Shown: piece by piece, positions 1 through 64,000 of the stretch
Layout of the letters: every line of letters starts with the position of its first letter
Numbering within the stretch: the first letter of the stretch is position 1
Assembly (NCBI RefSeq): GCF_020524585.1
Contig: NZ_JAIVLK010000001.1
Span: forward strand, 310,001 to 374,000
Length of the DNA stretch: 64,000 nt
Source: Celeribacter naphthalenivorans
GTDB lineage: Bacteria; Pseudomonadota; Alphaproteobacteria; Rhodobacterales; Rhodobacteraceae
Direction: 5' to 3'
Made by a program: the position numbers and the translations under genes
Notes under the pieces: model-generated
The model's input: only the letters and a program-made list of their open reading frames with translations
Told to the model about the DNA's origin: nothing
Database searches by the model: none

Positions 1-3000
1 GTGATCGAGCATCACGAGGATGAGGTGCGTTTCAACACAACGCTCCTCGAATTCCTAAAGCGGGATTTCGATCTGAAAGTGCCGGAACTGGAGGGCGATC
101 TGCCGCGAGACGAGAGCGGTTTCGACTTGCCACGCATTTTTGAAATTATGCGCCGCAAGGTCCGCGATGTCGCCGGATTTGAAGTGGTGGAGGAACTGGC
201 GCTCTCGACCTTCTCTTTTGCTAAGTTCTTGATGTGGAAGGATTTGGTTGAGCGAACGGACAGCCTGCGTGAGAGCGCGCTGGTGAAACACCTTGTCGAC
301 AGCCCGGCCGACCCTTTTCTGGCCGATGGTGCGGCAGGGCTTCCGGTGGCTGCCGATGTTGACAGAAGACTCGCGCCGCGCGACCTCTTTACGCCACTGC
401 CTGCAGATTCCTCTCAGCTTGCCGCGGTGTTGGCGGCGCAGGAAGGGCATGACTTCGTTCTGATCGGACCGCCGGGCACAGGCAAAAGCCAGACCATCGC
501 CAATATCATCTCGCAATGCCTCGCCATGCAAAAGACGGTTCTGTTCGTGGCCGAAAAGTCGGCGGCGCTGGACGTGGTGCAGCGGCGGCTCGCGTCGCAC
601 GGGCTGGGCGACGCGGTGCTGGAACTGCACTCCAACAAGGCGGATCGCAAATCGGTGCTGAGCCAACTGGGGCGAAGCTGGGCGCGCGCTGCCAGCGCCT
701 CGGAGGACGAGTGGATCAAGGTGACGGATGACCTGACGGTCACCCGCGAACAGCTGAACACCTATGTGACGGCGCTGCACAAGAAGGGGACGCAAGGCTT
801 CAGTGTCTTTCAGGCGATCGGCAAAGCTGCCGGTCAGGAACAATCGTTCAGTCTGAGCTTTGCGAATAAGGATGCGCATGATGCGGAAAGCTACATGCAC
901 CTGATGAAGCTGGCAGAAGCCCTTGGCCGGTGCCGGGAGATTGTCGCGGGCCGCATGCCCTTGCCACTTGTTCAGGCGGAGGAGTGGTCGTTTGGCTGGC
1001 AGGCGGATCTTCTTGATCGAAGCGCGAAGCTTGGCACGGCAACCCGAGAGCTGACAGAAGCCGCCGAGGCGCTCGCGCGCCATGTCGGTTTGGCATGGTC
1101 CGGGGCGGGAGACGCCGATGAGTTGGCGCGTCTGCTGCAGCTGTCATCGGTCCCCGAGGCGGGAGATGACGTCAGTTGGGCACTGACGCGGGATGCTATG
1201 GAGATGAGGGCGCAGGCTGAAGCGCTGACGAACAAGCTCGCCAGCTACAATGCCGCCGCCGGGCGGGCCTCTGCGCAGTATCCAATGGAGCATCTGGACT
1301 CTATTCCGTTGGATCAGCTCGATGCCAGCTGGCGGCTTGCTCAGACGAAGATGTGGCCGTTTTCGATCTTTGCCAAGTCCTCTGTGCGGAAACTTCTGCA
1401 AACCTACGCAGAAAGCGGGAAGGCCGATCCCCAATCCGATATCGCCGCGCTGGCGGAGGCCAAGCGCGCCCGAGCAGAAATTGAGGCAACTCCGCTCACC
1501 GGGTGTCCGGTGGTCAAGGGCGTCGAGACCGATGCAGGGCAGCTGGCGGCTTGGATTGATCTTGCCTGCGCACTGAAGGCGGCGCTTGCCGAGATTGCGC
1601 CTTTTGCCTCTGACCGGGCCCGCTGGGAGGCCGCCAGCCATAGTCTTGCCAAGCGCAGTGCCGGGGAGCTGCGAAACGCGATCACTCTGTTTCGGCACAA
1701 TCATGACAGTTGGCAAGAGCATATGGCGGCCTTTGCCCGTGTCGCAGAAGCATCGCCTGACGGGATGACTTTGTCTGCGCTCTGTGCTTCTCTGAAAAGC
1801 ATTCTGGACAACAAGGAGCACCTGCAGGATTGGACCCGGTGGGTCAATGTCCGGTCTCAGGCCGCTGGTGCAGGGCTTGAAGCCCTTGTCCTGGCGGTGG
1901 AAGACGGACTGGTAGAAGACAATGTCGAGGATGCCTTTGTCTCGGCCTATGCAGCATGGTGGCTGCCGCAGGCCATGGATGCGCAACCTGAATTGCGGGG
2001 TTTTTCGCATTGGTCGCACGAGGATGCGATCAAGCGCTTTCGGGAATTGGATGACCGAGCAACGCACATGGCCGCGGGGCAGGTCCTGTCGCGCATCCAG
2101 CACGGCTTGCCAGCCCAGGATGCCGTCGCGCGCAGGTCGGAACTTGGCACCCTGCGGCATCAGCTCAACCTGCAGCGGCCCAGCATGCCGATCCGGGAGC
2201 TGATCGCGGAAATGCCCGATACCTTCACAAAGCTGGCCCCCTGTGTGCTGATGTCGCCGCTCTCGGTGGCGCAATATCTGCCGGCGGGACAGGCCGCTTT
2301 CGATGTGGTGATTTTCGATGAGGCTTCTCAGATCACCACTTGGGACGCGATCGGAGCCATTGCGCGCGGCAAGCAGGCGATCATCGTGGGCGATCCCAGA
2401 CAGTTGCCGCCGACGAATTTTTTTGGGCGCAGCGACGCCGGGGAAGAGGATCTGCCTGACGCAGAGCGCGATCTGGCGTCCATTCTGGATGAGGTTGCGG
2501 CGGCTGGCATCCCGACGCAGCAACTCGACTGGCACTACCGGAGTCGGGATGAGGCGCTCATTGCCTTCTCAAACTGGCACTATTACGGCGGGCGACTGGT
2601 GACTTTCCCGTCCCCGGCGACGGCCTCTGAGGCGGTAAAACTGCATCAGGTTGATGGCGTCTACGGGCGGGGACAGGGCCGGACCAACGAGGCCGAGGCT
2701 CGTGCCATCGTGCGTATGACGGTGCGCCGCCTGAACGAATGGCTGAGCTGGCCGGAGGATGAGCGGTTGACGCTTGGGGTTATCACCTTCAATGCCGAAC
2801 AACAGGGCCTGATCCTTGATCTGCTGGACGAGGAGCGGCGCAAAAAACCTGATCTGGAATGGTTCTTCGAGGATGCGCGTGAAGAGCCGGTCATCGTCAA
2901 GAACCTTGAGAATATCCAGGGAGACGAGCGGGATGTGATGCTGTTCTCCATAACCTTCGGCCCCGATCATGCAGGCAAGCTGTCGATGGCCTTCGGTGCG

Positions 3001-4221
3001 CTGAACGGTGATGGGGGCGAAAAGCGCCTGAACGTGGCGGTGACACGCGCGCGCGCCGAGTTGCACGTCTTTGCCTCGATCCATGCCGACCAGATTGACC
3101 TGACCCGAACCAAGTCCCTTGGGGTGAAACATCTTAAGGGCTTCCTCGATTTTGCAGCACGTGGGCCTGTGGCGCTCCCGGCGCAAGATGACGGCTCGCT
3201 CGGGCCGGTCGAAAACGTCTTCGAGGCCGCGATCAAAGCGGCCATCGAGGCGAAGGGTTGGGAGTTGCGTCCGCAGATCGGTGTCTCGGGCTTTAGGATC
3301 GATTTGGGGGTTGTGCATCCGGATCATGCGGGCGTCTATCTTGCAGGGATTGAGTGCGACGGCGCGACCTATCACGGCTCCGCCACGGCAAGGGACCGGG
3401 ACAAGGTGCGCCAAGCGGTTCTCGAGAACCTCGGCTGGACGATTTTCCGGGTTTGGTCGACCGACTGGTTCCGCAACCCTGCGCTGGTGGTCGAGCGCAT
3501 CCACGCAGAGCTGACGGAGCATCTTGACGCGGATCGCGCCAAGCGGGCCAAAGAGGAGGCCGCGCGCGAAGCTAAGCGAGTAGAAGCGGGTGAGGAGATT
3601 GAGGCCACAGAGGGGGTTGAGAGCCCTGAGCCTGAGACATCTGGGGCGGAGGTGAGCGTCGAAGAAAGCGTCGTATCACCCGATCCTGTTCATCAGGAGC
3701 CGCAGTTTGCCAACGCAGCGCCGTCAACTGTCATGGAGCGAGCGGGTTCTGGCGAGATCAGCCCCGATCCCGAAAGGTTCTACGATGCGGATTACATTCC
3801 CGTCCTTGAGCGACTGATCGCTGATGTCGTTGAGCGTGAGGGCCCCATGCCGGTCGCTTTGCTGGGCAAACGTGTCTCCGGAATGCATGGCTGGCAGCGG
3901 ACAGGGCGGCGCATCTCGGAGCAGGTTTCCAGAGCTCTCAGTCTGGTTGATCTGCATAGTGAAAACGAGGTGGATTTCCTTTGGGTTTCTGGGACGAAGG
4001 CTGATCGTGTGATATTCCGGCAAGGCATGGAGCGCTCGATCCGGGATATCTCGCGCACGGAATTCGCAGAACTCTACGATCAGCATGCGGTTGAGTTGGA
4101 CAGGAGTGAGGATCCGGTTCTTGATCTGGCGCGGTATGCGGGGATTGCAAGACTGTCGGCAGATGCCCGATCCTATCTATCTGATTGCATGGCGTGGCGG
4201 GCCGCAAAAATGGGCCGATAG
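1..4221 (+). CDS. Large SF1 helicase-nuclease, DUF4011/DUF3320 family, 5' end outside window
   Basis: An open frame enters from the left edge and runs 1406 residues to a TAG. I see a Walker A motif (GPPGTGKSQTIANI, about residue 157), a Walker B (VIFDEASQ, about 770), GDPRQLPP, DWHYRSRDE and the late helicase motifs NIQGDERD and NVAVTRAR, all typical of superfamily 1 DNA helicases. After these (about 1070-1170) is a PD-(D/E)XK/Vsr-like nuclease module with FRIDLGVVHPD and IECDG, then a charged linker and a DUF3320-like segment (about 1255-1305, HGWQRTGRRI). The first residues look like the middle of a protein, and family members are commonly 1700-2000 aa, so the GTG at base 1 is probably not the start. 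Such multidomain proteins are candidate antiphage nucleases; that role is inferred. Confidence 0.85.
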   Translation: MIEHHEDEVRFNTTLLEFLKRDFDLKVPELEGDLPRDESGFDLPRIFEIMRRKVRDVAGFEVVEELALSTFSFAKFLMWKDLVERTDSLRESALVKHLVDSPADPFLADGAAGLPVAADVDRRLAPRDLFTPLPADSSQLAAVLAAQEGHDFVLIGPPGTGKSQTIANIISQCLAMQKTVLFVAEKSAALDVVQRRLASHGLGDAVLELHSNKADRKSVLSQLGRSWARAASASEDEWIKVTDDLTVTREQLNTYVTALHKKGTQGFSVFQAIGKAAGQEQSFSLSFANKDAHDAESYMHLMKLAEALGRCREIVAGRMPLPLVQAEEWSFGWQADLLDRSAKLGTATRELTEAAEALARHVGLAWSGAGDADELARLLQLSSVPEAGDDVSWALTRDAMEMRAQAEALTNKLASYNAAAGRASAQYPMEHLDSIPLDQLDASWRLAQTKMWPFSIFAKSSVRKLLQTYAESGKADPQSDIAALAEAKRARAEIEATPLTGCPVVKGVETDAGQLAAWIDLACALKAALAEIAPFASDRARWEAASHSLAKRSAGELRNAITLFRHNHDSWQEHMAAFARVAEASPDGMTLSALCASLKSILDNKEHLQDWTRWVNVRSQAAGAGLEALVLAVEDGLVEDNVEDAFVSAYAAWWLPQAMDAQPELRGFSHWSHEDAIKRFRELDDRATHMAAGQVLSRIQHGLPAQDAVARRSELGTLRHQLNLQRPSMPIRELIAEMPDTFTKLAPCVLMSPLSVAQYLPAGQAAFDVVIFDEASQITTWDAIGAIARGKQAIIVGDPRQLPPTNFFGRSDAGEEDLPDAERDLASILDEVAAAGIPTQQLDWHYRSRDEALIAFSNWHYYGGRLVTFPSPATASEAVKLHQVDGVYGRGQGRTNEAEARAIVRMTVRRLNEWLSWPEDERLTLGVITFNAEQQGLILDLLDEERRKKPDLEWFFEDAREEPVIVKNLENIQGDERDVMLFSITFGPDHAGKLSMAFGALNGDGGEKRLNVAVTRARAELHVFASIHADQIDLTRTKSLGVKHLKGFLDFAARGPVALPAQDDGSLGPVENVFEAAIKAAIEAKGWELRPQIGVSGFRIDLGVVHPDHAGVYLAGIECDGATYHGSATARDRDKVRQAVLENLGWTIFRVWSTDWFRNPALVVERIHAELTEHLDADRAKRAKEEAAREAKRVEAGEEIEATEGVESPEPETSGAEVSVEESVVSPDPVHQEPQFANAAPSTVMERAGSGEISPDPERFYDADYIPVLERLIADVVEREGPMPVALLGKRVSGMHGWQRTGRRISEQVSRALSLVDLHSENEVDFLWVSGTKADRVIFRQGMERSIRDISRTEFAELYDQHAVELDRSEDPVLDLARYAGIARLSADARSYLSDCMAWRAAKMGR

Positions 4222-4564
4222 GTAGATTGGGCATCGGAAGGCTAAGCCTAGCCCTAGTCAGGTGATCTGTTCGGGAACGTGTCGGATACCTTTATTCCTG
4301 TGGCATTGCACTTTCTGATCAATTTGATAAGGAATAGTCGTTCGCAGCGCAGCGGACCTTTGATCGGCTTACGGCGTCATGAACCTTGGGACTGCAAGGG
4401 TATTGCGGTGATGACCACGCCATGAGTTTGCTGAATCACGTGGTCTGTTCATCGCAAGACGTAGGGCGATCTAGTTTCGACCTTCCAGCCACTGCATTCC
4501 ATAAAGCAAAAGAGCAGGTTGCCTATGCTGCCTGACACGCGCAAGTGCCGGATTGTAAGTACGT
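4222..4564. other. Intergenic stretch without recognised gene
   Basis: These 343 bases separate the helicase-nuclease from a decayed iron-uptake locus. I see no convincing reading frame, RNA gene or strong hairpin. Confidence 0.5.
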
Positions 4565-5617
4565 ATGAGCGGGGAACTGACAGAGGTTTTCATGAATATG
4601 CGCCAGTCGCTCATCTGGAGTGTGCCGCGTATCGTTCGTGATCGGCAGGTCGCGGAAGAGCTGACCCCAGAGACTTATATCCGGGTGAAAAAGGTCGCGG
4701 ACCGAGGGCGCGCGGATCATGCCGAGGCGCTGATACAGCGAACCGCACGCACTCTCGCGCTCGATCACCTGTGGCGGCGTGGCGCTGTTTCCGGCGGCTC
4801 TGATGGGAGCGGCCCTTTTGAGCGTCGCCGACGGGCTGGCGCAACACGCCTTTCCTGTACAACTGCCGGTCGGGCTGGTCACGACATCTGTCTGGGGGCG
4901 CTATTTTACCTGACGCATGATCCGGGAGGATCGCGGAGGACGCTGAGCTCTGAGACGCGGAACGTGTCGCAGGATCTGTCCGTGGCGATCCCGGGGGGCG
5001 GTTTCATTTTCATCGTCGGGCCGAATGCCTGTGGCAAAACCACACTCTACTGGGCGCTGTCTCGGCTGCTCTCGCCAAGAGCGGGGCAGGGGCTACTAGA
5101 CGGTAAGGCGATTTCAGACCGTCCGGCCAAGGAGGTGGCCCGGCGGCTGGGGTTGCTTACGCAAAGCTCGACCGCGCCCGAAGGGATCACGGTGGCCGAT
5201 CTGGCGGCGCGGAAGGTGGATGAACTGTCCGGCGGGCAGCGCCAGCGGGTCTGGATCGCTATGGTTCTGGCACAGGATACGCCGATCATTTTGCTCGACG
5301 AGCCGACCACATCTCTCGACATCGCCCATCAGATCGAACTTCTTGACATCCTTGCGAAACTCAATGCCGGGGGCCGCACTGTGGTTTCAGTCCTGCACGA
5401 CTTGAAACATGCCTGTCGCTATGCGGCCCATCTTGTTGCCATGCGGGACGGTCGCATTATCGCCGAAGGCAGCCCCGCAGAGAGTGTGGGCGAGGGGCTG
5501 GCCCTGGATGTTTTTGGCCTGTCGCCAGCCATCATCACGGACCCGATAAGTAGCGCGCCTCTTATGGTGCCCGGACATCGGCTGTGCTCGGAACAACTTG
5601 AAAGAGACTTTTCATGA
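4565..5617 (+). pseudogene. Mosaic remnant: FecI-type sigma fragment joined to a FecE-type ATPase with internal deletion
   Basis: One uninterrupted 350-residue frame is assembled from broken pieces. Residues about 1-72 resemble region 2 of a FecI-like ECF sigma factor (RIVRDRQVAEELTPETYIRV, then ARTLALDHLWRR) and stop there. Residues 73-135 read out of frame through a permease tail. From about 135 a siderophore ABC ATPase follows: Walker A GPNACGKTT, Q-loop region LLTQSS, signature DELSGGQRQR, Walker B IILLDEPTTSLD, switch His in VLHDL. The roughly 40-45 residues that FecE proteins carry between the Q-loop and the signature are missing (ADLAARK runs straight into VDELSGG). The frame ends with an ATGA overlap onto the next gene. 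Ferric-siderophore uptake is the likely ancestral role; a functional ATPase is unlikely. Confidence 0.7.
4782..4913 (+). pseudogene. C-terminal remnant of a FecCD-type iron-siderophore permease
   Basis: Read one base off the surrounding frame, this stretch translates as ALFPAALMGAALLSVADGLA followed by a PVGLVTTSVWGRYF segment and a TGA at 4911. That matches the conserved last membrane segment and C-terminus of FecCD permeases (the LPVG-T pattern near the end). It sits just before the ATPase remnant, as expected for a permease-ATPase pair. A short ATG frame at 4917 (MIREDRGGR then stop) looks like the original ATPase start, now frameshifted. Confidence 0.6.
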
Positions 5618-7356
5618 AAGACCTGCTGCGCCGTTTCTCGGCCTACTATCGCCCGCACAGGAAACTCTTCGCGCTGGATTTCTCCAGTGCGGTATTGGCC
5701 GGGCTTTTGGAACTGGCCTTCCCGATGGCGGTGACGCTGTTCATCGATCGCCTGTTGCCGACCCATCAGATCGGCTTGATTGCGCTGGCTGTGTTCGGTC
5801 TGTTTGCAATCTACCTGTTGAACGCGGGGCTACAGGTGATCGTCACCTATTGGGGGCATATGCTGGGGCTGAAGATTGAGACAGAAATGCGTCGCCGTGC
5901 TTTCGACCATCTGCAAAAACTATCCTTCGGCTATTTCGACAACCAGAAGACTGGTCATCTTGTGGCACGGCTGACCAAGGATCTCGAAGAAATCGGCGAG
6001 GTCGCCCACCATGGGCCCGAAGATGTGTTCATCGCGGTGATGACGCTGATTGGGGCGTTCCTTCTGATGCTGTCAGTGCATGTGCCGCTGGCGTTGATCA
6101 CCGCCTTGATCGTGCCGCTCTCGGCCATTGTCACCACTCGCTACGGCACGCGCATGACCCGGACCTGGCGGGCGCTTTACGGGCGCGTGGCAGAGTTCAA
6201 CGCCAGGATCGAGGAGAACGTCGGCGGGATCAGGGTGGTCAAGGCCTTCGCCAACGAGGATCACGAACGCGCGCTCTTCGCTGAGAACAACCGCAATTAC
6301 CTGACAACCAAACTCGAAGCCTACAAGTTGATGGCAGCCTCCATGTCGCTTTCTTACCTGTCCATGCGTTTCGTGCAGGTTGTCGTGATGCTGGTGGGGG
6401 CATGGTTTGTGGTGGAAGGGGACTTGACTGCGGGGGGCTTCGTCGGATTTCTCTTGCTGGTCAAAGTGTTCTTCCAGCCGATTGTGCGCATCAATTCCGT
6501 CATCGAAACCTACCCCAAAGGGATCGCCGGGTTCGAACGTTATTGTCGGTTTCTCGACACCGCACCAGATATTGCGGACCGCCCCGATGCCGTGCAGATC
6601 GGGCGGCTGACCGGAAATATACGGTATCGAGATGTACGTTTTGGCTATGGTGCCGGACACCCGGAGATCTCGAGCCTGAGTTTGGAAGTCCGGGCTGGTG
6701 AAACTGTTGCGCTGGTCGGGGCCTCCGGTGCGGGGAAATCGACCATATGTGCTCTGTTGCCTCGGTTTTACGAGGTGACCGGCGGGGCGATTACCATTGA
6801 TGGGGTCGACATTCGCGACATGACCCAGGCCAGCCTGCGCGCCAATATCGGCATCGTGCCGCAGGATGTGTTCCTGTTCGCTGGTACGATCCGCGAGAAC
6901 ATTGCTTATGGTCGTCTTGAAGCGACGGAAGCGGAGATTGTCGATGCGGCCCGCCGCGCGCGGCTGGACGATGTGATCGCGGCACTTCCCGAAGGGTTGG
7001 ATACGATGATCGGTGAGCGCGGGGTGAAGCTTTCGGGCGGACAGAAGCAACGCCTCGCCATCGCGCGTGTGTTCTTGATGAACCCGCCGATCCTGATCCT
7101 TGATGAAGCGACCTCTGCGCTCGACACTGCGACAGAGCGGGCCATCCAGAAAGCGCTTGATGAGCTGTCGCATGGGCGCACGACGCTGGTTATCGCACAC
7201 CGGCTGGCGACGATTGCAAATGCGGACCGAATTCTGGTTATCGAGAGTGGCAGAGTCGTGGAGGAAGGATCTCATGCTGCGTTGATGGCATGCCCCACCG
7301 GCGCCTACCGGCACCTGCAAGATGCTCAGAGTCAATCGCATGAGGCGGGGTCATAG
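5614..7356 (+). CDS. ABC exporter, fused membrane and ATPase domains (MsbA-like)
   Basis: A 580-residue half-transporter of normal length. An N-terminal six-helix exporter domain (about 1-310) is followed by an ATPase domain with Walker A GASGAGKST, Q-loop VPQDVFLFAG, signature LSGGQKQR, Walker B ILILDEATSALD and switch His in VIAHRLAT. Half-transporters of this class pump lipids, peptides or other hydrophobic molecules across the inner membrane as dimers. The ATG overlaps the preceding stop codon (ATGA), so it was probably translationally coupled to the siderophore-uptake genes now decayed upstream. A role in siderophore handling is therefore possible but only inferred from position. This gene looks intact. 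Confidence 0.85.
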   Translation: MKDLLRRFSAYYRPHRKLFALDFSSAVLAGLLELAFPMAVTLFIDRLLPTHQIGLIALAVFGLFAIYLLNAGLQVIVTYWGHMLGLKIETEMRRRAFDHLQKLSFGYFDNQKTGHLVARLTKDLEEIGEVAHHGPEDVFIAVMTLIGAFLLMLSVHVPLALITALIVPLSAIVTTRYGTRMTRTWRALYGRVAEFNARIEENVGGIRVVKAFANEDHERALFAENNRNYLTTKLEAYKLMAASMSLSYLSMRFVQVVVMLVGAWFVVEGDLTAGGFVGFLLLVKVFFQPIVRINSVIETYPKGIAGFERYCRFLDTAPDIADRPDAVQIGRLTGNIRYRDVRFGYGAGHPEISSLSLEVRAGETVALVGASGAGKSTICALLPRFYEVTGGAITIDGVDIRDMTQASLRANIGIVPQDVFLFAGTIRENIAYGRLEATEAEIVDAARRARLDDVIAALPEGLDTMIGERGVKLSGGQKQRLAIARVFLMNPPILILDEATSALDTATERAIQKALDELSHGRTTLVIAHRLATIANADRILVIESGRVVEEGSHAALMACPTGAYRHLQDAQSQSHEAGS

Positions 7357-7895
7357 GGCCGACGTGTGATCGGATTTCAACTGCACTGGCGGGCGCCATG
7401 ACCGTTTTGTGGGCGTTTGATGATTTCTCCCGAGTGCTTACGCCCGTCGGTAAAAGAGGCGCCGTGACCGCCGGCGTATGCTTGGGTCTCAGGGATTTCG
7501 GACTGAGGCACATGTGCTTTGAGAGTGGGGATACAGTGGGTTTTCATGAGGGTGCCCCATGCTGGGCAACGACTTGGCGATCCGAAATGGACCCAATCCA
7601 CGGGAAGGAACCTAAGAGCGACCGCAAAATCCGCGTTTTGGGCGAAAAACAGGCTCGTTTCGTCGGAGCGATAAAAGCCCGATGATATGGTTGGAAAAGT
7701 TTTCCACAATTCCGTTCTTTATGTTGTCGAATTTGGGGACGGATTTCGATCATGCTGCGCTGCATTCAGATACCTCACTTCACGTGAGCGGCCATAAAAA
7801 CTCAGGTGCAGATTTGAAATTCATCGGGCGTCAGAAATGGGATTCGAACCTCTCGTCTGAAGACAGCCTGATCGCATTGGGTTTGATGGAGCGTC
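7357..7895. other. Intergenic stretch, probably degenerate mobile-element DNA
   Basis: Only short overlapping frames occur here, for example a 32-codon frame from 7587 and an 88-codon frame 7682-7948. None matches a family I know. Its position before a relaxase-like remnant suggests eroded plasmid or element DNA. Confidence 0.35.
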
Positions 7896-8438
7896 TTGGC
7901 TTTGAGAGGCGGACGGCTCAGCAGGTATGTGAGGCGAGAACCCGGTGAATTGATCGAGGGCAATGTTCTCACCTGGTCCAAGGAAGATGTGCTTGGAGCA
8001 ATGTCCGGAGGGATAGAACTGGATCCGCCGCGATATCTGCATGTCACGATCTCCATGCCGCCGGGTCTGCGACTTGAGAGAACTCAATGGGGGCATGTGT
8101 TTCGCACGGCATTCCGTCATCTCGGCCTCGCGATTCAGCGCCTGCCGTATTTCATCTGGCAACATCAGGACACCGACAAAGATCATGCGGATGCCATGCT
8201 GGCGCTCTCGAACGATCTCGGGCCTTCTGCGGTTCAGGCACAATTCGCGCAATGCCGTCGTGTTGCGGCGCTCCGCAAACATTATTCAACATGGTTGCTG
8301 CTTTTTGGGAATGCCGGCCTGTTTGATGCATGGCTTGAGAGAAGGGATAATCCCGATGTCGGGGAAGAGAGACTCACTGGCGGGACTTTCGCTGGGGGTC
8401 CGGAAAATTGCGGATTTCCTGAGGGATCGGACGACTAA
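7896..8438 (+). pseudogene. Probable relaxase/mobilization nuclease remnant
   Basis: This 180-codon frame begins at a TTG and has the layout of the N-terminal part of MobA/VirD2-like relaxases. It shows a possible catalytic tyrosine in LSRYVRREPG, then the strand-helix DPPRYLHVTISMPPGLRL, then WQHQDTDKDHADAM. The last corresponds to the metal-binding H-x-DTD-x-DH-x-H motif, with the final histidine lost or shifted. Relaxases nick the transfer origin of a plasmid or integrative element. The usual ATG start, the rest of the nuclease domain and the C-terminal part are absent, so it is probably non-functional. Identification rests on motif pattern only. Confidence 0.45.
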
Positions 8439-8562
8439 GACGGGCGAAGACGTGGAGCATCTCTTGGAGCTTCATAGTATGCTCGAGATGGGCGAGGGCG
8501 GCAAGGCGGTGCTGGTCGAGAGATTGTTCGAAGAGATCGTGGCGATCCGCAAGCAGCAATAG
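8356..8562 (+). CDS. Small helical protein, unrecognised
   Basis: A 68-residue frame starting MSGKRDSLAGLSLGVRKIAD and overlapping the end of the relaxase-like frame in another phase. The sequence is charged and predicted helical (EDVEHLLELHSMLEMGEGGK). Overlap with a mobilization gene would suit a small accessory mobilization protein, but no family is recognised. It could equally be chance coding potential within a decayed locus. Confidence 0.35.
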   Translation: MSGKRDSLAGLSLGVRKIADFLRDRTTKTGEDVEHLLELHSMLEMGEGGKAVLVERLFEEIVAIRKQQ

Positions 8563-8565
8563 GTG

Positions 8566-8649
8566 ATGGATGCGAAACTGGACGAAATTCTGGCTCAGCA
8601 GAAATCTATGGTGAAGGCTCTGAACCTTCCCGTTGTCTCGGGGACCTGA
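8566..8649 (+). CDS. Very short open frame (27 aa)
   Basis: MDAKLDEILAQQKSMVKALN continues to a TGA seven codons later. It starts four bases after the preceding stop, which is operon-like spacing. It is charged and helical. It could be the N-terminus of a broken gene; confidence in expression is low. Confidence 0.2.
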   Translation: MDAKLDEILAQQKSMVKALNLPVVSGT

Positions 8650-9496
8650 GTGGCCACGCGGCAGATCGCGCGCGCATAATGGGACCAGAATGGCATCTCA
8701 GGATATTCGGGCCCAGTGATGTTGGGCTCATTGGTCCCGGCGGAGAGCGGCATGCTTTGGATTTTCAGCATGAAGCAGATGTCGGTGATCCCGATATGCC
8801 AAGTCTGTGATAGCGCGAAGCGCGCCGTTTCGTGGTGAGTTTCTGCACAAATTCAGGTCGGCCACTTTGGCTACGATTTGCAGATTGTGGGTCTTCAATG
8901 AGAAGGGAACCAGAGGTGTCAAAGTGGAAGGGGCACGCGTGTTAAGTCAAGGCAATGCTTGGTCAGAGCAAAACGGCGAAAAAGCTGAAGGCCTTAGTTT
9001 ATCTGCTGCAAATGTCTGAAAGAAACTCCGCAATTCATGGATAAATGCTGCACACGATCTTAAGCTGTGTTGAAATTTAGCCATGTCGACGTTGAGAGAA
9101 AGTTGCGGCATGCGCGGTATCTCACGTCGAGTTTTCAAACCTTGCAAAGATGAGCCAATGGGATGAAATGCCTTCCCACCAAACTGCGGTTCAAATTGCA
9201 GGGATAGGTGGCGAGTGGAGTAGCTGATGGACATCAAATTTATGGGCATTGGCCTCGGTCGAGTCCGCCGCATTATGCTCGCCCCTAAGCCAATGCGTTC
9301 AGCATCCGCATGTGCGCCTGCCCTTTGCCGCCTTTCGAACTTGATCGGAACAGTGAGGGTTGAGGGGAGCCCTGGTGGGGGGAGGACTGGCGGATGAGGG
9401 AGAGGGCGGCTTGGTCCATCGCAGCTGTGCTGGAGGAGCGCGGGAGGCGGGGCTTCAGGGGTGACGTGCTGGGGCTTCCGCCCGTTGCGGTTCGCC
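8650..9496. other. Long stretch without recognised gene
   Basis: About 850 bases lie between the mobile-element remnant and the heme oxygenase. A 208-codon minus-strand frame (8947-9573) is proline- and arginine-rich, resembles nothing known and overlaps the heme oxygenase, so I do not call it. Confidence 0.4.
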
Positions 9497-10087
9497 TTAG
9501 AGATACGCCTGTACCAAATCGCGGGTTGTCGCGAATGCGGCCTCGGCCCCTTTGATCGCACGGGCCTGGTCATGGGAGCTCAGGTCAACCGCATCAAGCG
9601 CGGATTTGACGGCTTTCCAATAGGGCGCGCGGCCCTCGGGCGGCTCTGCCAGATGGCGAGCGCCATGGGTCTCCGACAGGCCCATCTTGCGGGCGTATTT
9701 CAACAGAAAGGCCGCGCCCAGATTGGAGCCTTCGACCACGTAGAGCCAGCCCAGTGCCTCTGGCAGATCGGCGGTTTCGGTGGCGGGCGCAGCGGTGATT
9801 TCGGGCCGCGGGAGGTCCAGATCGTCCATGTCCTGTGTCACATCGTTGAGCCGCCCTCGTGCTTTCAATCCGGGAAAATGCGCGGCCAATGCGGCCGAGC
9901 GATAGATCGGAGCGGCATGGTGATGCAGCCCGTGCTGGACTCGCAAAAAACGCCCATAGTTCTCAATGTTGTCAAACGGTTTTGCCGCCATGATGGACCG
10001 GTCCAACCGCTCATGCGTCGTGTTGGTTTCGGCGCGAAGTCGCATGGAAAGCGTCGAAAGGGCGGGAATAGAAGTTTGTGTGTTCAT
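9497..10087 (-). CDS. Biliverdin-producing heme oxygenase
   Basis: A 196-residue all-helical protein with the bacterial heme oxygenase pattern. A proximal histidine sits in TTHERLDR (His25) and a glycine-rich distal helix in YVVEGSNLGAAFL (about 125). The family opens heme to biliverdin, CO and iron in the cytoplasm using an external reductant. It lies 53 bp downstream of the STN-type TonB receptor on the same strand, so it probably finishes the heme uptake operon. AAGGTGAAAG precedes the ATG. A perfect 9-bp hairpin lies in the gap to the receptor. Confidence 0.9.
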   Translation of the reverse strand: MNTQTSIPALSTLSMRLRAETNTTHERLDRSIMAAKPFDNIENYGRFLRVQHGLHHHAAPIYRSAALAAHFPGLKARGRLNDVTQDMDDLDLPRPEITAAPATETADLPEALGWLYVVEGSNLGAAFLLKYARKMGLSETHGARHLAEPPEGRAPYWKAVKSALDAVDLSSHDQARAIKGAEAAFATTRDLVQAYL

Positions 10088-10111
10088 CTTTCACCTTGCG
10101 AAAATGGAAAA

Positions 10112-10133
10112 GGGCGCACCAAGAGGTGCGCCC
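10112..10133 (-). terminator. Hairpin between the TonB receptor and heme oxygenase genes
   Basis: GGGCGCACC-AAGA-GGTGCGCCC is a perfect 9-bp stem with a 4-base loop. On the minus strand it is followed by TTTTCCATTTT rather than a clean U-run. It lies inside the presumed operon, so it could be a partial terminator or mRNA stabiliser that sets receptor:enzyme ratio. Confidence 0.5.
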
Positions 10134-10140
10134 TGAGACG

Positions 10141-12711
10141 TTAGAATGTTGCAGTCAGACCAAGACGCACCGTGCGCCCGGGAGAGGGCATAAGGCCGAT
10201 TGTCAGCGTGTCCATGTAATATTGATCAGTCACGTTATCGACTGCGAAATCAAAGGTCAGCGTGTCGTTGATTTCATAGCTGCCGAACAGATCGACGGTG
10301 GTGTAGGGATCCCAGTCCACAGCCCGGGTCGTCCCGCCGCGTGGTCCACTAAAATCGGAGGACGCACGTTTACCGACATAGGTTACACGCCCGCCCAGTT
10401 CGAGCGTCTCGTCCAGAAAGCGCCCCCCCAAGGTCAGGGATGCCGAAGTCTCTGGCGGCACGTGTTGTTGCACATAGCCATTGTCGGAACCACCCGATGA
10501 ACACGCCCCCTCAAGATCACAGAATTCGGTGCTGACGTATTTCGAGCCAGAGAAGTCGCCGTAGAAACGCCCGGTATCGAAACCGAGGGACAGCTCCCAG
10601 CCTTTCATCCGCGCGGAATCCAGATTGACGAAGTTCCAACTGTCATCACGGGTGATGTAATTCTCGATGTCATTGTCGAAATAGGCCAACTTGGCCCGGA
10701 TCTGTGCGCCGAATTGATCCGTCATATAGTTGACGCCGATCTCTTTATTTTGCGCGTGTTCGGGTTTGAGATCCAAGGTGGGATCCGGGCTCGCCGACCA
10801 GCCCACAGTGCTCTCGAAAAGGCTCGGTGCCCGGTAGGCTTCGGCATATTTGCCGTAGACTTGTAATCCCGGGATCGCCTCATAGGTCAATGAGGCAATC
10901 GGCGCGAGACCTCCGCCATCGTATTCCGTATGAACCTCTGTCCGGGTTTGCCCGCCATTGCCGTCGTCGACATAGATCGTTCGTGTATTGTTGTCGTAAC
11001 TCTTCATTTCGGAATAGCGCAGGCTGCCATCAAAGGTCAGCGTGTTCGACAACTCATAGTGGGCCGAAACAAAGGCGCTCACTTCCTGACGCCAACCATC
11101 GCGGATTTCACCATCAAACTCCACATAGGGGTAATCGTCAGGAATGTAACTTTCGATATCCGATGGCGGACGGATGTACTCTTTCTTGCCAGCCACCCCA
11201 TAATTCAACGTCAATGCACGGTCGAACAGGTCCAGTCGCGAGGTGTTGGAGACGTTCAGGCCAAATTGTTCGGCCTCGCTGGCATAGCTGAAATAAACAC
11301 CGGGAAAACCGGCCATGAATCCATAGGCCGTGTTGATCGAGGTGGTGTTCAGCGTGTAATAGAGGTCAGCCTCGAGATCGATCAGATCGTTGTCATCCGG
11401 GTTCCAGCCATAACGCAGCGTCCCCGTTTTGGCATCGACATAGCTCAGAGGCGATTGCCACCCCATGCCGAAGCGAATGATCTGCGAGGGCATCAACTCG
11501 CCGAAATCGCTTTCATAATGCATATAGCTTGCATCAATCGAATGCCCGTTGCCCCATTTGTAAATGCCGCGCAACAGGTGAGAGGTATTGTCCTGCGAGG
11601 TGTTCAGCACCTCTTCGCCGGGGACAAACTGATTGAGGCTGTCATCCGCAGGATCATCGCCATCGTCACCGGCAAAATAGTTGCCGGTCTTGCGCCGTGC
11701 AGTGGCGGCGAGAAGCTCGAAATCACCGAATTTCTGCGCCACCGCAATGCTGCCGTTCCACGAGTCGCCGAATTCCAGCGCACCGGGACGATCATAGCGT
11801 TCTTCGTCGCCTTGTCCCGCGCCGATTGTGAACGTCTCTGGGACGTCTGTGGTGTTGCTTGTCACGCCGAAGGTGAGGCGCACGCCCTGTGTGTCACCGT
11901 CTTTGATAATGTCGTCGGGCTTTAGTGTAGAGACACGCATCACGCCGCCGGTCGCGCCATTGGCATCCGCGCCGGAGCTTGGACCTTTCTCGATAGACAT
12001 GGAACCGATCAGATCGGGATCGAGATAGGTCCGCCCCGCAATGCCGGAATAGCCGCGATAGACGGTGGTTTCCTGAAAGCTGCCATCAATGACAACGGGC
12101 ACACGGCCTTGTCCCTGCATCCCGCGCACGTTGACATCCAAAGCCCCGCTGTTGCGGTTGTCGCCATTGAGCACACCGGCTGCGCCCTTGAGGAAATCAC
12201 CCACCGAAGTGCCGCGAAAACGTTCAATTTCTTCCGCGTCCTTGTAGACGATGGAGGCGGGTTCCTCGTAATTGCTGTTGGCGGAATAGGAGCCGGTTCC
12301 ACCCGAAACGATGATCGTATCTAACAACAACGTGCCTTCGGGCAGGTCGACTGCGGCGCTGTCGTTCGTGGCGTAGACTGTCACTGTGTTTGCACTTGTG
12401 AAACGATAGCTTAGCCCGCTCCCTGAGAGCAGGGCGGCAAAAGCGCTGCGTGCGGTGTAGCTCCCATTGAGCGCTGGGCTGCGTTTGCCGGCCACAATCT
12501 GCGAGGATAGGATCAGGCGTATGCCACTTTGATCCGCCAATTGCGTCAGGGCAGAGCCAAGATTTTGAGCCGGGATGGATAGGGTCACTTCTGCGCTTTG
12601 CGCTTGGGCATAAGCCATCTCGGTCCACCCGAACTGGGTCATGCTCAGCGCGGCGGTCGTGCAGAGTGCGAGCGCGCGCAGGGTAGGTCTTTTTCGTATC
12701 GTGTTGGTCAT
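10141..12711 (-). CDS. TonB-dependent receptor with STN signalling domain, probable heme transducer
   Basis: 856 residues from the ATG at 12711 (GGCGGGGG upstream; an ATG seven codons earlier is possible). A signal peptide ending near AYAQA is followed by an STN domain (about 35-95, VTLSIPAQNLGSALTQLADQ), a plug (about 145-265) and a 22-strand barrel ending in LGLTATF with a terminal phenylalanine. STN-bearing receptors pass a ligand-bound signal to a periplasmic FecR domain. The sigma and FecR genes lie directly upstream and heme oxygenase directly downstream, the layout of heme surface-signalling systems such as Hur/Bhu and Has. Heme as ligand is inferred from these neighbours. Confidence 0.9.
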   Translation of the reverse strand: MTNTIRKRPTLRALALCTTAALSMTQFGWTEMAYAQAQSAEVTLSIPAQNLGSALTQLADQSGIRLILSSQIVAGKRSPALNGSYTARSAFAALLSGSGLSYRFTSANTVTVYATNDSAAVDLPEGTLLLDTIIVSGGTGSYSANSNYEEPASIVYKDAEEIERFRGTSVGDFLKGAAGVLNGDNRNSGALDVNVRGMQGQGRVPVVIDGSFQETTVYRGYSGIAGRTYLDPDLIGSMSIEKGPSSGADANGATGGVMRVSTLKPDDIIKDGDTQGVRLTFGVTSNTTDVPETFTIGAGQGDEERYDRPGALEFGDSWNGSIAVAQKFGDFELLAATARRKTGNYFAGDDGDDPADDSLNQFVPGEEVLNTSQDNTSHLLRGIYKWGNGHSIDASYMHYESDFGELMPSQIIRFGMGWQSPLSYVDAKTGTLRYGWNPDDNDLIDLEADLYYTLNTTSINTAYGFMAGFPGVYFSYASEAEQFGLNVSNTSRLDLFDRALTLNYGVAGKKEYIRPPSDIESYIPDDYPYVEFDGEIRDGWRQEVSAFVSAHYELSNTLTFDGSLRYSEMKSYDNNTRTIYVDDGNGGQTRTEVHTEYDGGGLAPIASLTYEAIPGLQVYGKYAEAYRAPSLFESTVGWSASPDPTLDLKPEHAQNKEIGVNYMTDQFGAQIRAKLAYFDNDIENYITRDDSWNFVNLDSARMKGWELSLGFDTGRFYGDFSGSKYVSTEFCDLEGACSSGGSDNGYVQQHVPPETSASLTLGGRFLDETLELGGRVTYVGKRASSDFSGPRGGTTRAVDWDPYTTVDLFGSYEINDTLTFDFAVDNVTDQYYMDTLTIGLMPSPGRTVRLGLTATF

Positions 12712-12866
12712 TGGTCCCCCGCCGATTTTCAAGGTTCTATTTCGGCTGGGTCACAAGGGCGTCACCTGGCGTGTCATAAGAGAGACGAGACGTGGCGCGC
12801 CAACTTGCAGCGGGTTGTGAAAAAAATCTTAACTTTTTATGATTTTATATGGAAAATTGTTTTATA
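12712..12866 (-). promoter_or_regulatory. AT-rich upstream region of the TonB receptor
   Basis: The 155 bases between the FecR and receptor genes contain a strongly AT-rich block (about 12826-12862), unlike the surrounding GC-rich DNA. This is where an ECF sigma-dependent promoter for the receptor would be expected. I cannot assign -35/-10 boxes with confidence. Confidence 0.35.
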
Positions 12867-13793
12867 TCAGGCTGTTCTGATCGCGGCCAGCATCGGAATT
12901 TTGCTGATCCTGACAGGGAGGGCAGCTTCTAAAGCGTCAAGGATCGCGTCGGGGTCGGCCAGATCAAACACGCCTGTGATCTCCATCGTGGCCAATTCAT
13001 CCTCCATTAGGACGATCCGACCGCCGCGATAGCGTTCCAGTTCCACGGCAAGATCGCCAAGCGCCCTGCGGTTGAAAATGAGCTTGCCTCGCCGCCAGGC
13101 GCTTGCCTCGCTAAGATCGACGGTTTTGATGTCAGAGAAACGGCCTTCGCGCGTGATCTGAATGTGTTGACCGGCGGCCACATGTCGTGTGCCGGTCTGG
13201 CCCGTGACGTCAGCCGCGCCTGTGTGAACGACAAGCCCGACTCGTCCATTGCACAGATCGACATCAATCTCACCCTGCGCACAGGTGATCGTGGTCTTGC
13301 CCTCCGAGACATGAAACGGCGCAGTATTGTTTTGAGCGACCGTGAAAAATGCCTGTCCGCGCGCGAGGGACACGCCCCGGTCACCGTTCTCAAATGTACC
13401 GGAAAGCGCGGTGCGTGCGTTGAGCAAAACATCGGTGCCATCTTTAAGTTTAAAGCTCTTACGTTCGGCTGTGGCCGTCTGATAATCGGCGAACAGATGT
13501 GTGCCGAGAATGCCGAGGCTGTGCATTCCGCCTGCCACAATCATCGACGCGCCACCGCCAATGACGGCGCGCCGTGTCATCCGGCGGTTGCGCATCTCGC
13601 GTCCCCAGCCGGCCCCGGCGGCCCCGAGACCGTTCCAGAGCTGCTCGGCCTCCTGCGCTGCCGCTTCATGTGCGGGGCTGATGGCGCGCCATGCCTGCCA
13701 GTTCTGCGTGTCATGGGGTTCGGCGCTGCCGGAATGTAGCCGGACAATCCAATCGAGGGCCTGATCGCTGAGCTCGGAAGAGGTTACATTCAT
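12867..13793 (-). CDS. FecR-family anti-sigma factor
   Basis: 308 residues from the ATG at 13793 (GGAAAAG upstream); an in-frame ATG at 13817 and longer extensions are less likely. Residues about 5-60 are the cytoplasmic DUF4880/FecR N-terminal domain (LSDQALDWIVRLHSG, WQAWRAISPAHEAA). One membrane segment follows (about 92-112, AVIGGGASMIVAGGMHSLGI), then a periplasmic FecR domain (about 120-215, SFKLKDGTDVLLNARTAL). Members hold or activate their partner sigma factor on a signal from the receptor STN domain. The gene lies about 110 bp downstream of the sigma gene. It has the domains of an intact regulator. Confidence 0.9.
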   Translation of the reverse strand: MNVTSSELSDQALDWIVRLHSGSAEPHDTQNWQAWRAISPAHEAAAQEAEQLWNGLGAAGAGWGREMRNRRMTRRAVIGGGASMIVAGGMHSLGILGTHLFADYQTATAERKSFKLKDGTDVLLNARTALSGTFENGDRGVSLARGQAFFTVAQNNTAPFHVSEGKTTITCAQGEIDVDLCNGRVGLVVHTGAADVTGQTGTRHVAAGQHIQITREGRFSDIKTVDLSEASAWRRGKLIFNRRALGDLAVELERYRGGRIVLMEDELATMEITGVFDLADPDAILDALEAALPVRISKIPMLAAIRTA

Positions 13794-13902
13794 GTTGTCT
13801 TTTCCGCTGGAGGTCATGACCCTTGCCACCTTTTTGCCGTTTGGCGTGCTGTCTCTATAGACGGGACGAAATGAAAGCATCGATCTTGCACTGAAAAATC
13901 TT

Positions 13903-14442
13903 CTATTGTGTGTGATGCAGATAATCGCGGCAATGCCGAAGCGCCTGCGCCATATATTTCGCGACCATGCTTTCGGAGACGCCGAGGGCCAGCGCAATTT
14001 CACGATGGCCCATGCCGAGACAACGGTTCATCAAAAGCGCGCGCCGGGGTTTGTCCTTGAGCTTCAAGAGCGCTCTGACCAGTTGTTTCAACTCCTCGCG
14101 CGCCAGCATCACCTCCTCTGCGGAGGGCACATCGTCCATCAGCGTGTCGATGTCGATATCCCCAATCGCGGCGCGATCACTGTGCCGTTTTTCCCGACGG
14201 ATCAGGTCAATGGCGATATTGCCCGCAATGCTCAGCAAATAGCCACGGGGGTTGTTCACTGAGGAGGGGGCGGTTTTAAGGCCTTCGAGCCTGATCCATG
14301 TTTCCTGCATCGCTTCATCGGCCAGGTCCTGTGACCCCAGACGTCCGGCCAGACTGCGCCGCAAACCATGCCAATGATCGAGGTAGAAGCGAAAGAGCCG
14401 TATTTTGCTATTTTGGTCTGTCATACACGATTGGCCCGACAT
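13903..14442 (-). CDS. FecI-like ECF sigma factor
   Basis: 179 residues containing sigma region 2 (SQDLADEAMQETWIRL) and region 4 (LKLKDKPRRALLMNRCLGMGHREIALALGVSESMVAKYMAQAL). I chose the ATG at 14442 because AAAGGTGG lies just upstream; an internal ATG at 14424 lacks a ribosome binding site. It should direct RNA polymerase to the downstream STN receptor promoter once FecR is signalled by occupied receptor. It is the first gene of the minus-strand heme unit. Confidence 0.9.
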   Translation of the reverse strand: MSGQSCMTDQNSKIRLFRFYLDHWHGLRRSLAGRLGSQDLADEAMQETWIRLEGLKTAPSSVNNPRGYLLSIAGNIAIDLIRREKRHSDRAAIGDIDIDTLMDDVPSAEEVMLAREELKQLVRALLKLKDKPRRALLMNRCLGMGHREIALALGVSESMVAKYMAQALRHCRDYLHHTQ

Positions 14443-15237
14443 TCTGCGACCACCTTTCCGGTCGAATTATGCGATCCTCCGCGCAGCACGGGAGAGCGTG
14501 TCCCGATGGTGGTTTCGAAACAGCTCAGAATTCCAGCGATCAATAAAAACAGCCATGCCTGACCTCTGCCAATATAACGATTTCGTCTGATGGGCTGACA
14601 GTCATGCAACCTTTGGTGCGCGAACTGACGTGATCTTGGCGCTCACGTGTACATCGTGATGCCAGAGGCGGCTGCCAGAAATTTAAAGGCATATGTCTTG
14701 GAAGAAAAGACATTTTTCGGTGCAAATATTCCCGCGGCTTGGGGCAATTCTCTCCGTCGGTCGATCGTGCCCCGCTTTGTCGCTCACGATGGACTTCGCA
14801 GCTAGATACGCCAAGTGGGTGAGGCGCTCTGGATTACAGGCAAACTCAGGCATCATTGTGGGGATGCGATGTGCCGATGGCAGCGTCAATATTATATCAC
14901 CGCTTCGCCTGTTGCGCTGATCCCACCAAGGCATCTGCAAGGCGAGGCTTCTCAGAAAAACTCGCCAGATGAAGCCGAAGATCCTCTATGTTCAGCACGT
15001 TCAGTGGGGCTCCATCCCATTGCTTCTATGAGGAAACCCGTAGGGTGGGGAGCGGCGGTGCTCTCACAGAGCGGCGCTAATTCTCGCAGCTTTTCCGCCA
15101 ATCTGCTTGCGGTCGATGGTGAACTTTGTTTTACTGCGCAGAGCGAATACGCTCTCCGAGACAGTTTGATAAGGTGCGCAGCACCTGTGAACGATCCAGG
15201 GAAATTCCACATTTCTCTGACGTCACAGGAGTTGACA
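14443..15237. promoter_or_regulatory. Divergent regulatory region between the two heme receptor units
   Basis: This 795-bp gap separates the minus-strand sigma operon from the plus-strand TonB receptor. It should hold promoters for both. A perfect palindrome GGTGC-GCA-GCACC lies at 15173-15185, about 40 bases before the receptor ribosome binding site. I cannot confirm a Fur, Irr or RirA operator by eye. The receptor frame stays open upstream to about 14815, but that extension has no signal peptide. Confidence 0.4.
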
Positions 15238-17367
15238 ATGTCGCAGTTTATGCGTCCCAAAAGACGTGCTCTTTCTTTTGTTGCAAGTACAAGCATGCTT
15301 GCAATTTTTCCTCTTTCCGCGCTGTCTCAAAGCGAAAGTGTCGAGATTCACGAACTGGCGCTGATTGTTGTCCAGAGCGAAGCGGGGGCATCTGACACAA
15401 CGGTTCCGACAGAAGATTTGCAAACCCGTTATTCCGGCAATCCCCAGAATGCACTCGATATGACTCCCGGCGTGTCGACCCGGCAAAGCTCAGGTCAGCC
15501 GGGGATCGAAGTCAATATTCGGGGCATGTCTGGATATGGTCGGGTGAATTCCATGATCGATGGGGTGCCACAAAGCTTCAAGAATACGGCGGGGCACGAA
15601 GCCTCGGGTGGCAATCTTTTGTACATCCAGCCCGAGTTTCTGAGCGCGATCGACATCGAACGTGGCGTCGTGTCGGGGGCCGCAGGTGCCGGGACGCTCA
15701 CCGGGGCCGCAAATTTCCGCACCATCTCGTTGGAGGACATTCTGCGCGAGGGGGAGACCGAAGGCGGCATGGCCCGCCTGAAGTTTGGTGACAACGGCTA
15801 TAACTACTCCGGCCTTTTCAGCTACGGGAAACGCTTTGACGGGCTTTGGGGCGGAGACGGCCATGTCGATGTGCTCTTTGGCTATGCCTATACGGACGAA
15901 GGCGATTATGCCACGGGCGACGATGGCGAACTGAGCAGCTCTCGCACCTCAGTCAACGCGCCGGAAGGCAAGCTCGCCAAGATCGAAATCGCTCCCAATG
16001 ACGCGCATAAACTGAGCTTTGGTGCGCGGTGGTATGGCAACACCTTCGACAATTCGAGCTACACTTGGGATGTCGATAACCAAACTTGGACCGCCGATTA
16101 CGCCTACGCACCCGGCAATGATCTGATCGATCTGAAAATATCGACCTATTACAACAACACAGCGCTCTATTACCCCGGTACCGGCGGCTCTTATGCGGGA
16201 CGCGAAACCGAAGAAGAGACCTATGGGCTCTCGGTCACCAACAACAGCCGGTTTGCGCTCGCGAGTGGCCGTGACCTGACGCTCAATTATGGGCTGAGTT
16301 GGACGCGGGATGATTTCCAAACTCATGCCATGCGCGGCGGCAACAACCCCGGTAAACTTGATAAAGCCAGCCTCTTTGTCGACGGGCAAATCGACTATGG
16401 CCGCGTGGTCGTGTTCGGCGGGCTGCGCTATGATCACTGGCAGGTTGATGGCTACCGTGCGCCCTATGCCGCCGGCGTTGCGGATTGCCCGCCCAATGGT
16501 CCGTCCTGTGGGGATGAGTGGGTCAAACGCGACGGCGGGGAGCTTTTGCCAAATATTGGACTGAGCTACGCGGCGACGCAAGAGCTGACCCTTTCTGCAA
16601 GCTATGCGCACACATTCCGTCCGCCGACGACGCATGAAATGTTCTATGGGCTTGTGCCCTTCGGTGACGGTGTGGGGACAGGGATGACCAATAATCTCGA
16701 CCTTGATCCAGAAACCAGCCGCACTGTGGAGTTGAGCGCGGAATTCAATCGCCAAGGAGTATGGGGCGCAGAAGATCAGGCATGGTTCAAGGCGTCGGTC
16801 TTTCGCAGCTGGATCAAGGATTACATCGTCAATGATTTCGTTTCGATCCCCGGTGATGCCTATGATCGTGCAATGTGGGTCAACACGGATGGCACAACCA
16901 TCATGCAGGGGATCGAGTTCGAGGGGGGCTATGACACCGGAAAATTCTACGCCAATCTTAGTTTTTCGATCAGCGACACGGACAGCCAACCCGTTGGCAA
17001 CGGTACCGGCATGGGCAATGGTCTGACCTCCTCGCAGCCCGATCGCACAGCGATGCTTGACGTCGGTATGCGGGCTTTCGAAGAAGCTCTGACGCTTGGG
17101 GCACAGGTCCGCTATGTTGGAGCGACGGCGCAGGCTGCCTATGACTGGGGCAGCTATCCTGACGGCGCGTATCTTTCGGAAACAGACAGCTACACGCTTG
17201 TTGATCTCTACGGCAGCTACGCACTGAACGACACAGCCGAGCTGTTCGTTTCTATCGAGAATGTTTTCGATGAAGCCTATGGGTATCCGGGCGGCAACGA
17301 AGCTGCCTACCAAGAAATGGCGGGCCGCGGCCGCACTTTTATTGCTGGCTTGACCACCCGGTTCTGA
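15238..17367 (+). CDS. TonB-dependent heme/hemoglobin-type outer membrane receptor
   Basis: 709 residues from the ATG at 15238 (CAGGAG seven bases before). A signal peptide ends near PLSALSQS. There is no STN domain. A plug with VNIRGMSGYGRVNSMIDGVP (about 100) and IDIERGVVSGAAGAGTLTGA is followed by the barrel, which contains SASYAHTFRPPTTHEMFYG and ends in FIAGLTTRF. The plug pattern matches the TonB heme/hemoglobin receptor group. The next gene is a HugZ-family heme-degrading protein 96 bp downstream, supporting heme as substrate. It transports without its own sigma signalling, unlike the receptor at 10141. Confidence 0.88.
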   Translation: MSQFMRPKRRALSFVASTSMLAIFPLSALSQSESVEIHELALIVVQSEAGASDTTVPTEDLQTRYSGNPQNALDMTPGVSTRQSSGQPGIEVNIRGMSGYGRVNSMIDGVPQSFKNTAGHEASGGNLLYIQPEFLSAIDIERGVVSGAAGAGTLTGAANFRTISLEDILREGETEGGMARLKFGDNGYNYSGLFSYGKRFDGLWGGDGHVDVLFGYAYTDEGDYATGDDGELSSSRTSVNAPEGKLAKIEIAPNDAHKLSFGARWYGNTFDNSSYTWDVDNQTWTADYAYAPGNDLIDLKISTYYNNTALYYPGTGGSYAGRETEEETYGLSVTNNSRFALASGRDLTLNYGLSWTRDDFQTHAMRGGNNPGKLDKASLFVDGQIDYGRVVVFGGLRYDHWQVDGYRAPYAAGVADCPPNGPSCGDEWVKRDGGELLPNIGLSYAATQELTLSASYAHTFRPPTTHEMFYGLVPFGDGVGTGMTNNLDLDPETSRTVELSAEFNRQGVWGAEDQAWFKASVFRSWIKDYIVNDFVSIPGDAYDRAMWVNTDGTTIMQGIEFEGGYDTGKFYANLSFSISDTDSQPVGNGTGMGNGLTSSQPDRTAMLDVGMRAFEEALTLGAQVRYVGATAQAAYDWGSYPDGAYLSETDSYTLVDLYGSYALNDTAELFVSIENVFDEAYGYPGGNEAAYQEMAGRGRTFIAGLTTRF

Positions 17368-17463
17368 AAGGGGTGCTAGGCATTTCTGTGCAACTGCGCT
17401 TGTACGAGGTCAGAGGGGCGCTTTTTGGCGTCCCTCTTGCCGGGAAGCGAAAAGGGGGACGCA

Positions 17464-18207
17464 GTGTCTCATCGCATGAAACTGGTGCGGGAAACGCCGC
17501 TTGAACAAAATGAGGTAGAGCCTTTTGGTCCGCGAGACTTGGCGCGGCGCATTTTGCGCACAACACGTCAAATCTCATTGGCGACTTTGGATCGCAACAA
17601 GGGCTTTCCCTATAGCGCTGTCACGAACCTCTCTGTGGAACCCGATGGGGCAATTGCCTTTTATGGAGCCGCGATAAGCCATCATTCCCGCAATATTATG
17701 GCCGACCCCCGCGTGTCTGTCACACTGAGCCAAAGCGAGGGGCGCGATGTGTTGCGGGACCGGCGTATGACGTTGATCGGGACAGCACACAGGCTTGATG
17801 GCATCGCGTTTGAACGGGCCAAGAACCGCTACAAACGTAAATTCTTCCGCTCTTCGAAATATCTCGATCTGGCAGACAGCTGTATGTTCAAACTCAATGT
17901 TGAGGCCATCCATCTCAACGGCGGACCCGCACGCTATTCGGATAGCCTGTCTGCCGAAGATTTGAGTGTCGATCTGCGTGGAGCCGAAGCGTTGCTTGAG
18001 CAAGAAGAAAGCTTGATCGCTCACTTTGGGAGATTTCCAAACAAGATCAAAATGTTGACCTCGCATATTAACGGGGTGCGCGGGCGTTGGCATATTGCTA
18101 CGATTGACCCTGAGGGCATGGATTTGGCCTCTGAAACGGAGTTTCATCGCCTAAGCTTCTCTCAGCGGGTCACGACACCTGCGACGCTCTTGGGTCTTTT
18201 GTCATAA
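17464..18207 (+). CDS. HugZ/HutZ-family heme utilisation protein
   Basis: 247 residues with a pyridoxamine-phosphate-oxidase-like split barrel (about 25-150: RILRTTRQISLATLDRNKGF, PYSAVTNL, SRNIMADPRVSVTL) and a C-terminal extension of about 70 residues (IAHFGRFPNKIKMLTSHING). I chose the GTG at 17464 because AGGGGG lies just before it; the ATG at 17476 lacks a ribosome binding site. HugZ/HutZ proteins bind and degrade heme with a fold unrelated to canonical heme oxygenases. Its place behind a heme receptor supports that role. It is the second heme-degrading enzyme in this island. Confidence 0.82.
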   Translation: MSHRMKLVRETPLEQNEVEPFGPRDLARRILRTTRQISLATLDRNKGFPYSAVTNLSVEPDGAIAFYGAAISHHSRNIMADPRVSVTLSQSEGRDVLRDRRMTLIGTAHRLDGIAFERAKNRYKRKFFRSSKYLDLADSCMFKLNVEAIHLNGGPARYSDSLSAEDLSVDLRGAEALLEQEESLIAHFGRFPNKIKMLTSHINGVRGRWHIATIDPEGMDLASETEFHRLSFSQRVTTPATLLGLLS

Positions 18208-18286
18208 TATTTACAAAACACCGACACTGACTGCAGGATGTTGTCAGGTTAAAGCATTTTGCTTTTCATCTGAGAGATAAGCATGT

Positions 18287-18306
18287 GCTTAAGGCCATCC
18301 TTAAGC
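18287..18306 (+). terminator. Hairpin downstream of the HugZ gene
   Basis: GCTTAAGG-CCAT-CCTTAAGC is a perfect 8-bp stem with a 4-base loop, 80 bases after the stop codon. It is followed by CCCCTTTGG, so it lacks a strong U-run. It may end the receptor-hugZ transcript. Confidence 0.45.
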
Positions 18307-18339
18307 CCCTTTGGTCTGGCTGAGATATCCGGTCGAAAT

Positions 18340-18641
18340 GGCGGCCAATTCAGTGATAGGCTACCTGCCGTTCAGTTCATCAGGCGGCGCGCTACTGTTC
18401 CATCTGATGAGCAAGCTTTACAAGCGCAGCAGTGTGGTCATCACCGCGAACCTCAGCTTCTCCGAATGGACCAATTTTGCGCCGCCCTTGACACGCAGCC
18501 TTGCTGGATCGGCTCACGCACCGCTGCCACATCCTCGAAACCGGCAGTGACAGCTACCGCTACAAAGCCAGCTCAGACACCGCGAAGAAAAAAGAAAGGA
18601 GATACCTGTGGCTTTCGAAAAAATCTCGAAAAGTACGGTAG
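18340..18641 (+). pseudogene. IS21-family IstB ATPase C-terminal remnant
   Basis: In one phase the DNA reads VIGYLPFSSSGGALLFHLMS followed by KLYKRSSVVITANLSFSEW. After a shift near 18490 another phase reads LLDRLTHRCHILETGSDSYR and ends at a TAG at 18639. Together these are the conserved end of IstB, the ATP-binding helper of IS21 transposases. The N-terminal Walker A half, istA and the terminal inverted repeats are not visible, so this is a dead fragment. Confidence 0.7.
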
Positions 18642-18689
18642 ACAAAGCCATCACCTGAGGGCACCAATTTAATCTCACAGGAAACCTGA

Positions 18690-20594
18690 GTGACAGCGCC
18701 GAACGTGTGTATCCGTCATTTGGCCAATGCGTGGGAAAGAATTTTGAGCAGCCAATTGAAAGATTCTCCGATTATTCAAGCCTTTAAGCGCATGCAGGTC
18801 GCGCTTATGATTTTAGGATCGGGCGGTCAAATATTGCACAGCAATCATAAGGCCAATCGCTTGTTCGGGTATGACGAGGACGAGCTTATAACGCGCGACA
18901 TATGTGATGTTTTGTGCGTTGAATCTGTTGCTGAGTTGAATGCCTTTATCGAACCTCCCGCCGTTGATACCCTCATCAAAAAAATAGCGGGACGGCATAA
19001 AAACGGGGAGACACTCATTCTCTCGGTACATGTCTCGCTATGGATCGATGCCGATCTGGGCCAGCAGCACGCATTGGTCTTGAGAGACATTTCAAAGGAA
19101 TTGAAGGCGCAAACTTCGGTCAGAGATGAGCTCCAAAGGGCGAACAACGCCATCGTCGGCGCTCAAATTGGAGTGTTCGAATACAACCCCGTTGATGACA
19201 CCGTGATTGTTTCCAACATATGGCGAGAGTTGTTGGAGCTGGACCCGTCAGATGATGTGGATGTTCAGGTGGAATGGCGAGGCCGCGTGCATCCTGAGGA
19301 GCTTGATGCCGCATTGGAGCCCATCCGCCTGTGTCTCGCCGGCACGCACGAGAGGGCGCGTTGCGAATATAGATTGCGATCACGGGATGGAACGCAATGG
19401 CGCTGGATCCGTACCGATATTGCGGTTTCAAAACGGAATGAGGCTGGTCAGCCTATTCGTTTGAGCGGCGCAATGTCGGACATCTCGGACATCAAGGCCA
19501 CCGAAGACGCTTTGAGAGCAAGTGTCGAACAGTTTCGCACCACATTCGAAAGTCCGGTTATCGGGAAGGTCATTGTCGGCTTAGAAGGTGACTTGCTTCG
19601 TGTAAATGAGGCCATGTGTGATCTTCTAGGGTATTCCAAGGAGGAGCTTCAGGCCACCGACTTCCAGACATTGACGTATCCCGATGATCTGGACAAAGAT
19701 CTTTCTTTGTTTAACCAATTGAAAAAAGAGGAAATTTCTCACTACGAGCTGGAAAAGCGCTACATCCGTGCGAACGGTGCCATTATGTGGGGGCACTTAA
19801 CCGTGAACATGATCAAAGACGCGAAGGGCCAGCCAGAATATTTCGTTTCCCAGATCATAGATATCACCGAACGACGGCGGCTGAGTGAAGTTAAAAGCAG
19901 ATTTGTGTCGACTGTCAGTCATGAACTTAGAACGCCACTGACCTCGGTTTTGGGCTCTTTGATGTTGCTGTCTTCCCTTGATGATGAACCTCTATCTGAT
20001 GAGGCTCAGCGGTTGTTGTTCATTGCACAGAAAAACGGGGAGCGCCTGCGCGATCTGGTCGATAACATTCTGGATTTTGAAAAGTTTTCAGCCAAACAAA
20101 TGCGGTTTGCCTTATCGGAAAACCAGCTTGTCTCACTTGTTGAGGAATCCGTTATGGTGAATTTGGTTGCGGCAGATATATCGGGTGTGCGCTGCAACAT
20201 CATTTGCCCGGATCGGACGGTGCGCGGTTTTGTTGATCCGAAACGCTTTGCTCAGGTGATGGCCAACCTTCTGTCGAACGCTACGAAATTTGCCGCAAAA
20301 GGGAGTCCAATTGATATCTCTGTTATAGAAGAAAGCGAGGCCGTGCGCATTACAGTCCTCAACAGAGGCGATGGCATTCCGGCGTCCATGCAGGCTCATA
20401 TGTTCGAGCCTTTTTTCCAAGCCACACCTGGGGCGACCCCCATCAAGGGCGGGACTGGTTTGGGCCTCAGCATCACCAAGCAAATTGTTGAGCAGACGGG
20501 GGGGCAAATCGGGTTTGAAAGCGTTCCCGGTGAGATCACCAAATTCTGGTTTACCATACCGAAAAAATGCCCCGAAGGACATCCTGGCGACTGA
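18690..20594 (+). CDS. Multi-PAS hybrid-less sensor histidine kinase
   Basis: 634 residues from a GTG with AGGAAA seven bases before. Three PAS-type modules occur (about 30-140, 150-275 and 285-400, the latter two with PAC tails such as YFVSQIIDITERRR). Then comes HisKA with the phospho-acceptor His in VSHELRTPLTSV (about 411) and HATPase_c with NLLSNATKFA and GTGLGLSITKQI. No transmembrane segment or signal peptide is evident, so it is probably a cytoplasmic sensor. It converges tail to tail, 16 bp apart, on a response regulator at 20611-21591, its likely partner. The stimulus is unknown. Confidence 0.88.
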   Translation: MTAPNVCIRHLANAWERILSSQLKDSPIIQAFKRMQVALMILGSGGQILHSNHKANRLFGYDEDELITRDICDVLCVESVAELNAFIEPPAVDTLIKKIAGRHKNGETLILSVHVSLWIDADLGQQHALVLRDISKELKAQTSVRDELQRANNAIVGAQIGVFEYNPVDDTVIVSNIWRELLELDPSDDVDVQVEWRGRVHPEELDAALEPIRLCLAGTHERARCEYRLRSRDGTQWRWIRTDIAVSKRNEAGQPIRLSGAMSDISDIKATEDALRASVEQFRTTFESPVIGKVIVGLEGDLLRVNEAMCDLLGYSKEELQATDFQTLTYPDDLDKDLSLFNQLKKEEISHYELEKRYIRANGAIMWGHLTVNMIKDAKGQPEYFVSQIIDITERRRLSEVKSRFVSTVSHELRTPLTSVLGSLMLLSSLDDEPLSDEAQRLLFIAQKNGERLRDLVDNILDFEKFSAKQMRFALSENQLVSLVEESVMVNLVAADISGVRCNIICPDRTVRGFVDPKRFAQVMANLLSNATKFAAKGSPIDISVIEESEAVRITVLNRGDGIPASMQAHMFEPFFQATPGATPIKGGTGLGLSITKQIVEQTGGQIGFESVPGEITKFWFTIPKKCPEGHPGD

Positions 20595-20610
20595 TCTCTA
20601 TGGCGTCGCT

Positions 20611-21591
20611 TTAGACGCTGTATGCAGAGTAGATATTGACCGGCCTTGGCGCTTTTTGTTTCTCCTCAACGCGCGCCTGAGCACGTGCAATTGCGCGCTC
20701 AAATGTATCGCGCACCGAGAGCATGGCACTGGTGTTGGGCCGCAACGGGCTTCCTGCGGAGACTTCGAGATCAAGAGGCTCCCCATTGTCGTATTCGGAG
20801 TTCTTTTCATCGAGAGCGTTCTGAATTTCGGATTCGAGTTTTTCAGAGGTTTCAAAGTGGGGCGTGTTGGAGACCACGATAAAGGCGCCATTGCCGACAT
20901 AGGACATCAAAGGCTTCGTCGCTCCCAGAGCATTGAAAATCGCGTCGGTCACCTCAGTGAGCGCATATGAAAACTCTGCCATCGAGGCTCGGGAATGGAT
21001 GGCCTCAATTTGATGTATCTTCACAGCAAAGATATTTGAGCCGCCAAGGCCCGCATTTGAGAGCTGTTTTAGGTAATTTTCCAGAGCACCTTCGCAGATA
21101 AGGTTTTTGATACCTTCAATCGTCACAGCGTCAGAAAGCGGGGGCGGGGTGTCAGATTCACAAGAAAGGGTCGGCTGCGAACTTTTGTCATTCGCCTCTA
21201 GGTGACCTTGCCGTGCGGCGATGAGTTCCTTGGCAAGTCGCAAACGCGTACGCAATTCAACGATGTCGAACGGCTTGCTGGCGTAATCCGTCGCACCAGC
21301 TTCAAAAGCGCGGTCAATGAACTCACGCTCTTTCATTGCTGTGAGCATGATGATGGGCACCTTGCGATATGAGGGGACCTCACGAACACGGGCACAAAGC
21401 TCGATCCCATCCATTCCCGGCATGTTGATATCCAGAAGGAGGCATTCAAACGGAGCCTCACTGTTCGCCAAAATATCCAACGCAGCAGTCCCCGAAGGGG
21501 CCGTCGACATTTTGTCGAAGCCCGCCTTCTGGCCGATCATCGGCAGAAGTTCCAGTATGAAGGGGTCGTCATCGACAGCCAGAATTCGCAT
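20611..21591 (-). CDS. Response regulator with REC domain and degenerate GGDEF-like output
   Basis: 326 residues from the ATG at 21591 (GAGG six bases upstream). Residues 1-120 are a REC domain with acidic residues in AVDDDP, the phospho-acceptor Asp54 in LLLDINMPGMDG, a Thr in IIMLTAMKE and a Lys in YASKPFD. The C-terminal 160 residues have the strand-helix layout of a diguanylate cyclase, but the active-site loop reads YVGNGAFIVV instead of the usual GGDEF/GGEEF. Cyclase activity is therefore unlikely; binding or protein interaction is possible. Output class is an inference from layout. Confidence 0.72.
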   Translation of the reverse strand: MRILAVDDDPFILELLPMIGQKAGFDKMSTAPSGTAALDILANSEAPFECLLLDINMPGMDGIELCARVREVPSYRKVPIIMLTAMKEREFIDRAFEAGATDYASKPFDIVELRTRLRLAKELIAARQGHLEANDKSSQPTLSCESDTPPPLSDAVTIEGIKNLICEGALENYLKQLSNAGLGGSNIFAVKIHQIEAIHSRASMAEFSYALTEVTDAIFNALGATKPLMSYVGNGAFIVVSNTPHFETSEKLESEIQNALDEKNSEYDNGEPLDLEVSAGSPLRPNTSAMLSVRDTFERAIARAQARVEEKQKAPRPVNIYSAYSV

Positions 21592-22295
21592 GTAGGCCTC
21601 TAAAATTGAAAATGCGACAACCGTTATGAACTCATACAGCCTTCCGTAGATGGAGAAGGTGACCACTAAGGCGCATTTGCGCAATTTGCAATTAAAAATT
21701 GCATTTGGAGAGGCTTTATGTCTTGGGTGGGGTGGTAAGGTAATGTTTTATCTTATTGAATTTAAAAAATTTTGTTATTTTCTTTGCAGTCTGCCATAGG
21801 TTGTTTGGTGTGTCTGTGCAGTATATCAGACTGTTTCCAAATGGTTTCTTTGATGTTCTGCATATTGAGCAGATTTTCTGCAAACCATGTCTGACATCAG
21901 AAAACAGAGATCACTCCCCCCAACAATCAAATTGCCCGCAACTGTTAAGGAAGAGGATAGGCGCCAATTGCTTCATCGTTGTTTCAAAGAACAAAGTGGT
22001 ATTTGAGACTCTGGCTCGCTGCCGTGTCCCACTTAAATGATGGGCGCTGCAGACTGATCAGTCTTGCTCAATGCCAGCGCCGTCCGCCCCTTCTGGAAAA
22101 GCACTCCGCGCGACACATTCCATCGCAACTTTTCCTTTCATGCGCCATGCGGCGAACTTTCGCTTTCCGCCGATTTCGTTTAGATATCGCTTCCGGCCCA
22201 TTGCCTTCATTCGGCGAATTGGGTCTCGCTGAGGCGCTGCTTCACTAGATCGGTCATTGAGCTACGCTTGCCTCACGCGACCCGGTCTTCCAACG
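21592..22295. other. Long intergenic region, partly AT-rich
   Basis: About 700 bases. A strongly AT-rich block at about 21740-21790 may hold the promoter of the response regulator or mark inserted DNA. A 94-codon frame at 21756-22040 has no recognisable features and is not called. Confidence 0.4.
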
Positions 22296-23282
22296 TCAGT
22301 GGATCACGCGCCAGTCCCCCTTCGCATCCTGCCAGACATAGAGCACCAGCGTGGCCCGCTGGCCCGTCGACGGATTGTAGAACGCCAGAGGGGAGGGCAC
22401 CAGAGCCGCGAGCCTGCCGTTTCCGAACCGCTGAACGATGCCGGCATTCGGATCCAGTTCAAGGATTTCGAAACCGGTATCAGCTTGGAAAAGGGGGGCA
22501 AGGGAGGCGTCAAAAAACTGGTCGGGCGTGACGCCGATGGCAGCGGCCTGCCGGGAGATATAGGGGGCGAGGGCCTGACGTGCGGTCTCTTCGCCATGCG
22601 CCAGGGCGGCGTGGAGGCGGGCATAGGCGGCGCGGATGCCGGTGTCGGCCTCGGAAGTCAGGGCCAAGGGCTCAGCCGCTTGCCAGATGAACGGGGGCAA
22701 TGCCATGTCGACGTCGACAACAAAGTCTAAAGACGCCGTTCCATCCGCGTGGGTGGCGGTTTTAACTCCGGCGATGGCCAGGTGCTTCTGTGTGCCGGGC
22801 GTGCTGACCAACCACGGGCCGTCGGATCCGGCGGTGTCGAGTGTGACGGCGATCGCATGTTCCGTGTCGGCAAAGGGCAGCGTGGGCTGGCCTGCAGGTC
22901 TCCACAACAGGCGCGCGCGGAAGGCCGTTTCGAACCCGTCCACCGGATCTGCACGGGGCGTGAGCGTCAGGGCGACAGTGTTCTGCCCCTGTCGGAAAGC
23001 CGGGTTCAGCGGTATGTGAGTGGTGATTGTCGCGTCAGAGCCAAAAGGCGCGCCGGGGGTGAAAACCGGGACATCGTTTACGCGCATGTCCAGGGTCGCG
23101 GCGGTGATGTCGATGTCGAGACCGATCGCAGTCTCTGCAGGATCGAGCGGCGCGGCCGTGACCTTGGCGCCGCCCTGAAGCAGGCAAAGCACCAGTGCCG
23201 CGCAAAGAGCTGTCAAAAAGCCTCTGCTGCGGCTGGTGCGGGTTCGCGGTGTCGCGTTTAATCTTTGGATAGCGGACCTCAT
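22296..23282 (-). CDS. Secreted protein of unknown function
   Basis: 328 residues. A charged N-terminus and hydrophobic stretch (about 22-40, FLTALCAALVLCLLQGGAKV) ending near VTAAPLDP look like a signal peptide. The middle is beta-rich (ITTHIPLNPAFRQGQNTVAL). The C-terminal 130 residues are mixed, ending LVLYVWQDAKGDWRVIH, which resembles the last strands of a small alpha/beta cone fold. I do not recognise the family. It lies 56 bp downstream of the 399-residue gene on the same strand, so the two are probably co-transcribed. Confidence 0.7.
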   Translation of the reverse strand: MRSAIQRLNATPRTRTSRSRGFLTALCAALVLCLLQGGAKVTAAPLDPAETAIGLDIDITAATLDMRVNDVPVFTPGAPFGSDATITTHIPLNPAFRQGQNTVALTLTPRADPVDGFETAFRARLLWRPAGQPTLPFADTEHAIAVTLDTAGSDGPWLVSTPGTQKHLAIAGVKTATHADGTASLDFVVDVDMALPPFIWQAAEPLALTSEADTGIRAAYARLHAALAHGEETARQALAPYISRQAAAIGVTPDQFFDASLAPLFQADTGFEILELDPNAGIVQRFGNGRLAALVPSPLAFYNPSTGQRATLVLYVWQDAKGDWRVIH

Positions 23283-23338
23283 CTTTCGTCTCTCGGGCAG
23301 GATTGCGAGGCGGGGCGCGTGGGGCGTGCCGGTTTGCG

Positions 23339-24538
23339 TCAGTCAGGGGTCGAAGGTGTGCCGCCGGAGAGCACCCAATCGCGGATCCGCTTCTTGTCCG
23401 CGCGCTTGCGCCCGCAGGCAACATGCATGGCGTCGATGTCGGTATCGTAAACCAGGCCATGCACGTCCGCCAAGGAACGGAGCCAGGTCGGGAACGATGT
23501 GAGCTTATCAATCGGTGGAATCCCGTCTTCCTGCAAGCTGGTCTTCCCAGCGAAGTGGCTGTAGTTGACCTTCGTGGAATGCTGAAGGGTCACTTCCCAT
23601 TCCGGGTTGCGTGAGGGATTCATCCGAAGGTGCAGCCTGAGAGGATTATACCAGCGTTGTCCGCTATCCTTTTCGGGGAGGGCCACCTGGATCTCCCAGT
23701 CGCTTGTTTCGGCGATGTCGAGCCCGAGCCCACGGGCCAGCGCTATCACCTCGCTTGCCTCGTCTTGGGCCGTTTTCTGGGCCGCCTGCTGGGCGGTCAA
23801 CTTGTCGAACAGAGCCCGGCAGGCGCTCTCGTCAGGGCCGATTTCGCCCATCACCGTCTCGAGCGTCTTGTGCAGGGTGGTCAGGAACTTCTGCTGCCGG
23901 GGCGTGTCCGGCGGAACGGCCGAGAGATCATGGCACAGCCCGGTCCGGGTTTCGGGCGCGAGGGCAACCGTCAGCATCATGGCCCAGAATGTCAGGTCGA
24001 CCATGTTGAAGGTTTCGCCCTCGGGGGCGGACAGCCCCAAGTACTCGGTGTGCCGCAGCACCGCGAGCAGGCGGGGCGCCTCGGGGATGAAGGGGCGGAA
24101 CCTCTCGAGCTTAGCGCGTTGCCCGGGAAGGCTGGTGTACCTGTGGCACTGGGTCAGGGTTTTGAGCCGCGCTTTCAACTCTTTCGCGGTATCCAGGCCA
24201 CTCGATGGCAAGGCGCCGGTCGCGTCGAAGCCGAAAAGGTACAGCCCTACCAGCCGCGGAAAGATCAACGGCTCGGGCCCGGTCATGTCGGGCAACAGTT
24301 GCTTGTAGCCTTCAATCAAGAGTGGAATTTCACCTTGGGGCACGGCGGGGGCGATATTGGCGCGCCGAAGGTAATGCCGATAGAATGTGATACGCTCTTC
24401 GGGCTCGAGATCCCGTGCCAGTTTCGCGGCGATCGGCACGATGTGATGGTGGTTCATCGTCCAGAATTTTGGCTTGGTGTCAGTGCCTTCGTCAGCAATG
24501 AAGGCACGCGCGAGCGTGGCAGGATCTTGTGTCGACAT
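23339..24538 (-). CDS. Conserved-looking cytoplasmic protein, unrecognised
   Basis: 399 residues from the ATG at 24538 (AGAAGG upstream); the frame stays open another 119 codons but that extension is low complexity and unlike coding sequence. There is no signal peptide or membrane segment. Features include NHHHIVPIAAKLA (about 30), an alanine- and glutamine-rich helical part (LTAQQAAQKTAQDEASEVIA, about 265) and a tail HVACGRKRADKKRIRDWVLS. I recognise no domain. It shares a short operon with the secreted protein at 22296, and nothing nearby suggests a pathway. Confidence 0.6.
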   Translation of the reverse strand: MSTQDPATLARAFIADEGTDTKPKFWTMNHHHIVPIAAKLARDLEPEERITFYRHYLRRANIAPAVPQGEIPLLIEGYKQLLPDMTGPEPLIFPRLVGLYLFGFDATGALPSSGLDTAKELKARLKTLTQCHRYTSLPGQRAKLERFRPFIPEAPRLLAVLRHTEYLGLSAPEGETFNMVDLTFWAMMLTVALAPETRTGLCHDLSAVPPDTPRQQKFLTTLHKTLETVMGEIGPDESACRALFDKLTAQQAAQKTAQDEASEVIALARGLGLDIAETSDWEIQVALPEKDSGQRWYNPLRLHLRMNPSRNPEWEVTLQHSTKVNYSHFAGKTSLQEDGIPPIDKLTSFPTWLRSLADVHGLVYDTDIDAMHVACGRKRADKKRIRDWVLSGGTPSTPD

Positions 24539-24839
24539 GAGCAGGGCCTTCTTTTTGGTCCGGATGGCGGGACTATGGGACGGGAAACGATGCGGTGTCC
24601 ATCCTGCAACCCAAGGTAATGGGGCAGTCAGCAATTTTGTGCGCGAGTCAGACGAGCCGTTTGCCGAAGCCCTGAGAACCACGGGGTTAGCGATGAAACT
24701 GGCCGGTTTCGATGTGAAACGGGGGGCGAACGCTTGTAACTGTGCCACATCGACAAGAACCAGCCCCAGTCTTGCGGATCCCCGTTGGAATTGGCGCTCT
24801 TCGAATATTCGCCGTTCTGATGGGCGGAGCGTCGTAGCT
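24539..24839. other. Intergenic stretch between unknown operon and LysR gene
   Basis: About 300 bases containing the upstream region of the 399-residue gene and the end of the LysR gene. A 71-codon minus frame (24628-24843) is not convincing. Confidence 0.35.
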
Positions 24840-25769
24840 TCACGGAAGCGATCGTTCGGACCTAGGCGCTGCGATTGCCTGCCGCACCTGTTCAATTAAC
24901 CAGCGCAGTGCAGGATCGGTGCGCCGACGCTTTGCCGAGATCGCGGCGAAGGGGATCGAGGGCATTGTAACGGGTGGAGCGGCAACTTCCATGCCCGGAT
25001 CGACGGTATCCAAGCACCGCCGCGCCACTGTCAGGATCAGGTCGGTGCCACGAACAACCTGCGGCGCCACGTTCCAATGGGGAAGAACCAAAGCAATGCG
25101 CCGTTGCTTGCGATGTGAACGGAGGTGGAGATCGAGCTCTGTCGCCGCCTCGCCATGCACCGCCGTGAGGACATGGGGTGCGGTCCAGTAGCGTGCTTCG
25201 GTCAGGCCGTGATAGGGCTGCGGCTGGGCCAATGGATCGAGAAGGCAGGCATACTCGTCTTCGAACAGGGTCTCTGCGATGCAACGTGAGGGCAGTTCAG
25301 GGAAGACCCCAAAGGCCATGTCGATCTCGCCATCGGCCACCGCACCGATCATTCCTTCGCGGCTTTTCTGTGTGACCACAAGATCGATGCCCGGCGCCTC
25401 CGCGCGCAGGCGCTGCATGAGGTCTGGAAGCAGGAGTGCGGTGCCATAGTCAGACATGGCAAGGCGGAAGACATGGCGCGTGGAGGGGTCGAAGCCCTCG
25501 GGTGCCAGCACGGTGCGGATCTGCGCCAGCGCCTCGGCCAGCGGGGCGGACAGCGCGAGCGCGCGGAGCGTTGGCTCCATCTCGCGCCTGCGGCGGTGGA
25601 ACAGCGGGTCATCTAGCAGAATTCGGAGGCGCGCGAGCGCATGGCTGACCGCGGGCTGGCTCATGTTCAGGCGTTCGGCGGCCCGCGACAAATGTCGTTC
25701 AGCAAGAAGCGCGTCGAGCACGACGAGAAGGTTCAAATCGATAGTACGCAGATTATTCATATGCTGCAT
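24840..25769 (-). CDS. LysR-family transcriptional regulator
   Basis: About 309 residues; starts at 25769 or 25760 are both possible (MNNLRTIDLNLL fits the usual N-terminus) and neither has a clear ribosome binding site. The winged HTH spans about 8-65 (LSRAAERLNMSQPAVSHALARLR), followed by a periplasmic-binding-like effector domain (about 90-300). It is divergent from a DUF606 permease only 75 bp away, so that gene is the obvious target and the shared gap the likely operator. The effector is unknown. Confidence 0.88.
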   Translation of the reverse strand: MQHMNNLRTIDLNLLVVLDALLAERHLSRAAERLNMSQPAVSHALARLRILLDDPLFHRRRREMEPTLRALALSAPLAEALAQIRTVLAPEGFDPSTRHVFRLAMSDYGTALLLPDLMQRLRAEAPGIDLVVTQKSREGMIGAVADGEIDMAFGVFPELPSRCIAETLFEDEYACLLDPLAQPQPYHGLTEARYWTAPHVLTAVHGEAATELDLHLRSHRKQRRIALVLPHWNVAPQVVRGTDLILTVARRCLDTVDPGMEVAAPPVTMPSIPFAAISAKRRRTDPALRWLIEQVRQAIAAPRSERSLP

Positions 25770-25844
25770 GTTAGTCTGCTCATGTCGAATTTCAAATGCG
25801 GCTTGTGATAAGTCATACGAGAGGGAAAGCGAAAGGATCATGTC

Positions 25845-26303
25845 ATGCCATTTCTTCCCCTCGTCATCATCGCCGCCCTCGCTGGAGCGGCTGTGCCTTT
25901 TCAAGGCGGTGCCAACGCGGCTCTAGGCCGCGCGCTTGGTCATCCGCTCTGGGCGACACTTGCGTCGCTTGCGGTCAGCGCGCTGAGCATCCTGCCCGTC
26001 CTGCTGGTTTTGCGCGTGCCACTGCCGACACTTGGCGGTCTCGCGGGGCAACCGAAATGGATTTGGGTCGGCGGTCTCGCCGGTGTGGTCTACGTGACTG
26101 CAGCGATCCTTCTGATGCCAAAACTGGGGGCGGCCAGCTTCATGATCGCCGTGATCGCGGGGCAGGTGGTCGGGGCGCTGCTGATCGACTGGACGGGCGG
26201 TGTCGGACTGGCCGCGCGACCGGTGGATGCGGCGCGGCTGGTGGGGACGGCGATGGTCCTCTTGGGCGCGATCGTCGTCCAGTGGCCGGCCTTGTCGCGG
26301 TGA
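25845..26303 (+). CDS. DMT-superfamily small permease (DUF606/YdcZ-like)
   Basis: 152 residues with five hydrophobic segments (for example PLVIIAALAGAAVPFQGGAN, WIWVGGLAGVVYVTAAILLM and VGTAMVLLGAIVVQWPAL). The opening, with QGGANAALGRALGHP, is typical of the DUF606 family. Members are inner-membrane proteins, often working in pairs, with poorly defined substrates. AAAGGA lies upstream of the ATG. Expression is probably set by the divergent LysR regulator. Confidence 0.85.
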   Translation: MPFLPLVIIAALAGAAVPFQGGANAALGRALGHPLWATLASLAVSALSILPVLLVLRVPLPTLGGLAGQPKWIWVGGLAGVVYVTAAILLMPKLGAASFMIAVIAGQVVGALLIDWTGGVGLAARPVDAARLVGTAMVLLGAIVVQWPALSR

Positions 26304-26509
26304 CGCCCCGTGCTTTACACGTGGTTTGCGATCTGGAATACAGAGTGGGCACCGGCTTCGGTGCCGCGGAGGACCAATTTTGAAGTCAGCAGACCGAACG
26401 TCCTGAATACGGTCCCGGACAGTGTCCCGGGGCTGTCGCGCATCGCCATAGGCGACTGCGCAGGGTTCGCGCGTCTGCGCATATGTCACATGGCTTCAGA
26501 GATCTTCAC

Positions 26510-27145
26510 ATGGAAAACCACTTCGAAAGCCCGTTTCGCGGGGTGACGCTCGATCAGCAGGTCACCAATCCCAATATCACAGTCGGTCGCTTCAGCTACT
26601 ATTCGGGCTATTATCACGGCCACAGTTTCGATGACTGCGCCCGCTACCTCGTGACCGAAGAAGGGGCCGACCGCCTTGTCATCGGCAGCTTCTGCTCCAT
26701 CGGATCGGGGGCGTCCTTTATCATGGCTGGCAACCAGGGCCACCGGGCCGATTGGATCAGCACCTTTCCCTTCTACTGGATGCCCGAGGTTCCGGCCTTT
26801 GAAGGCGCGGCAAACGGATACCGGCCCGCAGGCGACACGGTGATCGGCAATGATGTCTGGATCGGCTCCGAGGCGATCATCATGTCCGGCGTCACCATCG
26901 GCGACGGCGCGGTGATCGGTACGCGGGCCGTGGTGACGCGCGACGTTCCGCCCTACGCCATCGTGGGAGGCAACCCCGCGCGCGTCATCCGTAGGCGCTT
27001 CGAGGACGCGCAGATCGCGCTCTTGCTCGAGATGCGGTGGTGGGACTGGACCGAGCCGCAACTGCGCCTCGCGATGCCGCTGCTGACAAGCGGCGATATC
27101 GAGGCGCTCCACGAGCATTGGTTGCGGGAGATCCACGTCGACTGA
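26510..27145 (+). CDS. catB: CatB-type xenobiotic O-acetyltransferase (chloramphenicol acetyltransferase family)
   Basis: 211 residues, the usual length for type B chloramphenicol acetyltransferases. The start at 26510 ([20 protein letters not shown]) matches the family N-terminus; an ATG nine codons earlier is possible. The signature [16 protein letters not shown]-like segment, [20 protein letters not shown], the catalytic His in NQGHRADW (His78) and the left-handed beta-helix repeats ([30 protein letters not shown]) are all present. The family transfers acetyl groups from acetyl-CoA to chloramphenicol or similar alcohols. The true substrate here is not shown, and no other resistance or integron genes flank it. 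Confidence 0.88.
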
Positions 27146-27361
27146 AGATCATGGACGCACGTCGCGTCATGCCAGCGTCTTGGCGGCAAGGGGCTCAAAG
27201 AGTGATGGCGACGCTGTGGCGCGCCATGCAGTCGGGCGAACCGGTTATCTGGCGACGGACCAAGAACAAGAAAGACACGCCTCTTCAGCGGGAGGGGGCT
27301 ATCGCGTAAGTCACCATAAAACTTCTTGCCTTAACTGTCGTTGGCTCTGGGCGCAGCAAAA

Positions 27362-27404
27362 GTCCGCTCCCCACCTATTTTGCTTAAATGTCGCTACCGG
27401 CCCT
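27362..27404. repeat. Dispersed repeat A, copy 1
   Basis: The element begins GTCCGCT, contains TAAATGTCGC and ends ACCGGCCCT. A 43-base copy at 42195-42237 in the same orientation differs at about seven positions. Both lie in long intergenic gaps. Confidence 0.65.
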
Positions 27405-27448
27405 AAGCAAATCTTGAGCTTTATCTTCAGGTGCTGCGATTGCAGTCT

Positions 27449-27520
27449 GCATTGCCGACTTTCGCTGCGGGGGCGATGGCAAGTGCGCGCGACTGGCCGA
27501 CGTGGAAAATGGACGACTGG
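27449..27520. repeat. Dispersed repeat B, copy 1
   Basis: GCATTGCCGACTTTCGCTGC starts a 40-base block identical to one at 47232 except for one base, with weaker similarity for another 30 bases ending ATGGACGAC. It follows repeat A by 45 bases, so the two may be one composite element. Confidence 0.7.
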
Positions 27521-27620
27521 ACTCGATGCACTAAACACCCACGCAGATTGCTTGGGCAGCACAGTGATGATACTCGAAAGCCTTAAGTTGTTTTTGTTTG
27601 TGAAATTTAGGTCATCTCAA

Positions 27621-28148
27621 ATGACATTTTTGAATTCAATCGTTGTGAAGACCAGCCTTTCGAAGATCGCCTTCCTTGTGTGCTGTCTGTGCCTGCCTTT
27701 CAAACCCGCTTTAGCTTGTGCGCCACTCAACGAGCGATTGGGCATTTCGATATGTATCGAAGGCACTCCATGGGAGACGCGTAAAGACGAGGGGGATATG
27801 CATCTCTTCTACAACCGCCCGGAAGACTTTGCGGCTCGTGTCATATTTTATGACGGGGGAACAAATGACGGCTTAGACAGCGTGCGCAGCGCACGGATCA
27901 TGTCCAATTTCGACAGAGAAGAAACTGACGACTTTGCTCTTTTGAAGATGGGGCAGGTCACATCCGGAAATGTCGTATATGCAACGCGCGTGTCTCGGGA
28001 TGACATCTCTTTTATTCATGTGAATACGGTCTCCGTGGGTCCAACGAAAACCATGCGTATATCCACTTGGCGTCGAGGCGATAAGATGACTGAGAGAGAT
28101 CAAGAGATGCATATGTCTTTTGGAAAGCTCCTGACGTCCGCGCCGTGA
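27621..28148 (+). CDS. Small secreted protein, unknown function
   Basis: 175 residues from the ATG at 27621. The N-terminus (SKIAFLVCCLCLPFKPALAC) reads as a signal peptide, possibly a lipoprotein-like or cleaved one ending near ALA-CAP. The mature part has several paired features (GISICIEGTPWETR, MHLFYNRPEDFAARVIFYDG, FIHVNTVSVG) but no family I know. The frame extends upstream into the repeat region, which is not coding-like. It sits 60 bp before another unrecognised gene on the same strand. Local base composition is less GC-rich than most of the window, consistent with acquired DNA. Confidence 0.55.
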   Translation: MTFLNSIVVKTSLSKIAFLVCCLCLPFKPALACAPLNERLGISICIEGTPWETRKDEGDMHLFYNRPEDFAARVIFYDGGTNDGLDSVRSARIMSNFDREETDDFALLKMGQVTSGNVVYATRVSRDDISFIHVNTVSVGPTKTMRISTWRRGDKMTERDQEMHMSFGKLLTSAP

Positions 28149-28207
28149 CAGCAAAGGGTCAACACTTGGCCTGAACCAAATGCATCACAGCAAGAGGTAT
28201 ATTTTCA

Positions 28208-28972
28208 ATGGGATTTTTTGCTGGCTTGGACGCAAATGATCATGACGGGCATTTCAATGCGCTCAGCCGCATGCTTGAGGCGAAACACAGGATTACGATC
28301 CCTGCAAGTCATAAGCGCGAAGAGTTTTGGCATGAGGCCGAAACCATTTTCAAAGCTCCGCTCGGACAAGAAGTGAAAGCGTTTTTGGGTTTCATCGCAG
28401 ATGTCGCCGCGAGCGACGTTTTCGAAATACTGGCCGGTGAAAACGGGCAAATGAGTCCAGCGGATCCTTGCGAGTATTGCTTGAGGTTAAGGGATTTGCA
28501 CGATCTCGACCCATCGTATGAAGGCCTTTCCTTCATCGAAACGCGAAGTTTTCGATCCTACTTTTCGGTTCTGACGTCAGAGCAAACTCATTCACCCTGT
28601 TCAACGGCGAACTATTCGCTTGAGAAGTACAAGGGAAAGTCCGAGCTCGTGCGTGAGCCCTATGGTGACGTCAACCTCATTTCCTTCGCCTTGCGTTTCT
28701 TCGGTGAAAATCTAACGAACGATGGGCGCTCCCTGTTGTCCGACACTTCTGATTTAGAGGCGTTTTTGGCCGAAGCACGCCGGTGTTTGGGCGAACCGGC
28801 AGAGTTGGGCGGTGAGGTCTATTTTTTTGAGGCTGAAAATGCCGAGATATTGGTCCGGCCAGTTGTCCATATTGGCATCAATCTTCATGTTTTTGACATA
28901 AGCAAGCCGTGGCCCGTTTCAGACACGCTTTTACGGATGTTGGATGGCGGGATAGAGACCTTCAGACGTTGA
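28208..28972 (+). CDS. Cytoplasmic protein, unknown function
   Basis: 254 residues from an ATG with AGAGG about ten bases before. No signal peptide or membrane segment is seen. It is acidic and mixed alpha/beta (MGFFAGLDANDHDGHFNALS near the start, LGGEVYFFEAENAEILVRPV near 205). I recognise no domain. With the preceding secreted protein it could form a small two-gene unit of lower GC content than its neighbours. An effector/immunity-like or stress role is conceivable but nothing in the sequence supports one directly. Confidence 0.6.
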   Translation: MGFFAGLDANDHDGHFNALSRMLEAKHRITIPASHKREEFWHEAETIFKAPLGQEVKAFLGFIADVAASDVFEILAGENGQMSPADPCEYCLRLRDLHDLDPSYEGLSFIETRSFRSYFSVLTSEQTHSPCSTANYSLEKYKGKSELVREPYGDVNLISFALRFFGENLTNDGRSLLSDTSDLEAFLAEARRCLGEPAELGGEVYFFEAENAEILVRPVVHIGINLHVFDISKPWPVSDTLLRMLDGGIETFRR

Positions 28973-29343
28973 CCGACCCGGGGCCAGAACTGGCCTGCGG
29001 CAAAACGAGCACTAGAGGCTCAAAGCGCTAAGTAAGCTGACGACCTCGGCTCAGAGCAGCCCTTCGCCCCAAGCGCGGCGAAAGCGCGCCCGCCCAACAT
29101 CATCCGAAGCATCGATGCGAAACTGCCTTGGCTATCTCAGGCATAGGTCTCCTAACAATGCCGATTTGCGAGGCGCTTCGGAAACTCATCTAAAAAATTA
29201 AACATTTGCAATTCAATTATCCAATGTTAAAAAATGATTCTGGATGATGTCAGGCATCGAGCCCGCCGTGAGGAGGCGCATCCGCATCGCAGACTGTGCT
29301 TGAATGCATGATCGTGCGGCGAAGGTTTTTGGGAGGAGAGAGC
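28973..29343. other. Intergenic upstream of the catabolic cluster
   Basis: No gene is recognised in 371 bases. The last 150 bases become AT-rich (about 29185-29235), a plausible promoter area for the SDR and binding-protein genes. Confidence 0.4.
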
Positions 29344-30081
29344 ATGAATCTTACTGACAAAGTTGTCTTGATCAGTGGTGCGGCGCGCGGGATGGGGGCA
29401 ACCGAAGCGCGGGACTTCGCGGCTGCGGGAGCAAGGCTTGTGCTGGGAGACGTCCTGGAAGAGGAGGTGCAAGCTCTGGCCTCCGAGCTAGGGGAGAATG
29501 TCGCGATTGCGGTGCGCCTCGACGTCACGAAAGCTGAAGACTGGCGGGCCGCCGTCGCCGCCGCGCAGGCGCGTTTCGGCCGCATCGATGTGCTTGTGAA
29601 CAATGCTGGAATTTTGCGGTTTTCCGACATAACCAGCTGCTCGGACGAAGAGTGGGAGCAGGTCATCGGGATCAATCTTAGCGGTACTTTCAAGGGGATA
29701 CGTGCTGTCGTTCCGATTATGGAGGCCGGAGGCGGCGGGTCGATCGTCAACATCTCTTCGACGTCCGGGCTCAAGGGGTTCTCCGGCGTTCCGGCCTATA
29801 TCGCCTCGAAGTTCGGAATCCGTGGCCTGACAAAAGCGGCCGCCGTCGAGCTCGCATCAAAGGGCATCCGCGTGAATTCGGTCCATCCCGGAAACATCAA
29901 CACAGACATGGTCGATGGGCTCTACGCCGATTACCGGCATGTGCCAATGAACCGCGTGGGGGAGCCGGGCGAGATCAGCAAGTTGGTGATGTTTCTGGCC
30001 AGCGATGACAGTTCGTTCTCGACGGGCGCAGAGTTTGTCGCGGATGGCGGAGAAACCAGCGGGATGCCGAATTTGTTCTGA
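29344..30081 (+). CDS. Short-chain dehydrogenase/reductase
   Basis: 245 residues from an ATG with GGAGGAG upstream. It is a classical SDR: cofactor motif SGAARGMGA (residues 10-18), NNAG in VLVNNAGIL, catalytic Ser in NISSTSG and YxxxK in AYIASKFG, and PG motif HPGNINTDM. Classical SDRs oxidise or reduce secondary alcohols/ketones with NAD(P); an Asp after the second beta strand (LVLGDVLEE) suggests NAD. It lies 137 bp before a substrate-binding protein gene, at the head of the catabolic cluster. The closest recognised type is steroid/cyclohexanol dehydrogenases; the substrate is unknown. Confidence 0.87.
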   Translation: MNLTDKVVLISGAARGMGATEARDFAAAGARLVLGDVLEEEVQALASELGENVAIAVRLDVTKAEDWRAAVAAAQARFGRIDVLVNNAGILRFSDITSCSDEEWEQVIGINLSGTFKGIRAVVPIMEAGGGGSIVNISSTSGLKGFSGVPAYIASKFGIRGLTKAAAVELASKGIRVNSVHPGNINTDMVDGLYADYRHVPMNRVGEPGEISKLVMFLASDDSSFSTGAEFVADGGETSGMPNLF

Positions 30082-30218
30082 GCACTCAGGCGCAGAAATC
30101 ACCTCAAATAGGTTTATCAATTACAAATCGATTTGAGATTTACCAATGATCACGTGTCGAAAGAGGAGCGGCACGGCGATCTTCAGTAGGGTGATCTTCA
30201 CCAAGGGAGGAAAGAGAA

Positions 30219-31307
30219 ATGCAGAAGACGTATCGGTTGGTCGGTTTCGGACTTGCGGCGACCACAGCTGCGAGCGTTTGGGCGCAAGGCGCGCTGGCGG
30301 AGGATTTTGTCTATGTGAATGAACATAGCGACATTGCGCCATTGTGTGGGGAAGGGCCGATCCGCGTCGCGCTCGTCGACGGCTATGGCGGCAATTCGTG
30401 GCGCCGGACGGCCTTTGCAGAGATCGAAGACGAGGCCTCGAAATGCGAGAATATCGTCGAGGTTACCTATGCCGAAGCCGGAGGAGATTTGCAGGCCTAT
30501 AGTTCCGCAATCAATGGCTTTGTGGCACAAGGTTATGAAATCATTGTGTCCTACACCGACTTCGGAGATGCGGCGATCCCGGTCTATCGGTCCGCTCAGA
30601 TGGCGGGGACGACGATGGTGCCGTATTTCTCTGATTTGAACGGTCAGATCGGGGTCGATTACGCCGCAAACCCCTATGAAGATGCGTTCCGTGCAGGCTC
30701 GATTTTTGGTGAATGGGTCGGGGAGACGATCGGCGAAGGCAAAACCGTTTTCTTGGGCGGTCTGGCTGGATCGGCCTCGTCCGTGACCTTTCTTGAGGGC
30801 TATAAAGAGGGCTTGAAAGCCTATCCCGCGGTTGAGCTTTTGGATGACAATTTCATTGCAACGAACTGGAACCCTGCAGATGCGCAAAAAGCGGTGGCCG
30901 GTCTGATTGCGAAATACCCCCAAATTGACGCGATTGCGACGGATTACGGGGTGACCAGTCTGGCTGCGGTCAAAGCCTTTCAAGGGGCAGGTTTGCCGGT
31001 GCCGGCAATGGCCTTCATCGCGACCAACAATGAATATAGCTGTAAATGGATGGAGGCGAAGGAGGCCGGCGAGGCTTGGCCACAGCTGGCGCTGAGTGGC
31101 ACCACCGCTGACGTACGATTTGCTCTGCGTGCGGGACTTGCGGCGCGCAATGGTGTGGAGGCTCCGGAACCGAGAGCGCTGGTGGCCTTCCCCTTTGCCG
31201 ACAGTGAAGCTGGTGTGGACCCGCTGTGTGATCCGAGCTTGCCGCCGGATGCGGACCTGTCCTCGTCCTTGCCTATGGACAAAATGGTCTCGCTTTTTGA
31301 GCGGTAA
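30219..31307 (+). CDS. Periplasmic sugar-type ABC substrate-binding protein (1)
   Basis: 362 residues with a signal peptide (FGLAATTAASVWAQGALAED) and the two-lobed periplasmic-binding fold of the RbsB/xylose class (RVALVDGYGGNSWRRTAFAE, IIVSYTDFGDAAIPVYRSAQ, YPQIDAIATDYGVTSLAAVK). GGGAGG precedes the ATG. It is a paralogue of the protein at 35715: both carry DG-x-GGNSWR after the first strand and KYPQID/KHPQID late. It probably feeds the same or a related transporter at 34674-39399. A good terminator follows the gene, so it is probably transcribed apart from the transporter genes. Confidence 0.85.
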   Translation: MQKTYRLVGFGLAATTAASVWAQGALAEDFVYVNEHSDIAPLCGEGPIRVALVDGYGGNSWRRTAFAEIEDEASKCENIVEVTYAEAGGDLQAYSSAINGFVAQGYEIIVSYTDFGDAAIPVYRSAQMAGTTMVPYFSDLNGQIGVDYAANPYEDAFRAGSIFGEWVGETIGEGKTVFLGGLAGSASSVTFLEGYKEGLKAYPAVELLDDNFIATNWNPADAQKAVAGLIAKYPQIDAIATDYGVTSLAAVKAFQGAGLPVPAMAFIATNNEYSCKWMEAKEAGEAWPQLALSGTTADVRFALRAGLAARNGVEAPEPRALVAFPFADSEAGVDPLCDPSLPPDADLSSSLPMDKMVSLFER

Positions 31308-31334
31308 TGCTGCATGAGCCAATATTCTGGCATT

Positions 31335-31370
31335 GCCGGATCGCCTTGCCTGGCGGTCCGGCTTTCGCTT
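31335..31370 (+). terminator. Rho-independent-like terminator after binding protein 1
   Basis: GCCGGATCGCC pairs with GGCGGTCCGGC across a 6-base loop (11 bp with one G-U), followed by TTTCGCTTT. It lies 27 bases after the stop codon. Confidence 0.7.
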
Positions 31371-31532
31371 TCTGTAGAAACGTGTACTTCGAACGGATAT
31401 CTCCGAGCAATGTTTCCAGTCCGGACAATGTTGTTATGATGAGAGGCCTTGCGCGGATAGGGGGCTGTCGGTGCCGGGTATAGTCATAGATATGACGGAG
31501 TTGATGAGCTGGAACATGGGTGACGTGAAGAG

Positions 31533-33158
31533 ATGACGAAGGAAAGCGGTGCAGGTCGGCGCATCAAATCTGTCGAAGTGTTTGGAGATATCCTCGCAGG
31601 GATGGTTCACGCCGGGGAGCAGACCTCTCTGGATGGTGTGGCCGACGCGACCGGGCTGTCGACGGCGAAAGTGCGCCCCTATCTGAACAGCCTTCAGCGC
31701 ACGGGCCTGGGGATCTATGATCCAATGAAACGGCAATATGCCTTTGGCCCGCTTGCTGCCTTGCTTGGGCAGCGGCGCATCGAGGCGCTGGCGCGGCGAT
31801 ACGGATTCCTAGACGCGGCACGCAACATCGCGCGCGAGCGCGATCTCTTTGTGGGCATCGTGTTCTGGGCCGGGATCGGGCCGACCGTGGCCAGCGTTAC
31901 CCCGTCGCGCATGGCCGCCGACAACAATGTGTTGCCGGGGACAGTTTACAGCGTCACCGGCACAGCCTCGGGCAGGGTGTTCATGGCATTCTCCTCTGAT
32001 CCGCGCGTTGCGGCGCGTGCCGAAGCGGAACTGGCGGGCAAAGCTTACCCGCGCGGGGTCGGGGAAATGCGTGAGGATGAAAATCTATCGGACGTGATTG
32101 CGGAGGTGCGCCGAGACGGCTTTTGCTTTATCCGCGATGCCTATTTCCCGGGGTACAATGGGATGGCCATGCCGGTCATGGATGAGGACGGAGAGCTGGT
32201 CTGCGTGATCGTCGTATCGGGGACTTCGAAAGCTCTCCCAAAGGATTTCGCGCAGGGTCTGACGGAACGCATTCGCACGGAGCTCGCTGAGCGGCTCGCG
32301 GCCAACCCATCTATGCTTTCAGCACCGGAAGTGAGCCGTATCGACCCGATCCGCAGCGAGCATTTTGAACCCTCCGACGCGGCATTGGATGAGCGGCGCG
32401 GCGTTGGGTCGGCGGAGACCGCGGTGCAAATCTTGCGTGCAATGACAGGCCGGGCTGGGCCAATGAGGCTTAAGGAAATCTGCGACCAGGCCGGGCTCGC
32501 CGCGGGCAAGGCGCATAGCTACATGGTCAGCCTGCGCAATGCGGGTTTGGTCGAAAAGGCGCCCGGATCGACACAATATCGCCTTGGGCCGCTGACGGCG
32601 GAGATGCTGCTTGTGCGACTGCACGGCTATGATGTCTTTGCTGCGGCGCGCGCCCTTGTGCGGCGACTGTCGCGGCAAACGGGTTTGATGTGCTTCCTCA
32701 CGACATGGGGGAGCTATGGCCCGGTCGTCGTGCATATTGAGCGCGGGCAGTTGACGCGCCATTCCAATATTTCTCTGGGCCGCGGCATGCCGCTCAGCAG
32801 TTCTGGCACCGGGCGATTGTTTCAAGCCAACGTCAGTCAACAGATTCTGGCCCCTGCGGTGGCGGCCGAAACGGCTGCTTATCCTCAGTTGCGCGCGCTT
32901 GCTCCCAGTCCGGAGGATCTTTCGGTGATGTTGGAAGACATTCGAAAGGCCGGATATGCGATCTTTGAGACTGGCCCTGTTGTGGGGCTTCGGTCGCTGG
33001 CCGCACCTGTGCGCAACCATGTGGGGGACATGTGGTTTGCGGTGACTTTGACGGGTGACATGGAGCGGGTGCGCGCTGAGGAGCAAGCGTTGCTAAAGCA
33101 GCTTCTGTCCGGCGTTGCGGCGATCTCTGCCGATCTGGGATATGCGCCGCCGCAGTAA
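31533..33158 (+). CDS. Tandem-duplicated IclR-family regulator
   Basis: 541 residues, twice the usual length of about 260. Two complete IclR units occur in series. Unit 1 has a winged HTH at about 10-62 (LDGVADATGLSTAKVRPYLN) and an effector domain at about 80-255. Unit 2 has an HTH at about 290-345 (LKEICDQAGLAAGKAHSYMV) and an effector domain at about 360-535 (RGMPLSSSGTGRLF). IclR proteins usually bind DNA as dimers or tetramers, so this fusion may be an intramolecular dimer with two different ligand pockets. It lies between the binding protein and the transporter genes and is their likely regulator. Confidence 0.88.
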   Translation: MTKESGAGRRIKSVEVFGDILAGMVHAGEQTSLDGVADATGLSTAKVRPYLNSLQRTGLGIYDPMKRQYAFGPLAALLGQRRIEALARRYGFLDAARNIARERDLFVGIVFWAGIGPTVASVTPSRMAADNNVLPGTVYSVTGTASGRVFMAFSSDPRVAARAEAELAGKAYPRGVGEMREDENLSDVIAEVRRDGFCFIRDAYFPGYNGMAMPVMDEDGELVCVIVVSGTSKALPKDFAQGLTERIRTELAERLAANPSMLSAPEVSRIDPIRSEHFEPSDAALDERRGVGSAETAVQILRAMTGRAGPMRLKEICDQAGLAAGKAHSYMVSLRNAGLVEKAPGSTQYRLGPLTAEMLLVRLHGYDVFAAARALVRRLSRQTGLMCFLTTWGSYGPVVVHIERGQLTRHSNISLGRGMPLSSSGTGRLFQANVSQQILAPAVAAETAAYPQLRALAPSPEDLSVMLEDIRKAGYAIFETGPVVGLRSLAAPVRNHVGDMWFAVTLTGDMERVRAEEQALLKQLLSGVAAISADLGYAPPQ

Positions 33159-33487
33159 GGTCTGCCAGAAGCAGCTCCGCATTTTTCACTCATTTCTCAC
33201 CTCGTTCTCATCTGGCGCTTGTCGAGCGCGGGTTTTGGCTGCCTGAAACAGGTTTCCGCACCTGAAAGCCAAATTCCTGCGGTGAAGAAATTTGATTTAG
33301 GCAAGTCGATTCGCAAATGGCGCAAATCCTACATGCGGCTTGACCGCGCCTCACTTGACCTTTGTGGCTGTCAGGGCCGGACGCTTGGAATGCGCGTTTC
33401 TTGCAAAAGGGTGAGAGGGCATGACGGTAAGAGTTTTGGTGAGGCGCCGCTCTTAAGCGTTCTGAGCTTATGAGGGGGAGTTCACAT
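33159..33487. other. Intergenic before EthD pseudogene
   Basis: 329 bases with no recognised gene. The end carries AGGGGGAG (33473-33480), a ribosome binding site for the broken EthD-like gene. Confidence 0.4.
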
Positions 33488-33994
33488 ATGATGACGAGAT
33501 TTGGCCTGCTGAAGAAAAAGAAGGGGGTGTCCGCGTAGGGTTTCAACCAGAATTGGGGGAAGATTCACGGACCGATGGCCTCCAGATTCCCAGGCCTGCG
33601 CGGGTGCTGGCAACATGCTGTGACCTGCAAGGAGCAATTCGGCATTCGTCATGCAGGAGGGCCAAATTGGGGGTCGGATGGGTTTTTGAGCTGTATTTTG
33701 ACGACGCGGATGCGATGAATGGGGCCGTGAGAGATGGCGCCTTTGCGCCAGCGCTGGCTGACGAAACGGATTTTTTTGCAAGACGTTAAGATTGTCGCCC
33801 GTGAAAAGCACAAAGTTGTCGAAATGAGACTGGATGATGGTCCGGTCGATGGGGGAATCGAGTTTTGGTTTAGGGATAAAGAGGCTACGGCAGAGCTATA
33901 TGCGCAGGTCATTGCGACGGAGACGCAGGAGCACGCGAAGGTGTTTCTCGATACGATCACGCCTTACTTCGTGAGCAGCTGTCCGCCTGTTTGA
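33488..33994 (+). pseudogene. EthD-domain protein gene with nonsense codon and two compensating frameshifts
   Basis: Starting at the ATG at 33488 behind AGGGGGAG, the reading MMTRFGLLKKKKGVSA meets a TAG at 33536. It then resumes in the same phase as GFNQNWGKIHGPMASRFPGL and continues to about 33680. There it shifts by one base at a T5 run into FELYFDDADAMNGAVRDGAF, and shifts back at a T7 run (33772-33778) into DVKIVAREKHKVVEMRLDDG and onwards to the TGA ending at 33994. The reconstructed protein of about 168 residues has the EthD pattern (short KK/G start, HGPMA, PGLRG, DG-ELYFDD-AM). EthD proteins are small dimeric accessory proteins of catabolic clusters. Decay or sequencing error at homopolymers cannot be told apart from sequence alone. 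Confidence 0.7.
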
Positions 33995-34559
33995 TGGGCG
34001 GCGCCTTTAAAATCGGCACCAGAGATCCGAGAAAAATGATTCGATATTGGTGAATTGATATTTTTGACGACCGAAACTTCCAGCCGCCAACTTTCATTAT
34101 TGGGTGGCGCGGACAGGAGCTGGGTAAAAAATTAGTCATTAAGGCTCATTTTCTCTGATCGTAAATTATATTTTTAAACTGCATCTGAGGAGAAAAATCT
34201 CATTCTGCCTTGGCTTCAGTCATGGGGCTGAGCGCCCAGTCGAGAGCGCAAATTCATGACGACGCCAGTCGAGCGCCTCTTGGCTTGAATGATTTCAAGG
34301 TGCTGATTTATATGAAATAATTTAAAATTTTGCGCTGAATTTTGACGGGCCTCGCGTCATTTTTTGCCCCCCTGTCTCTGACGGTGATGTCGCGCGCCTT
34401 CTGACTTCTAAGCCTTTGTTTGGGTCGTGTTCTAGAACTGGAAAAATCCCAAAAATCCAAAAAATATACGTTAACAGCAAATAGATTTGCGCATTACAAA
34501 TTATGTGCTAACCATAACCAAGAGGGGGTCGCACCCCTCAAAGGGAGGAATTTCAGACC
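33995..34559. other. AT-rich intergenic region upstream of the transporter operon
   Basis: 565 bases without a convincing gene and clearly more AT-rich than neighbours, especially 34140-34340 and 34440-34510. The promoter and IclR operators of the transporter operon are expected here. Confidence 0.45.
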
Positions 34560-34661
34560 ATGGCGACAGACCGCCTGGCGTGGTCCGCGAGAGCGGGCTG
34601 TGCCCAGAATTCTGCTGGCTTGCGGCTGGTGGGCGGGTCAGCGGTCTGTGCGTGTATCTGA
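34560..34661 (+). CDS. Short leader-like open frame (33 aa) before the permease gene
   Basis: An ATG at 34560 sits behind a strong GGGAGGAA and encodes a 33-residue frame (MATDRLAWSARAGCAQNSAG and onwards) ending at TGA 34659-34661. Its stop overlaps the AGGAGG of the permease gene, so translation through it would deliver ribosomes to that start. It resembles no family; it may be a leader peptide or the scar of a deleted gene. Confidence 0.35.
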   Translation: MATDRLAWSARAGCAQNSAGLRLVGGSAVCACI

Positions 34662-34673
34662 GGAGGACGCGTG

Positions 34674-35651
34674 ATGAATACAGCAAACAACGCAACTTAT
34701 GGCACAATGCCGCCTGGCCTGTTTGGCCGCTGCCGGCCGTCGTTCGAGCTTGGGACAGTTGTGCTGTCAACGCTGGCTCTGATCGTGCTCTGCATGATCT
34801 TTGCGCCTTCGAGCATCACGTCTGGCGCGCTTGCGGGAAGTCTGCCCTTCGCGGCTGTGGCGGTGATCGTCGGCCTTGGTCAGATGCTTGTGGTTCAGCA
34901 GGGGGGCTTCGATCTGTCCGTCCCCGGCGCGATCAGCCTCTCGGTTGTGATCTCCACACATTACCCCGCCGGAAATGACGCGGAACTTTTGCCCGCGATC
35001 TTGCTGGCACTCGCCTTCGCGCTCGGCGCGGGCCTTTTCAACGGCATCTTGATCGGCATCGTGCGCCTCAACGCCATCGTGGCCACCATTGGCACGAATG
35101 CGCTGCTGTACGGCGGTGTCATCGCGATTTCCGGCGGTGTGCCGCGCACGACTACGCCGCTTTTGTCGCGCATTGCAGGGGGCGAGTTTCTGGGCCTCGG
35201 CCACACGGTCTGGTATGCGCTTGTCATCGTCTTGGTGGTGGCGGTCGTCCTGAAAAAGACCGTCGCCGGACGCCGGTTCGAAGGCATCGGCGCCAATCCG
35301 GCCATGGCGCGCACGGTCGGCCTGCGCGTGCGTTCCTACGAGATGTCCGCCTATGTCAGCGCACAGCTGCTCTACTGCCTCGCCGGCATCCTGCTCGCCG
35401 GTCTGACCAGCCAACCCACCGCGTTTCTGGGCAACAGCTACCTGCTGCCTTCCGTGGCCATCGTCGTCCTTGGCGGGACATCCTTGATGGGCGGACGGGG
35501 CTTTCCCGTACCGACGGCGCTGGCAGCCTTCTTCCTGACCCAACTGGGCCAGTTCTCGATCACCATCGGCGTGCCGTTCTCGGCCCAGACCATCATTCAA
35601 GCGCTCGCGCTGGGTCTTGGGATCGCGATCTATTCGTTCCGCCGCAGCTGA
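34674..35651 (+). CDS. RbsC-type ABC sugar permease
   Basis: 325 residues from the ATG at 34674 (AGGAGG seven bases before; a GTG at 34671 is also in frame). Eight or more hydrophobic segments are present. The family signature GQMLVVQQGGFDLSVPGAI near residue 65 and IVVLGGTSLMGGRGFPVPTA near 265 match ribose/xylose-type permeases of the BPD_transp_2 class. It forms the membrane channel of a sugar-type importer. A second permease domain exists in the fusion at 36859, so a heterodimeric channel is likely. Confidence 0.87.
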   Translation: MNTANNATYGTMPPGLFGRCRPSFELGTVVLSTLALIVLCMIFAPSSITSGALAGSLPFAAVAVIVGLGQMLVVQQGGFDLSVPGAISLSVVISTHYPAGNDAELLPAILLALAFALGAGLFNGILIGIVRLNAIVATIGTNALLYGGVIAISGGVPRTTTPLLSRIAGGEFLGLGHTVWYALVIVLVVAVVLKKTVAGRRFEGIGANPAMARTVGLRVRSYEMSAYVSAQLLYCLAGILLAGLTSQPTAFLGNSYLLPSVAIVVLGGTSLMGGRGFPVPTALAAFFLTQLGQFSITIGVPFSAQTIIQALALGLGIAIYSFRRS

Positions 35652-35714
35652 TCCCCGATCTCACCGAGATTTCGCCAAGATTTCACTGACACGGACTTTA
35701 GAGGAGGAGACACC

Positions 35715-36773
35715 GTGAAACTTACATCCAGAAAGATCGCTTTCGCCGCCACAACGGCCCTGAGCCTTGCCGCCACTGCGGCCTTTGCAGAGGACGTCCC
35801 GTCCTGGTGTGGACCGGACAACGCAACGCTGGCCTTACTTGACGGCAGCGGCGGCAACAGTTGGCGCCAAATCACCAGCGCCTCGGCCCGCGAAGAGGCT
35901 GAGAAGTGCCCGAGCATCACCGATTTCTTCTACGCCGACGGCCAGGGCGACACGCAGAAATCCATTTCCGACATCAAGAGCTTTGCGGCCCGTGGGGTCG
36001 ATGCCATGGTGGTCTTCGGCGATGCCGGTCCCGCCGTGCTTCCGGCGCTCACCGCGGCGCATCGCGCAGGTGTGACGGTCGTGCCCTATCGTCAACAGGT
36101 CGGCGGCGAAGAGGGGGTGAACTACGCCAAATTCGTATCGGCCTCCTTCGTGAGCGATGGCGTGAATTTCGGCAACTTCATCAAGCGCGAATTCCCGGAT
36201 GGCGCCAAAATGCTGTTCCTCAGCGGACCGGCGGGCAACAGCGTCGGGCTTGAGATGCTCGAAGGGCTGAATTCCGTGCTCGATGAGCGCTACGAATACC
36301 TCAACCCGGCGCCTTTCCATGTGACCAACTGGGACCCGGCGCTGACGCAACAGGTGCTGACCGCCGAGATCGCGAAACACCCGCAGATCGATGTGATCAT
36401 CTCCGACTACGGCGCGTCTCTGATCGGTGGTCTGCCCGCCTTTGAGCGCAACGGGCGGTCTATCCCCGCGATCACCACGGAATCCGTCAATCTTCTGGGC
36501 TGCTTCTGGCAGGACAAACAGGCCAACAACCCGGACTTCAAACTGCTGACCCGGGGTGGTGGCAATGAAAACGGGCGCTTGGCCGCGCAATGGGCGATTG
36601 CCCTGGCGACCGGCGGCACGCCGCCCGAGACCAGCGTCTACACCTCCGAGATTTTCGAGGACTCCGTCACGGGTGAGCCCAGCGAGGTGCAATGCCGTCG
36701 CGATTTGCCCGGCGAGATTTACCTCTCGGCAAAACTGAGCCCGGAGAAACAGCTCGAGGCGATCAACCAATAA
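35715..36773 (+). CDS. Periplasmic sugar-type ABC substrate-binding protein (2)
   Basis: 352 residues from a GTG with GAGGAGGAGA upstream. It has a signal peptide (KIAFAATTALSLAATAAFAE) and a two-lobed binding fold (LALLDGSGGNSWRQITSASA, DAMVVFGDAGPAVLPALTAA, HPQIDVIISDYGASLIGGLP). It is a paralogue of the protein at 30219 and keeps the same GGNSWR motif. Lying between the permease and the ATPase-permease fusion, it is the cognate receptor of this importer. Two receptors suggest the transporter accepts two related ligands. Confidence 0.87.
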   Translation: MKLTSRKIAFAATTALSLAATAAFAEDVPSWCGPDNATLALLDGSGGNSWRQITSASAREEAEKCPSITDFFYADGQGDTQKSISDIKSFAARGVDAMVVFGDAGPAVLPALTAAHRAGVTVVPYRQQVGGEEGVNYAKFVSASFVSDGVNFGNFIKREFPDGAKMLFLSGPAGNSVGLEMLEGLNSVLDERYEYLNPAPFHVTNWDPALTQQVLTAEIAKHPQIDVIISDYGASLIGGLPAFERNGRSIPAITTESVNLLGCFWQDKQANNPDFKLLTRGGGNENGRLAAQWAIALATGGTPPETSVYTSEIFEDSVTGEPSEVQCRRDLPGEIYLSAKLSPEKQLEAINQ

Positions 36774-36858
36774 AACACGCAGGCTCCCGGTCGTTACGGC
36801 GGCCGGGGTCCGCGGACACAAACGCATTGTCCAACTGCTCTGGAGGAGGGGGTAGGTC

Positions 36859-39399
36859 ATGTCTATCGCAAGCAATATCGACGCGGCAAACACAGGGTCG
36901 CATATGGAGACCAACGTGCATTCTTTGGCCGAGGCGCCCATCACCATCGGGATGGCGGGCATTACAAAATCCTTTTCCGGCGTCTACGCCCTGACCGATG
37001 TGACCGTCGCGTTTCGTGCCGGCGAGGTCCATGCCGTTTTAGGGGAGAATGGCGCGGGAAAATCGACGCTCATGAGCATTATCTCCGGCGTGCTTCAGCC
37101 GGATCGCGGCGAGATCACCTTTGAGGGACACGTCGCATCTCCCTTAACGCCGGAGAAGGCGGCAGATCTGGGAATTTCCATTTCTTATCAGCATCCTGCT
37201 ATTGTTGAAGACCTGTCGGTTCTGGAAAACCTACAGGTGTCCTTGCCGCCTGAACTGTTCGAGGGGCGCAAGGCTCAAGATGTCGCGCGCGAGGTCATGT
37301 CCGCCGTGGGGTTGGACGTGCCGCTCAAGATGCGGGCAGAGGGGCTGAGCATCGGGCAAAAACTCCTGCTTGAGATCGCCAAAGCCTTGGCCACCAATCC
37401 GAAAGTTCTGATCCTTGACGAGCCGACGGCCTCTCTCGACAAAGACGCCTCGGACATGCTGTTCGAACGCGTGCGTGCGGCGGCGGCCCGAGGCACGGCG
37501 GTCATCTATATCACCCACCGTTTGGCCGAAATCCGGCAGATCGGGCATCGTGTCACCGTTTTGCGCGATGGCCATGTGGCGGGCACGGGTCTGGTGCGCG
37601 ATCTGTCCGACAGCGAACTTTTGGACATGATCGTCGGGCGCAAGCTCGACTCCACCTTCCCGCCGAAGGCCAAGCCGATGCTGGGTCAGGCCAATCTGAC
37701 CGTCAAAGGTTTGGGCGGACACGGGTTTTCCGATGTCTCCTTTGAGGCGCGACCGGGTGAGATCGTGGGGGTCGCAGGCGTCGCGGGCAACGGTCAGACC
37801 GAGTTGATGCGCGCGCTTGCGGGGCTTGATGCGGCGCGTGGCGAGGTGAAACTGGCCGGGCAACGTCTCAGCCATAAAGACCTGATCCACGCTGCGGCCT
37901 TCATGCCCGCCGACCGTTTGGTCGAAGGCGTCGCCAAGTCCTTTTCCGTGCGGGAAAACGCGGCTTTGGGCGCCTTGGAGAAATTCGCCTCTTTCGGGTT
38001 CATGAGCCGTCGCAAGGAACATGCCTCTGTTGTCGACACATTCCGCGAGCTGTCGGTGAAAACGCCGGGGCTTGAGGCCAAGATCACGGCGCTTTCGGGC
38101 GGTAACCAGCAGAAGGTCGTTCTGGCGCGGGCGCTTTTGGAACAGCCGGGGTTGATCGTCGCCGATGAGCCGACGCAGGGCGTCGATGTCGGCGCGCGTT
38201 TCGAAATGTATCGCATCCTGCGCGAAATCAGCGGCGCAGGGACGCCGGTGGTCGTCAATTCGTCGGATGCCGCCGAGCTTGAGGGGCTGTGCGACCGCGT
38301 GATCGTGCTGTCGAAGGGCAGGGTGGTTGCCACGCTGACCGGCGAGGATGTGGTCGAGGCCAAGATCGTCGCGGCAGCCGTCGGCGCGGACCATCATGCC
38401 GAGACCGGCGCGGATCGCCGGGCGGACAGATCGCGAGGTGGTGCGCTTCGGCATTTCCTGCAATCGGACAACGCGCCTGTCGTTCCGCTTTTGGCGATCA
38501 TGGTCGGCCTTGCGCTCTATGGCTATAGCCAGAACGCCAACTTCCTGTCGTCATTCAATGTCTACAACACCCTGATGTTGGCCACGACGCTGTGCTTTAT
38601 CTCGATGGGGCAAACCATCGTCTTGATGCTGCGCGGCGTGGATCTCTCCGTTGGGCCACTGGCCGGGTTGTCGGTGGTGATTGCGTCTTTCTTTGTCAAT
38701 GACGGCGCCTCTTTGCCGACGATGCTGACGGGGTTCGGGCTTATGCTGGTCGTCGCGGTTGTCGTCGGGCTCGCCAACGGCAGTCTCGTGCGCTACGCCA
38801 AATTCACCCCAATCGCCGCGACGCTGGCCATGTATATGGGGCTTCAGGGCATCAGCTTTCTGATGCGCGAGGGGCCGGGCGGCTACATCAGCTACGATGT
38901 CACCGCAATCCTCGGCGCACAGATCGGGCCGCTGCCCTGGGCCTTTGTCGCGCTGATCGTCTGTGTGATCGTCGGGGAATATGTGCTGCGCAAAACCCGC
39001 ATCGGCTGGCAAATCCGTGCCGTTGGCTCTGATGAAGAGGCCGCGCGCCGGATCGGGTTGAACGTCAATCGTCTCAATATTCTGGGCTATGTCGCCACGG
39101 CTCTGTTCGTCTTCGTCGGTGCACTGATGCTCATGGCGCAGATCGGCGTCGGCGATCCGCAACAAGGCACCAATTACACACTCGCCAGCATCACCGCAGT
39201 TGTGCTGGGCGGCACGTCCCTAAGCGGCGGACGCGGCACCTTTATCGGCACGGCGCTGGGTGCGGTTCTGTTGACGGAAATTTTCACGGCCATCGCCTTT
39301 TTGGGGCTCTCGCAGACCTATCAATACGTTTTCCAAGGCGCGCTGATCGTGTTCGCGGCGGTGATCTACACCACCCTGCGCGGACGGCCTCAGGCGTGA
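36859..39399 (+). CDS. Fused ABC importer: double ATPase plus RbsC-type permease
   Basis: 846 residues. ATPase half 1 (about 30-265) has GENGAGKSTL, the variant signature LSIGQKLLLEI and VLILDEPTASLD. Half 2 (about 270-510) has a degenerate P-loop GVAGNGQTEL, signature LSGGNQQKV and LIVADEPTQGVD, as in RbsA-type proteins. After a linker, residues about 535-846 form a complete permease (GQTIVLMLRGVDLSVGPLAG, VVLGGTSLSGGRGTFIGTAL). RbsA and RbsC functions are normally on separate chains. GGAGGAGGGGG precedes the ATG. With the permease at 34674 and binding proteins it makes a complete importer. Confidence 0.9.
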   Translation: MSIASNIDAANTGSHMETNVHSLAEAPITIGMAGITKSFSGVYALTDVTVAFRAGEVHAVLGENGAGKSTLMSIISGVLQPDRGEITFEGHVASPLTPEKAADLGISISYQHPAIVEDLSVLENLQVSLPPELFEGRKAQDVAREVMSAVGLDVPLKMRAEGLSIGQKLLLEIAKALATNPKVLILDEPTASLDKDASDMLFERVRAAAARGTAVIYITHRLAEIRQIGHRVTVLRDGHVAGTGLVRDLSDSELLDMIVGRKLDSTFPPKAKPMLGQANLTVKGLGGHGFSDVSFEARPGEIVGVAGVAGNGQTELMRALAGLDAARGEVKLAGQRLSHKDLIHAAAFMPADRLVEGVAKSFSVRENAALGALEKFASFGFMSRRKEHASVVDTFRELSVKTPGLEAKITALSGGNQQKVVLARALLEQPGLIVADEPTQGVDVGARFEMYRILREISGAGTPVVVNSSDAAELEGLCDRVIVLSKGRVVATLTGEDVVEAKIVAAAVGADHHAETGADRRADRSRGGALRHFLQSDNAPVVPLLAIMVGLALYGYSQNANFLSSFNVYNTLMLATTLCFISMGQTIVLMLRGVDLSVGPLAGLSVVIASFFVNDGASLPTMLTGFGLMLVVAVVVGLANGSLVRYAKFTPIAATLAMYMGLQGISFLMREGPGGYISYDVTAILGAQIGPLPWAFVALIVCVIVGEYVLRKTRIGWQIRAVGSDEEAARRIGLNVNRLNILGYVATALFVFVGALMLMAQIGVGDPQQGTNYTLASITAVVLGGTSLSGGRGTFIGTALGAVLLTEIFTAIAFLGLSQTYQYVFQGALIVFAAVIYTTLRGRPQA

Positions 39400-39431
39400 T
39401 CGCGTGGCAGATTTAAAGAGGAGGAAAAATT

Positions 39432-40208
39432 TTGGAAACGCTCGAAGGAAAGAACATCGTGATCACCGGCGGCACCGGCGGGCTTGGCTTTGCCATCGCT
39501 GAACGGCTGATAACGTCGGGCGCGAATGTCGTGCTTGCGGACCTGCCGGGGGCCGATGGGGCGGGTGCCCTTGCCGCTTTGCCCCAAGATCCGGCCCAAG
39601 ACAAGGGGCGCGCCATTTTCGTCGCGATGGATGTCTCTGACGCGGACGACGTGGAACGCGCCGCCGCCGAAGCCGAGGCGCGTCTGGGTCCCATTGACGG
39701 TGTCGTTGCGAACGCCGGCATCGCGCCGCCGACCGATGCGTTCGACTACGATGCGCAGTCCTGGCGGCGCACCATGGGCGTCAATGTCGATGGCGTTTTC
39801 TTCACCGCGCAGAGCTTTGCCAAGCGGATGAAGGCGGCTGGTCGGCCCGGCAGCATCGTGATGATTTCATCGATTGCCGGCTTTCGCGTCGTCAAGCCGG
39901 AGCGTCACGCTGCCTATGGCACAAGCAAAGCTGCGGTGGCGCATCTCGCCTCGCTTTTGGGGGTGGAATGGGCGCCGCACGGCATCCGTGTGAATGCATT
40001 GGCGCCCGGCTATACCGCCACGCAAATTCTGAAAAAGGCGCAAGAAAGCGATCCGGAGATGATGGCCAATTGGCTGTCGCAGGTTCCGATCGCGCGCCTG
40101 TTGGAGCCGGCGGAGATCGCCAACGGCGTTGCGTTTCTGCTGTCCGATCTGGCCAGCGGCGTGACCGCCACAACGCTTTCCGTGGATGGGGGCTATCGAC
40201 CGGCCTGA
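39432..40208 (+). CDS. Short-chain dehydrogenase/reductase with TTG start
   Basis: 258 residues. The start is a TTG at 39432, placed behind AGAGGAGG and giving METLEGKNIVITGGTGGLGF; no better start lies nearby. SDR features: TGGTGGLG, ADLPG after the second strand (suggesting NAD), VVANAGIAP, MISSIAG with the catalytic Ser, AAYGTSKAA with Tyr and Lys, and a LSVDGGY end. It lies 32 bp after the transporter fusion and 55 bp before the Old Yellow Enzyme, so it belongs to the same operon. It probably oxidises an alcohol or reduces a ketone of the imported compound. Confidence 0.87.
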   Translation: METLEGKNIVITGGTGGLGFAIAERLITSGANVVLADLPGADGAGALAALPQDPAQDKGRAIFVAMDVSDADDVERAAAEAEARLGPIDGVVANAGIAPPTDAFDYDAQSWRRTMGVNVDGVFFTAQSFAKRMKAAGRPGSIVMISSIAGFRVVKPERHAAYGTSKAAVAHLASLLGVEWAPHGIRVNALAPGYTATQILKKAQESDPEMMANWLSQVPIARLLEPAEIANGVAFLLSDLASGVTATTLSVDGGYRPA

Positions 40209-40263
40209 GCGCCGTGTCCCCTTTCGCAATTTTTGAAATCCACAGTCAAAACAGGAGGAAACC

Positions 40264-41391
40264 ATGACTGTTGCAGAAGCAAATCAAGAGACCAAGACAA
40301 GCACGCTGTTCGAACCCGCCAAGCTCGGCGCTTGGGACCTGACCAATCGCGTTGCCATGGCACCGATGTCGCGCTTTCGGGCCGATGCAAAAACCTGGGT
40401 CCCTGCGGATTACACCGCCGAATACTACGGTCAGCGCAACACCTGCGGCATGCTGATCACCGAAGCGACCCAGATGTCGCCGGACGCCGTCGGCTATCCG
40501 CGCTCGCCGGGGCTCTACAATGCCGAACAGACCGAGGTCTGGAAAGGGATCGTCGACGCGATCCACGCGGGCGGCGCCAAGGCGGTCGTTCAGCTTTGGC
40601 ACACGGGGCGCATTTCGCACGCTTACAACCGTCCGACCGACAACCCGCATCCGATGGGGCCGTCGCCGATCAAACCCGTCACGGAGATGATCACCGACGA
40701 GCACGGCATGGTTGAGATTCCGACGCCGCGTGAAATGACCAAGGACGACATCCAGTATGTCGTGGACATGTATGCCGAGACCGCGCGCAATGCCAAAGCG
40801 GCCGGGTTTGACGGGATCGAGATTCACGCCGCCAACGGCTATCTGATCGACCAGTTCTGTGCTTCGAACATCAACAAGCGCACGGATGAATATGGTGGCT
40901 CCTACGAGAACCGTTTGCGTTTCCTGCGTGAGATCATCGAGGCGGTGGCCACGGTCTATGACAAGGGCAACATCGGCGTGCGCTTCTCGCCCTATGGCAC
41001 CTTCAACGATGTGCATGAAGAGGACCCGCTCGCTCTCTTCACGGCTCAGGTGAAACAAGCTGAGGCCTCCGGCGTGGGCTATGTCCATGTCATCCGCCCC
41101 GAAGTCACGGGCGACAATGATGTGCAGGAGGCTTTCGATCATGCCGACGTGATCGGTGTGGCGCGCGATCTCTATTCCGGCCTCATCATCGCGGCGGGTC
41201 AATACACACGCGAAACCGCCGAGCAGGAAATCGCATCGGGACGTGCGGACATCGTGGCCTTCGGGCGGCCCTTCGTGTCGAACCCCGACCTGATTTCGCG
41301 GATGAAAGCGGGCACGGAACTGGCGCCGCTCAACCGCGACACGCTCTATATTCCGGGCCGCGCGGGCTACATCGACTATCCCGAAGCCTAA
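40264..41391 (+). CDS. Old Yellow Enzyme-family NAD(P)H:flavin oxidoreductase (alkene reductase type)
   Basis: 375 residues, a TIM barrel of typical OYE length. The FMN site shows APMSRFRA and QLWHTGRISH. The substrate-binding His and Asn are in EIHAANGYLIDQF (about 188-191), followed by NKRTDEYGGSYENRLRF. The end (VAFGRPFVSNPDL) also matches N-ethylmaleimide-reductase-like OYEs. These enzymes reduce the C=C bond of alpha,beta-unsaturated carbonyls with FMN. ACAGGAGG precedes the ATG. With two SDRs and a SnoaL-like protein, this suggests the imported compound yields an enone intermediate. Confidence 0.9.
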   Translation: MTVAEANQETKTSTLFEPAKLGAWDLTNRVAMAPMSRFRADAKTWVPADYTAEYYGQRNTCGMLITEATQMSPDAVGYPRSPGLYNAEQTEVWKGIVDAIHAGGAKAVVQLWHTGRISHAYNRPTDNPHPMGPSPIKPVTEMITDEHGMVEIPTPREMTKDDIQYVVDMYAETARNAKAAGFDGIEIHAANGYLIDQFCASNINKRTDEYGGSYENRLRFLREIIEAVATVYDKGNIGVRFSPYGTFNDVHEEDPLALFTAQVKQAEASGVGYVHVIRPEVTGDNDVQEAFDHADVIGVARDLYSGLIIAAGQYTRETAEQEIASGRADIVAFGRPFVSNPDLISRMKAGTELAPLNRDTLYIPGRAGYIDYPEA

Positions 41392-41460
41392 GCACCCCGG
41401 GCCGGCGCGCGGTCCTCGCGCGTCCGCCACAGAATTCCATAGAAATCGGAGGAGAAAATC

Positions 41461-41919
41461 ATGGATATCGAACACCGCATTCAGCGTCTTGAGGACATTC
41501 AGGACATCGAGAAGCTGACATATCAATACGCAGCCTATTGCGACGACAACTATAACCCCGACGGTATCGCGAGCTGTTTCACGGAGGATGGCGTTTGGGT
41601 CGTTGACGGGGAAGGCGGCTCCAACAATGGCCGCGAGGAAATCCGCGAGCATTTCCGTCAACTGTCAAAGCACATTTCCTGGGCCATCCACATCGTGACC
41701 AACATGCGTGTCGATGTGCATGAGGACGGCAAAAGCGCCACCTCGCATTCCTATCTTTTGTGCTTCTGCACCATCGGAGAGGATGCTGTGGTGCTGACAT
41801 TGAACTACACCAACCAATTCGTGAAGCAGGATGGCAAGTGGTTCTTCAAAGAGCTGCGCGGGAGCACCCATCAGGTCTCCAACTGGGATCAGGGCTGGGT
41901 AAAACAAAAGTTCCGCTAA
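41461..41919 (+). CDS. SnoaL-like / NTF2-like small protein
   Basis: 152 residues of the cone-shaped SnoaL/NTF2 fold: an N-terminal helix pair (IEHRIQRLEDIQDIEKLTYQ), CFTEDGVWVVDGEGG and a beta sheet (SWAIHIVTNMRVDVHEDGKS, WFFKELRGSTHQVSNW). Family members include ketosteroid isomerases, lyases, polyketide cyclases and hydratases acting on small ring compounds. GGAGGAGA precedes the ATG. It is the last gene of the operon, before a strong hairpin. The pairing with an OYE hints at double-bond migration or water loss/addition; the reaction is unknown. Confidence 0.82.
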   Translation: MDIEHRIQRLEDIQDIEKLTYQYAAYCDDNYNPDGIASCFTEDGVWVVDGEGGSNNGREEIREHFRQLSKHISWAIHIVTNMRVDVHEDGKSATSHSYLLCFCTIGEDAVVLTLNYTNQFVKQDGKWFFKELRGSTHQVSNWDQGWVKQKFR

Positions 41920-41974
41920 GGGCGGGTCTGTTAAGGCAGGCGTCCTAGCCGCGAAACTCCGGATGTCTGTCTTG

Positions 41975-42006
41975 GCCCGCCGTCAGTGTCCTCCACGACG
42001 GCGGGC
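41975..42006 (+). terminator. Hairpin ending the catabolic operon
   Basis: GCCCGCCGTC pairs perfectly with GACGGCGGGC over a 12-base loop, 55 bases after the SnoaL-like gene, then ATCTTCGTT. The stem is strong though the U-run is weak. Confidence 0.65.
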
Positions 42007-42458
42007 ATCTTCGTTGAAGCGCTTCATACGAGACGGATCAACGCCACCCGACTATCGCAAGCGCAGCGGGGCCTCATGTGCACTTTCTGAGCACGGCCAA
42101 ACTTGGTGTGTGGCGCAACATTTTGGCGCCAGCCTATGAGGAGACGAATTGTCGATTTTGCCAGTGTAAATGAATATTTTCGGGAGTAGAGAGGGTCCGC
42201 TTTCCACCCGTTTTACATAAATGTCGCGACCGGCCCTTACCCGACGTGCAATCCATACTGAGCGAATGTGTGCTCCAGAGCAGGTCATCACCAATATGCG
42301 CTGTGCATCATTTGGCTTTGTAAACATGATGAAAAATGCTTTGTTGACCCCATCAGCACCGATCTCTTTACTATGGGTCCACGTCCTATCGGCGGCTATG
42401 GCTTTGGATGAGCAGGTTCAATTGGTTGGGAAATCTGGCTCAGGACAGGAGGTCAGTC
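42007..42458. other. Intergenic region with dispersed repeat
   Basis: No gene is recognised. It carries repeat A copy 2 (42195-42237) and the upstream region of the HTH-hydrolase gene. Confidence 0.45.
42195..42237. repeat. Dispersed repeat A, copy 2
   Basis: GTCCGCT to ACCGGCCCT, 43 bases, aligned without gaps to 27362-27404 with about seven differences. Repeat B does not follow it here. Confidence 0.65.
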
Positions 42459-44255
42459 ATGACAGATCTTTCAGGCGACGAACCCTGCTCAACACAAGAT
42501 GAAACGGCGAACCCCGAGCGCTGCGAGGTTGAACCTGAGGATAGGTCTGACTGGTCGAAAGATGCGGACAGGGCGGATCTTGTCCATCGGATTTATGATA
42601 CCGCCCTGGACAACTCGCTGTGGCCTGACATGATCCTGCGTGTCTTCGAGGTGATCGAAAAGACTCAGGCAGACCCGGTATCAAAAGAAGATTTGCTGGA
42701 TATTCAGCGCCACTTTGCCAGGGCATTGTCGCTTTCCGAAAAAATGTTAGCTCTTGAAAACAGTGTCGAACTGAAAGATCGGCTGCTGGATCACCTTGGT
42801 ATCTCCATGATTTTTCTGGGTGAACAGGGCGAGTTGATCTCGCAAAAGGACCGATCCGACAAACAGGCATATGTTCCAAACCCAAAATTTCTGCCCGACC
42901 GGCCTGAGGTTCAGGACATGATCTCCGCATCTCAACAGGCCGAAGGCCCGGTCATCCGTGCCGAACCCGGGGGGACAATGCCCGCGCAGATCCTTTTCTC
43001 ACGCAGGCAAATGGTAAGTCGGTCTTTGCCACAGGGCGTCGCGTGGGTCCTGGTCTGTGTTGACAAAACCGCCGAACAGCTTGCCGACCATGTTGGGCAA
43101 AACTTTGCGCTCACTCCCGCAAAGACCCGCCTTCTGGCCGGGTTTCTGCGTCATGGCAACCTTCGCCGGGCGGCTGAGGACTGCGGCACGAGCTATGAAA
43201 CGGGGCGCACGTATCTCAAGGATATATGCCAGAGCATGGGTGTCCGTGGGCAATCGGAATTGCTGCAATATATCCTGTTCAGCTCGCCGGTCATACCGAA
43301 CGACAGCCCAGCGAACGCCGAGACCCTGAAGACGCGGCAGGTCTTGCAACATGACGATGGCAAAACTCTGGAAATTTTCACCCTTGGCGCACAATCCGGC
43401 TATCCTCTCATCATGTTCGATGCTCTGACCGGTGGCGCGCTGGATATCCTTGGCTATCCCGAGCGGTATCAACCATTGCTGGATCGGCTGGGGGCGCGGC
43501 TGATCATTCCGTGTCGGCCCGGCACCTTTCGGTCATCGTTTCGCGTCCAACATTCGGCCTCTGACTATGCCGAAGACGTTGCAATGATCAGCGAGCGTCT
43601 GGGCCTGTCGCGCTTTTCTCTGCTGGGCTATTCCTATGGTTCAGTTGCGGTGCTGGGTGCCGCCCATCACCTGCGCGACCGTGTGGACCGGATTACGCTG
43701 GCGTCTGTGTTCTACCCCAACTACGTCGCGCCGAATTGGAAGGAGATGGATTTCTTCTATCAGATCGCGTCGATTATCGGCCGCCGCTGGCCGGGGCTCC
43801 TGCGCCGTGTCATTCCTTTTCTGGCCAATTCGATCCTGCACAATATGGACAATTTCTGTGATCGCGCCGCCGCTCGGGCTGATTGCGCCCATGAAGAGGC
43901 CATCCTGAACGCGCCCATGGTCCGGCAACGGTCCCGTGACATGCTCGAAGAACGCATTTCACAGGGGATGGACGGCCTTATTCAGGAATATCAACTCATC
44001 GCCCAGCCACTTGATGTTGATCTGGGCCAGATCACAGCGCCCGTTCAATTGTTTCACGGCATGTGCGATCGCATCAACCCGATGGGCGGAGCCGAGGCGC
44101 TTGCACAGGATCTGGGACAGGTGAGGCTGCACAAACTCCCCGATATGGGCCATGCTTTTATCTATGCGGAATGGGACTGGCTGTTGAAGGCGGCGATGGG
44201 GCAGCCCTTCGATATTCCCGCGGCGACACGGCGCGGTCTTTTGACATCGGGATAG
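42459..44255 (+). CDS. LuxR-type HTH fused to an alpha/beta hydrolase
   Basis: 598 residues from the ATG at 42459 (AGGAGG eight bases before). Residues 1-210 contain an acidic start, a helical stretch and a possible PAS-like sensor part (DHLGISMIFLGEQGELISQK). Residues about 217-277 look like a LuxR/GerE-type HTH (LTPAKTRLLAGFLRHGNLRR, then YETGRTYLKDICQSMGV). Residues about 297-580 are an alpha/beta hydrolase with nucleophile elbow LLGYSYGSVAVLG (Ser about 392), acid DRINP (about 536) and His in MGHAF (about 564), so the triad seems complete. DNA binding and hydrolysis in one chain suggest a regulator that processes its own ligand; this is inference. Confidence 0.85.
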   Translation: MTDLSGDEPCSTQDETANPERCEVEPEDRSDWSKDADRADLVHRIYDTALDNSLWPDMILRVFEVIEKTQADPVSKEDLLDIQRHFARALSLSEKMLALENSVELKDRLLDHLGISMIFLGEQGELISQKDRSDKQAYVPNPKFLPDRPEVQDMISASQQAEGPVIRAEPGGTMPAQILFSRRQMVSRSLPQGVAWVLVCVDKTAEQLADHVGQNFALTPAKTRLLAGFLRHGNLRRAAEDCGTSYETGRTYLKDICQSMGVRGQSELLQYILFSSPVIPNDSPANAETLKTRQVLQHDDGKTLEIFTLGAQSGYPLIMFDALTGGALDILGYPERYQPLLDRLGARLIIPCRPGTFRSSFRVQHSASDYAEDVAMISERLGLSRFSLLGYSYGSVAVLGAAHHLRDRVDRITLASVFYPNYVAPNWKEMDFFYQIASIIGRRWPGLLRRVIPFLANSILHNMDNFCDRAAARADCAHEEAILNAPMVRQRSRDMLEERISQGMDGLIQEYQLIAQPLDVDLGQITAPVQLFHGMCDRINPMGGAEALAQDLGQVRLHKLPDMGHAFIYAEWDWLLKAAMGQPFDIPAATRRGLLTSG

Positions 44256-44764
44256 GCGCCGCGCCCAAAAAACGCGCCCCCCTCCCCAAATGGGAATTGT
44301 TGGCGCAATTTGCGCTCTCTACGGTCTGCAAAAAGGGGCGGGTTTTCAGATATTTGGGCGGTCTGGTGAGGGCTGCCGATCTTCAGGTCTGACGTTTTTT
44401 CGGAAATCTGCCCCACCAACAAGACCACGGGGCAGGTTCCAACATGCTGAAGACTACGGTGCATTGGCTTCACACCGCATCGTTCTTTCCTGATCAAATC
44501 ATGCCGCAGGCAGACGCTATTCCCGTTTTTTTTGGGGGGGGGCGGGCGCTGCTGCCTCGTGCATGCGTCCCCTCGGCGCGCCAACGCATGGCCGAGGGGG
44601 CGTCAGCAGGACAGGCCGACCCATCAAGTACACCACGCGCCTCGATCCGGCGCGGATTGATCTTCATTCACAGTCTGCTGTTACGTCGCATGAGGGGATC
44701 ATGGGCAAGACAAAGGTTTTTTGCGCGGCGCAGGCCGTCGGGGGGCCTGAGGAGGGCTGACATC
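44256..44764. promoter_or_regulatory. Upstream region of the autotransporter with T8G9 homopolymer tract
   Basis: No separate gene is recognised in about 500 bases. T8 (44526-44533) directly followed by G9 (44534-44542) lies about 220 bases before the autotransporter ATG. Homopolymer runs of this size slip during replication and could alter promoter spacing. The autotransporter frame is open back to 44444, so the run would lie inside coding sequence if an earlier start were used. Confidence 0.5.
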
Positions 44765-47104
44765 ATGCGGAATTTCGTTTTTGAACACATCACTGGGCAC
44801 ACGGCATGTCTGCGGAGCGGCGCCATGCGGCCCGGAAATCGGCAAGCGATCGGCCGGATCACATGGATGTGGGTCGCGATGCTCCTGGTGCTACTCGTCG
44901 GAGGTGGCAAACCGGCGCGGGCCCTAGACACATGGTATGGAGGCAACTATAGCGGTGGATATTTAGGCTCCTGCTGGTTTGGTGTGAAGAGCAATGGCAC
45001 AGGCGCACATGTCCGATTGGAAACGGGAGGCTACTTCTATGCTGGCGGTTATTTGTACTCCTTCGGGGCGTCGGGGGGGCAGCTCATCAGTAAAACCAGC
45101 ATCACGATACCCTACTTGGAAAACACCTGCGGCTTTTCATCCGTCAGAAACCTAGTTCAGAGCACGCCTGCAGGGTCTTATGCCGATGAAGTATGGTATG
45201 GGTTCGAGTTTGAATACGTAAAGCTTGGGGATGGCTTGTACCGCCTCAAAGAAGGCCTGCAGGGCGCCACAGGCACCCAGAGGGTATCAGAAGACATGTT
45301 GATTGATCCCGCACCGACCGTCACCCTGTCCGGTCTTGCCAGCAGCTTCAGCGGCCCGCAAACCATCACCGCCACTTTCAGTGAGCCGGTTACCGGTTTT
45401 GAGGCTTCAGATATTCAGACCAGCAATGGCACCGTCTCGGGGTTCAGTGGCGCGAGCAACTCCTACAGCTTCACCCTCACGCCTGCCGGGGCAGGTGCGG
45501 TTTCGGTTTCGGTTCCGGCAGATGCAGCAATCGACAGTATTTCTTTGGGGAACGCGGCTTCTAACACGCTCTCCGGGGTAGCTGGCACTGTGCCAATTGC
45601 AGATGCCGGGGGAGATCAGGCGGTGCTTTCGGGCGCCCAAGTCACACTGGACGGCACGGGCAGCAGCGACGGAGACGGCACCATCGCCAGCTATCAATGG
45701 ACCCGTACCGGGGGCAGCGGCAATGCGAGCAATGCGCAATTGTCGGATGCAACGGCGGTGCAGCCGACATTTACCGATTCCTCATTGGCATGGAACGCAG
45801 CGTCGGTCACACATATCTTTGAATTGGTGGTGACCGATAATGATGGGTACGCCTCGGTTGCCGACAGCGTGACCATCACGATCAATGCGCCTGTGGATAT
45901 GACAGCCCCCGGGGTCAGTATCTCCACCGCCCCGATCACGGTTCAGCCCGGAACGACATTCGATGTCGACATCGCCTTTTCCGAACCGGTGACAGGCCTG
46001 CAAATAGCGGACATCTCTGTGACCAACGCAAGCGTTTCAGGATTAAGCGGCGGCGGGGACACCTATGTGGCAACGCTGACCGCCGCAGGTTCGGGTGAGG
46101 TCACCGTCACCGTCCCCGCGGGCGCCGCTCAGGATGTGGCCGGCAACGACAACACCGCGTCCAATACGCTTAGAATTGCCGATACCACTGTCCGGGAAAC
46201 ACAAAAGCTGATTGCGGAGTTCATGCAGACCCGCGCCAATCTGCTTTTGCGTCATCAGCCGGGCCTGACCCGTTTCCTTTCGGGAACAGGGGGGCGGACC
46301 TTCGGAGCGCAAGTGACCCGCACCCAAGGGAGCTTTGAATTCACCAGCAACCCCGAATATCCGGTCTGGGCCGAACTGGCCGGCGCGTGGAGTGAGGACG
46401 ACACCAGTGAGAGCACGTATGTCTTCGGGGCCATTGGCGCCCATCAGAAGATCACGCCAAACTTTCTTTTGGGGGCAATGGTCGAGATCGATCACGTCAC
46501 GCAAAACAATGATCAGGCCGAAATTGAAGGCACGGGCTGGATGGTCGGGCCGTATTTCGTCGCGAAAAGCGCCGAACACCCGCTCTATTTCGAAGGACGC
46601 CTGCTCTATGGCGAAAGCCAGAACAAGATCGCGCCGTTCGGCACCTACAAGGATGAATTCGACACACAGCGCCTTTTGGCTCAGCTCAAGGTCACGGGTG
46701 AGGTCGTGCAGGGCAGAACCACTTGGTTGCCTTTCTTTGACCTGTCCTACACCACCGACGATCAGGACGCATATACCGATAGTCAGGGCAACACGATCCC
46801 GTCTCAGGGGATCAAACTGGGCCAGATCGAGGCGGGTTTGGATTTCAGCATCATGATGCCGGCACGTCAGGGTGACATCGAACTTTGGGGCGGGATCTCG
46901 GGCATCTGGTCCAGCACCGGCGGCAGCGGTTTCGCCCGCAGCGTCACCCCGGATTACGAGGAGGGACGGGCCAGCGTGAAACTCGGTTTGAATCACACGT
47001 TGCCCGGCAATCAGCGCCTATCCATCTCAAGTTTCTATGACGGCATCGGCGCAAATGACTACGAAAGCTATGGGTTGAGTGTCGGCTATGAGAAGGCGTT
47101 CTAA
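44765..47104 (+). CDS. Autotransporter-like outer membrane protein with Ig-like and PKD-like domains
   Basis: 779 residues from the ATG at 44765 (GAGGAGGG upstream). An extended N-terminus leads to a signal-like segment WMWVAMLLVLLVGGGKPARA (about 35-55). Then comes a Gly/Tyr-rich domain (about 55-175). A bacterial Ig-like repeat at about 180-275 (ITATFSEPVTGFEASDIQTS) and a second at about 379-472 (DIAFSEPVTGLQIADISVTN) flank a PKD-like domain (VTLDGTGSSDGDGTIASYQW). The last 300 residues form an autotransporter-type barrel ending in VGYEKAF with a terminal Phe. Such proteins display adhesive passengers. The passenger is short and has no beta-helix or protease motif. Confidence 0.82.
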   Translation: MRNFVFEHITGHTACLRSGAMRPGNRQAIGRITWMWVAMLLVLLVGGGKPARALDTWYGGNYSGGYLGSCWFGVKSNGTGAHVRLETGGYFYAGGYLYSFGASGGQLISKTSITIPYLENTCGFSSVRNLVQSTPAGSYADEVWYGFEFEYVKLGDGLYRLKEGLQGATGTQRVSEDMLIDPAPTVTLSGLASSFSGPQTITATFSEPVTGFEASDIQTSNGTVSGFSGASNSYSFTLTPAGAGAVSVSVPADAAIDSISLGNAASNTLSGVAGTVPIADAGGDQAVLSGAQVTLDGTGSSDGDGTIASYQWTRTGGSGNASNAQLSDATAVQPTFTDSSLAWNAASVTHIFELVVTDNDGYASVADSVTITINAPVDMTAPGVSISTAPITVQPGTTFDVDIAFSEPVTGLQIADISVTNASVSGLSGGGDTYVATLTAAGSGEVTVTVPAGAAQDVAGNDNTASNTLRIADTTVRETQKLIAEFMQTRANLLLRHQPGLTRFLSGTGGRTFGAQVTRTQGSFEFTSNPEYPVWAELAGAWSEDDTSESTYVFGAIGAHQKITPNFLLGAMVEIDHVTQNNDQAEIEGTGWMVGPYFVAKSAEHPLYFEGRLLYGESQNKIAPFGTYKDEFDTQRLLAQLKVTGEVVQGRTTWLPFFDLSYTTDDQDAYTDSQGNTIPSQGIKLGQIEAGLDFSIMMPARQGDIELWGGISGIWSSTGGSGFARSVTPDYEEGRASVKLGLNHTLPGNQRLSISSFYDGIGANDYESYGLSVGYEKAF

Positions 47105-47931
47105 ATGTCTGTCAGGCACATGCTTTCAAAAAAGACCGGGGCGGTGTGTATCTGTCTTTAGGGCGGTTGCTGCTGATCAACTGTCATTAAACAGAATGAG
47201 GCCACGACACATTGAGTGGCCGCACCATCTCGCATTGCCGACTTTCGCTGCGGGGGCGATAGCAAGTGCGCCTGATTTGCCAACGTGTGGAATGGACGAC
47301 GGAGCTCCTCCCCATCCGTTGAACAGTTTCCGGCGTAAATTTAGCTACTCTACGCTGCTGCTGATCGGGTTGGGTTTTGTCATGTCTCAGCCAATAGACC
47401 AGGGTTAGCGGTCTGCCGCCAAGGACGGAATGGGGGGGCAATTCAGCGATAGGCTGCCGCCCCTCTCGGCGTTGCTTGATGTGCGAGCCTGTCTATGGCA
47501 GCCTGCGTCATACTGGGGCAGGAAAGATCTTGTTTTAGGCCCTGAAACGCTGGTTTGTCGTGAACAGCATAGAATGCCGATCGTTGAGGATCATGTGGTC
47601 GAATTTGTCGCGTCTTAAGATGGCACTTGCTGCCGCTCTGCGGGGAGCGATCTTCAGGGCGTACCCGCCGCGCGACATAGGAAGTGCGCTTTGGTTCAAT
47701 AAACTTGGCCAACGGCACTTCCCCTTGCAAAGGTGCGAAGTCGTATCGGTTAAAAACAGAACCTTGTCCCAGATTACAATAGGTTGGCAGGCTGACGCTT
47801 CGTTTACACCGAAGATGTCGGGCGTTCGAGCCTCTCACGACCCACCATTTCCCAGTATTTTACGTTTCTGCGTCGATGCACGTTGCATCTTAAATGTCTG
47901 TATGTGCCGTATGACGGAATAGGGAAATTCA
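47105..47931. other. Long intergenic region with repeat remnants
   Basis: 827 bases without a recognised gene. It contains repeat B copy 2 (47232-47302) and a segment (47426-47457) resembling the left end of the istB remnant at 18334. Short frames at 47430 and 47560 match nothing. It looks like accumulated mobile-element debris. Confidence 0.45.
47232..47302. repeat. Dispersed repeat B, copy 2
   Basis: Forty bases from GCATTGCCGACTTTCGCTGC match 27449 onwards with one difference, followed by a weaker match ending ATGGACGAC. Same orientation as copy 1. Confidence 0.7.
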
Positions 47932-48855
47932 ATGCCCCGTTTTGAAGCGTCAGAGTCCTACGCAAATGCGTCGCCGAGCAACTTCTACAAGCTTGCCTCC
48001 AAGTTTGGCTTTACGAATTCCTGGAATGTCTATTGGTTTTACTCTGCGACAGAGGGCCTGAATTTCGGTGACTGGATCGGCCCCTATCTTTTCCACAAGA
48101 TCACGGGGCGCAAAGCGCGGCGTGTCAAAGGCAAGGGGCCCTTGGGTGAGGTTTTTCTCAGCTGTGGCAGCGTCTTAGGGCATGTGAAGCAGGCACATAA
48201 GGCGATTGTCTGGGGGAGCGGCGCTCTGACGGAGAAGACCCGCTTTCCTGAGCCCAAGGAAATCCATGCGGTCAGAGGGCCGCTCTCGCGCGAGATTTGC
48301 ATCCGTCAGGGCTATGATTGCCCCGCGATTTATGGCGACCCCGGCAGTCTGATGCCACTCTTTTTCGACCCGGAACGACCTGGGGAGACAGCCGATCTTG
48401 GCATTATTCCGCATCACTCAGAGGTCGAGGATGTCTGCGCGCAGTTTGCGCAGATGGATGGGGTGAAGATCATTGATGTGCGGCGGCCCTTGGAGACGGT
48501 GATCTCCGACATCGTGGCCTGTCATGCCATCGTGTCGACCTCCCTGCATGGGGTGATCATCGCGGATGCCTATAAGGTGCCAGTCGCCTGGGCGACGTTT
48601 CATGGTCAGCTGCGTGGCGGTGATTTCAAGTTCAAGGATTACTTTCTCGGGATCGGGCTCACAGAGATGCCAGTCCCGGTTGATTTGAAAGTGGTTCAGG
48701 ACAAGGACGCTTTGATGAAATTGGCGCGTGAGCGAGCAAGTCCCGATCTGACCGAGGTGCAGAAGCGTTTGCTGACACAGTATCCGACGCGCTATGGCCG
48801 CGTCGATGAGGTGCTCAATGCGCTTCCTGAAGCAGCAAAAACAGGCGACCTGTGA
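47932..48855 (+). CDS. Polysaccharide pyruvyl transferase family protein
   Basis: 307 residues with the family landmarks: LNFGDWIGPYLFHKITGRKA, IVWGSGALTEK, HAVRGPLSREI, IYGDPGSLMPLFF, and SLHGVIIADAYKVPVAWATF near residue 205. Members transfer pyruvate ketals from phosphoenolpyruvate onto sugars of exopolysaccharides, or are glycosyltransferase-like relatives. AGGGAAA precedes the ATG. No other polysaccharide genes are nearby, so it is an orphan and its acceptor is unknown. It lies about 150 bp before the tRNA-Asp pair, a common insertion neighbourhood. Confidence 0.82.
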   Translation: MPRFEASESYANASPSNFYKLASKFGFTNSWNVYWFYSATEGLNFGDWIGPYLFHKITGRKARRVKGKGPLGEVFLSCGSVLGHVKQAHKAIVWGSGALTEKTRFPEPKEIHAVRGPLSREICIRQGYDCPAIYGDPGSLMPLFFDPERPGETADLGIIPHHSEVEDVCAQFAQMDGVKIIDVRRPLETVISDIVACHAIVSTSLHGVIIADAYKVPVAWATFHGQLRGGDFKFKDYFLGIGLTEMPVPVDLKVVQDKDALMKLARERASPDLTEVQKRLLTQYPTRYGRVDEVLNALPEAAKTGDL

Positions 48856-48939
48856 GGGGGGCTGTTGTGTCATCCGGGGTCTGACAAAACTCCGTCCAAA
48901 GTTTTTTCTCCCACCTGACACTTTTTCGCGATTCCGTGC

Positions 48940-48968
48940 TTGACGAGGGCGCGCCCCGGCCATAGAAC
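48940..48968 (+). promoter_or_regulatory. Probable sigma-70 promoter of the tRNA-Asp pair
   Basis: TTGACG (48940-48945) and TAGAAC (48963-48968) are separated by 17 bases. They lie about 40 bases before the first tRNA. The GC-rich spacer is usual for strong stable-RNA promoters in this group. Confidence 0.5.
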
Positions 48969-49007
48969 GCCCCTCACGTTCAGGACACGGTCTTGATCGG
49001 GCAGCGG

Positions 49008-49084
49008 GCGGTTGTAGCTCAGTTGGTTAGAGTACCGGCCTGTCACGCCGGGGGTCGCGGGTTCGAGCCCCGTCAACCGCGCCA
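49008..49084 (+). tRNA. tRNA-Asp (anticodon GTC)
   Basis: 77 bases including the encoded CCA. The acceptor arm GCGGTTG pairs with CAACCGC. The D loop AGCTCAGTTGGTTAGAGT, anticodon GTC at 49042-49044 in CCTGTCACG, and the GGTTCGAGCC T arm are all present. It is identical to the copy at 49148. Confidence 0.96.
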
Positions 49085-49147
49085 TCGCTGCCAGACTATC
49101 GCCCTTCGGGGCACGCCTGAAAAAGGCACCGCCTGAAAAGGTAATGC

Positions 49148-49224
49148 GCGGTTGTAGCTCAGTTGGTTAGAGTACCGGCCTGTCACGCCGGGGGTCGCGG
49201 GTTCGAGCCCCGTCAACCGCGCCA
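49148..49224 (+). tRNA. tRNA-Asp (anticodon GTC), second identical copy
   Basis: The 77 bases repeat the first tRNA exactly, including CCA, 63 bases downstream on the same strand. The short spacer (49085-49147) differs from other sequence here, so this is a tandem gene duplication, probably one transcript. Confidence 0.96.
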
Positions 49225-49359
49225 CTTTTCCTCAAAATATCAGTCTTACACGTCAAAGATCACCATTCCCTCACCGGAATGTTGTCTTTGCCGTCTTGTG
49301 CCTTTGCTCCAAAGCGACAGTATGGTCTGAACGGACATGCGGGGGGAGCCGGGGGAGAC

Positions 49360-50229
49360 ATGGGGACATCAGACATGGGGACATCATATGACAGCACGCA
49401 GGCCCTGCGCGTCATTGGCCTTTTGGCGCTGACACTCGTGGCCTTCGCCGCCAATTCGCTTTTGACCCGCGCGGCGCTCACCGATCCGGCCAATGGGGCG
49501 CTGTCTTTCGCGGGTGTGCGCCTTGCCTCCGGGGCGCTGGTGCTTTTGCTCATTGGAACGTTCCGAGGCGATACGCTGTTGCCAAGACGTCAGGACGCCC
49601 CTGCCATTGCAGCGCTCTTTGTCTACGCCGCCGCCTTTTCGCTCTCTTACCGTGCCATGTCCGCCGCAAGCGGCGCGCTGATCCTTTTCGCCGTAGTGCA
49701 GGTCACCATGCTGGCCGTCGCCCGTGCGCGCGGGATGCGGATCGGGGCCTTGGGCGGGGCAGGGGTCATCTTGGCCATGGCTGGCTTGGTCTGGCTGTTG
49801 CTCCCGGGTCTGCAAGCACCGCCTTTGAAGGCCGCACTGCTCATGGCGCTCTCCGGTGTGGCCTGGGGCGTCTACAGCCTTCTGGGTCAAGGCGCCGGAG
49901 AGCCCACCGGGCGCACCATCCGCAACTTCATCGGTACGCTGCCTCTTGTGCCGGCGGTCTTCCTCATCGCCCCGCCGAGCCTCACAGGCTTCGGTTGGCT
50001 CATGGCGCTGCTCTCGGGCGGCGTGGCCTCCGCACTTGGTTACATGCTCTGGTATCGCGTCCTGCCCATGATCGCGGCGCCGCTGGCCGCCAGCGCACAG
50101 CTTTCCGTGCCGCTGATCACCGCCTTGGGCGGGGTGCTCTTCCTCGGTGAGACATTGGGGCTGCGGTTCGTCCTCGCCTCCGTCCTGATCCTCGGCGGCA
50201 TTTACCTGACCAGCAAACGTCGCGCCTAG
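49360..50229 (+). CDS. EamA/DMT-family inner-membrane transporter
   Basis: 289 residues with about ten hydrophobic segments and the two EamA repeats (VIGLLALTLVAFAANSLLTR at the start; LLMALSGVAWGVYSLLGQGA for repeat 2). I chose the ATG at 49360 because GGGGGAG lies directly before it; an ATG five codons later sits in a 15-base tandem repeat (ATGGGGACATCAGAC). Members export amino acids or other metabolites. It ends tail to tail with the pccR-like gene, the two stop codons sharing CTAG. No functional link is implied. Confidence 0.87.
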   Translation: MGTSDMGTSYDSTQALRVIGLLALTLVAFAANSLLTRAALTDPANGALSFAGVRLASGALVLLLIGTFRGDTLLPRRQDAPAIAALFVYAAAFSLSYRAMSAASGALILFAVVQVTMLAVARARGMRIGALGGAGVILAMAGLVWLLLPGLQAPPLKAALLMALSGVAWGVYSLLGQGAGEPTGRTIRNFIGTLPLVPAVFLIAPPSLTGFGWLMALLSGGVASALGYMLWYRVLPMIAAPLAASAQLSVPLITALGGVLFLGETLGLRFVLASVLILGGIYLTSKRRA

Positions 50230-51623
50230 TCGATCCGATAGGGCAGGGTGCCGCGGTCGTTCGGGTCGATGTTCAGGCGTCGCTCCAGAGGCGGGATCGA
50301 GCGTTGGTGGCAGTCGCGGCGTTCGCAAATCCGACAGGAAATTCCGATGGGCTCAAAGGCTGCCGGTTTCGACACGTCGAGATCGTCGGCATAGACCAGC
50401 TCCGAGGCGTGGGTGACCTCGCAGCCCAGCCCAATCGCGTAGCGACGCACCGGCGCATGAAAGGCACCGCCGGGTTTCGAGACGTCGCGGGCAATTGACA
50501 GATAGCGCACCCCGTCCGGCGTCTCCGCCAGTTGACGCAGGAAATGTCCAGGCCGTTCAAAGGCTTGGTGCACATTCCACAGCGGGCAGGCGCCGCCATA
50601 GCGGGCAAATTGCAACCGTGTCGCAGAGTGGCGTTTGGTGATCGTGCCCGCTTGATCGACGCGGACGAAATAAAACGGAATCCCCTTGGCGCCGGGGCGT
50701 TGCAGGGTCGACAGACGGTGCGCGACCTGCTCGACTGAGGCGCCAAACCGTTCGGCCAGCATTTCTAGGTCATGCCGGGTTTCCTGCGCCGCTTCCAGGA
50801 ACGCGCCATAGGGCAAAAGGGCGGCGCCTGCGAAGTAATTGGCAAGACCGATGCGTGCAATCTGGCGGGATTCCTCGCTTTGGAGGCGCGCCAAATCAAG
50901 CGTCGCGTCGAGCAATTTGCCCTGCGTGACCAGGGCCAGTTGGTGCAGGATCTGGAACCGTCGCGTGGCGGTCGAGACGCGCGATGAAATCGTCAACTCG
51001 CCGGCGCGCTCGTCATAGCGGCGCAGTTCCTTCGTGCCGCTGCGCAGCGTGATGCCCTTTTGCTCGAGCGTCTCGATCGCGGCGCGGACCACGTCGCGGG
51101 CCTCTCCATGCGGGCGGGCAAAATTCTCGGCGGCGCGGTCGATGGCATCGAGGTAGTTGTCGCAATAGTGAAAAAAATCGCGGACCTCTTCCCAGGGGCT
51201 CGCGCGCGCCGGGCTGTCTTCGCGGTCCAGCGCCTCGTCCATCGAGGCGAGGCGCTCGGTGGTCTGACGATAGGCGCGGTGCAGTTCAAGAAAGGCGCGG
51301 GCCAGCGCAGGCGCGTTCGAGGCCGCAAGCCGCAGATCGGCCAGAGGCGGCGCGCCATCGGCAAAGACCGGATCGGCCAGCGCCTCGCGCATGTCCGTGA
51401 CCATGCGTTCGGCATCGCCCGAGGACAGCTCGGTGACGTCAAAGCCAAACTCCTGTGCGAGCGCCAGAACCACGCCGGTCGAGACCGGGCGGTTGTTGTT
51501 CTCCATCTGATTGAGATAGGGCAGGGAGACGCCAAGCTTTTCGGCAAAGGCACGTTGCGTGAGGCCGAGCCGCGTGCGGGTCTCGCGCAATTTTGCTCCG
51601 GCATAGAGTTTCTGCTGGGCCAT
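50226..51623 (-). CDS. pccR: PccR-like short-chain fatty acyl-CoA regulator (XRE HTH)
   Basis: 465 residues. The XRE HTH spans about 8-65 (LRETRTRLGLTQRAFAEKLG, VSLPYLNQMENNNRPVS). The middle (about 190-310) contains an IrrE-like/DUF955-related region (FQILHQLALVTQGKL). The C-terminal DUF2083-type domain carries a cysteine cluster CRICERRDCHQR (about 437). This is the layout of ScfR regulators; PccR of Rhodobacter sphaeroides activates propionyl-CoA carboxylase. pccB lies 1.6 kb away, across one MFS gene. TTTGCAAA-type sites lie upstream of both this gene and pccB, suggesting autoregulation and control of pccB. Confidence 0.85.
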   Translation of the reverse strand: MAQQKLYAGAKLRETRTRLGLTQRAFAEKLGVSLPYLNQMENNNRPVSTGVVLALAQEFGFDVTELSSGDAERMVTDMREALADPVFADGAPPLADLRLAASNAPALARAFLELHRAYRQTTERLASMDEALDREDSPARASPWEEVRDFFHYCDNYLDAIDRAAENFARPHGEARDVVRAAIETLEQKGITLRSGTKELRRYDERAGELTISSRVSTATRRFQILHQLALVTQGKLLDATLDLARLQSEESRQIARIGLANYFAGAALLPYGAFLEAAQETRHDLEMLAERFGASVEQVAHRLSTLQRPGAKGIPFYFVRVDQAGTITKRHSATRLQFARYGGACPLWNVHQAFERPGHFLRQLAETPDGVRYLSIARDVSKPGGAFHAPVRRYAIGLGCEVTHASELVYADDLDVSKPAAFEPIGISCRICERRDCHQRSIPPLERRLNIDPNDRGTLPYRID

Positions 51624-51663
51624 TTTTCCTCACTTTTGCCCCATGGGAGGGGGCGTGACGCCT

Positions 51664-51691
51664 TTTGCAAAACAAGATTTGCCACTGCAAA
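51664..51691 (-). promoter_or_regulatory. Candidate PccR operator upstream of pccR
   Basis: TTTGCAAA (51664-51671) and the imperfect palindrome TTTGCCACTGCAAA (51678-51691) lie 40-70 bases before the regulator start. ScfR-type regulators are reported to bind paired TTTGCAAA-like motifs. The spacing differs from a perfect repeat, so this is a candidate only. Confidence 0.5.
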
Positions 51692-51749
51692 CCCCGTCTG
51701 GCAAGAGGAGAAACGTCGCAGCACAGGTGTGCAGTGTGTGGCGATGAGG

Positions 51750-52967
51750 TCAGTTGTCCACGAAGCTGCGTTCGCGGCGAATGACCCAGAGTGCCGCCAG
51801 AATGGACGAGAAAGACGCACAGAGCATGATGACCAAAAGCGGCATCGCGCCGCCATCTTCGGTCAAAACCGTGCCTGCAAAGGCCGACAGGATCGCACCG
51901 CCACCGATGAACATCGAGCCGCCCAGTCCCGCCGCGGTGCCTGCCAAGTGGGGTCGGACGGAGAGCGATCCGGCGATGGAATTCGGCAGCTGCATGCCGT
52001 TGCCCAGACCCAAAAGCGTGATGAGCGCAAAGAAGCTTTCTGCGGTGGCGCGGTCGATCAGAAAAAGCAGGAGAGAGGCGAGGACGCCCAGCGAACAAAT
52101 GCCCGCGCCGATCAAGATCATGGTGTTCATGCCGAGGCGGGCGGAGAATTTTCCGGCTAGGAAATTGCCGAAGAAATAGCCCACGGCGGGAGCCGCCATG
52201 TAAAGGCCGAGGCGGTCCTCGGTCAGGTGGAAAATATTGGAGCCCAGAAAGGGCGCGCCGCCCAAAAAGGCGAAATAGGCGCCGGAGGCGGTGGCGGCGG
52301 AGATGGCGTAGCCGAGGAAGCGTTGCGAGCGCAGCAACTCGGGGAAGCCACGCAGGGTGTCGCGTACGGATTTCCCGGATTTGGGGGCGGTTTCGCCCGA
52401 GTCGAAGATGACAATCACCAGTAAAACAAGGCCAACGGCGAACAAAAGCCAAAAGCTGCTCTGCCAGCCGAAGAGCTTGGTCAGATAGCCGCCCACGGTC
52501 GGCGCGACCATCGGCACAAGCGACATGCCCATGGTGACATAGGCGATCATCTGCGCGGCTTCTTCGCCGGGCACGATGTCGCGCACGATGGCGCGGGACA
52601 AGACCATGCCGGTGACGATCCCGGCCTGAACCGCCCGCATCAATAGAAAGATTTGCGCTGATGGGGCATAGATCGCACCGAGGGTGGCGGCGAGAAAAAT
52701 CACGATCCCGCCGATCAAAACAGGGCGGCGTCCAAGGCGGTCGGAGAGCGGCCCGACGACCAGCTGTAGCGCAGCATTCACGGCGAGAAAGATCGCGATG
52801 GAGAGCTGCATCACGCTATACTCTGTGCCGAAATATTCGGTCATTTCCGGCAGCGCAGGCAGGAAGACGTTCATGGTCATGGCGGGGATACCGGCCATGA
52901 GGACGAGCGTGAAAATATGCGGCGGCGTGCGCCTGTCGAGAAAGCGTGTGATCGGTTTTTGAGCCAT
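51750..52967 (-). CDS. Bcr/CflA-type MFS drug or metabolite efflux transporter
   Basis: 405 residues with twelve hydrophobic segments. The motif between helices 2 and 3 reads GPLSDRLGRRPVL, and the helix 5 region VAPTVGGYL fits antiporter motif C. The N-terminal AGIPAMTMNVFLPALPEMTE is characteristic of Bcr/CflA multidrug transporters. It exports compounds with proton exchange at the inner membrane. It lies between pccR and pccB, transcribed towards pccR; no connection to propionate metabolism is evident, although it shares the divergent promoter region with pccB. Confidence 0.88.
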   Translation of the reverse strand: MAQKPITRFLDRRTPPHIFTLVLMAGIPAMTMNVFLPALPEMTEYFGTEYSVMQLSIAIFLAVNAALQLVVGPLSDRLGRRPVLIGGIVIFLAATLGAIYAPSAQIFLLMRAVQAGIVTGMVLSRAIVRDIVPGEEAAQMIAYVTMGMSLVPMVAPTVGGYLTKLFGWQSSFWLLFAVGLVLLVIVIFDSGETAPKSGKSVRDTLRGFPELLRSQRFLGYAISAATASGAYFAFLGGAPFLGSNIFHLTEDRLGLYMAAPAVGYFFGNFLAGKFSARLGMNTMILIGAGICSLGVLASLLLFLIDRATAESFFALITLLGLGNGMQLPNSIAGSLSVRPHLAGTAAGLGGSMFIGGGAILSAFAGTVLTEDGGAMPLLVIMLCASFSSILAALWVIRRERSFVDN

Positions 52968-53107
52968 TGCGCCACCATAGGTGGGTCAGGTTTTCTGTCT
53001 ACGGAGATTCTGGCGCAGCGCGGATTGGTTTTTGCACAGGTTGCAGGAGATGCTGCGCACAGGGCCGCAGCTGTGCTGCGCGACACGGCCATTTCGATGG
53101 GGTAAAG

Positions 53108-53155
53108 TTTGCATTTTTGCGATTTCCAGCCGCCATGCTTTGCATCTTTTGCAAA
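53108..53155 (+). promoter_or_regulatory. Candidate PccR operator region upstream of pccB
   Basis: Two TTTGCA-type clusters occur. TTTGCATTTTTGCGA starts at 53108, and TTTGCA (53139) with TTTGCAAA (53148-53155) lies about 75 bases before the pccB GTG. An AT-rich stretch ATGAAATATTATTGC follows, suitable as a -10 region. Similar sites precede pccR. Confidence 0.55.
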
Positions 53156-53227
53156 TCTGCCAGACTCCGCTATGAAATATTATTGCTTCCGCCTATGGTG
53201 CGGATGAAATGACGAGGAGGCCTACCC

Positions 53228-54760
53228 GTGAAAGACATCATCAAAGAACTTCACGATCGCCGCGATGACGCCCGCCTGGGAGGGGGGCAGCGTCGCATCG
53301 ACAGTCAGCACGCCAAGGGCAAGCTGACCGCGCGCGAACGCATCGAATTGCTTCTGGACGAAGACAGCTTCGAAGAGTTCGACATGTTCAAAACCCACCG
53401 CTGCACCGATTTCGGCATGGAAGCCAGCAAGCCCTATGGCGACGGTGTGATCACCGGCTGGGGCACGATCAACGGGCGGATGGTCTATGTCTTTTCGCAG
53501 GATTTCACGGTCTTCGGCGGGTCTTTGTCGGAAACCCACGCCGAGAAAATCGTCAAGATCATGGATATGGCGGTGCAAAACGGCGCGCCTGTCATCGGTC
53601 TGAACGACTCAGGCGGTGCGCGGATTCAGGAAGGCGTCGCCTCTCTCGCGGGCTATGCCGAAGTGTTCCAGCGCAACATCATGGCCTCCGGCGTCGTGCC
53701 GCAGATCTCCGTCATCATGGGGCCCTGCGCCGGTGGGGCTGTCTATTCGCCCGCGATGACCGACTTCATCTTCATGGTGAAAGACACGTCTTACATGTTC
53801 GTGACCGGCCCCGACGTGGTGAAAACCGTGACGAATGAGGTGGTGACCGCTGAGGAACTGGGTGGGGCCTCCACCCACACCAAGAAATCCTCCGTCGCCG
53901 ATGGTGCGTTCGAGAATGACGTCGAAGCGTTGTCCGAAGTGCGCCGCCTCGTCGATTTCCTGCCGCTGAACAACCGCGAAAAAGCGCCGGTGCGCCCGTT
54001 CTTTGATGAGCCTGGCCGGATCGAAGCCTCGCTCGACACGATCATCCCGGACAACGCGAACACGCCCTACGACATGAAGGAAGTGATCCACAAGATCGCG
54101 GATGAGGGCGATTTCTACGAGATTCAGGAAGACCACGCCAAGAACATCATCACCGGTTTCATCCGCCTCGAAGGCCAGACGGTCGGCGTGGTGGCGAACC
54201 AGCCGATGGTGCTCGCGGGCTGTCTCGACATCGACAGCTCGAAAAAGGCGGCGCGGTTCGTGCGCTTCTGCGATGCGTTCGAAATTCCGGTGCTGACGCT
54301 GGTCGATGTGCCGGGCTTCTTGCCGGGGACCTCTCAAGAATATGGCGGCGTGATCAAACACGGTGCGAAACTTCTGTTTGCTTACGGCGAAGCCACCGTG
54401 CCGAAGGTGACCGTGATCACCCGTAAGGCCTACGGCGGCGCCTATGACGTGATGGCGTCGAAACACCTGCGCGGGGACTTCAACTACGCCTGGCCGACCG
54501 CCGAGATCGCAGTGATGGGCGCCAAAGGGGCGACCGAGATCATCCACCGTGCCGATCTGGGCGACGCGGAGAAAATCGCGGCGCACACGCAAAACTACGA
54601 AGACCGGTTCGCGAACCCCTTCGTGGCGGCGGAACGCGGGTTCATCGACGAGGTGATCCAGCCGCGCTCGACCCGCAAACGTGTGGCCCGGGCCTTCGCG
54701 AGCTTGCGCAATAAAAAGCTCGAGAACCCGTGGAAAAAGCACGACAACATTCCGCTCTGA
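53228..54760 (+). CDS. pccB: Propionyl-CoA carboxylase beta (carboxyltransferase) subunit
   Basis: 510 residues, the standard length, from a GTG behind ACGAGGAGG. The N-terminal carboxyltransferase domain has [38 protein letters not shown] and [20 protein letters not shown]. The C-terminal domain has [20 protein letters not shown] and [19 protein letters not shown]. It transfers carboxyl from biotin on PccA to propionyl-CoA, forming methylmalonyl-CoA in the cytoplasm. It starts the pccB to pccA gene group, with candidate PccR sites directly upstream. Confidence 0.96.
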
Positions 54761-54770
54761 GGCGGATGTT

Positions 54771-55124
54771 GTGAGCCGTTCTCGCTGGCATATGTCCGAG
54801 GTGGACGGCGCGCTCATCGTGGCGCGCCGGAGCCCCGCGCATTTCGATGTCGCGGCCAAGACCCTGATCGAAGGTGGGGCGGACCTGCGCAAATCCCGCG
54901 TGGCGCATCAGGTGCGTCAGGACATGTGGCGGGCGCTGCAATCCTTGCGGGGACTGGCGCCCGTGGTGCGGGTGGTGGCGCAGGGCGAGGACCTTGAAAT
55001 CACCGCTGGCGGCATGATTGCGGGGCGGTTCCCGAAACACGACAGCGAAGCCCGCATTCAGGCGGTGCTGGATAATCCCGACAATCGCGCCCGTTGGGTC
55101 CGGTTCGCGAAAAGGAGGTCATGA
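54771..55124 (+). CDS. Small conserved-type protein in the pcc cluster, unknown function
   Basis: 117 residues from a GTG at 54771 (GAGGCGGA upstream), ten bases after pccB. It has no signal peptide or membrane segment. Features include GALIVARRSPAHFDVAAKTL, HQVRQDMWRALQSLRGLAPV and a basic tail RWVRFAKRRS. Small proteins like this often sit between pccB and pccA in Rhodobacteraceae, but I know of no function. The spacing makes co-transcription with pccB near certain. Confidence 0.7.
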   Translation: MSRSRWHMSEVDGALIVARRSPAHFDVAAKTLIEGGADLRKSRVAHQVRQDMWRALQSLRGLAPVVRVVAQGEDLEITAGGMIAGRFPKHDSEARIQAVLDNPDNRARWVRFAKRRS

Positions 55125-55125
55125 C

Positions 55126-55539
55126 ATGATTGCAAGACGGATCGCATCTGCGGCTTTGGCCTCTGTCATAGGGATGGCCGCCTTGGCGGAATTGACGCCT
55201 GTCGAGGCCGAAGACTTGACCGTGCCCTCCGGCCAGCCGGTAACATTCTATGACACGGTGATGGACCAATCCGCCATGGGGCTGACCGCGCGGTTCCGGT
55301 TTCTCGCGCCTGAGCTGCCGCGCTATTTGAAAGATCTGTCTTATGAAGAGCTTGAGGCCGATCTTTCGGCGCTGTGCGTGAGCTACGCCTTGCCGCGCCT
55401 CAGCGCACCGGAACCTGCGATGATCGTGATTTCGCTCTCCGAGGCGCCCACCGAATTCGGCTCCACCGACCCGGAGGTGGCGCAGGTCTTTGAGGCCTAC
55501 CGCCCGGTGGATGGCCTCTGTGAATGGGAGGCGTTTTGA
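55126..55539 (+). CDS. Secreted small protein of the pcc cluster (DUF6497-like)
   Basis: 137 residues from the ATG at 55126, two bases after the preceding stop, with AAAGGAGG upstream. A signal peptide (ASAALASVIGMAALAELTPV) ends near VEAED. The mature part is LPRYLKDLSYEELEADLSAL, ALCVSYALPRL and a C-terminal VDGLCEWEAF, with a cysteine pair that could bond in the periplasm. I believe it belongs to the DUF6497 family of Rhodobacteraceae, from memory only. Function unknown. Confidence 0.65.
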   Translation: MIARRIASAALASVIGMAALAELTPVEAEDLTVPSGQPVTFYDTVMDQSAMGLTARFRFLAPELPRYLKDLSYEELEADLSALCVSYALPRLSAPEPAMIVISLSEAPTEFGSTDPEVAQVFEAYRPVDGLCEWEAF

Positions 55540-55540
55540 G

Positions 55541-55948
55541 ATGGCGCCGAAGTTTCACATGTTCTCCAATGGCCCGCGCCCCGTCGCGCCGTTTTCGCAT
55601 GCGGTCGAGGACGATGGCTGGGTCATTCTGACCGGCCAGATGCCGACCGACCCAAACGCCCCCGACGCGGCGCTGCCCGAGGGGATTGAGGCGCAGACCC
55701 GGCGCGTGATGGACAATCTTTTGCTCATTCTGGGCGAATTGGGGCTTGGGCCTGAGCATATTATGCAGTGCCGCTGTTTTCTCACAGAGTTCGAACGCGA
55801 CTACGCCCTGTTCAACGAGACCTACAAAAGCTACTTCCCTCTCGATCGGCTTCCGGCGCGCACCACAGTGGGCGTGACCGCGTTGGCCGTGGGCGCACTG
55901 GTCGAGATCGACCTGATTGCGCGCAGACCTGATGAGGGAGACAGCTGA
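55541..55948 (+). CDS. RidA (YjgF/UK114) family protein
   Basis: 135 residues from the ATG at 55541, right after the previous stop. It shows FSHAVEDDGWVILTGQMPTD, the helix EAQTRRVMDNLLLILGELGL and LDRLPARTTVGVTALAVGAL with VEIDLIARR. These fit the trimeric RidA fold, with the conserved Arg of the PARTTVGV motif present. RidA proteins hydrolyse reactive enamine/imine intermediates. Its role among propionyl-CoA genes is unknown. The ATG of the next gene overlaps its stop (TGATG). Confidence 0.87.
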   Translation: MAPKFHMFSNGPRPVAPFSHAVEDDGWVILTGQMPTDPNAPDAALPEGIEAQTRRVMDNLLLILGELGLGPEHIMQCRCFLTEFERDYALFNETYKSYFPLDRLPARTTVGVTALAVGALVEIDLIARRPDEGDS

Positions 55949-56382
55949 TGGCACGCGACTACATGCTCAAACATAAGGGGTTTCCGGGGCGTTTGCCCGG
56001 CTCCGATTATCAATTCGTCATTCGACGCGCGAACCCGAAAGGGGTGACGCCCCTGAAGGCGTTGGAGCGCTACAAGGACCGCAAACCGGCCGACAAACGC
56101 GCCGATGCCGCCTTTATGAAAGCGCTCTGGGAGCATTTCGGCGAAGAGCAATTCGAACGCGGCAATCTCGATGCCGGGCGTCTGTCCTGGCTTTTCGGGC
56201 GCGAAGTGGTGCCTGCGGACCCCGAGGATTTCGATCCGGCGTCCTATGAGGCGCTGTTGCAGATCGACCTGCGCCGGGCCATGGCCTCTTTCCCTGAAAT
56301 CTTCGCCGAAGGTGAGGACGAAGAGATGCCCGATTGGGACGACATGTGGAACGGGGACAATGATGAGGACATGAGGGACTGA
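55948..56382 (+). CDS. Small acidic protein of the pcc cluster, unknown function
   Basis: 144 residues whose ATG overlaps the RidA stop, so translation is coupled. It begins MARDYMLKHKGFPGRLPGSD, has a central ALWEHFGEEQFERGNLDAGR and ends in a very acidic tail (EGEDEEMPDWDDMWNGDNDE). No signal peptide or membrane segment is visible and I recognise no domain. It is the last gene before a 370-bp gap. Confidence 0.65.
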   Translation: MARDYMLKHKGFPGRLPGSDYQFVIRRANPKGVTPLKALERYKDRKPADKRADAAFMKALWEHFGEEQFERGNLDAGRLSWLFGREVVPADPEDFDPASYEALLQIDLRRAMASFPEIFAEGEDEEMPDWDDMWNGDNDEDMRD

Positions 56383-56755
56383 TGCGCGGGTTTTCGCTTG
56401 GCATACCGGCATTTGCGCGAACTGCTGCCCATATCGGCGGGCAGGGCGGGCATGGCCTTGTGAGCGAGCGGATTACATCCCATCCTTTCCTCATGGCAAC
56501 GACGACCAGCAACGTCGGAGCCTGTTCTGAAAACCGTTACCCTTCCCCTCTGGCGAGGTCCGTGCCCCCCCCGCGCGGCCCTCGCCACTCTTTCTTTTCA
56601 GGCCGCGTTCTGAACGGGGATGTGATTGGCGATGAGGCTGGGCATGGACTTGGGCGTGGTTTCGCCCATCCCTGCCGTGCTGGCGAAATTCTCTTTTCGA
56701 TGGGGTTGACCTGCGCTAGCATTGGCTCAGTCATAACCACACCAAGAGCAGAAAA
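56383..56755. other. Intergenic stretch before the small lipoprotein
   Basis: 373 bases with no convincing gene. A TTGACC at 56706-56711 with a poor TCATAA 19 bases later may be the lipoprotein promoter. Confidence 0.35.
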
Positions 56756-56956
56756 ATGCGCAAATCCATTCTTATTCTTTCCCTCGTTTCCGCAACGGTC
56801 CTCGCGGGCTGCATGCAAACGGACGGCGAACGTGCCCTCGCAGGTGCAGCCGCTGGTGCCATCGTCGCTGATGCAACCGACAACAACGCGCTCACCGGCG
56901 CGGCCCTCGGTGCGCTCGCAGGCACCTACTGCGACGACGCAGGTATCTGTAACTGA
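56756..56956 (+). CDS. Small lipoprotein with glycine-zipper-like segment
   Basis: 66 residues. A lipoprotein signal peptide (KSILILSLVSATVLAGCMQT) has a clear lipobox LAGC with Cys19. The mature part is a Gly/Ala-rich helix (ALAGAAAGAIVADA, ALTGAALGALAG) and a short cysteine-containing end CDDAGICN. Glycine-zipper lipoproteins insert in or against membranes; function unknown. A strong terminator follows, so it is monocistronic and not part of pccA. Confidence 0.8.
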   Translation: MRKSILILSLVSATVLAGCMQTDGERALAGAAAGAIVADATDNNALTGAALGALAGTYCDDAGICN

Positions 56957-57008
56957 TCATAACCGTCTGAACGGCCGTCGTGCGCGGCCTTTGGATCGGA
57001 GTGTTGAG

Positions 57009-57042
57009 AGCTTCTCGGACGTAACTGTCCGGGGAGCTTTTT
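57009..57042 (+). terminator. Rho-independent terminator after the lipoprotein gene
   Basis: AGCTTCTCGGAC pairs with GTCCGGGGAGCT (12 bp with two G-U pairs) around a 6-base loop, followed by TTTTTCG. It separates the lipoprotein transcript from pccA. Confidence 0.85.
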
Positions 57043-57117
57043 CGTGTTTGAAACTGACGATCCGACAGCGGGCAGCCGCCCGGTCGGGACTGATTTAAGA
57101 AAGGGAGAGGGCAGGAC

Positions 57118-59115
57118 ATGTTCGACAAGATCCTGATTGCGAACCGCGGCGAGATCGCTTGCCGGGTGATGAAAACCGCCAAGAAGATGGGGATCAAGAC
57201 GGTCGCCATTTATTCGGATGCGGACAAACACGCGTTGCATGTGCAGATGGCGGACGAAGCGGTGCACATCGGTCCGCCGCCGGCGAACCAGTCCTATATC
57301 GTCATCGACAAGGTGATGGACGCGATCAAACAGACCGGCGCGCAGGCGGTGCATCCGGGCTATGGGTTCCTCTCCGAGAACTCGAAATTCGCCGAGGCGC
57401 TGGCCGACGCGGGCGTCGCTTTTGTCGGCCCGCCGAAAGGCGCGATCGAAGCCATGGGCGACAAGATCACTTCGAAAAAACTCGCCCAAGAGGCGGGTGT
57501 CTCGACGGTTCCGGGCTACATGGGCCTCATTGAGGATGCCGACGAGGCGGTGAAAATCTCCAATGAAATCGGCTATCCGGTGATGATCAAAGCCTCCGCC
57601 GGGGGCGGTGGTAAAGGCATGCGGATCGCCTGGAACGACGAAGAAGCCCGCGAAGGGTTCCAGTCGTCCAAGAACGAGGCCGCAAGCTCCTTTGGCGACG
57701 ACCGGATTTTCATCGAGAAATTCGTGACCCAGCCGCGCCACATCGAGATTCAGGTGCTCTGCGACGCGCATGGCAACGGCATTTACCTCAACGAACGCGA
57801 ATGTTCGATCCAGCGCCGCAACCAGAAAGTCATTGAAGAGGCGCCGTCGCCCTTCCTCGATGAAGCGACCCGCAAAGCCATGGGCGAACAGGCTGTCGCT
57901 CTGGCCAAAGCCGTGGATTACACCTCGGCGGGCACCGTGGAATTCATCGTCGATGGCGACCGCAATTTCTACTTCCTCGAAATGAACACCCGCCTTCAGG
58001 TGGAACACCCGGTGACCGAGTTGATCACGGGCGTCGATCTCGTCGAACAGATGATCCGCATCGCCAATGGCGAGCCGCTGTCGATCACCCAGGACGATGT
58101 GAAAATCAACGGCTGGGCGATGGAAAGCCGCCTCTACGCCGAGGACCCCTATCGCAACTTCCTGCCTTCCATCGGGCGGCTGACGAAATACCGTCCGCCG
58201 GAAGAAATCGTCACGAAAACCAATGTCGTGCGCAATGACACCGGCGTCTATGAGGGCGGCGAGATTTCGATGTATTACGACCCGATGATCGCCAAGCTCT
58301 GCACCTGGGGCCCGGATCGCGCGGCGGCCATCGAGAACATGCGCAACGCGCTGGACGCGTTTGAGGTCGAGGGCATCGGCCACAACCTGCCGTTCCTCTC
58401 CGCCGTCTACGATCACCCGAAATTCGTCTCCGGCGACATGACCACGGCCTTCATCGCCGAGGAATATCCCGAAGGGTTCGAGGGCGCGGAGCTGCCCTAT
58501 GAGGACCTCGAGCGCATCGCCGCCGCCGCCGCCGCCATGTATCGTGTCGCGGAAATCCGTCGCACGCGCATCTCGGGCCGGATGGACAACCACGAGCGCA
58601 CCGTTGGCACCGATTGGGTGGTTCAGATCGGCGAGTACGATTTTCCGCTGACCATTGAGGCTGACAAAAACGGCTCCACCGTGTTGATCAACGACAAGAA
58701 ACATCGTTGCGAAAGCACTTGGGTGCCGGGCGACACTTTGGCGCTGATCGACATGGATCACGGCACTTTGACGCTGAAAGTCGGCAAGATCCCCGGCGGG
58801 TTCCGCATCCGCAACCGAGGCGCCGATCTCAAGGTCTACGTCCGCAGCCCGCGGGCCGCCGAACTGTCGAAATTCATGATCGAGAAACTGCCGCCGGACA
58901 CCTCGAAACTGCTCCTCTGCCCGATGCCGGGCCTGATCGTGAAGGTGAACGTCGAGGTCGGCGACGAGATTCAGGAAGGTCAGGCGCTCTGCACCGTCGA
59001 AGCGATGAAAATGGAAAACATCCTGCGCGCCGAGCGCAAAGGCGTGGTCTCCAAAATCAACGCAGGCCCCGGTGACAGCCTTGCGGTCGACGAAGTGATC
59101 ATGGAGTTCGAATAA
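57118..59115 (+). CDS. pccA: Propionyl-CoA carboxylase alpha (biotin carboxylase and carrier) subunit
   Basis: 665 residues from an ATG with AAAGGGAGAGGG upstream. Order of domains: biotin carboxylase N-terminal (MFDKILIANRGEIACRVMKT), ATP-grasp (about 115-320, KASAGGGGKGMRIAW, FLEMNTRLQVEHPVTE), C-terminal carboxylase domain (to about 445), the BT linker domain and a biotinyl domain with the lysine in VEAMKMEN (about 630). It carboxylates its own biotin with bicarbonate and ATP and hands the carboxyl to PccB. It is separated from pccB by four small genes and a lipoprotein. Confidence 0.96.
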   Translation: MFDKILIANRGEIACRVMKTAKKMGIKTVAIYSDADKHALHVQMADEAVHIGPPPANQSYIVIDKVMDAIKQTGAQAVHPGYGFLSENSKFAEALADAGVAFVGPPKGAIEAMGDKITSKKLAQEAGVSTVPGYMGLIEDADEAVKISNEIGYPVMIKASAGGGGKGMRIAWNDEEAREGFQSSKNEAASSFGDDRIFIEKFVTQPRHIEIQVLCDAHGNGIYLNERECSIQRRNQKVIEEAPSPFLDEATRKAMGEQAVALAKAVDYTSAGTVEFIVDGDRNFYFLEMNTRLQVEHPVTELITGVDLVEQMIRIANGEPLSITQDDVKINGWAMESRLYAEDPYRNFLPSIGRLTKYRPPEEIVTKTNVVRNDTGVYEGGEISMYYDPMIAKLCTWGPDRAAAIENMRNALDAFEVEGIGHNLPFLSAVYDHPKFVSGDMTTAFIAEEYPEGFEGAELPYEDLERIAAAAAAMYRVAEIRRTRISGRMDNHERTVGTDWVVQIGEYDFPLTIEADKNGSTVLINDKKHRCESTWVPGDTLALIDMDHGTLTLKVGKIPGGFRIRNRGADLKVYVRSPRAAELSKFMIEKLPPDTSKLLLCPMPGLIVKVNVEVGDEIQEGQALCTVEAMKMENILRAERKGVVSKINAGPGDSLAVDEVIMEFE

Positions 59116-59279
59116 CCCATGACGGCCGGGCGGGCATATGCGGTCGGGAAGGATGCGGAGGCTGGAGAAATGTTCTCATTTTGCGCGAGCCAGACCGCAG
59201 CTTTTCGCACCAGCCTGCCCGGGCATGTCTATGAAATGCTCTGCGCGCAAGACCTGCGCGCAGAAGCGAGCGGTGAGAC

Positions 59280-59753
59280 TCACCGCCCGCTTTCCAGCTC
59301 CTGCTGTCTGAGCGGTGTTTTGTCGATGGCGCGGGTGATCTCGCGGACGTTCCAAGGTGCGGGTTTGCGGAGCATGACACGGCCGTCCTTGTCCACAATC
59401 ACCAGCGCAAAGCCACGCGGGCGCAGTGCCGTGCGGATCGGTGAACGGGTGTCCGGGTCGGTGTCGGTCAGAACCACCACGTCGCGTTCCAAAAGTGCGT
59501 CAGGGCGGTTTTCCAGCAAAGCGATCTGGTCGCTGAACGAAGGGTCCAGCGGGCTGTCGGCAAAGACCACCAGTACGCGCGCGGCCCATTTGAAGTCGGA
59601 AAGCTCGGTGTCGCCCGCCTCTTGGATCAGAGGGGCTGGCGTTTCGGCGACGGTCTCCGGTTCGGGCGGGGTGTCCTGTGCAAAACCGGCAGTCGGCGCC
59701 AACGGTGGCGTGAGAAAAAGCGCAATAAGTGCTGTGACATAGAGATGTTTCAT
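59280..59753 (-). CDS. Secreted DUF4174-type protein
   Basis: 157 residues on the opposite strand to its neighbours, with GGGAGGACC before the ATG. A signal peptide (HLYVTALIALFLTPPLAPTA) ends near GFAQD. The rest is thioredoxin-like: FKWAARVLVVFADSPLDPSF, LLERDVVVLTDTDPD, GFALVIVDKDGRVMLRKPAP. This matches the DUF4174 pattern. There are no active-site cysteines, so it is not a thiol oxidoreductase. It lies in the gap between pccA and the mutase gene and is probably independent of them. Confidence 0.77.
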   Translation of the reverse strand: MKHLYVTALIALFLTPPLAPTAGFAQDTPPEPETVAETPAPLIQEAGDTELSDFKWAARVLVVFADSPLDPSFSDQIALLENRPDALLERDVVVLTDTDPDTRSPIRTALRPRGFALVIVDKDGRVMLRKPAPWNVREITRAIDKTPLRQQELESGR

Positions 59754-59858
59754 CGGTCCTCCCGCGGGTCTCCTTTATATAGGACGATGAGAGGGCCAAA
59801 CCAAGGTTGAACGTGACACTTCAAGGTGTTGCGCAAAGAATATGGAGAGGAGCCGGAT

Positions 59859-61982
59859 ATGACGGACAGGAAAAAGTGGGAAGAACTTGCCACGAAGGAG
59901 TTGCGGGGCAAGCCGCTTGAGAGCCTTGAGTGGGACACGCTGGAAGGCATCAAGGTCAAGCCGCTCTATGCTGAGGACGATCTTGCGGGCATGGATCATC
60001 TCGGCAACACGCCGGGGATGGAGCCGTTCACGCGCGGTGTGAAGGCGACGATGTATGCCGGACGTCCTTGGACCATCCGCCAATATGCGGGCTTCTCGAC
60101 CGCCGAGGAATCGAATGCCTTTTACCGCAAGGCGCTTGCTGCTGGTCAGCAGGGTGTCTCGGTCGCTTTCGATCTGGCGACGCACCGGGGCTACGATTCC
60201 GATCACCCGCGCGTGGTCGGCGATGTCGGTAAGGCCGGTGTGGCGATTGACAGCGTCGAGGACATGAAAATCCTCTTCGACGGCATTCCTTTGGACAAGG
60301 TCTCCGTCTCGATGACGATGAACGGGGCTGTTATTCCGATCCTCGCCAATTTCATCGTGACGGGGGAGGAACAGGGGCATGATCGCGCGCTTCTGGCCGG
60401 GACCATTCAGAACGACATTCTGAAAGAGTTCATGGTGCGCAACACCTATATCTACCCGCCCGAGCCCTCGATGAAGATCATCGCGGACATCATCGAGTTC
60501 ACCGCCAACGAGATGCCGAAATTCAACTCGATCTCGATCTCCGGCTACCACATGCAGGAAGCGGGCGCGAACCTCGTGCAGGAGCTGGCCTTCACGCTGG
60601 CCGACGGGCGCGAATATGTGCGCACCGCGATCAATGCGGGCATGGATGTCGATAAATTCGCGGGCCGCCTGTCGTTCTTCTTCGCGATTGGTATGAACTT
60701 CTTTATGGAGGCCGCGAAACTGCGCGCCGCGCGCTACCTCTGGACCCGCGTGATGGACGAGTTCGAGCCGAAGCTCTCCAAGTCCAAGATGCTCCGCACC
60801 CACTGCCAGACTTCGGGCGTGTCGTTGCAAGAGCAAGACCCCTATAACAACGTGATCCGCACCGCCTATGAGGCAATGTCGGCGGCTCTGGGCGGCACGC
60901 AGTCCTTGCACACCAACGCGCTGGACGAGGCCATCGCGCTTCCGACCGAGTTCTCCGCGCGCATTGCCCGGAACACGCAGCTGATCCTTCAGGAAGAAAC
61001 CGGGATCACCAATGTGGTCGATCCGCTCGCGGGCTCCTACTACGTCGAAAGCCTCACCAAGGAACTGGCCGACAAGGCCTGGGCCCTTATGGAGGAAATC
61101 GAAGAGATGGGCGGCATGACCAAGGCCGTCAACTCCGGCATGCCGAAGCTGCGGATCGAAGAGACCGCCGCGAAACGTCAGGCCAATATTGACCGTGGCG
61201 AGGAAGTCATCGTCGGCGTCAACAAATACCGCAAGGACAAGGAAGACCCGATCGACATTCTCGACGTGGACAACGTGGCCGTGCGCAACAGCCAGATCGC
61301 CCGCCTCGACAAGATCAAGGCGACCCGCGATGCCGCCAAAGTTGAGGAAACCCTCGGCGCTTTGGAAACGGCGGCGAAATCCGGCGAGGGCAACCTCCTG
61401 TCGCTGGCGGTCGAGGCCGCCCGTGCGCGTGCAACCGTTGGGGAGATTTCGATGGCCATGGAAAAAGCATTTGGACGTCACCGCGCCGAGGTGAAAACGC
61501 TGGCGGGGGTCTACGGCGCCGCCTACGAGGGCGACGAGGGCTTTGCCCAGATCCAGAAAGATGTGGAAACCTTTGCCGACAAAGCCGGGCGTCGTCCGCG
61601 CATGCTCGTCGTCAAAATGGGTCAGGACGGTCACGACCGCGGCGCGAAAGTCATCGCCACCGCCTTTGCCGACATCGGCTTTGACGTCGACGTTGGCCCT
61701 CTGTTCCAGACGCCGGAAGAGGCCGCTCAGGATGCCATCGACAATGACGTGCATATCGTGGGGATTTCCTCGCAGGCGGCCGGTCACAAGACGCTGGCAC
61801 CGAAGCTGATCGAAGCTCTGAAAGAGCAGGGCGCCGAGGACATCATCGTGATCTGTGGCGGTGTGATCCCGCAGCAGGATTACGAATTCCTCTATAACGC
61901 GGGCGTCAAAGCGATCTTCGGGCCGGGCACCAACATCCCGGCGGCTGCGCGTCAGATCCTCGATCTGATCTCGACCGAATGA
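59859..61982 (+). CDS. scpA: Methylmalonyl-CoA mutase, B12-dependent, single-chain
   Basis: 707 residues from the ATG at 59859 (GGAGAGGAG upstream). The TIM-barrel substrate domain spans about 1-550 ([56 protein letters not shown]). The cobalamin domain (about 575-705) has the axial-ligand motif DGHDRGAKV with His about 592, and GISSQAAGH. It converts methylmalonyl-CoA to succinyl-CoA, completing propionyl-CoA assimilation begun by PccAB. The epimerase and mutase chaperone genes are not in this window. Confidence 0.96.
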
Positions 61983-62004
61983 TCTGAGTATTTGATCCGA
62001 AATG

Positions 62005-62040
62005 AAAAAGGGCCGGGGGATCGCTCCTCCGGCCCTTTTG
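62005..62040. terminator. Bidirectional terminator between the mutase and nhaA genes
   Basis: AAAAGGGCCGG and CCGGCCCTTTT form a perfect 11-bp stem that extends with four more pairs (one G-U). Runs of A on one side and T on the other let it act for both convergent genes. It lies about 25 bases after the mutase stop. Confidence 0.9.
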
Positions 62041-62057
62041 TTTTGTCTGTGAGGCGT

Positions 62058-63278
62058 TTACTGCGCCGGTTCCTGAACTTCGGGCGCGGTCACGTCGGCC
62101 TCTTTCAGCGCGGCTTTGTCGTCTTCGACGGGGGCGAATTTCAGCACCACAAAGCCGATGATCGCGGAGATCACGGAGCCGGACAACACGCCGATACGGA
62201 CCTCATTCATGTGGAAAGCATCGTCAAAGGACAACCCGCCGATGAAGAGCGACATGGTGAACCCGATGCCCGCGAGGGCTGCGACGCCGTAGATATGGAG
62301 CCAGGTTGCGCCAAAGGGTTTCTTAGCGACGCCCATCTTGACCAAAAGCCAGGTCATGCCGAAGACGCCGACCTGTTTGCCGAGGATGAGACCCAGGGCG
62401 ATCCCCAAGGGCAGCGGCGAGAACACGTCGTCCATGGTAATCCCGGAAAGCACCACGCCGGCGTTGGCGAAGGCAAAGATCGGCACGATCAGGAAGAACA
62501 CATAGGGCGAGAGCGCATGTTCGAGCGCATGCAGCGGCGATTTGCCCCATTTGTCTTTGATCGGGATGAAGAAGGCGGTGATCACGCCCGCGAGCGTCGC
62601 GTGGACACCGGATTTCAACACCAGAACCCAAAGCACCGTACCCAAGAGGATGATCGGTGCGATGCGGTGAATGCCCGCACGGTTGAGGTAGAACATGATC
62701 GCGAGCGGAATGACCGACAGGAACAGGTAGTCCAGATGCAGATCAGCGGTGTAGAAAAATGCGATGATCAGGATTGCGCCCAAGTCATCAAGGATCGCCA
62801 GCGTCAGCAAGAAAACTTTGAGCGAAGAGGGCACGCGGTCGCCCACAAGCGCCAGAATACCCAAAGCAAAGGCGATGTCGGTCGCCGCCGGAATGGCCCA
62901 GCCGCCGTGCGTTTCAGGCGAAGAAATATTGAGCGCGAAATAGACCAGAGCCGGGACAAACATGCCGCCGACGGCCGCCATGCCCGGCAGAACCACGTCA
63001 CGCGGGTTCTTGAGCTTGCCTTCCATCAGCTCATGTTTGAGCTCTAGCCCCACGAGGAGGAAGAACACCGCCATCAATCCATCATTGATCCACAAGATCA
63101 AAGGCTTGGAGAGGCCGTTTTCGCCGAGCTGAACGGTGAAATACGATGACAGGGCGCCATCGTAATAGGGATAAAGCGAGGAATTGGCCACGAACATGGC
63201 AGCGACGGCGGCCACCATGAGCACGATTCCGCCTGAGATCTCACTGTCGAAGAACTGTTCCAATTTGCGCAGGAGCAT
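62058..63278 (-). CDS. nhaA: Na+/H+ antiporter NhaA
   Basis: 406 residues with about twelve membrane segments. The signature WINDGLMAVFFLLVGLELKH lies near residue 65. The ion-binding Asp pair is in TLAILDDLGAILIIAFF (about 160-162) after AIPAATDIAFALGILALVGD. It exchanges protons for sodium at the inner membrane for pH and salt balance, fitting a marine host. The C-terminal tail (KFAPVEDDKAALKEADVTAP) is acidic and longer than needed. It converges with the mutase gene on a shared terminator. Confidence 0.95.
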   Translation of the reverse strand: MLLRKLEQFFDSEISGGIVLMVAAVAAMFVANSSLYPYYDGALSSYFTVQLGENGLSKPLILWINDGLMAVFFLLVGLELKHELMEGKLKNPRDVVLPGMAAVGGMFVPALVYFALNISSPETHGGWAIPAATDIAFALGILALVGDRVPSSLKVFLLTLAILDDLGAILIIAFFYTADLHLDYLFLSVIPLAIMFYLNRAGIHRIAPIILLGTVLWVLVLKSGVHATLAGVITAFFIPIKDKWGKSPLHALEHALSPYVFFLIVPIFAFANAGVVLSGITMDDVFSPLPLGIALGLILGKQVGVFGMTWLLVKMGVAKKPFGATWLHIYGVAALAGIGFTMSLFIGGLSFDDAFHMNEVRIGVLSGSVISAIIGFVVLKFAPVEDDKAALKEADVTAPEVQEPAQ

Positions 63279-63369
63279 TGTCTTTTTCTGGTCTTTCCTG
63301 AAAGTTGATTTAAAGGTGCGTTATATGGAAATGGGGCCTTTTTTAAAGGTTTCAATAAGGACAAGGGCA

Positions 63370-64000
63370 ATGAACTATCAGATTGATCATTTGGTGATTT
63401 CCGCAGGCGATCTGGAACAGGGGCGCGATTGGGCCGAGGCTCTTTTGGGGGTTCCCTTCGGACCGCGTGGAGAACACAAGGATATGGCGACGGAAAACCG
63501 TCTGGTGGCGATGACTCGCCCGGATGGGGAAAAGGCCTATCTCGAAGTGATCGCGCCCGATCCTAAGGCGCAAAGACCGGATTTCCCGCGTTGGTTCGAT
63601 TTGGACAACTTTGGCGGGACGCCGAAACTCACGAACTGGGTCGTGGCCTGTGCTGATCTGGAGGAGGCTTGGGAACGCGCCCCGGCTGATGTCGGTCGGA
63701 TCATGTCGTTTCAACGCGGTGACTATGCCTGGCGGATGATCGTGCCGGAAACTGGCGTATTGCCCTATGACAATTGCTTTCCGGCGCTGATCGAATGGCA
63801 CTCACCCCATCCGGCGCCGAAGCTGCTCGACCCGGGGTTGGCCTTTCGCAGGCTGAAAATTTCGCACCCCGATGCAGAGGGGCTGCGTGCCGCTCTTGCG
63901 CCTTTTGTCGAGGCGATGGAAAATGTTCGAATTGTACAAGCCCAAACCCCCGGTCTGACGGCCGAGATTGGCACACCCTCTGGGGAGATCTGGATCGCAT
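63370..64000 (+). CDS. VOC/glyoxalase-like domain protein, cut by the window end
   Basis: An ATG at 63370 (AAGGGC just upstream) opens a frame that stays open to the last base, 210 codons. It begins MNYQIDHLVISAGDLEQGRD, then LLGVPFGPRGEHKDMATENR and YLEVIAPDPKAQRPDFPRWF. Later come DYAWRMIVPETGVLP and LIEWHSPHPAP. These fit the glyoxalase-like VOC superfamily (PF13468 type), with a His near the start and Glu in YLEVIAP as candidate metal ligands. Substrate unknown. It is divergent from nhaA with a 91-base gap. Confidence 0.82.
   Translation, partial: MNYQIDHLVISAGDLEQGRDWAEALLGVPFGPRGEHKDMATENRLVAMTRPDGEKAYLEVIAPDPKAQRPDFPRWFDLDNFGGTPKLTNWVVACADLEEAWERAPADVGRIMSFQRGDYAWRMIVPETGVLPYDNCFPALIEWHSPHPAPKLLDPGLAFRRLKISHPDAEGLRAALAPFVEAMENVRIVQAQTPGLTAEIGTPSGEIWIA

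Follow-up and report, generated by a model that had tools for sequence, protein, structure and literature searches.

A transferable import and catabolic cassette in Celeribacter naphthalenivorans that adjoins a homogentisate island in related bacteria

The bai set for bile-acid 7-dehydroxylation includes an SDR, the OYE-type protein BaiCD and the SnoaL-type protein BaiE. In the chc system of Sinomonas cyclohexanicum, a dehydrogenase oxidises a ring alcohol and two desaturases then aromatise the ring, according to a published pathway summary (PMC9795900). We compared both systems with a cassette found in the window, a stretch of 64,000 nucleotides of Celeribacter naphthalenivorans DNA (contig NZ_JAIVLK010000001.1), and with a homogentisate (HGA) island elsewhere in the same genome. 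The cassette has the same enzyme trio as bai: an SDR, a SnoaL-type protein with Tyr/Asp/His residues and an OYE. However, the OYE here is a single domain of 375 aa that scores 131.5 bits against the BaiCD equivalog (642 positions, cut-off 825) and thus falls outside BaiCD; the neighbouring genes are also different, as presumably is the substrate. As for chc, SDR1 and the KSTD-like flavoprotein of the island are nearest to ChcB1 and to ChcC2, a cyclohexenone-ring desaturase, among the characterised ring-specific models, but both stay well below cut-off (275.6 bits against 400, where ChcB1 is the best NCBIfam model of SDR1, and 581.8 against 900). Unlike chc, neither the cassette nor the island has a recognised P450 hydroxylase, the product would be HGA instead of 4-hydroxybenzoate, and there are ABC importers of its own. 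We found no mention of the cluster in a literature search that included passages of PMC4052303, PMC4129175, PMC3524650 and PMC9795900; it may be described elsewhere.

The cassette consists of nine genes, all on the + strand (Table 1). Their reading frames and coordinates were verified in the window, and the main Pfam match of each exceeded its gathering cut-off, in agreement with the cluster of two SDRs, an OYE, a SnoaL-like protein, binding proteins, a permease and a fusion that had been proposed from the sequence by the original prediction. That prediction had called for a search for the same gene order in other Rhodobacteraceae, and two genomes gave a positive answer: Celeribacter sp. PS-C1 and Aquimixticola soesokkakensis carry all nine genes in unchanged order, with 86-99% protein identity. 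Thus, the gene set is not a product of chance. DNA identity to these relatives is about 80% up to 33.84 kb and about 92% from 34.4 kb. Spacing is 137 and 225 bp among the first three genes and 32-85 bp from the permease gene to the SnoaL gene, with a gap of 1,512 bp between the IclR and permease genes. A megablast comparison of the whole cassette with plasmids gave no matches. The import and enzyme genes of this marine bacterium thus make up a set that can be transferred.

Table 1. Features of the cassette, in window positions
Feature	Position	Strand	Evidence
Shared cassette limits	29190..42011	+	DNA alignment with Celeribacter sp. PS-C1 and Aquimixticola ends at both sides
SDR1, ring-alcohol/hydroxysteroid-type dehydrogenase	29344..30081	+	PF00106/PF13561
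SBP1, periplasmic binding protein without own ATPase/permease here	30219..31307	+	PF13407
Two-domain IclR-type regulator, one 541-aa polypeptide	31533..33158	+	PF01614 in two stretches; HTH_IclR in C-terminal half
EthD/MmlI-type gene in decay, absent from the original prediction	33449..33979	+	tblastn pieces of intact relatives in two frames
Stand-alone ABC permease	34671..35651	+	PF02653
SBP2, partner of neighbouring ABC genes	35715..36773	+	PF13407
ABCfus, two ATPase domains and permease in one chain	36859..39399	+	PF00005 in two stretches, PF02653
SDR2	39432..40208	+	PF13561
Old Yellow Enzyme, single-domain ene-reductase type	40264..41391	+	PF00724
SnoaL_4-fold protein, probable dehydratase/lyase	41461..41919	+	PF13577

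SDR1 carries the YxxxK motif, and its PDB relatives are Rv2002 and 3a,20b-HSD, with cyclohexanol dehydrogenase lower in the list. Within the OYE family, a His-x-x-Asn (or His) motif forms the substrate-binding pair. The OYE of the cassette fits this pattern with HAAN at residue 188; its Oxidored_FMN domain scores 287.2 bits (cut-off 27), and the protein reaches 335.6 bits against the N-ethylmaleimide reductase model, below the cut-off of 403. Proteins of the SnoaL/scytalone-dehydratase/BaiE type use an Asp/His dyad and an upstream Tyr as functional residues. In the SnoaL_4-fold protein (84.1 bits for the domain, cut-off 24; 40.4 for TIGR02246, cut-off 33.95), Y23, D28 and H77 line up with the Tyr, Asp and His of BaiE. 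These residues are invariant in an alignment of 10 of the 12 sequences gathered, and the remaining two also show them. By its sequence the protein is probably a dehydratase or lyase. It has matches at E<=1e-25 in 5 of 385 class-sample genomes (its own and four at 39-41%), and its structure model, built from 3 sequences, has a mean pLDDT of 48.9, too low to be of use. The relatives of SDR1, the SnoaL residues and the OYE motif make the ring ketone or enone chemistry of the original prediction plausible, but do not support a steroid or terpenoid in particular.

The transport genes have the CUT2 architecture (Peripla_BP_4, a two-domain ATPase and BPD_transp_2), with the ATPase and one permease fused; the Walker A pattern occurs once in ABCfus, in its first ATPase domain. 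The main clades of the SBP and ABC trees match, and SBP2 lies in the clade that corresponds to that of the adjoining ATPase-permease fusion. SBP1, on the other hand, shares a clade with SBP3 of the HGA island, whose partner is ABCfusB, and an SBP1 ortholog occupies the SBP slot after the GMC gene in genome G153. By tree and gene order, SBP1 is assigned to the transporter of the island and not to the neighbouring one. The two binding proteins are accordingly placed with different transporters, and the earlier picture of one importer served by both is not supported. The structure model of SBP1, built from 5 sequences, has a mean pLDDT of 52.4, likewise too low to be of use.

The regulator had been read as a duplicated IclR; its two halves are 25% identical to each other within one polypeptide, and each half also resembles the island proteins IclRa and IclRb (about 30% identity). 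Part of the 1.5-kb stretch downstream, previously taken as empty, is filled by the EthD-type gene. This gene is open in both relatives (frames of 202 and 263 aa at loci L003 and L004), and the EthD domain was found in the L003 copy. As to co-regulation of the genes, a crude comparison of exact gapped 5-mer pairs across 8 window and 9 island intergenic stretches, which would miss a degenerate motif, found no shared promoter motif. The commonest pairs occurred in 3 of the 17 stretches, were ribosome-binding-site-like and lay before start codons; ten background draws reached a maximum of 2 or 3.

The original prediction missed the HGA island, which lies on another contig of this genome (C2, about 252-279 kb) and is contiguous with the cassette in relatives: it adjoins it in Aquimixticola and, up to the contig end, in PS-C1. 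The island carries GMC, ALDH, KSTD, SDR, hmgA, maiA, fahA, ABCfusB/PermB, SBP3, IclRa and IclRb. Its hmgA equivalog (635.9 bits, cut-off 510.75) is the only copy in the genome, and no protein there passes the HPPD cut-off (best 169.4 bits against 277, from a 635-aa open frame on contig C10). Because the single hmgA sits in the island and HPPD over cut-off is absent, tyrosine is probably not the source of HGA. The island ALDH is nearest to the phenylacetaldehyde dehydrogenase StyD among characterised models, below its cut-off, and the KSTD-like protein passes only PRK06134, a subfamily model whose name gives no function. The HGA clusters of the roseobacters Dinoroseobacter shibae (pDSHI02) and Tropicibacter oceani share hmgA, fahA, an MBL-fold protein and a MarR-type regulator with the island. 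However, they have a gene annotated as an FAD-dependent oxidoreductase, whereas the island has GMC, ALDH, KSTD and SDR; in the HGA clusters of G777, G784 and G153 (contig C33), the matching gene is a PRK08132-type aromatic-ring hydroxylase.

Among 394 genomes of the family, SBP1 (E<=1e-50) is found in three, and the same three carry a fusion of the ABCfusB clade (E<=1e-150 to the window's fusion, clade by tree); each of the three has the island or pieces of it. Of the two hmgA copies in G153, neither is on a contig with island pieces. Four of 20 genomes in a genus sample match SBP1/SBP3, and two are of the cassette type, both also with the island type; in the class sample, ABCfusB occurs in 2 of 385 (its own genome and G756 at 43%). 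Aquimixticola and PS-C1 share one island through recent transfer and thus are not two independent cases. Since G777 and G779, which lack an SBP1/SBP3 match, likewise have hmgA but no HPPD, this combination is not special to the island. A plasmid of Rhizobium sp. AB2/73 (NZ_CP067074.1, about 205-242 kb) carries homologs of SBP1 (73%), SDR1 (67%) and OYE (50%) on a single island together with NTF2/SnoaL, EthD, paired IclR, ABCfusB, KSTD, GMC, ALDH, fahA and maiA. Its gene order is different, other SnoaL-type proteins are closer to that of the window than its own is, close relatives of SBP2 and ABCfus are absent from the examined part (best 34% and 39%), and no hmgA was found in the examined 197.6-248.0 kb. 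In Rhizobium ACO-34A, as in AB2/73, the OYE has a thiolase in its neighbourhood; the annotated features of the 19 kb examined there include neither a transporter of the cassette's kind nor an HGA gene.

The link between cassette and island is fairly strong. We put at about even the chance that the cassette provides uptake and the first steps of a catabolic pathway that is completed by the island and ends in HGA ring cleavage. Gene content, order, limits, relatives, co-occurrence, the tree match and hmgA without HPPD were established directly; from these we infer every reaction and the order of steps, as well as the substrate, an oxygenated, non-aromatic six-membered ring that bears a side chain of two carbons (C6-C2). 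Cyclohexylethanoid quinols or enones such as halleridone are one candidate. SBP2, the permease and ABCfus would import one compound, and SBP1 would hand a related one to ABCfusB/PermB. An SDR would oxidise a ring hydroxyl to a ketone, the SnoaL-type enzyme may remove a group beta to it (by dehydration or ether opening), and OYE could reduce a ring C=C where the oxidation state of the substrate requires it. The island GMC alcohol dehydrogenase and phenylacetaldehyde-dehydrogenase-like ALDH would oxidise the side chain to the acetate, and its SDR and ketosteroid-dehydrogenase-like flavoprotein would desaturate the ring to give HGA, for processing by HmgA, MaiA and FahA.

Several observations run counter to this route: OYE and the KSTD-like protein catalyse opposite chemistry, relatives of SBP2 and ABCfus mostly accompany hydroxyquinol-type and not HGA genes, and neither a shared promoter motif nor scores over the ChcB1, ChcC2 and StyD cut-offs were found. 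The same direction is taken by the lack of hmgA in the examined AB2/73 stretch, the separate contigs of hmgA and island pieces in G153, hmgA without HPPD in genomes that have no SBP1/SBP3 match, and the common origin of the Aquimixticola and PS-C1 islands. Two other substrates were considered and dropped. For a nitrile or cyanoglucoside, an idea from Thioclava, no nitrile hydratase or amidase was recognised among the cassette and own-island genes; with plain tyrosol or phenylethanol, the ring SDRs and ring desaturase would presumably be superfluous.

It is also conceivable, though rather unlikely, that the cassette is self-contained and serves another ring compound (e.g., a cyclitol-like C6 polyol), and that the HGA island lies close to it because two catabolic modules hitchhike together in the same mobile region. 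Cassette and island do lie on separate contigs here. Moreover, 9 of 11 SBP2 loci (excluding the window and two near relatives, and counting L022, which supplied the reference genes) carry homologs of 2,3-butanediol dehydrogenase, Gfo/Idh, Zn-dehydrogenase, intradiol dioxygenase and maleylacetate reductase, and two further plasmids have the same hydroxyquinol-type set by annotation. However, the Pfam search found no ring-cleavage dioxygenase among the nine genes, SBP1 groups with the island's transporter, every SBP1 carrier among the 394 genomes holds at least pieces of the island, and the AB2/73 island has diverged SDR1, SBP1 and OYE homologs in a different order. Decay of the cassette to a nonfunctional state in this strain would account for the broken EthD-type gene and for the absence of the TRAP-OYE2 part, which follows SnoaL in both relatives and is missing at that place in the window. 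We regard this as improbable: the other nine genes are open, with the high identity to relatives given above, and the island has both an intact EthD-type gene and TRAP-OYE2.

Degradation or detoxification of a terpenoid or steroid ketone or enone, an equally improbable reading, would suit the hydroxysteroid dehydrogenases among the PDB relatives of SDR1, the presence of an OYE, the likeness of the SnoaL protein to BaiE and, more weakly, to ketosteroid isomerases, and that of the island flavoprotein to ketosteroid dehydrogenases. Yet the lower pathway is that of HGA, and neither a Baeyer-Villiger enzyme nor a P450 nor a gene for steroid ring cleavage was recognised in the cassette and its own island, as covered by their gene tables, their gene calls and family searches of part of the called genes. 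Import of an ordinary sugar or polyol assisted by accessory oxidoreductases is very improbable; the original prediction already doubted ordinary sugar catabolism. The binding proteins and ATPase are CUT2-like, SDR2 scores 218.1 in NF005559, a subfamily model that bears the name glucose 1-dehydrogenase (cut-off 215; SDR1 falls 0.4 bits short of the same model), the best PDB relative of SDR2 is galactitol dehydrogenase, and some farther fusion relatives adjoin sugar genes: one in Peribacillus (34%) lies beside an FGGY kinase, and one in Mesorhizobium (46%) has a second sugar ABC as well as a four-carbon acid sugar kinase nearby. However, no named sugar-transporter equivalog (NCBIfam) was passed (best 29.5 against 342 and 36 against 510 for the SBPs, 91.9 against 388 for the permease and 391.7 against 689 for the ATPase), nearer relatives of both transporters adjoin aromatic-ring, nitrile or alcohol catabolic genes, and none of the nine genes came out of the Pfam search as a kinase, aldolase or isomerase.

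In its most specific form, the proposed route through cassette and island would be the first recognised bacterial route that takes cyclohexylethanoid quinols or enones (halleridone/rengyolone, cornoside aglycone and similar compounds) or closely related C6-C2 hydroaromatics to HGA by dehydrogenation, beta-elimination and ring desaturation in place of an aromatic-ring hydroxylase. Its two dedicated ABC importers would come from a family whose speciality is oxygenated carbocycles, not sugars. We consider this version unlikely. The proposed route turns an unmatched gene list into one testable by a single readout, the formation of HGA and its brown oxidation products when hmgA is mutated. If true, the route would show a way in which coastal bacteria use natural products with non-aromatic rings as food, would assign a role to one branch of the "sugar-type" ABC importers and would help explain why some genomes keep the HGA pathway without the tyrosine enzyme HPPD.

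All nine cassette genes are present as the original prediction described them, each with clear Pfam matches. The regulator, which had been called a duplicated IclR, has two IclR-like halves within a single 541-aa chain. The genome also encodes, at another place, a pair of separate IclR proteins, to whose members each half is about 30% identical. The stretch before the permease gene is not empty. It holds pieces of an EthD-type gene, and both close relatives have an open gene at that place, with an EthD domain found in the Aquimixticola copy. In the SnoaL protein, Y23, D28, and H77 are invariant across 10 aligned sequences and align with residues of BaiE.

Coordinates of the cassette and of features in and around the loci compared
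Sequence	Coordinates	Feature
Window	29190-42011	Cassette (SDR1, SBP1, IclR, decayed EthD-type gene, permease, SBP2, ABCfus, SDR2, OYE, SnoaL); DNA homology to relatives begins and ends here
Window	33159-34670	Stretch holding EthD-type gene pieces, in two frames
Window	42408-44255	Gene of a 615-aa protein directly after the cassette, outside the DNA common with relatives; alpha/beta-hydrolase domain in C-terminal half, N-terminal half without Pfam match
Window	49008-49224	Two genes for tRNA-Asp; the cassette lies ~7 kb upstream
L038	382-7919	Adjoins own island; gene names as read from sequence: aldolase, hydratase, two ALDH, extradiol-type dioxygenase, isomerase, MarR
L068 (G785)	9051-15575	Beside island, second related set: KSTD-like (55%), SDR3-like (59%), TRAP genes, IclR
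L037 (Aquimixticola)	420-2022	Further OYE and SnoaL-type pair beyond far end of island

Named genomes were scanned with the binding protein SBP2, a search limited in reach to close relatives, and three loci matched, in Aquimixticola soesokkakensis, Celeribacter sp. PS-C1, and Sinisalibacter aestuarii (L005). The gene order, which the prediction proposed to seek in other Rhodobacteraceae, is kept for all nine genes in Aquimixticola and PS-C1, at 86-99% identity. DNA identity to the relatives is ~80% in a first block (SDR1 to EthD) and ~92% in a second (permease to SnoaL). Sinisalibacter has TRAP genes, SBP2 (66%), a double IclR (49%), and a short frame resembling SnoaL, with no fusion labelled within its 20.8 kb.

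In Aquimixticola the cassette runs into a homogentisate (HGA) gene set, the island: after SnoaL come TRAP genes, a second OYE, IclRa, IclRb, GMC, SBP3, ALDH, maiA, hmgA, fahA, and MBL, and then CoA transferase, VOC, KSTD-like, SDR3, the ATPase-permease fusion ABCfusB, PermB, EthDB, TauE, and LLM. PS-C1 has the same order up to its contig end inside MBL, as far as the comparison reaches. We named maiA and fahA from likeness to annotated genes of the Rhizobium sp. AB2/73 plasmid (NZ_CP067074.1) and MBL, VOC, KSTD, GMC, ALDH, and hmgA from family searches. C. naphthalenivorans carries its island on another contig (C2). This island has an EthD-type gene, a second OYE, and TRAP genes of its own and lacks the CoA transferase. 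Judged by sequence, the genes adjoining it in L038 resemble a set of the homoprotocatechuate type; a Pfam check covered one of them, the dioxygenase-like gene. The island is also present in G780 and G785, two more members of the genus, without a cassette-type SBP1 match. The own-island DNA is 85-89% identical to these two islands but 73-81% identical to those of Aquimixticola and PS-C1 (aligned pieces of at least 500 bases); therefore, the cassette accompanies two different island versions. Aquimixticola and PS-C1 are 84-91% identical across cassette and island. So either cassette or island has moved between genera.

A tree of 33 binding proteins and one of 25 fusions (PS-C1 fusions left out) agree in their main clades. 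The SBP1 and SBP3 proteins of the window, own C2, Aquimixticola, PS-C1, G153, G780, G785, and AB2/73 form one starred clade, and the fusions of these islands form the ABCfusB clade; SBP2 pairs with the cassette fusion, ABCfus. In G153, an SBP1 ortholog (77%) lies after GMC within the island. SBP1 was found in 3 of 394 family genomes (E<=1e-50), and an ABCfusB-clade fusion (E<=1e-150 to the window's fusion) occurs in the same three; the fusion of a fourth genome, G312, belongs to another clade. The chance figure for this co-occurrence, 1e-7, ignores shared descent and transfer and is not to be relied on.

In C. naphthalenivorans, hmgA is a single copy within the island, no HPPD is at or over cut-off, and the genome is 99.96% complete. 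Thus, its HGA probably comes from a source other than tyrosine. Among 22 genomes (20 of the genus sample, Aquimixticola, and G153), hmgA was over cut-off in 10 and HPPD in 2 (G782 and G784). Each of the island genomes (C. naphthalenivorans, G780, G785, PS-C1, and Aquimixticola) has one hmgA, inside the island, and HPPD passes its cut-off in none of them; G153 has two hmgA copies, neither on island contigs. Missing HPPD alone is not a mark of the island, since G777 and G779 have hmgA and no HPPD without an SBP1 or SBP3 match. A PRK08132-type hydroxylase lies inside the HGA clusters of G777, G784 (whose cluster carries HPPD too), and G153:C33; for G153:C26 and G779 the comparison covers gene lists only. 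The D. shibae and Tropicibacter clusters have a gene annotated FAD-dependent oxidoreductase. Neither was recognised in the own island by gene calls and family searches.

A less likely rival to the HGA link is that the cassette is self-contained and serves another ring compound; the surroundings of nearer SBP2/ABCfus relatives lend it some weight. A conserved hydroxyquinol-type cluster surrounds them at 9 of 11 loci (L007-L012, L014, L022, and L023, with reference genes from L022; not L005 and L013) and, by annotation, in both further plasmids compared, in Rhodobacteraceae and Rhizobiaceae. Its genes at these nine loci, L073, and L074 are 2,3-butanediol-dehydrogenase-, SDR-, YciI-, Gfo/Idh-, and Zn-dehydrogenase-like, with Perm-SBP2-ABCfus, maleylacetate reductase, and intradiol dioxygenase; the L073 annotation lacks the SDR. 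The cluster looks like a route from a ring compound to hydroxyquinol. Because the nearer relatives lie mostly in such clusters, they point to non-sugar catabolism; some farther fusion relatives adjoin sugar genes. The fusion matched 80 plasmid records, with neighbourhoods viewed for ten from the top of the list.

The AB2/73 plasmid bears on the HGA link from both sides. Within ~37 kb it has SBP1 (73%), SDR1 (67%), OYE (50%), EthD-type genes, an IclR pair, GMC, ALDH, ABCfusB, KSTD, fahA, and maiA, in a different order; hmgA was not found by tblastn within 197.6-248.0 kb, which counts against the HGA reading. Aquimixticola's second SnoaL (48%) is closer to the plasmid's SnoaL-type protein than the window's SnoaL is. 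Outside the two relatives, the closest SnoaL in our searches is on Rhodococcus ruber pmega_1 (59%), which also has SDR, EthD, and OYE-type genes, a protein resembling SBP1 (40%), and a fusion resembling ABCfusB (46%). Thioclava from mangrove soil (L021) has nitrile hydratase and amidase genes next to two transporters that belong to this family; a protein resembling SBP1 (53%) accompanies one of them.

Because of the enzyme kinds and the HGA end point, the substrate may be a C6-C2 ring compound. The closest characterised models, ChcB1 (SDR1), ChcC2 (KSTD-like), and StyD (ALDH), are all under cut-off; models passed are hmgA, a choline-dehydrogenase subfamily (GMC), PRK06134 (KSTD-like), and, for SDR2 and SDR3, a subfamily named glucose 1-dehydrogenase. 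Phyla canescens is the source of AB2/73 and S7/73, and PMC3524650 reports the quinols halleridone and hallerone from its relative Phyla nodiflora (cited in the reference list of PMC4129175); for the mangrove Avicennia marina, PMC4052303 gives cornoside-type compounds. This plant-quinol link is circumstantial only, and the compounds were considered before the literature search, so it is no blind prediction.

The cassette's combination of parts had no match in the searches made, and the parts themselves are of known kinds. We read the cassette as an uptake and front-end part, tied to the HGA island.
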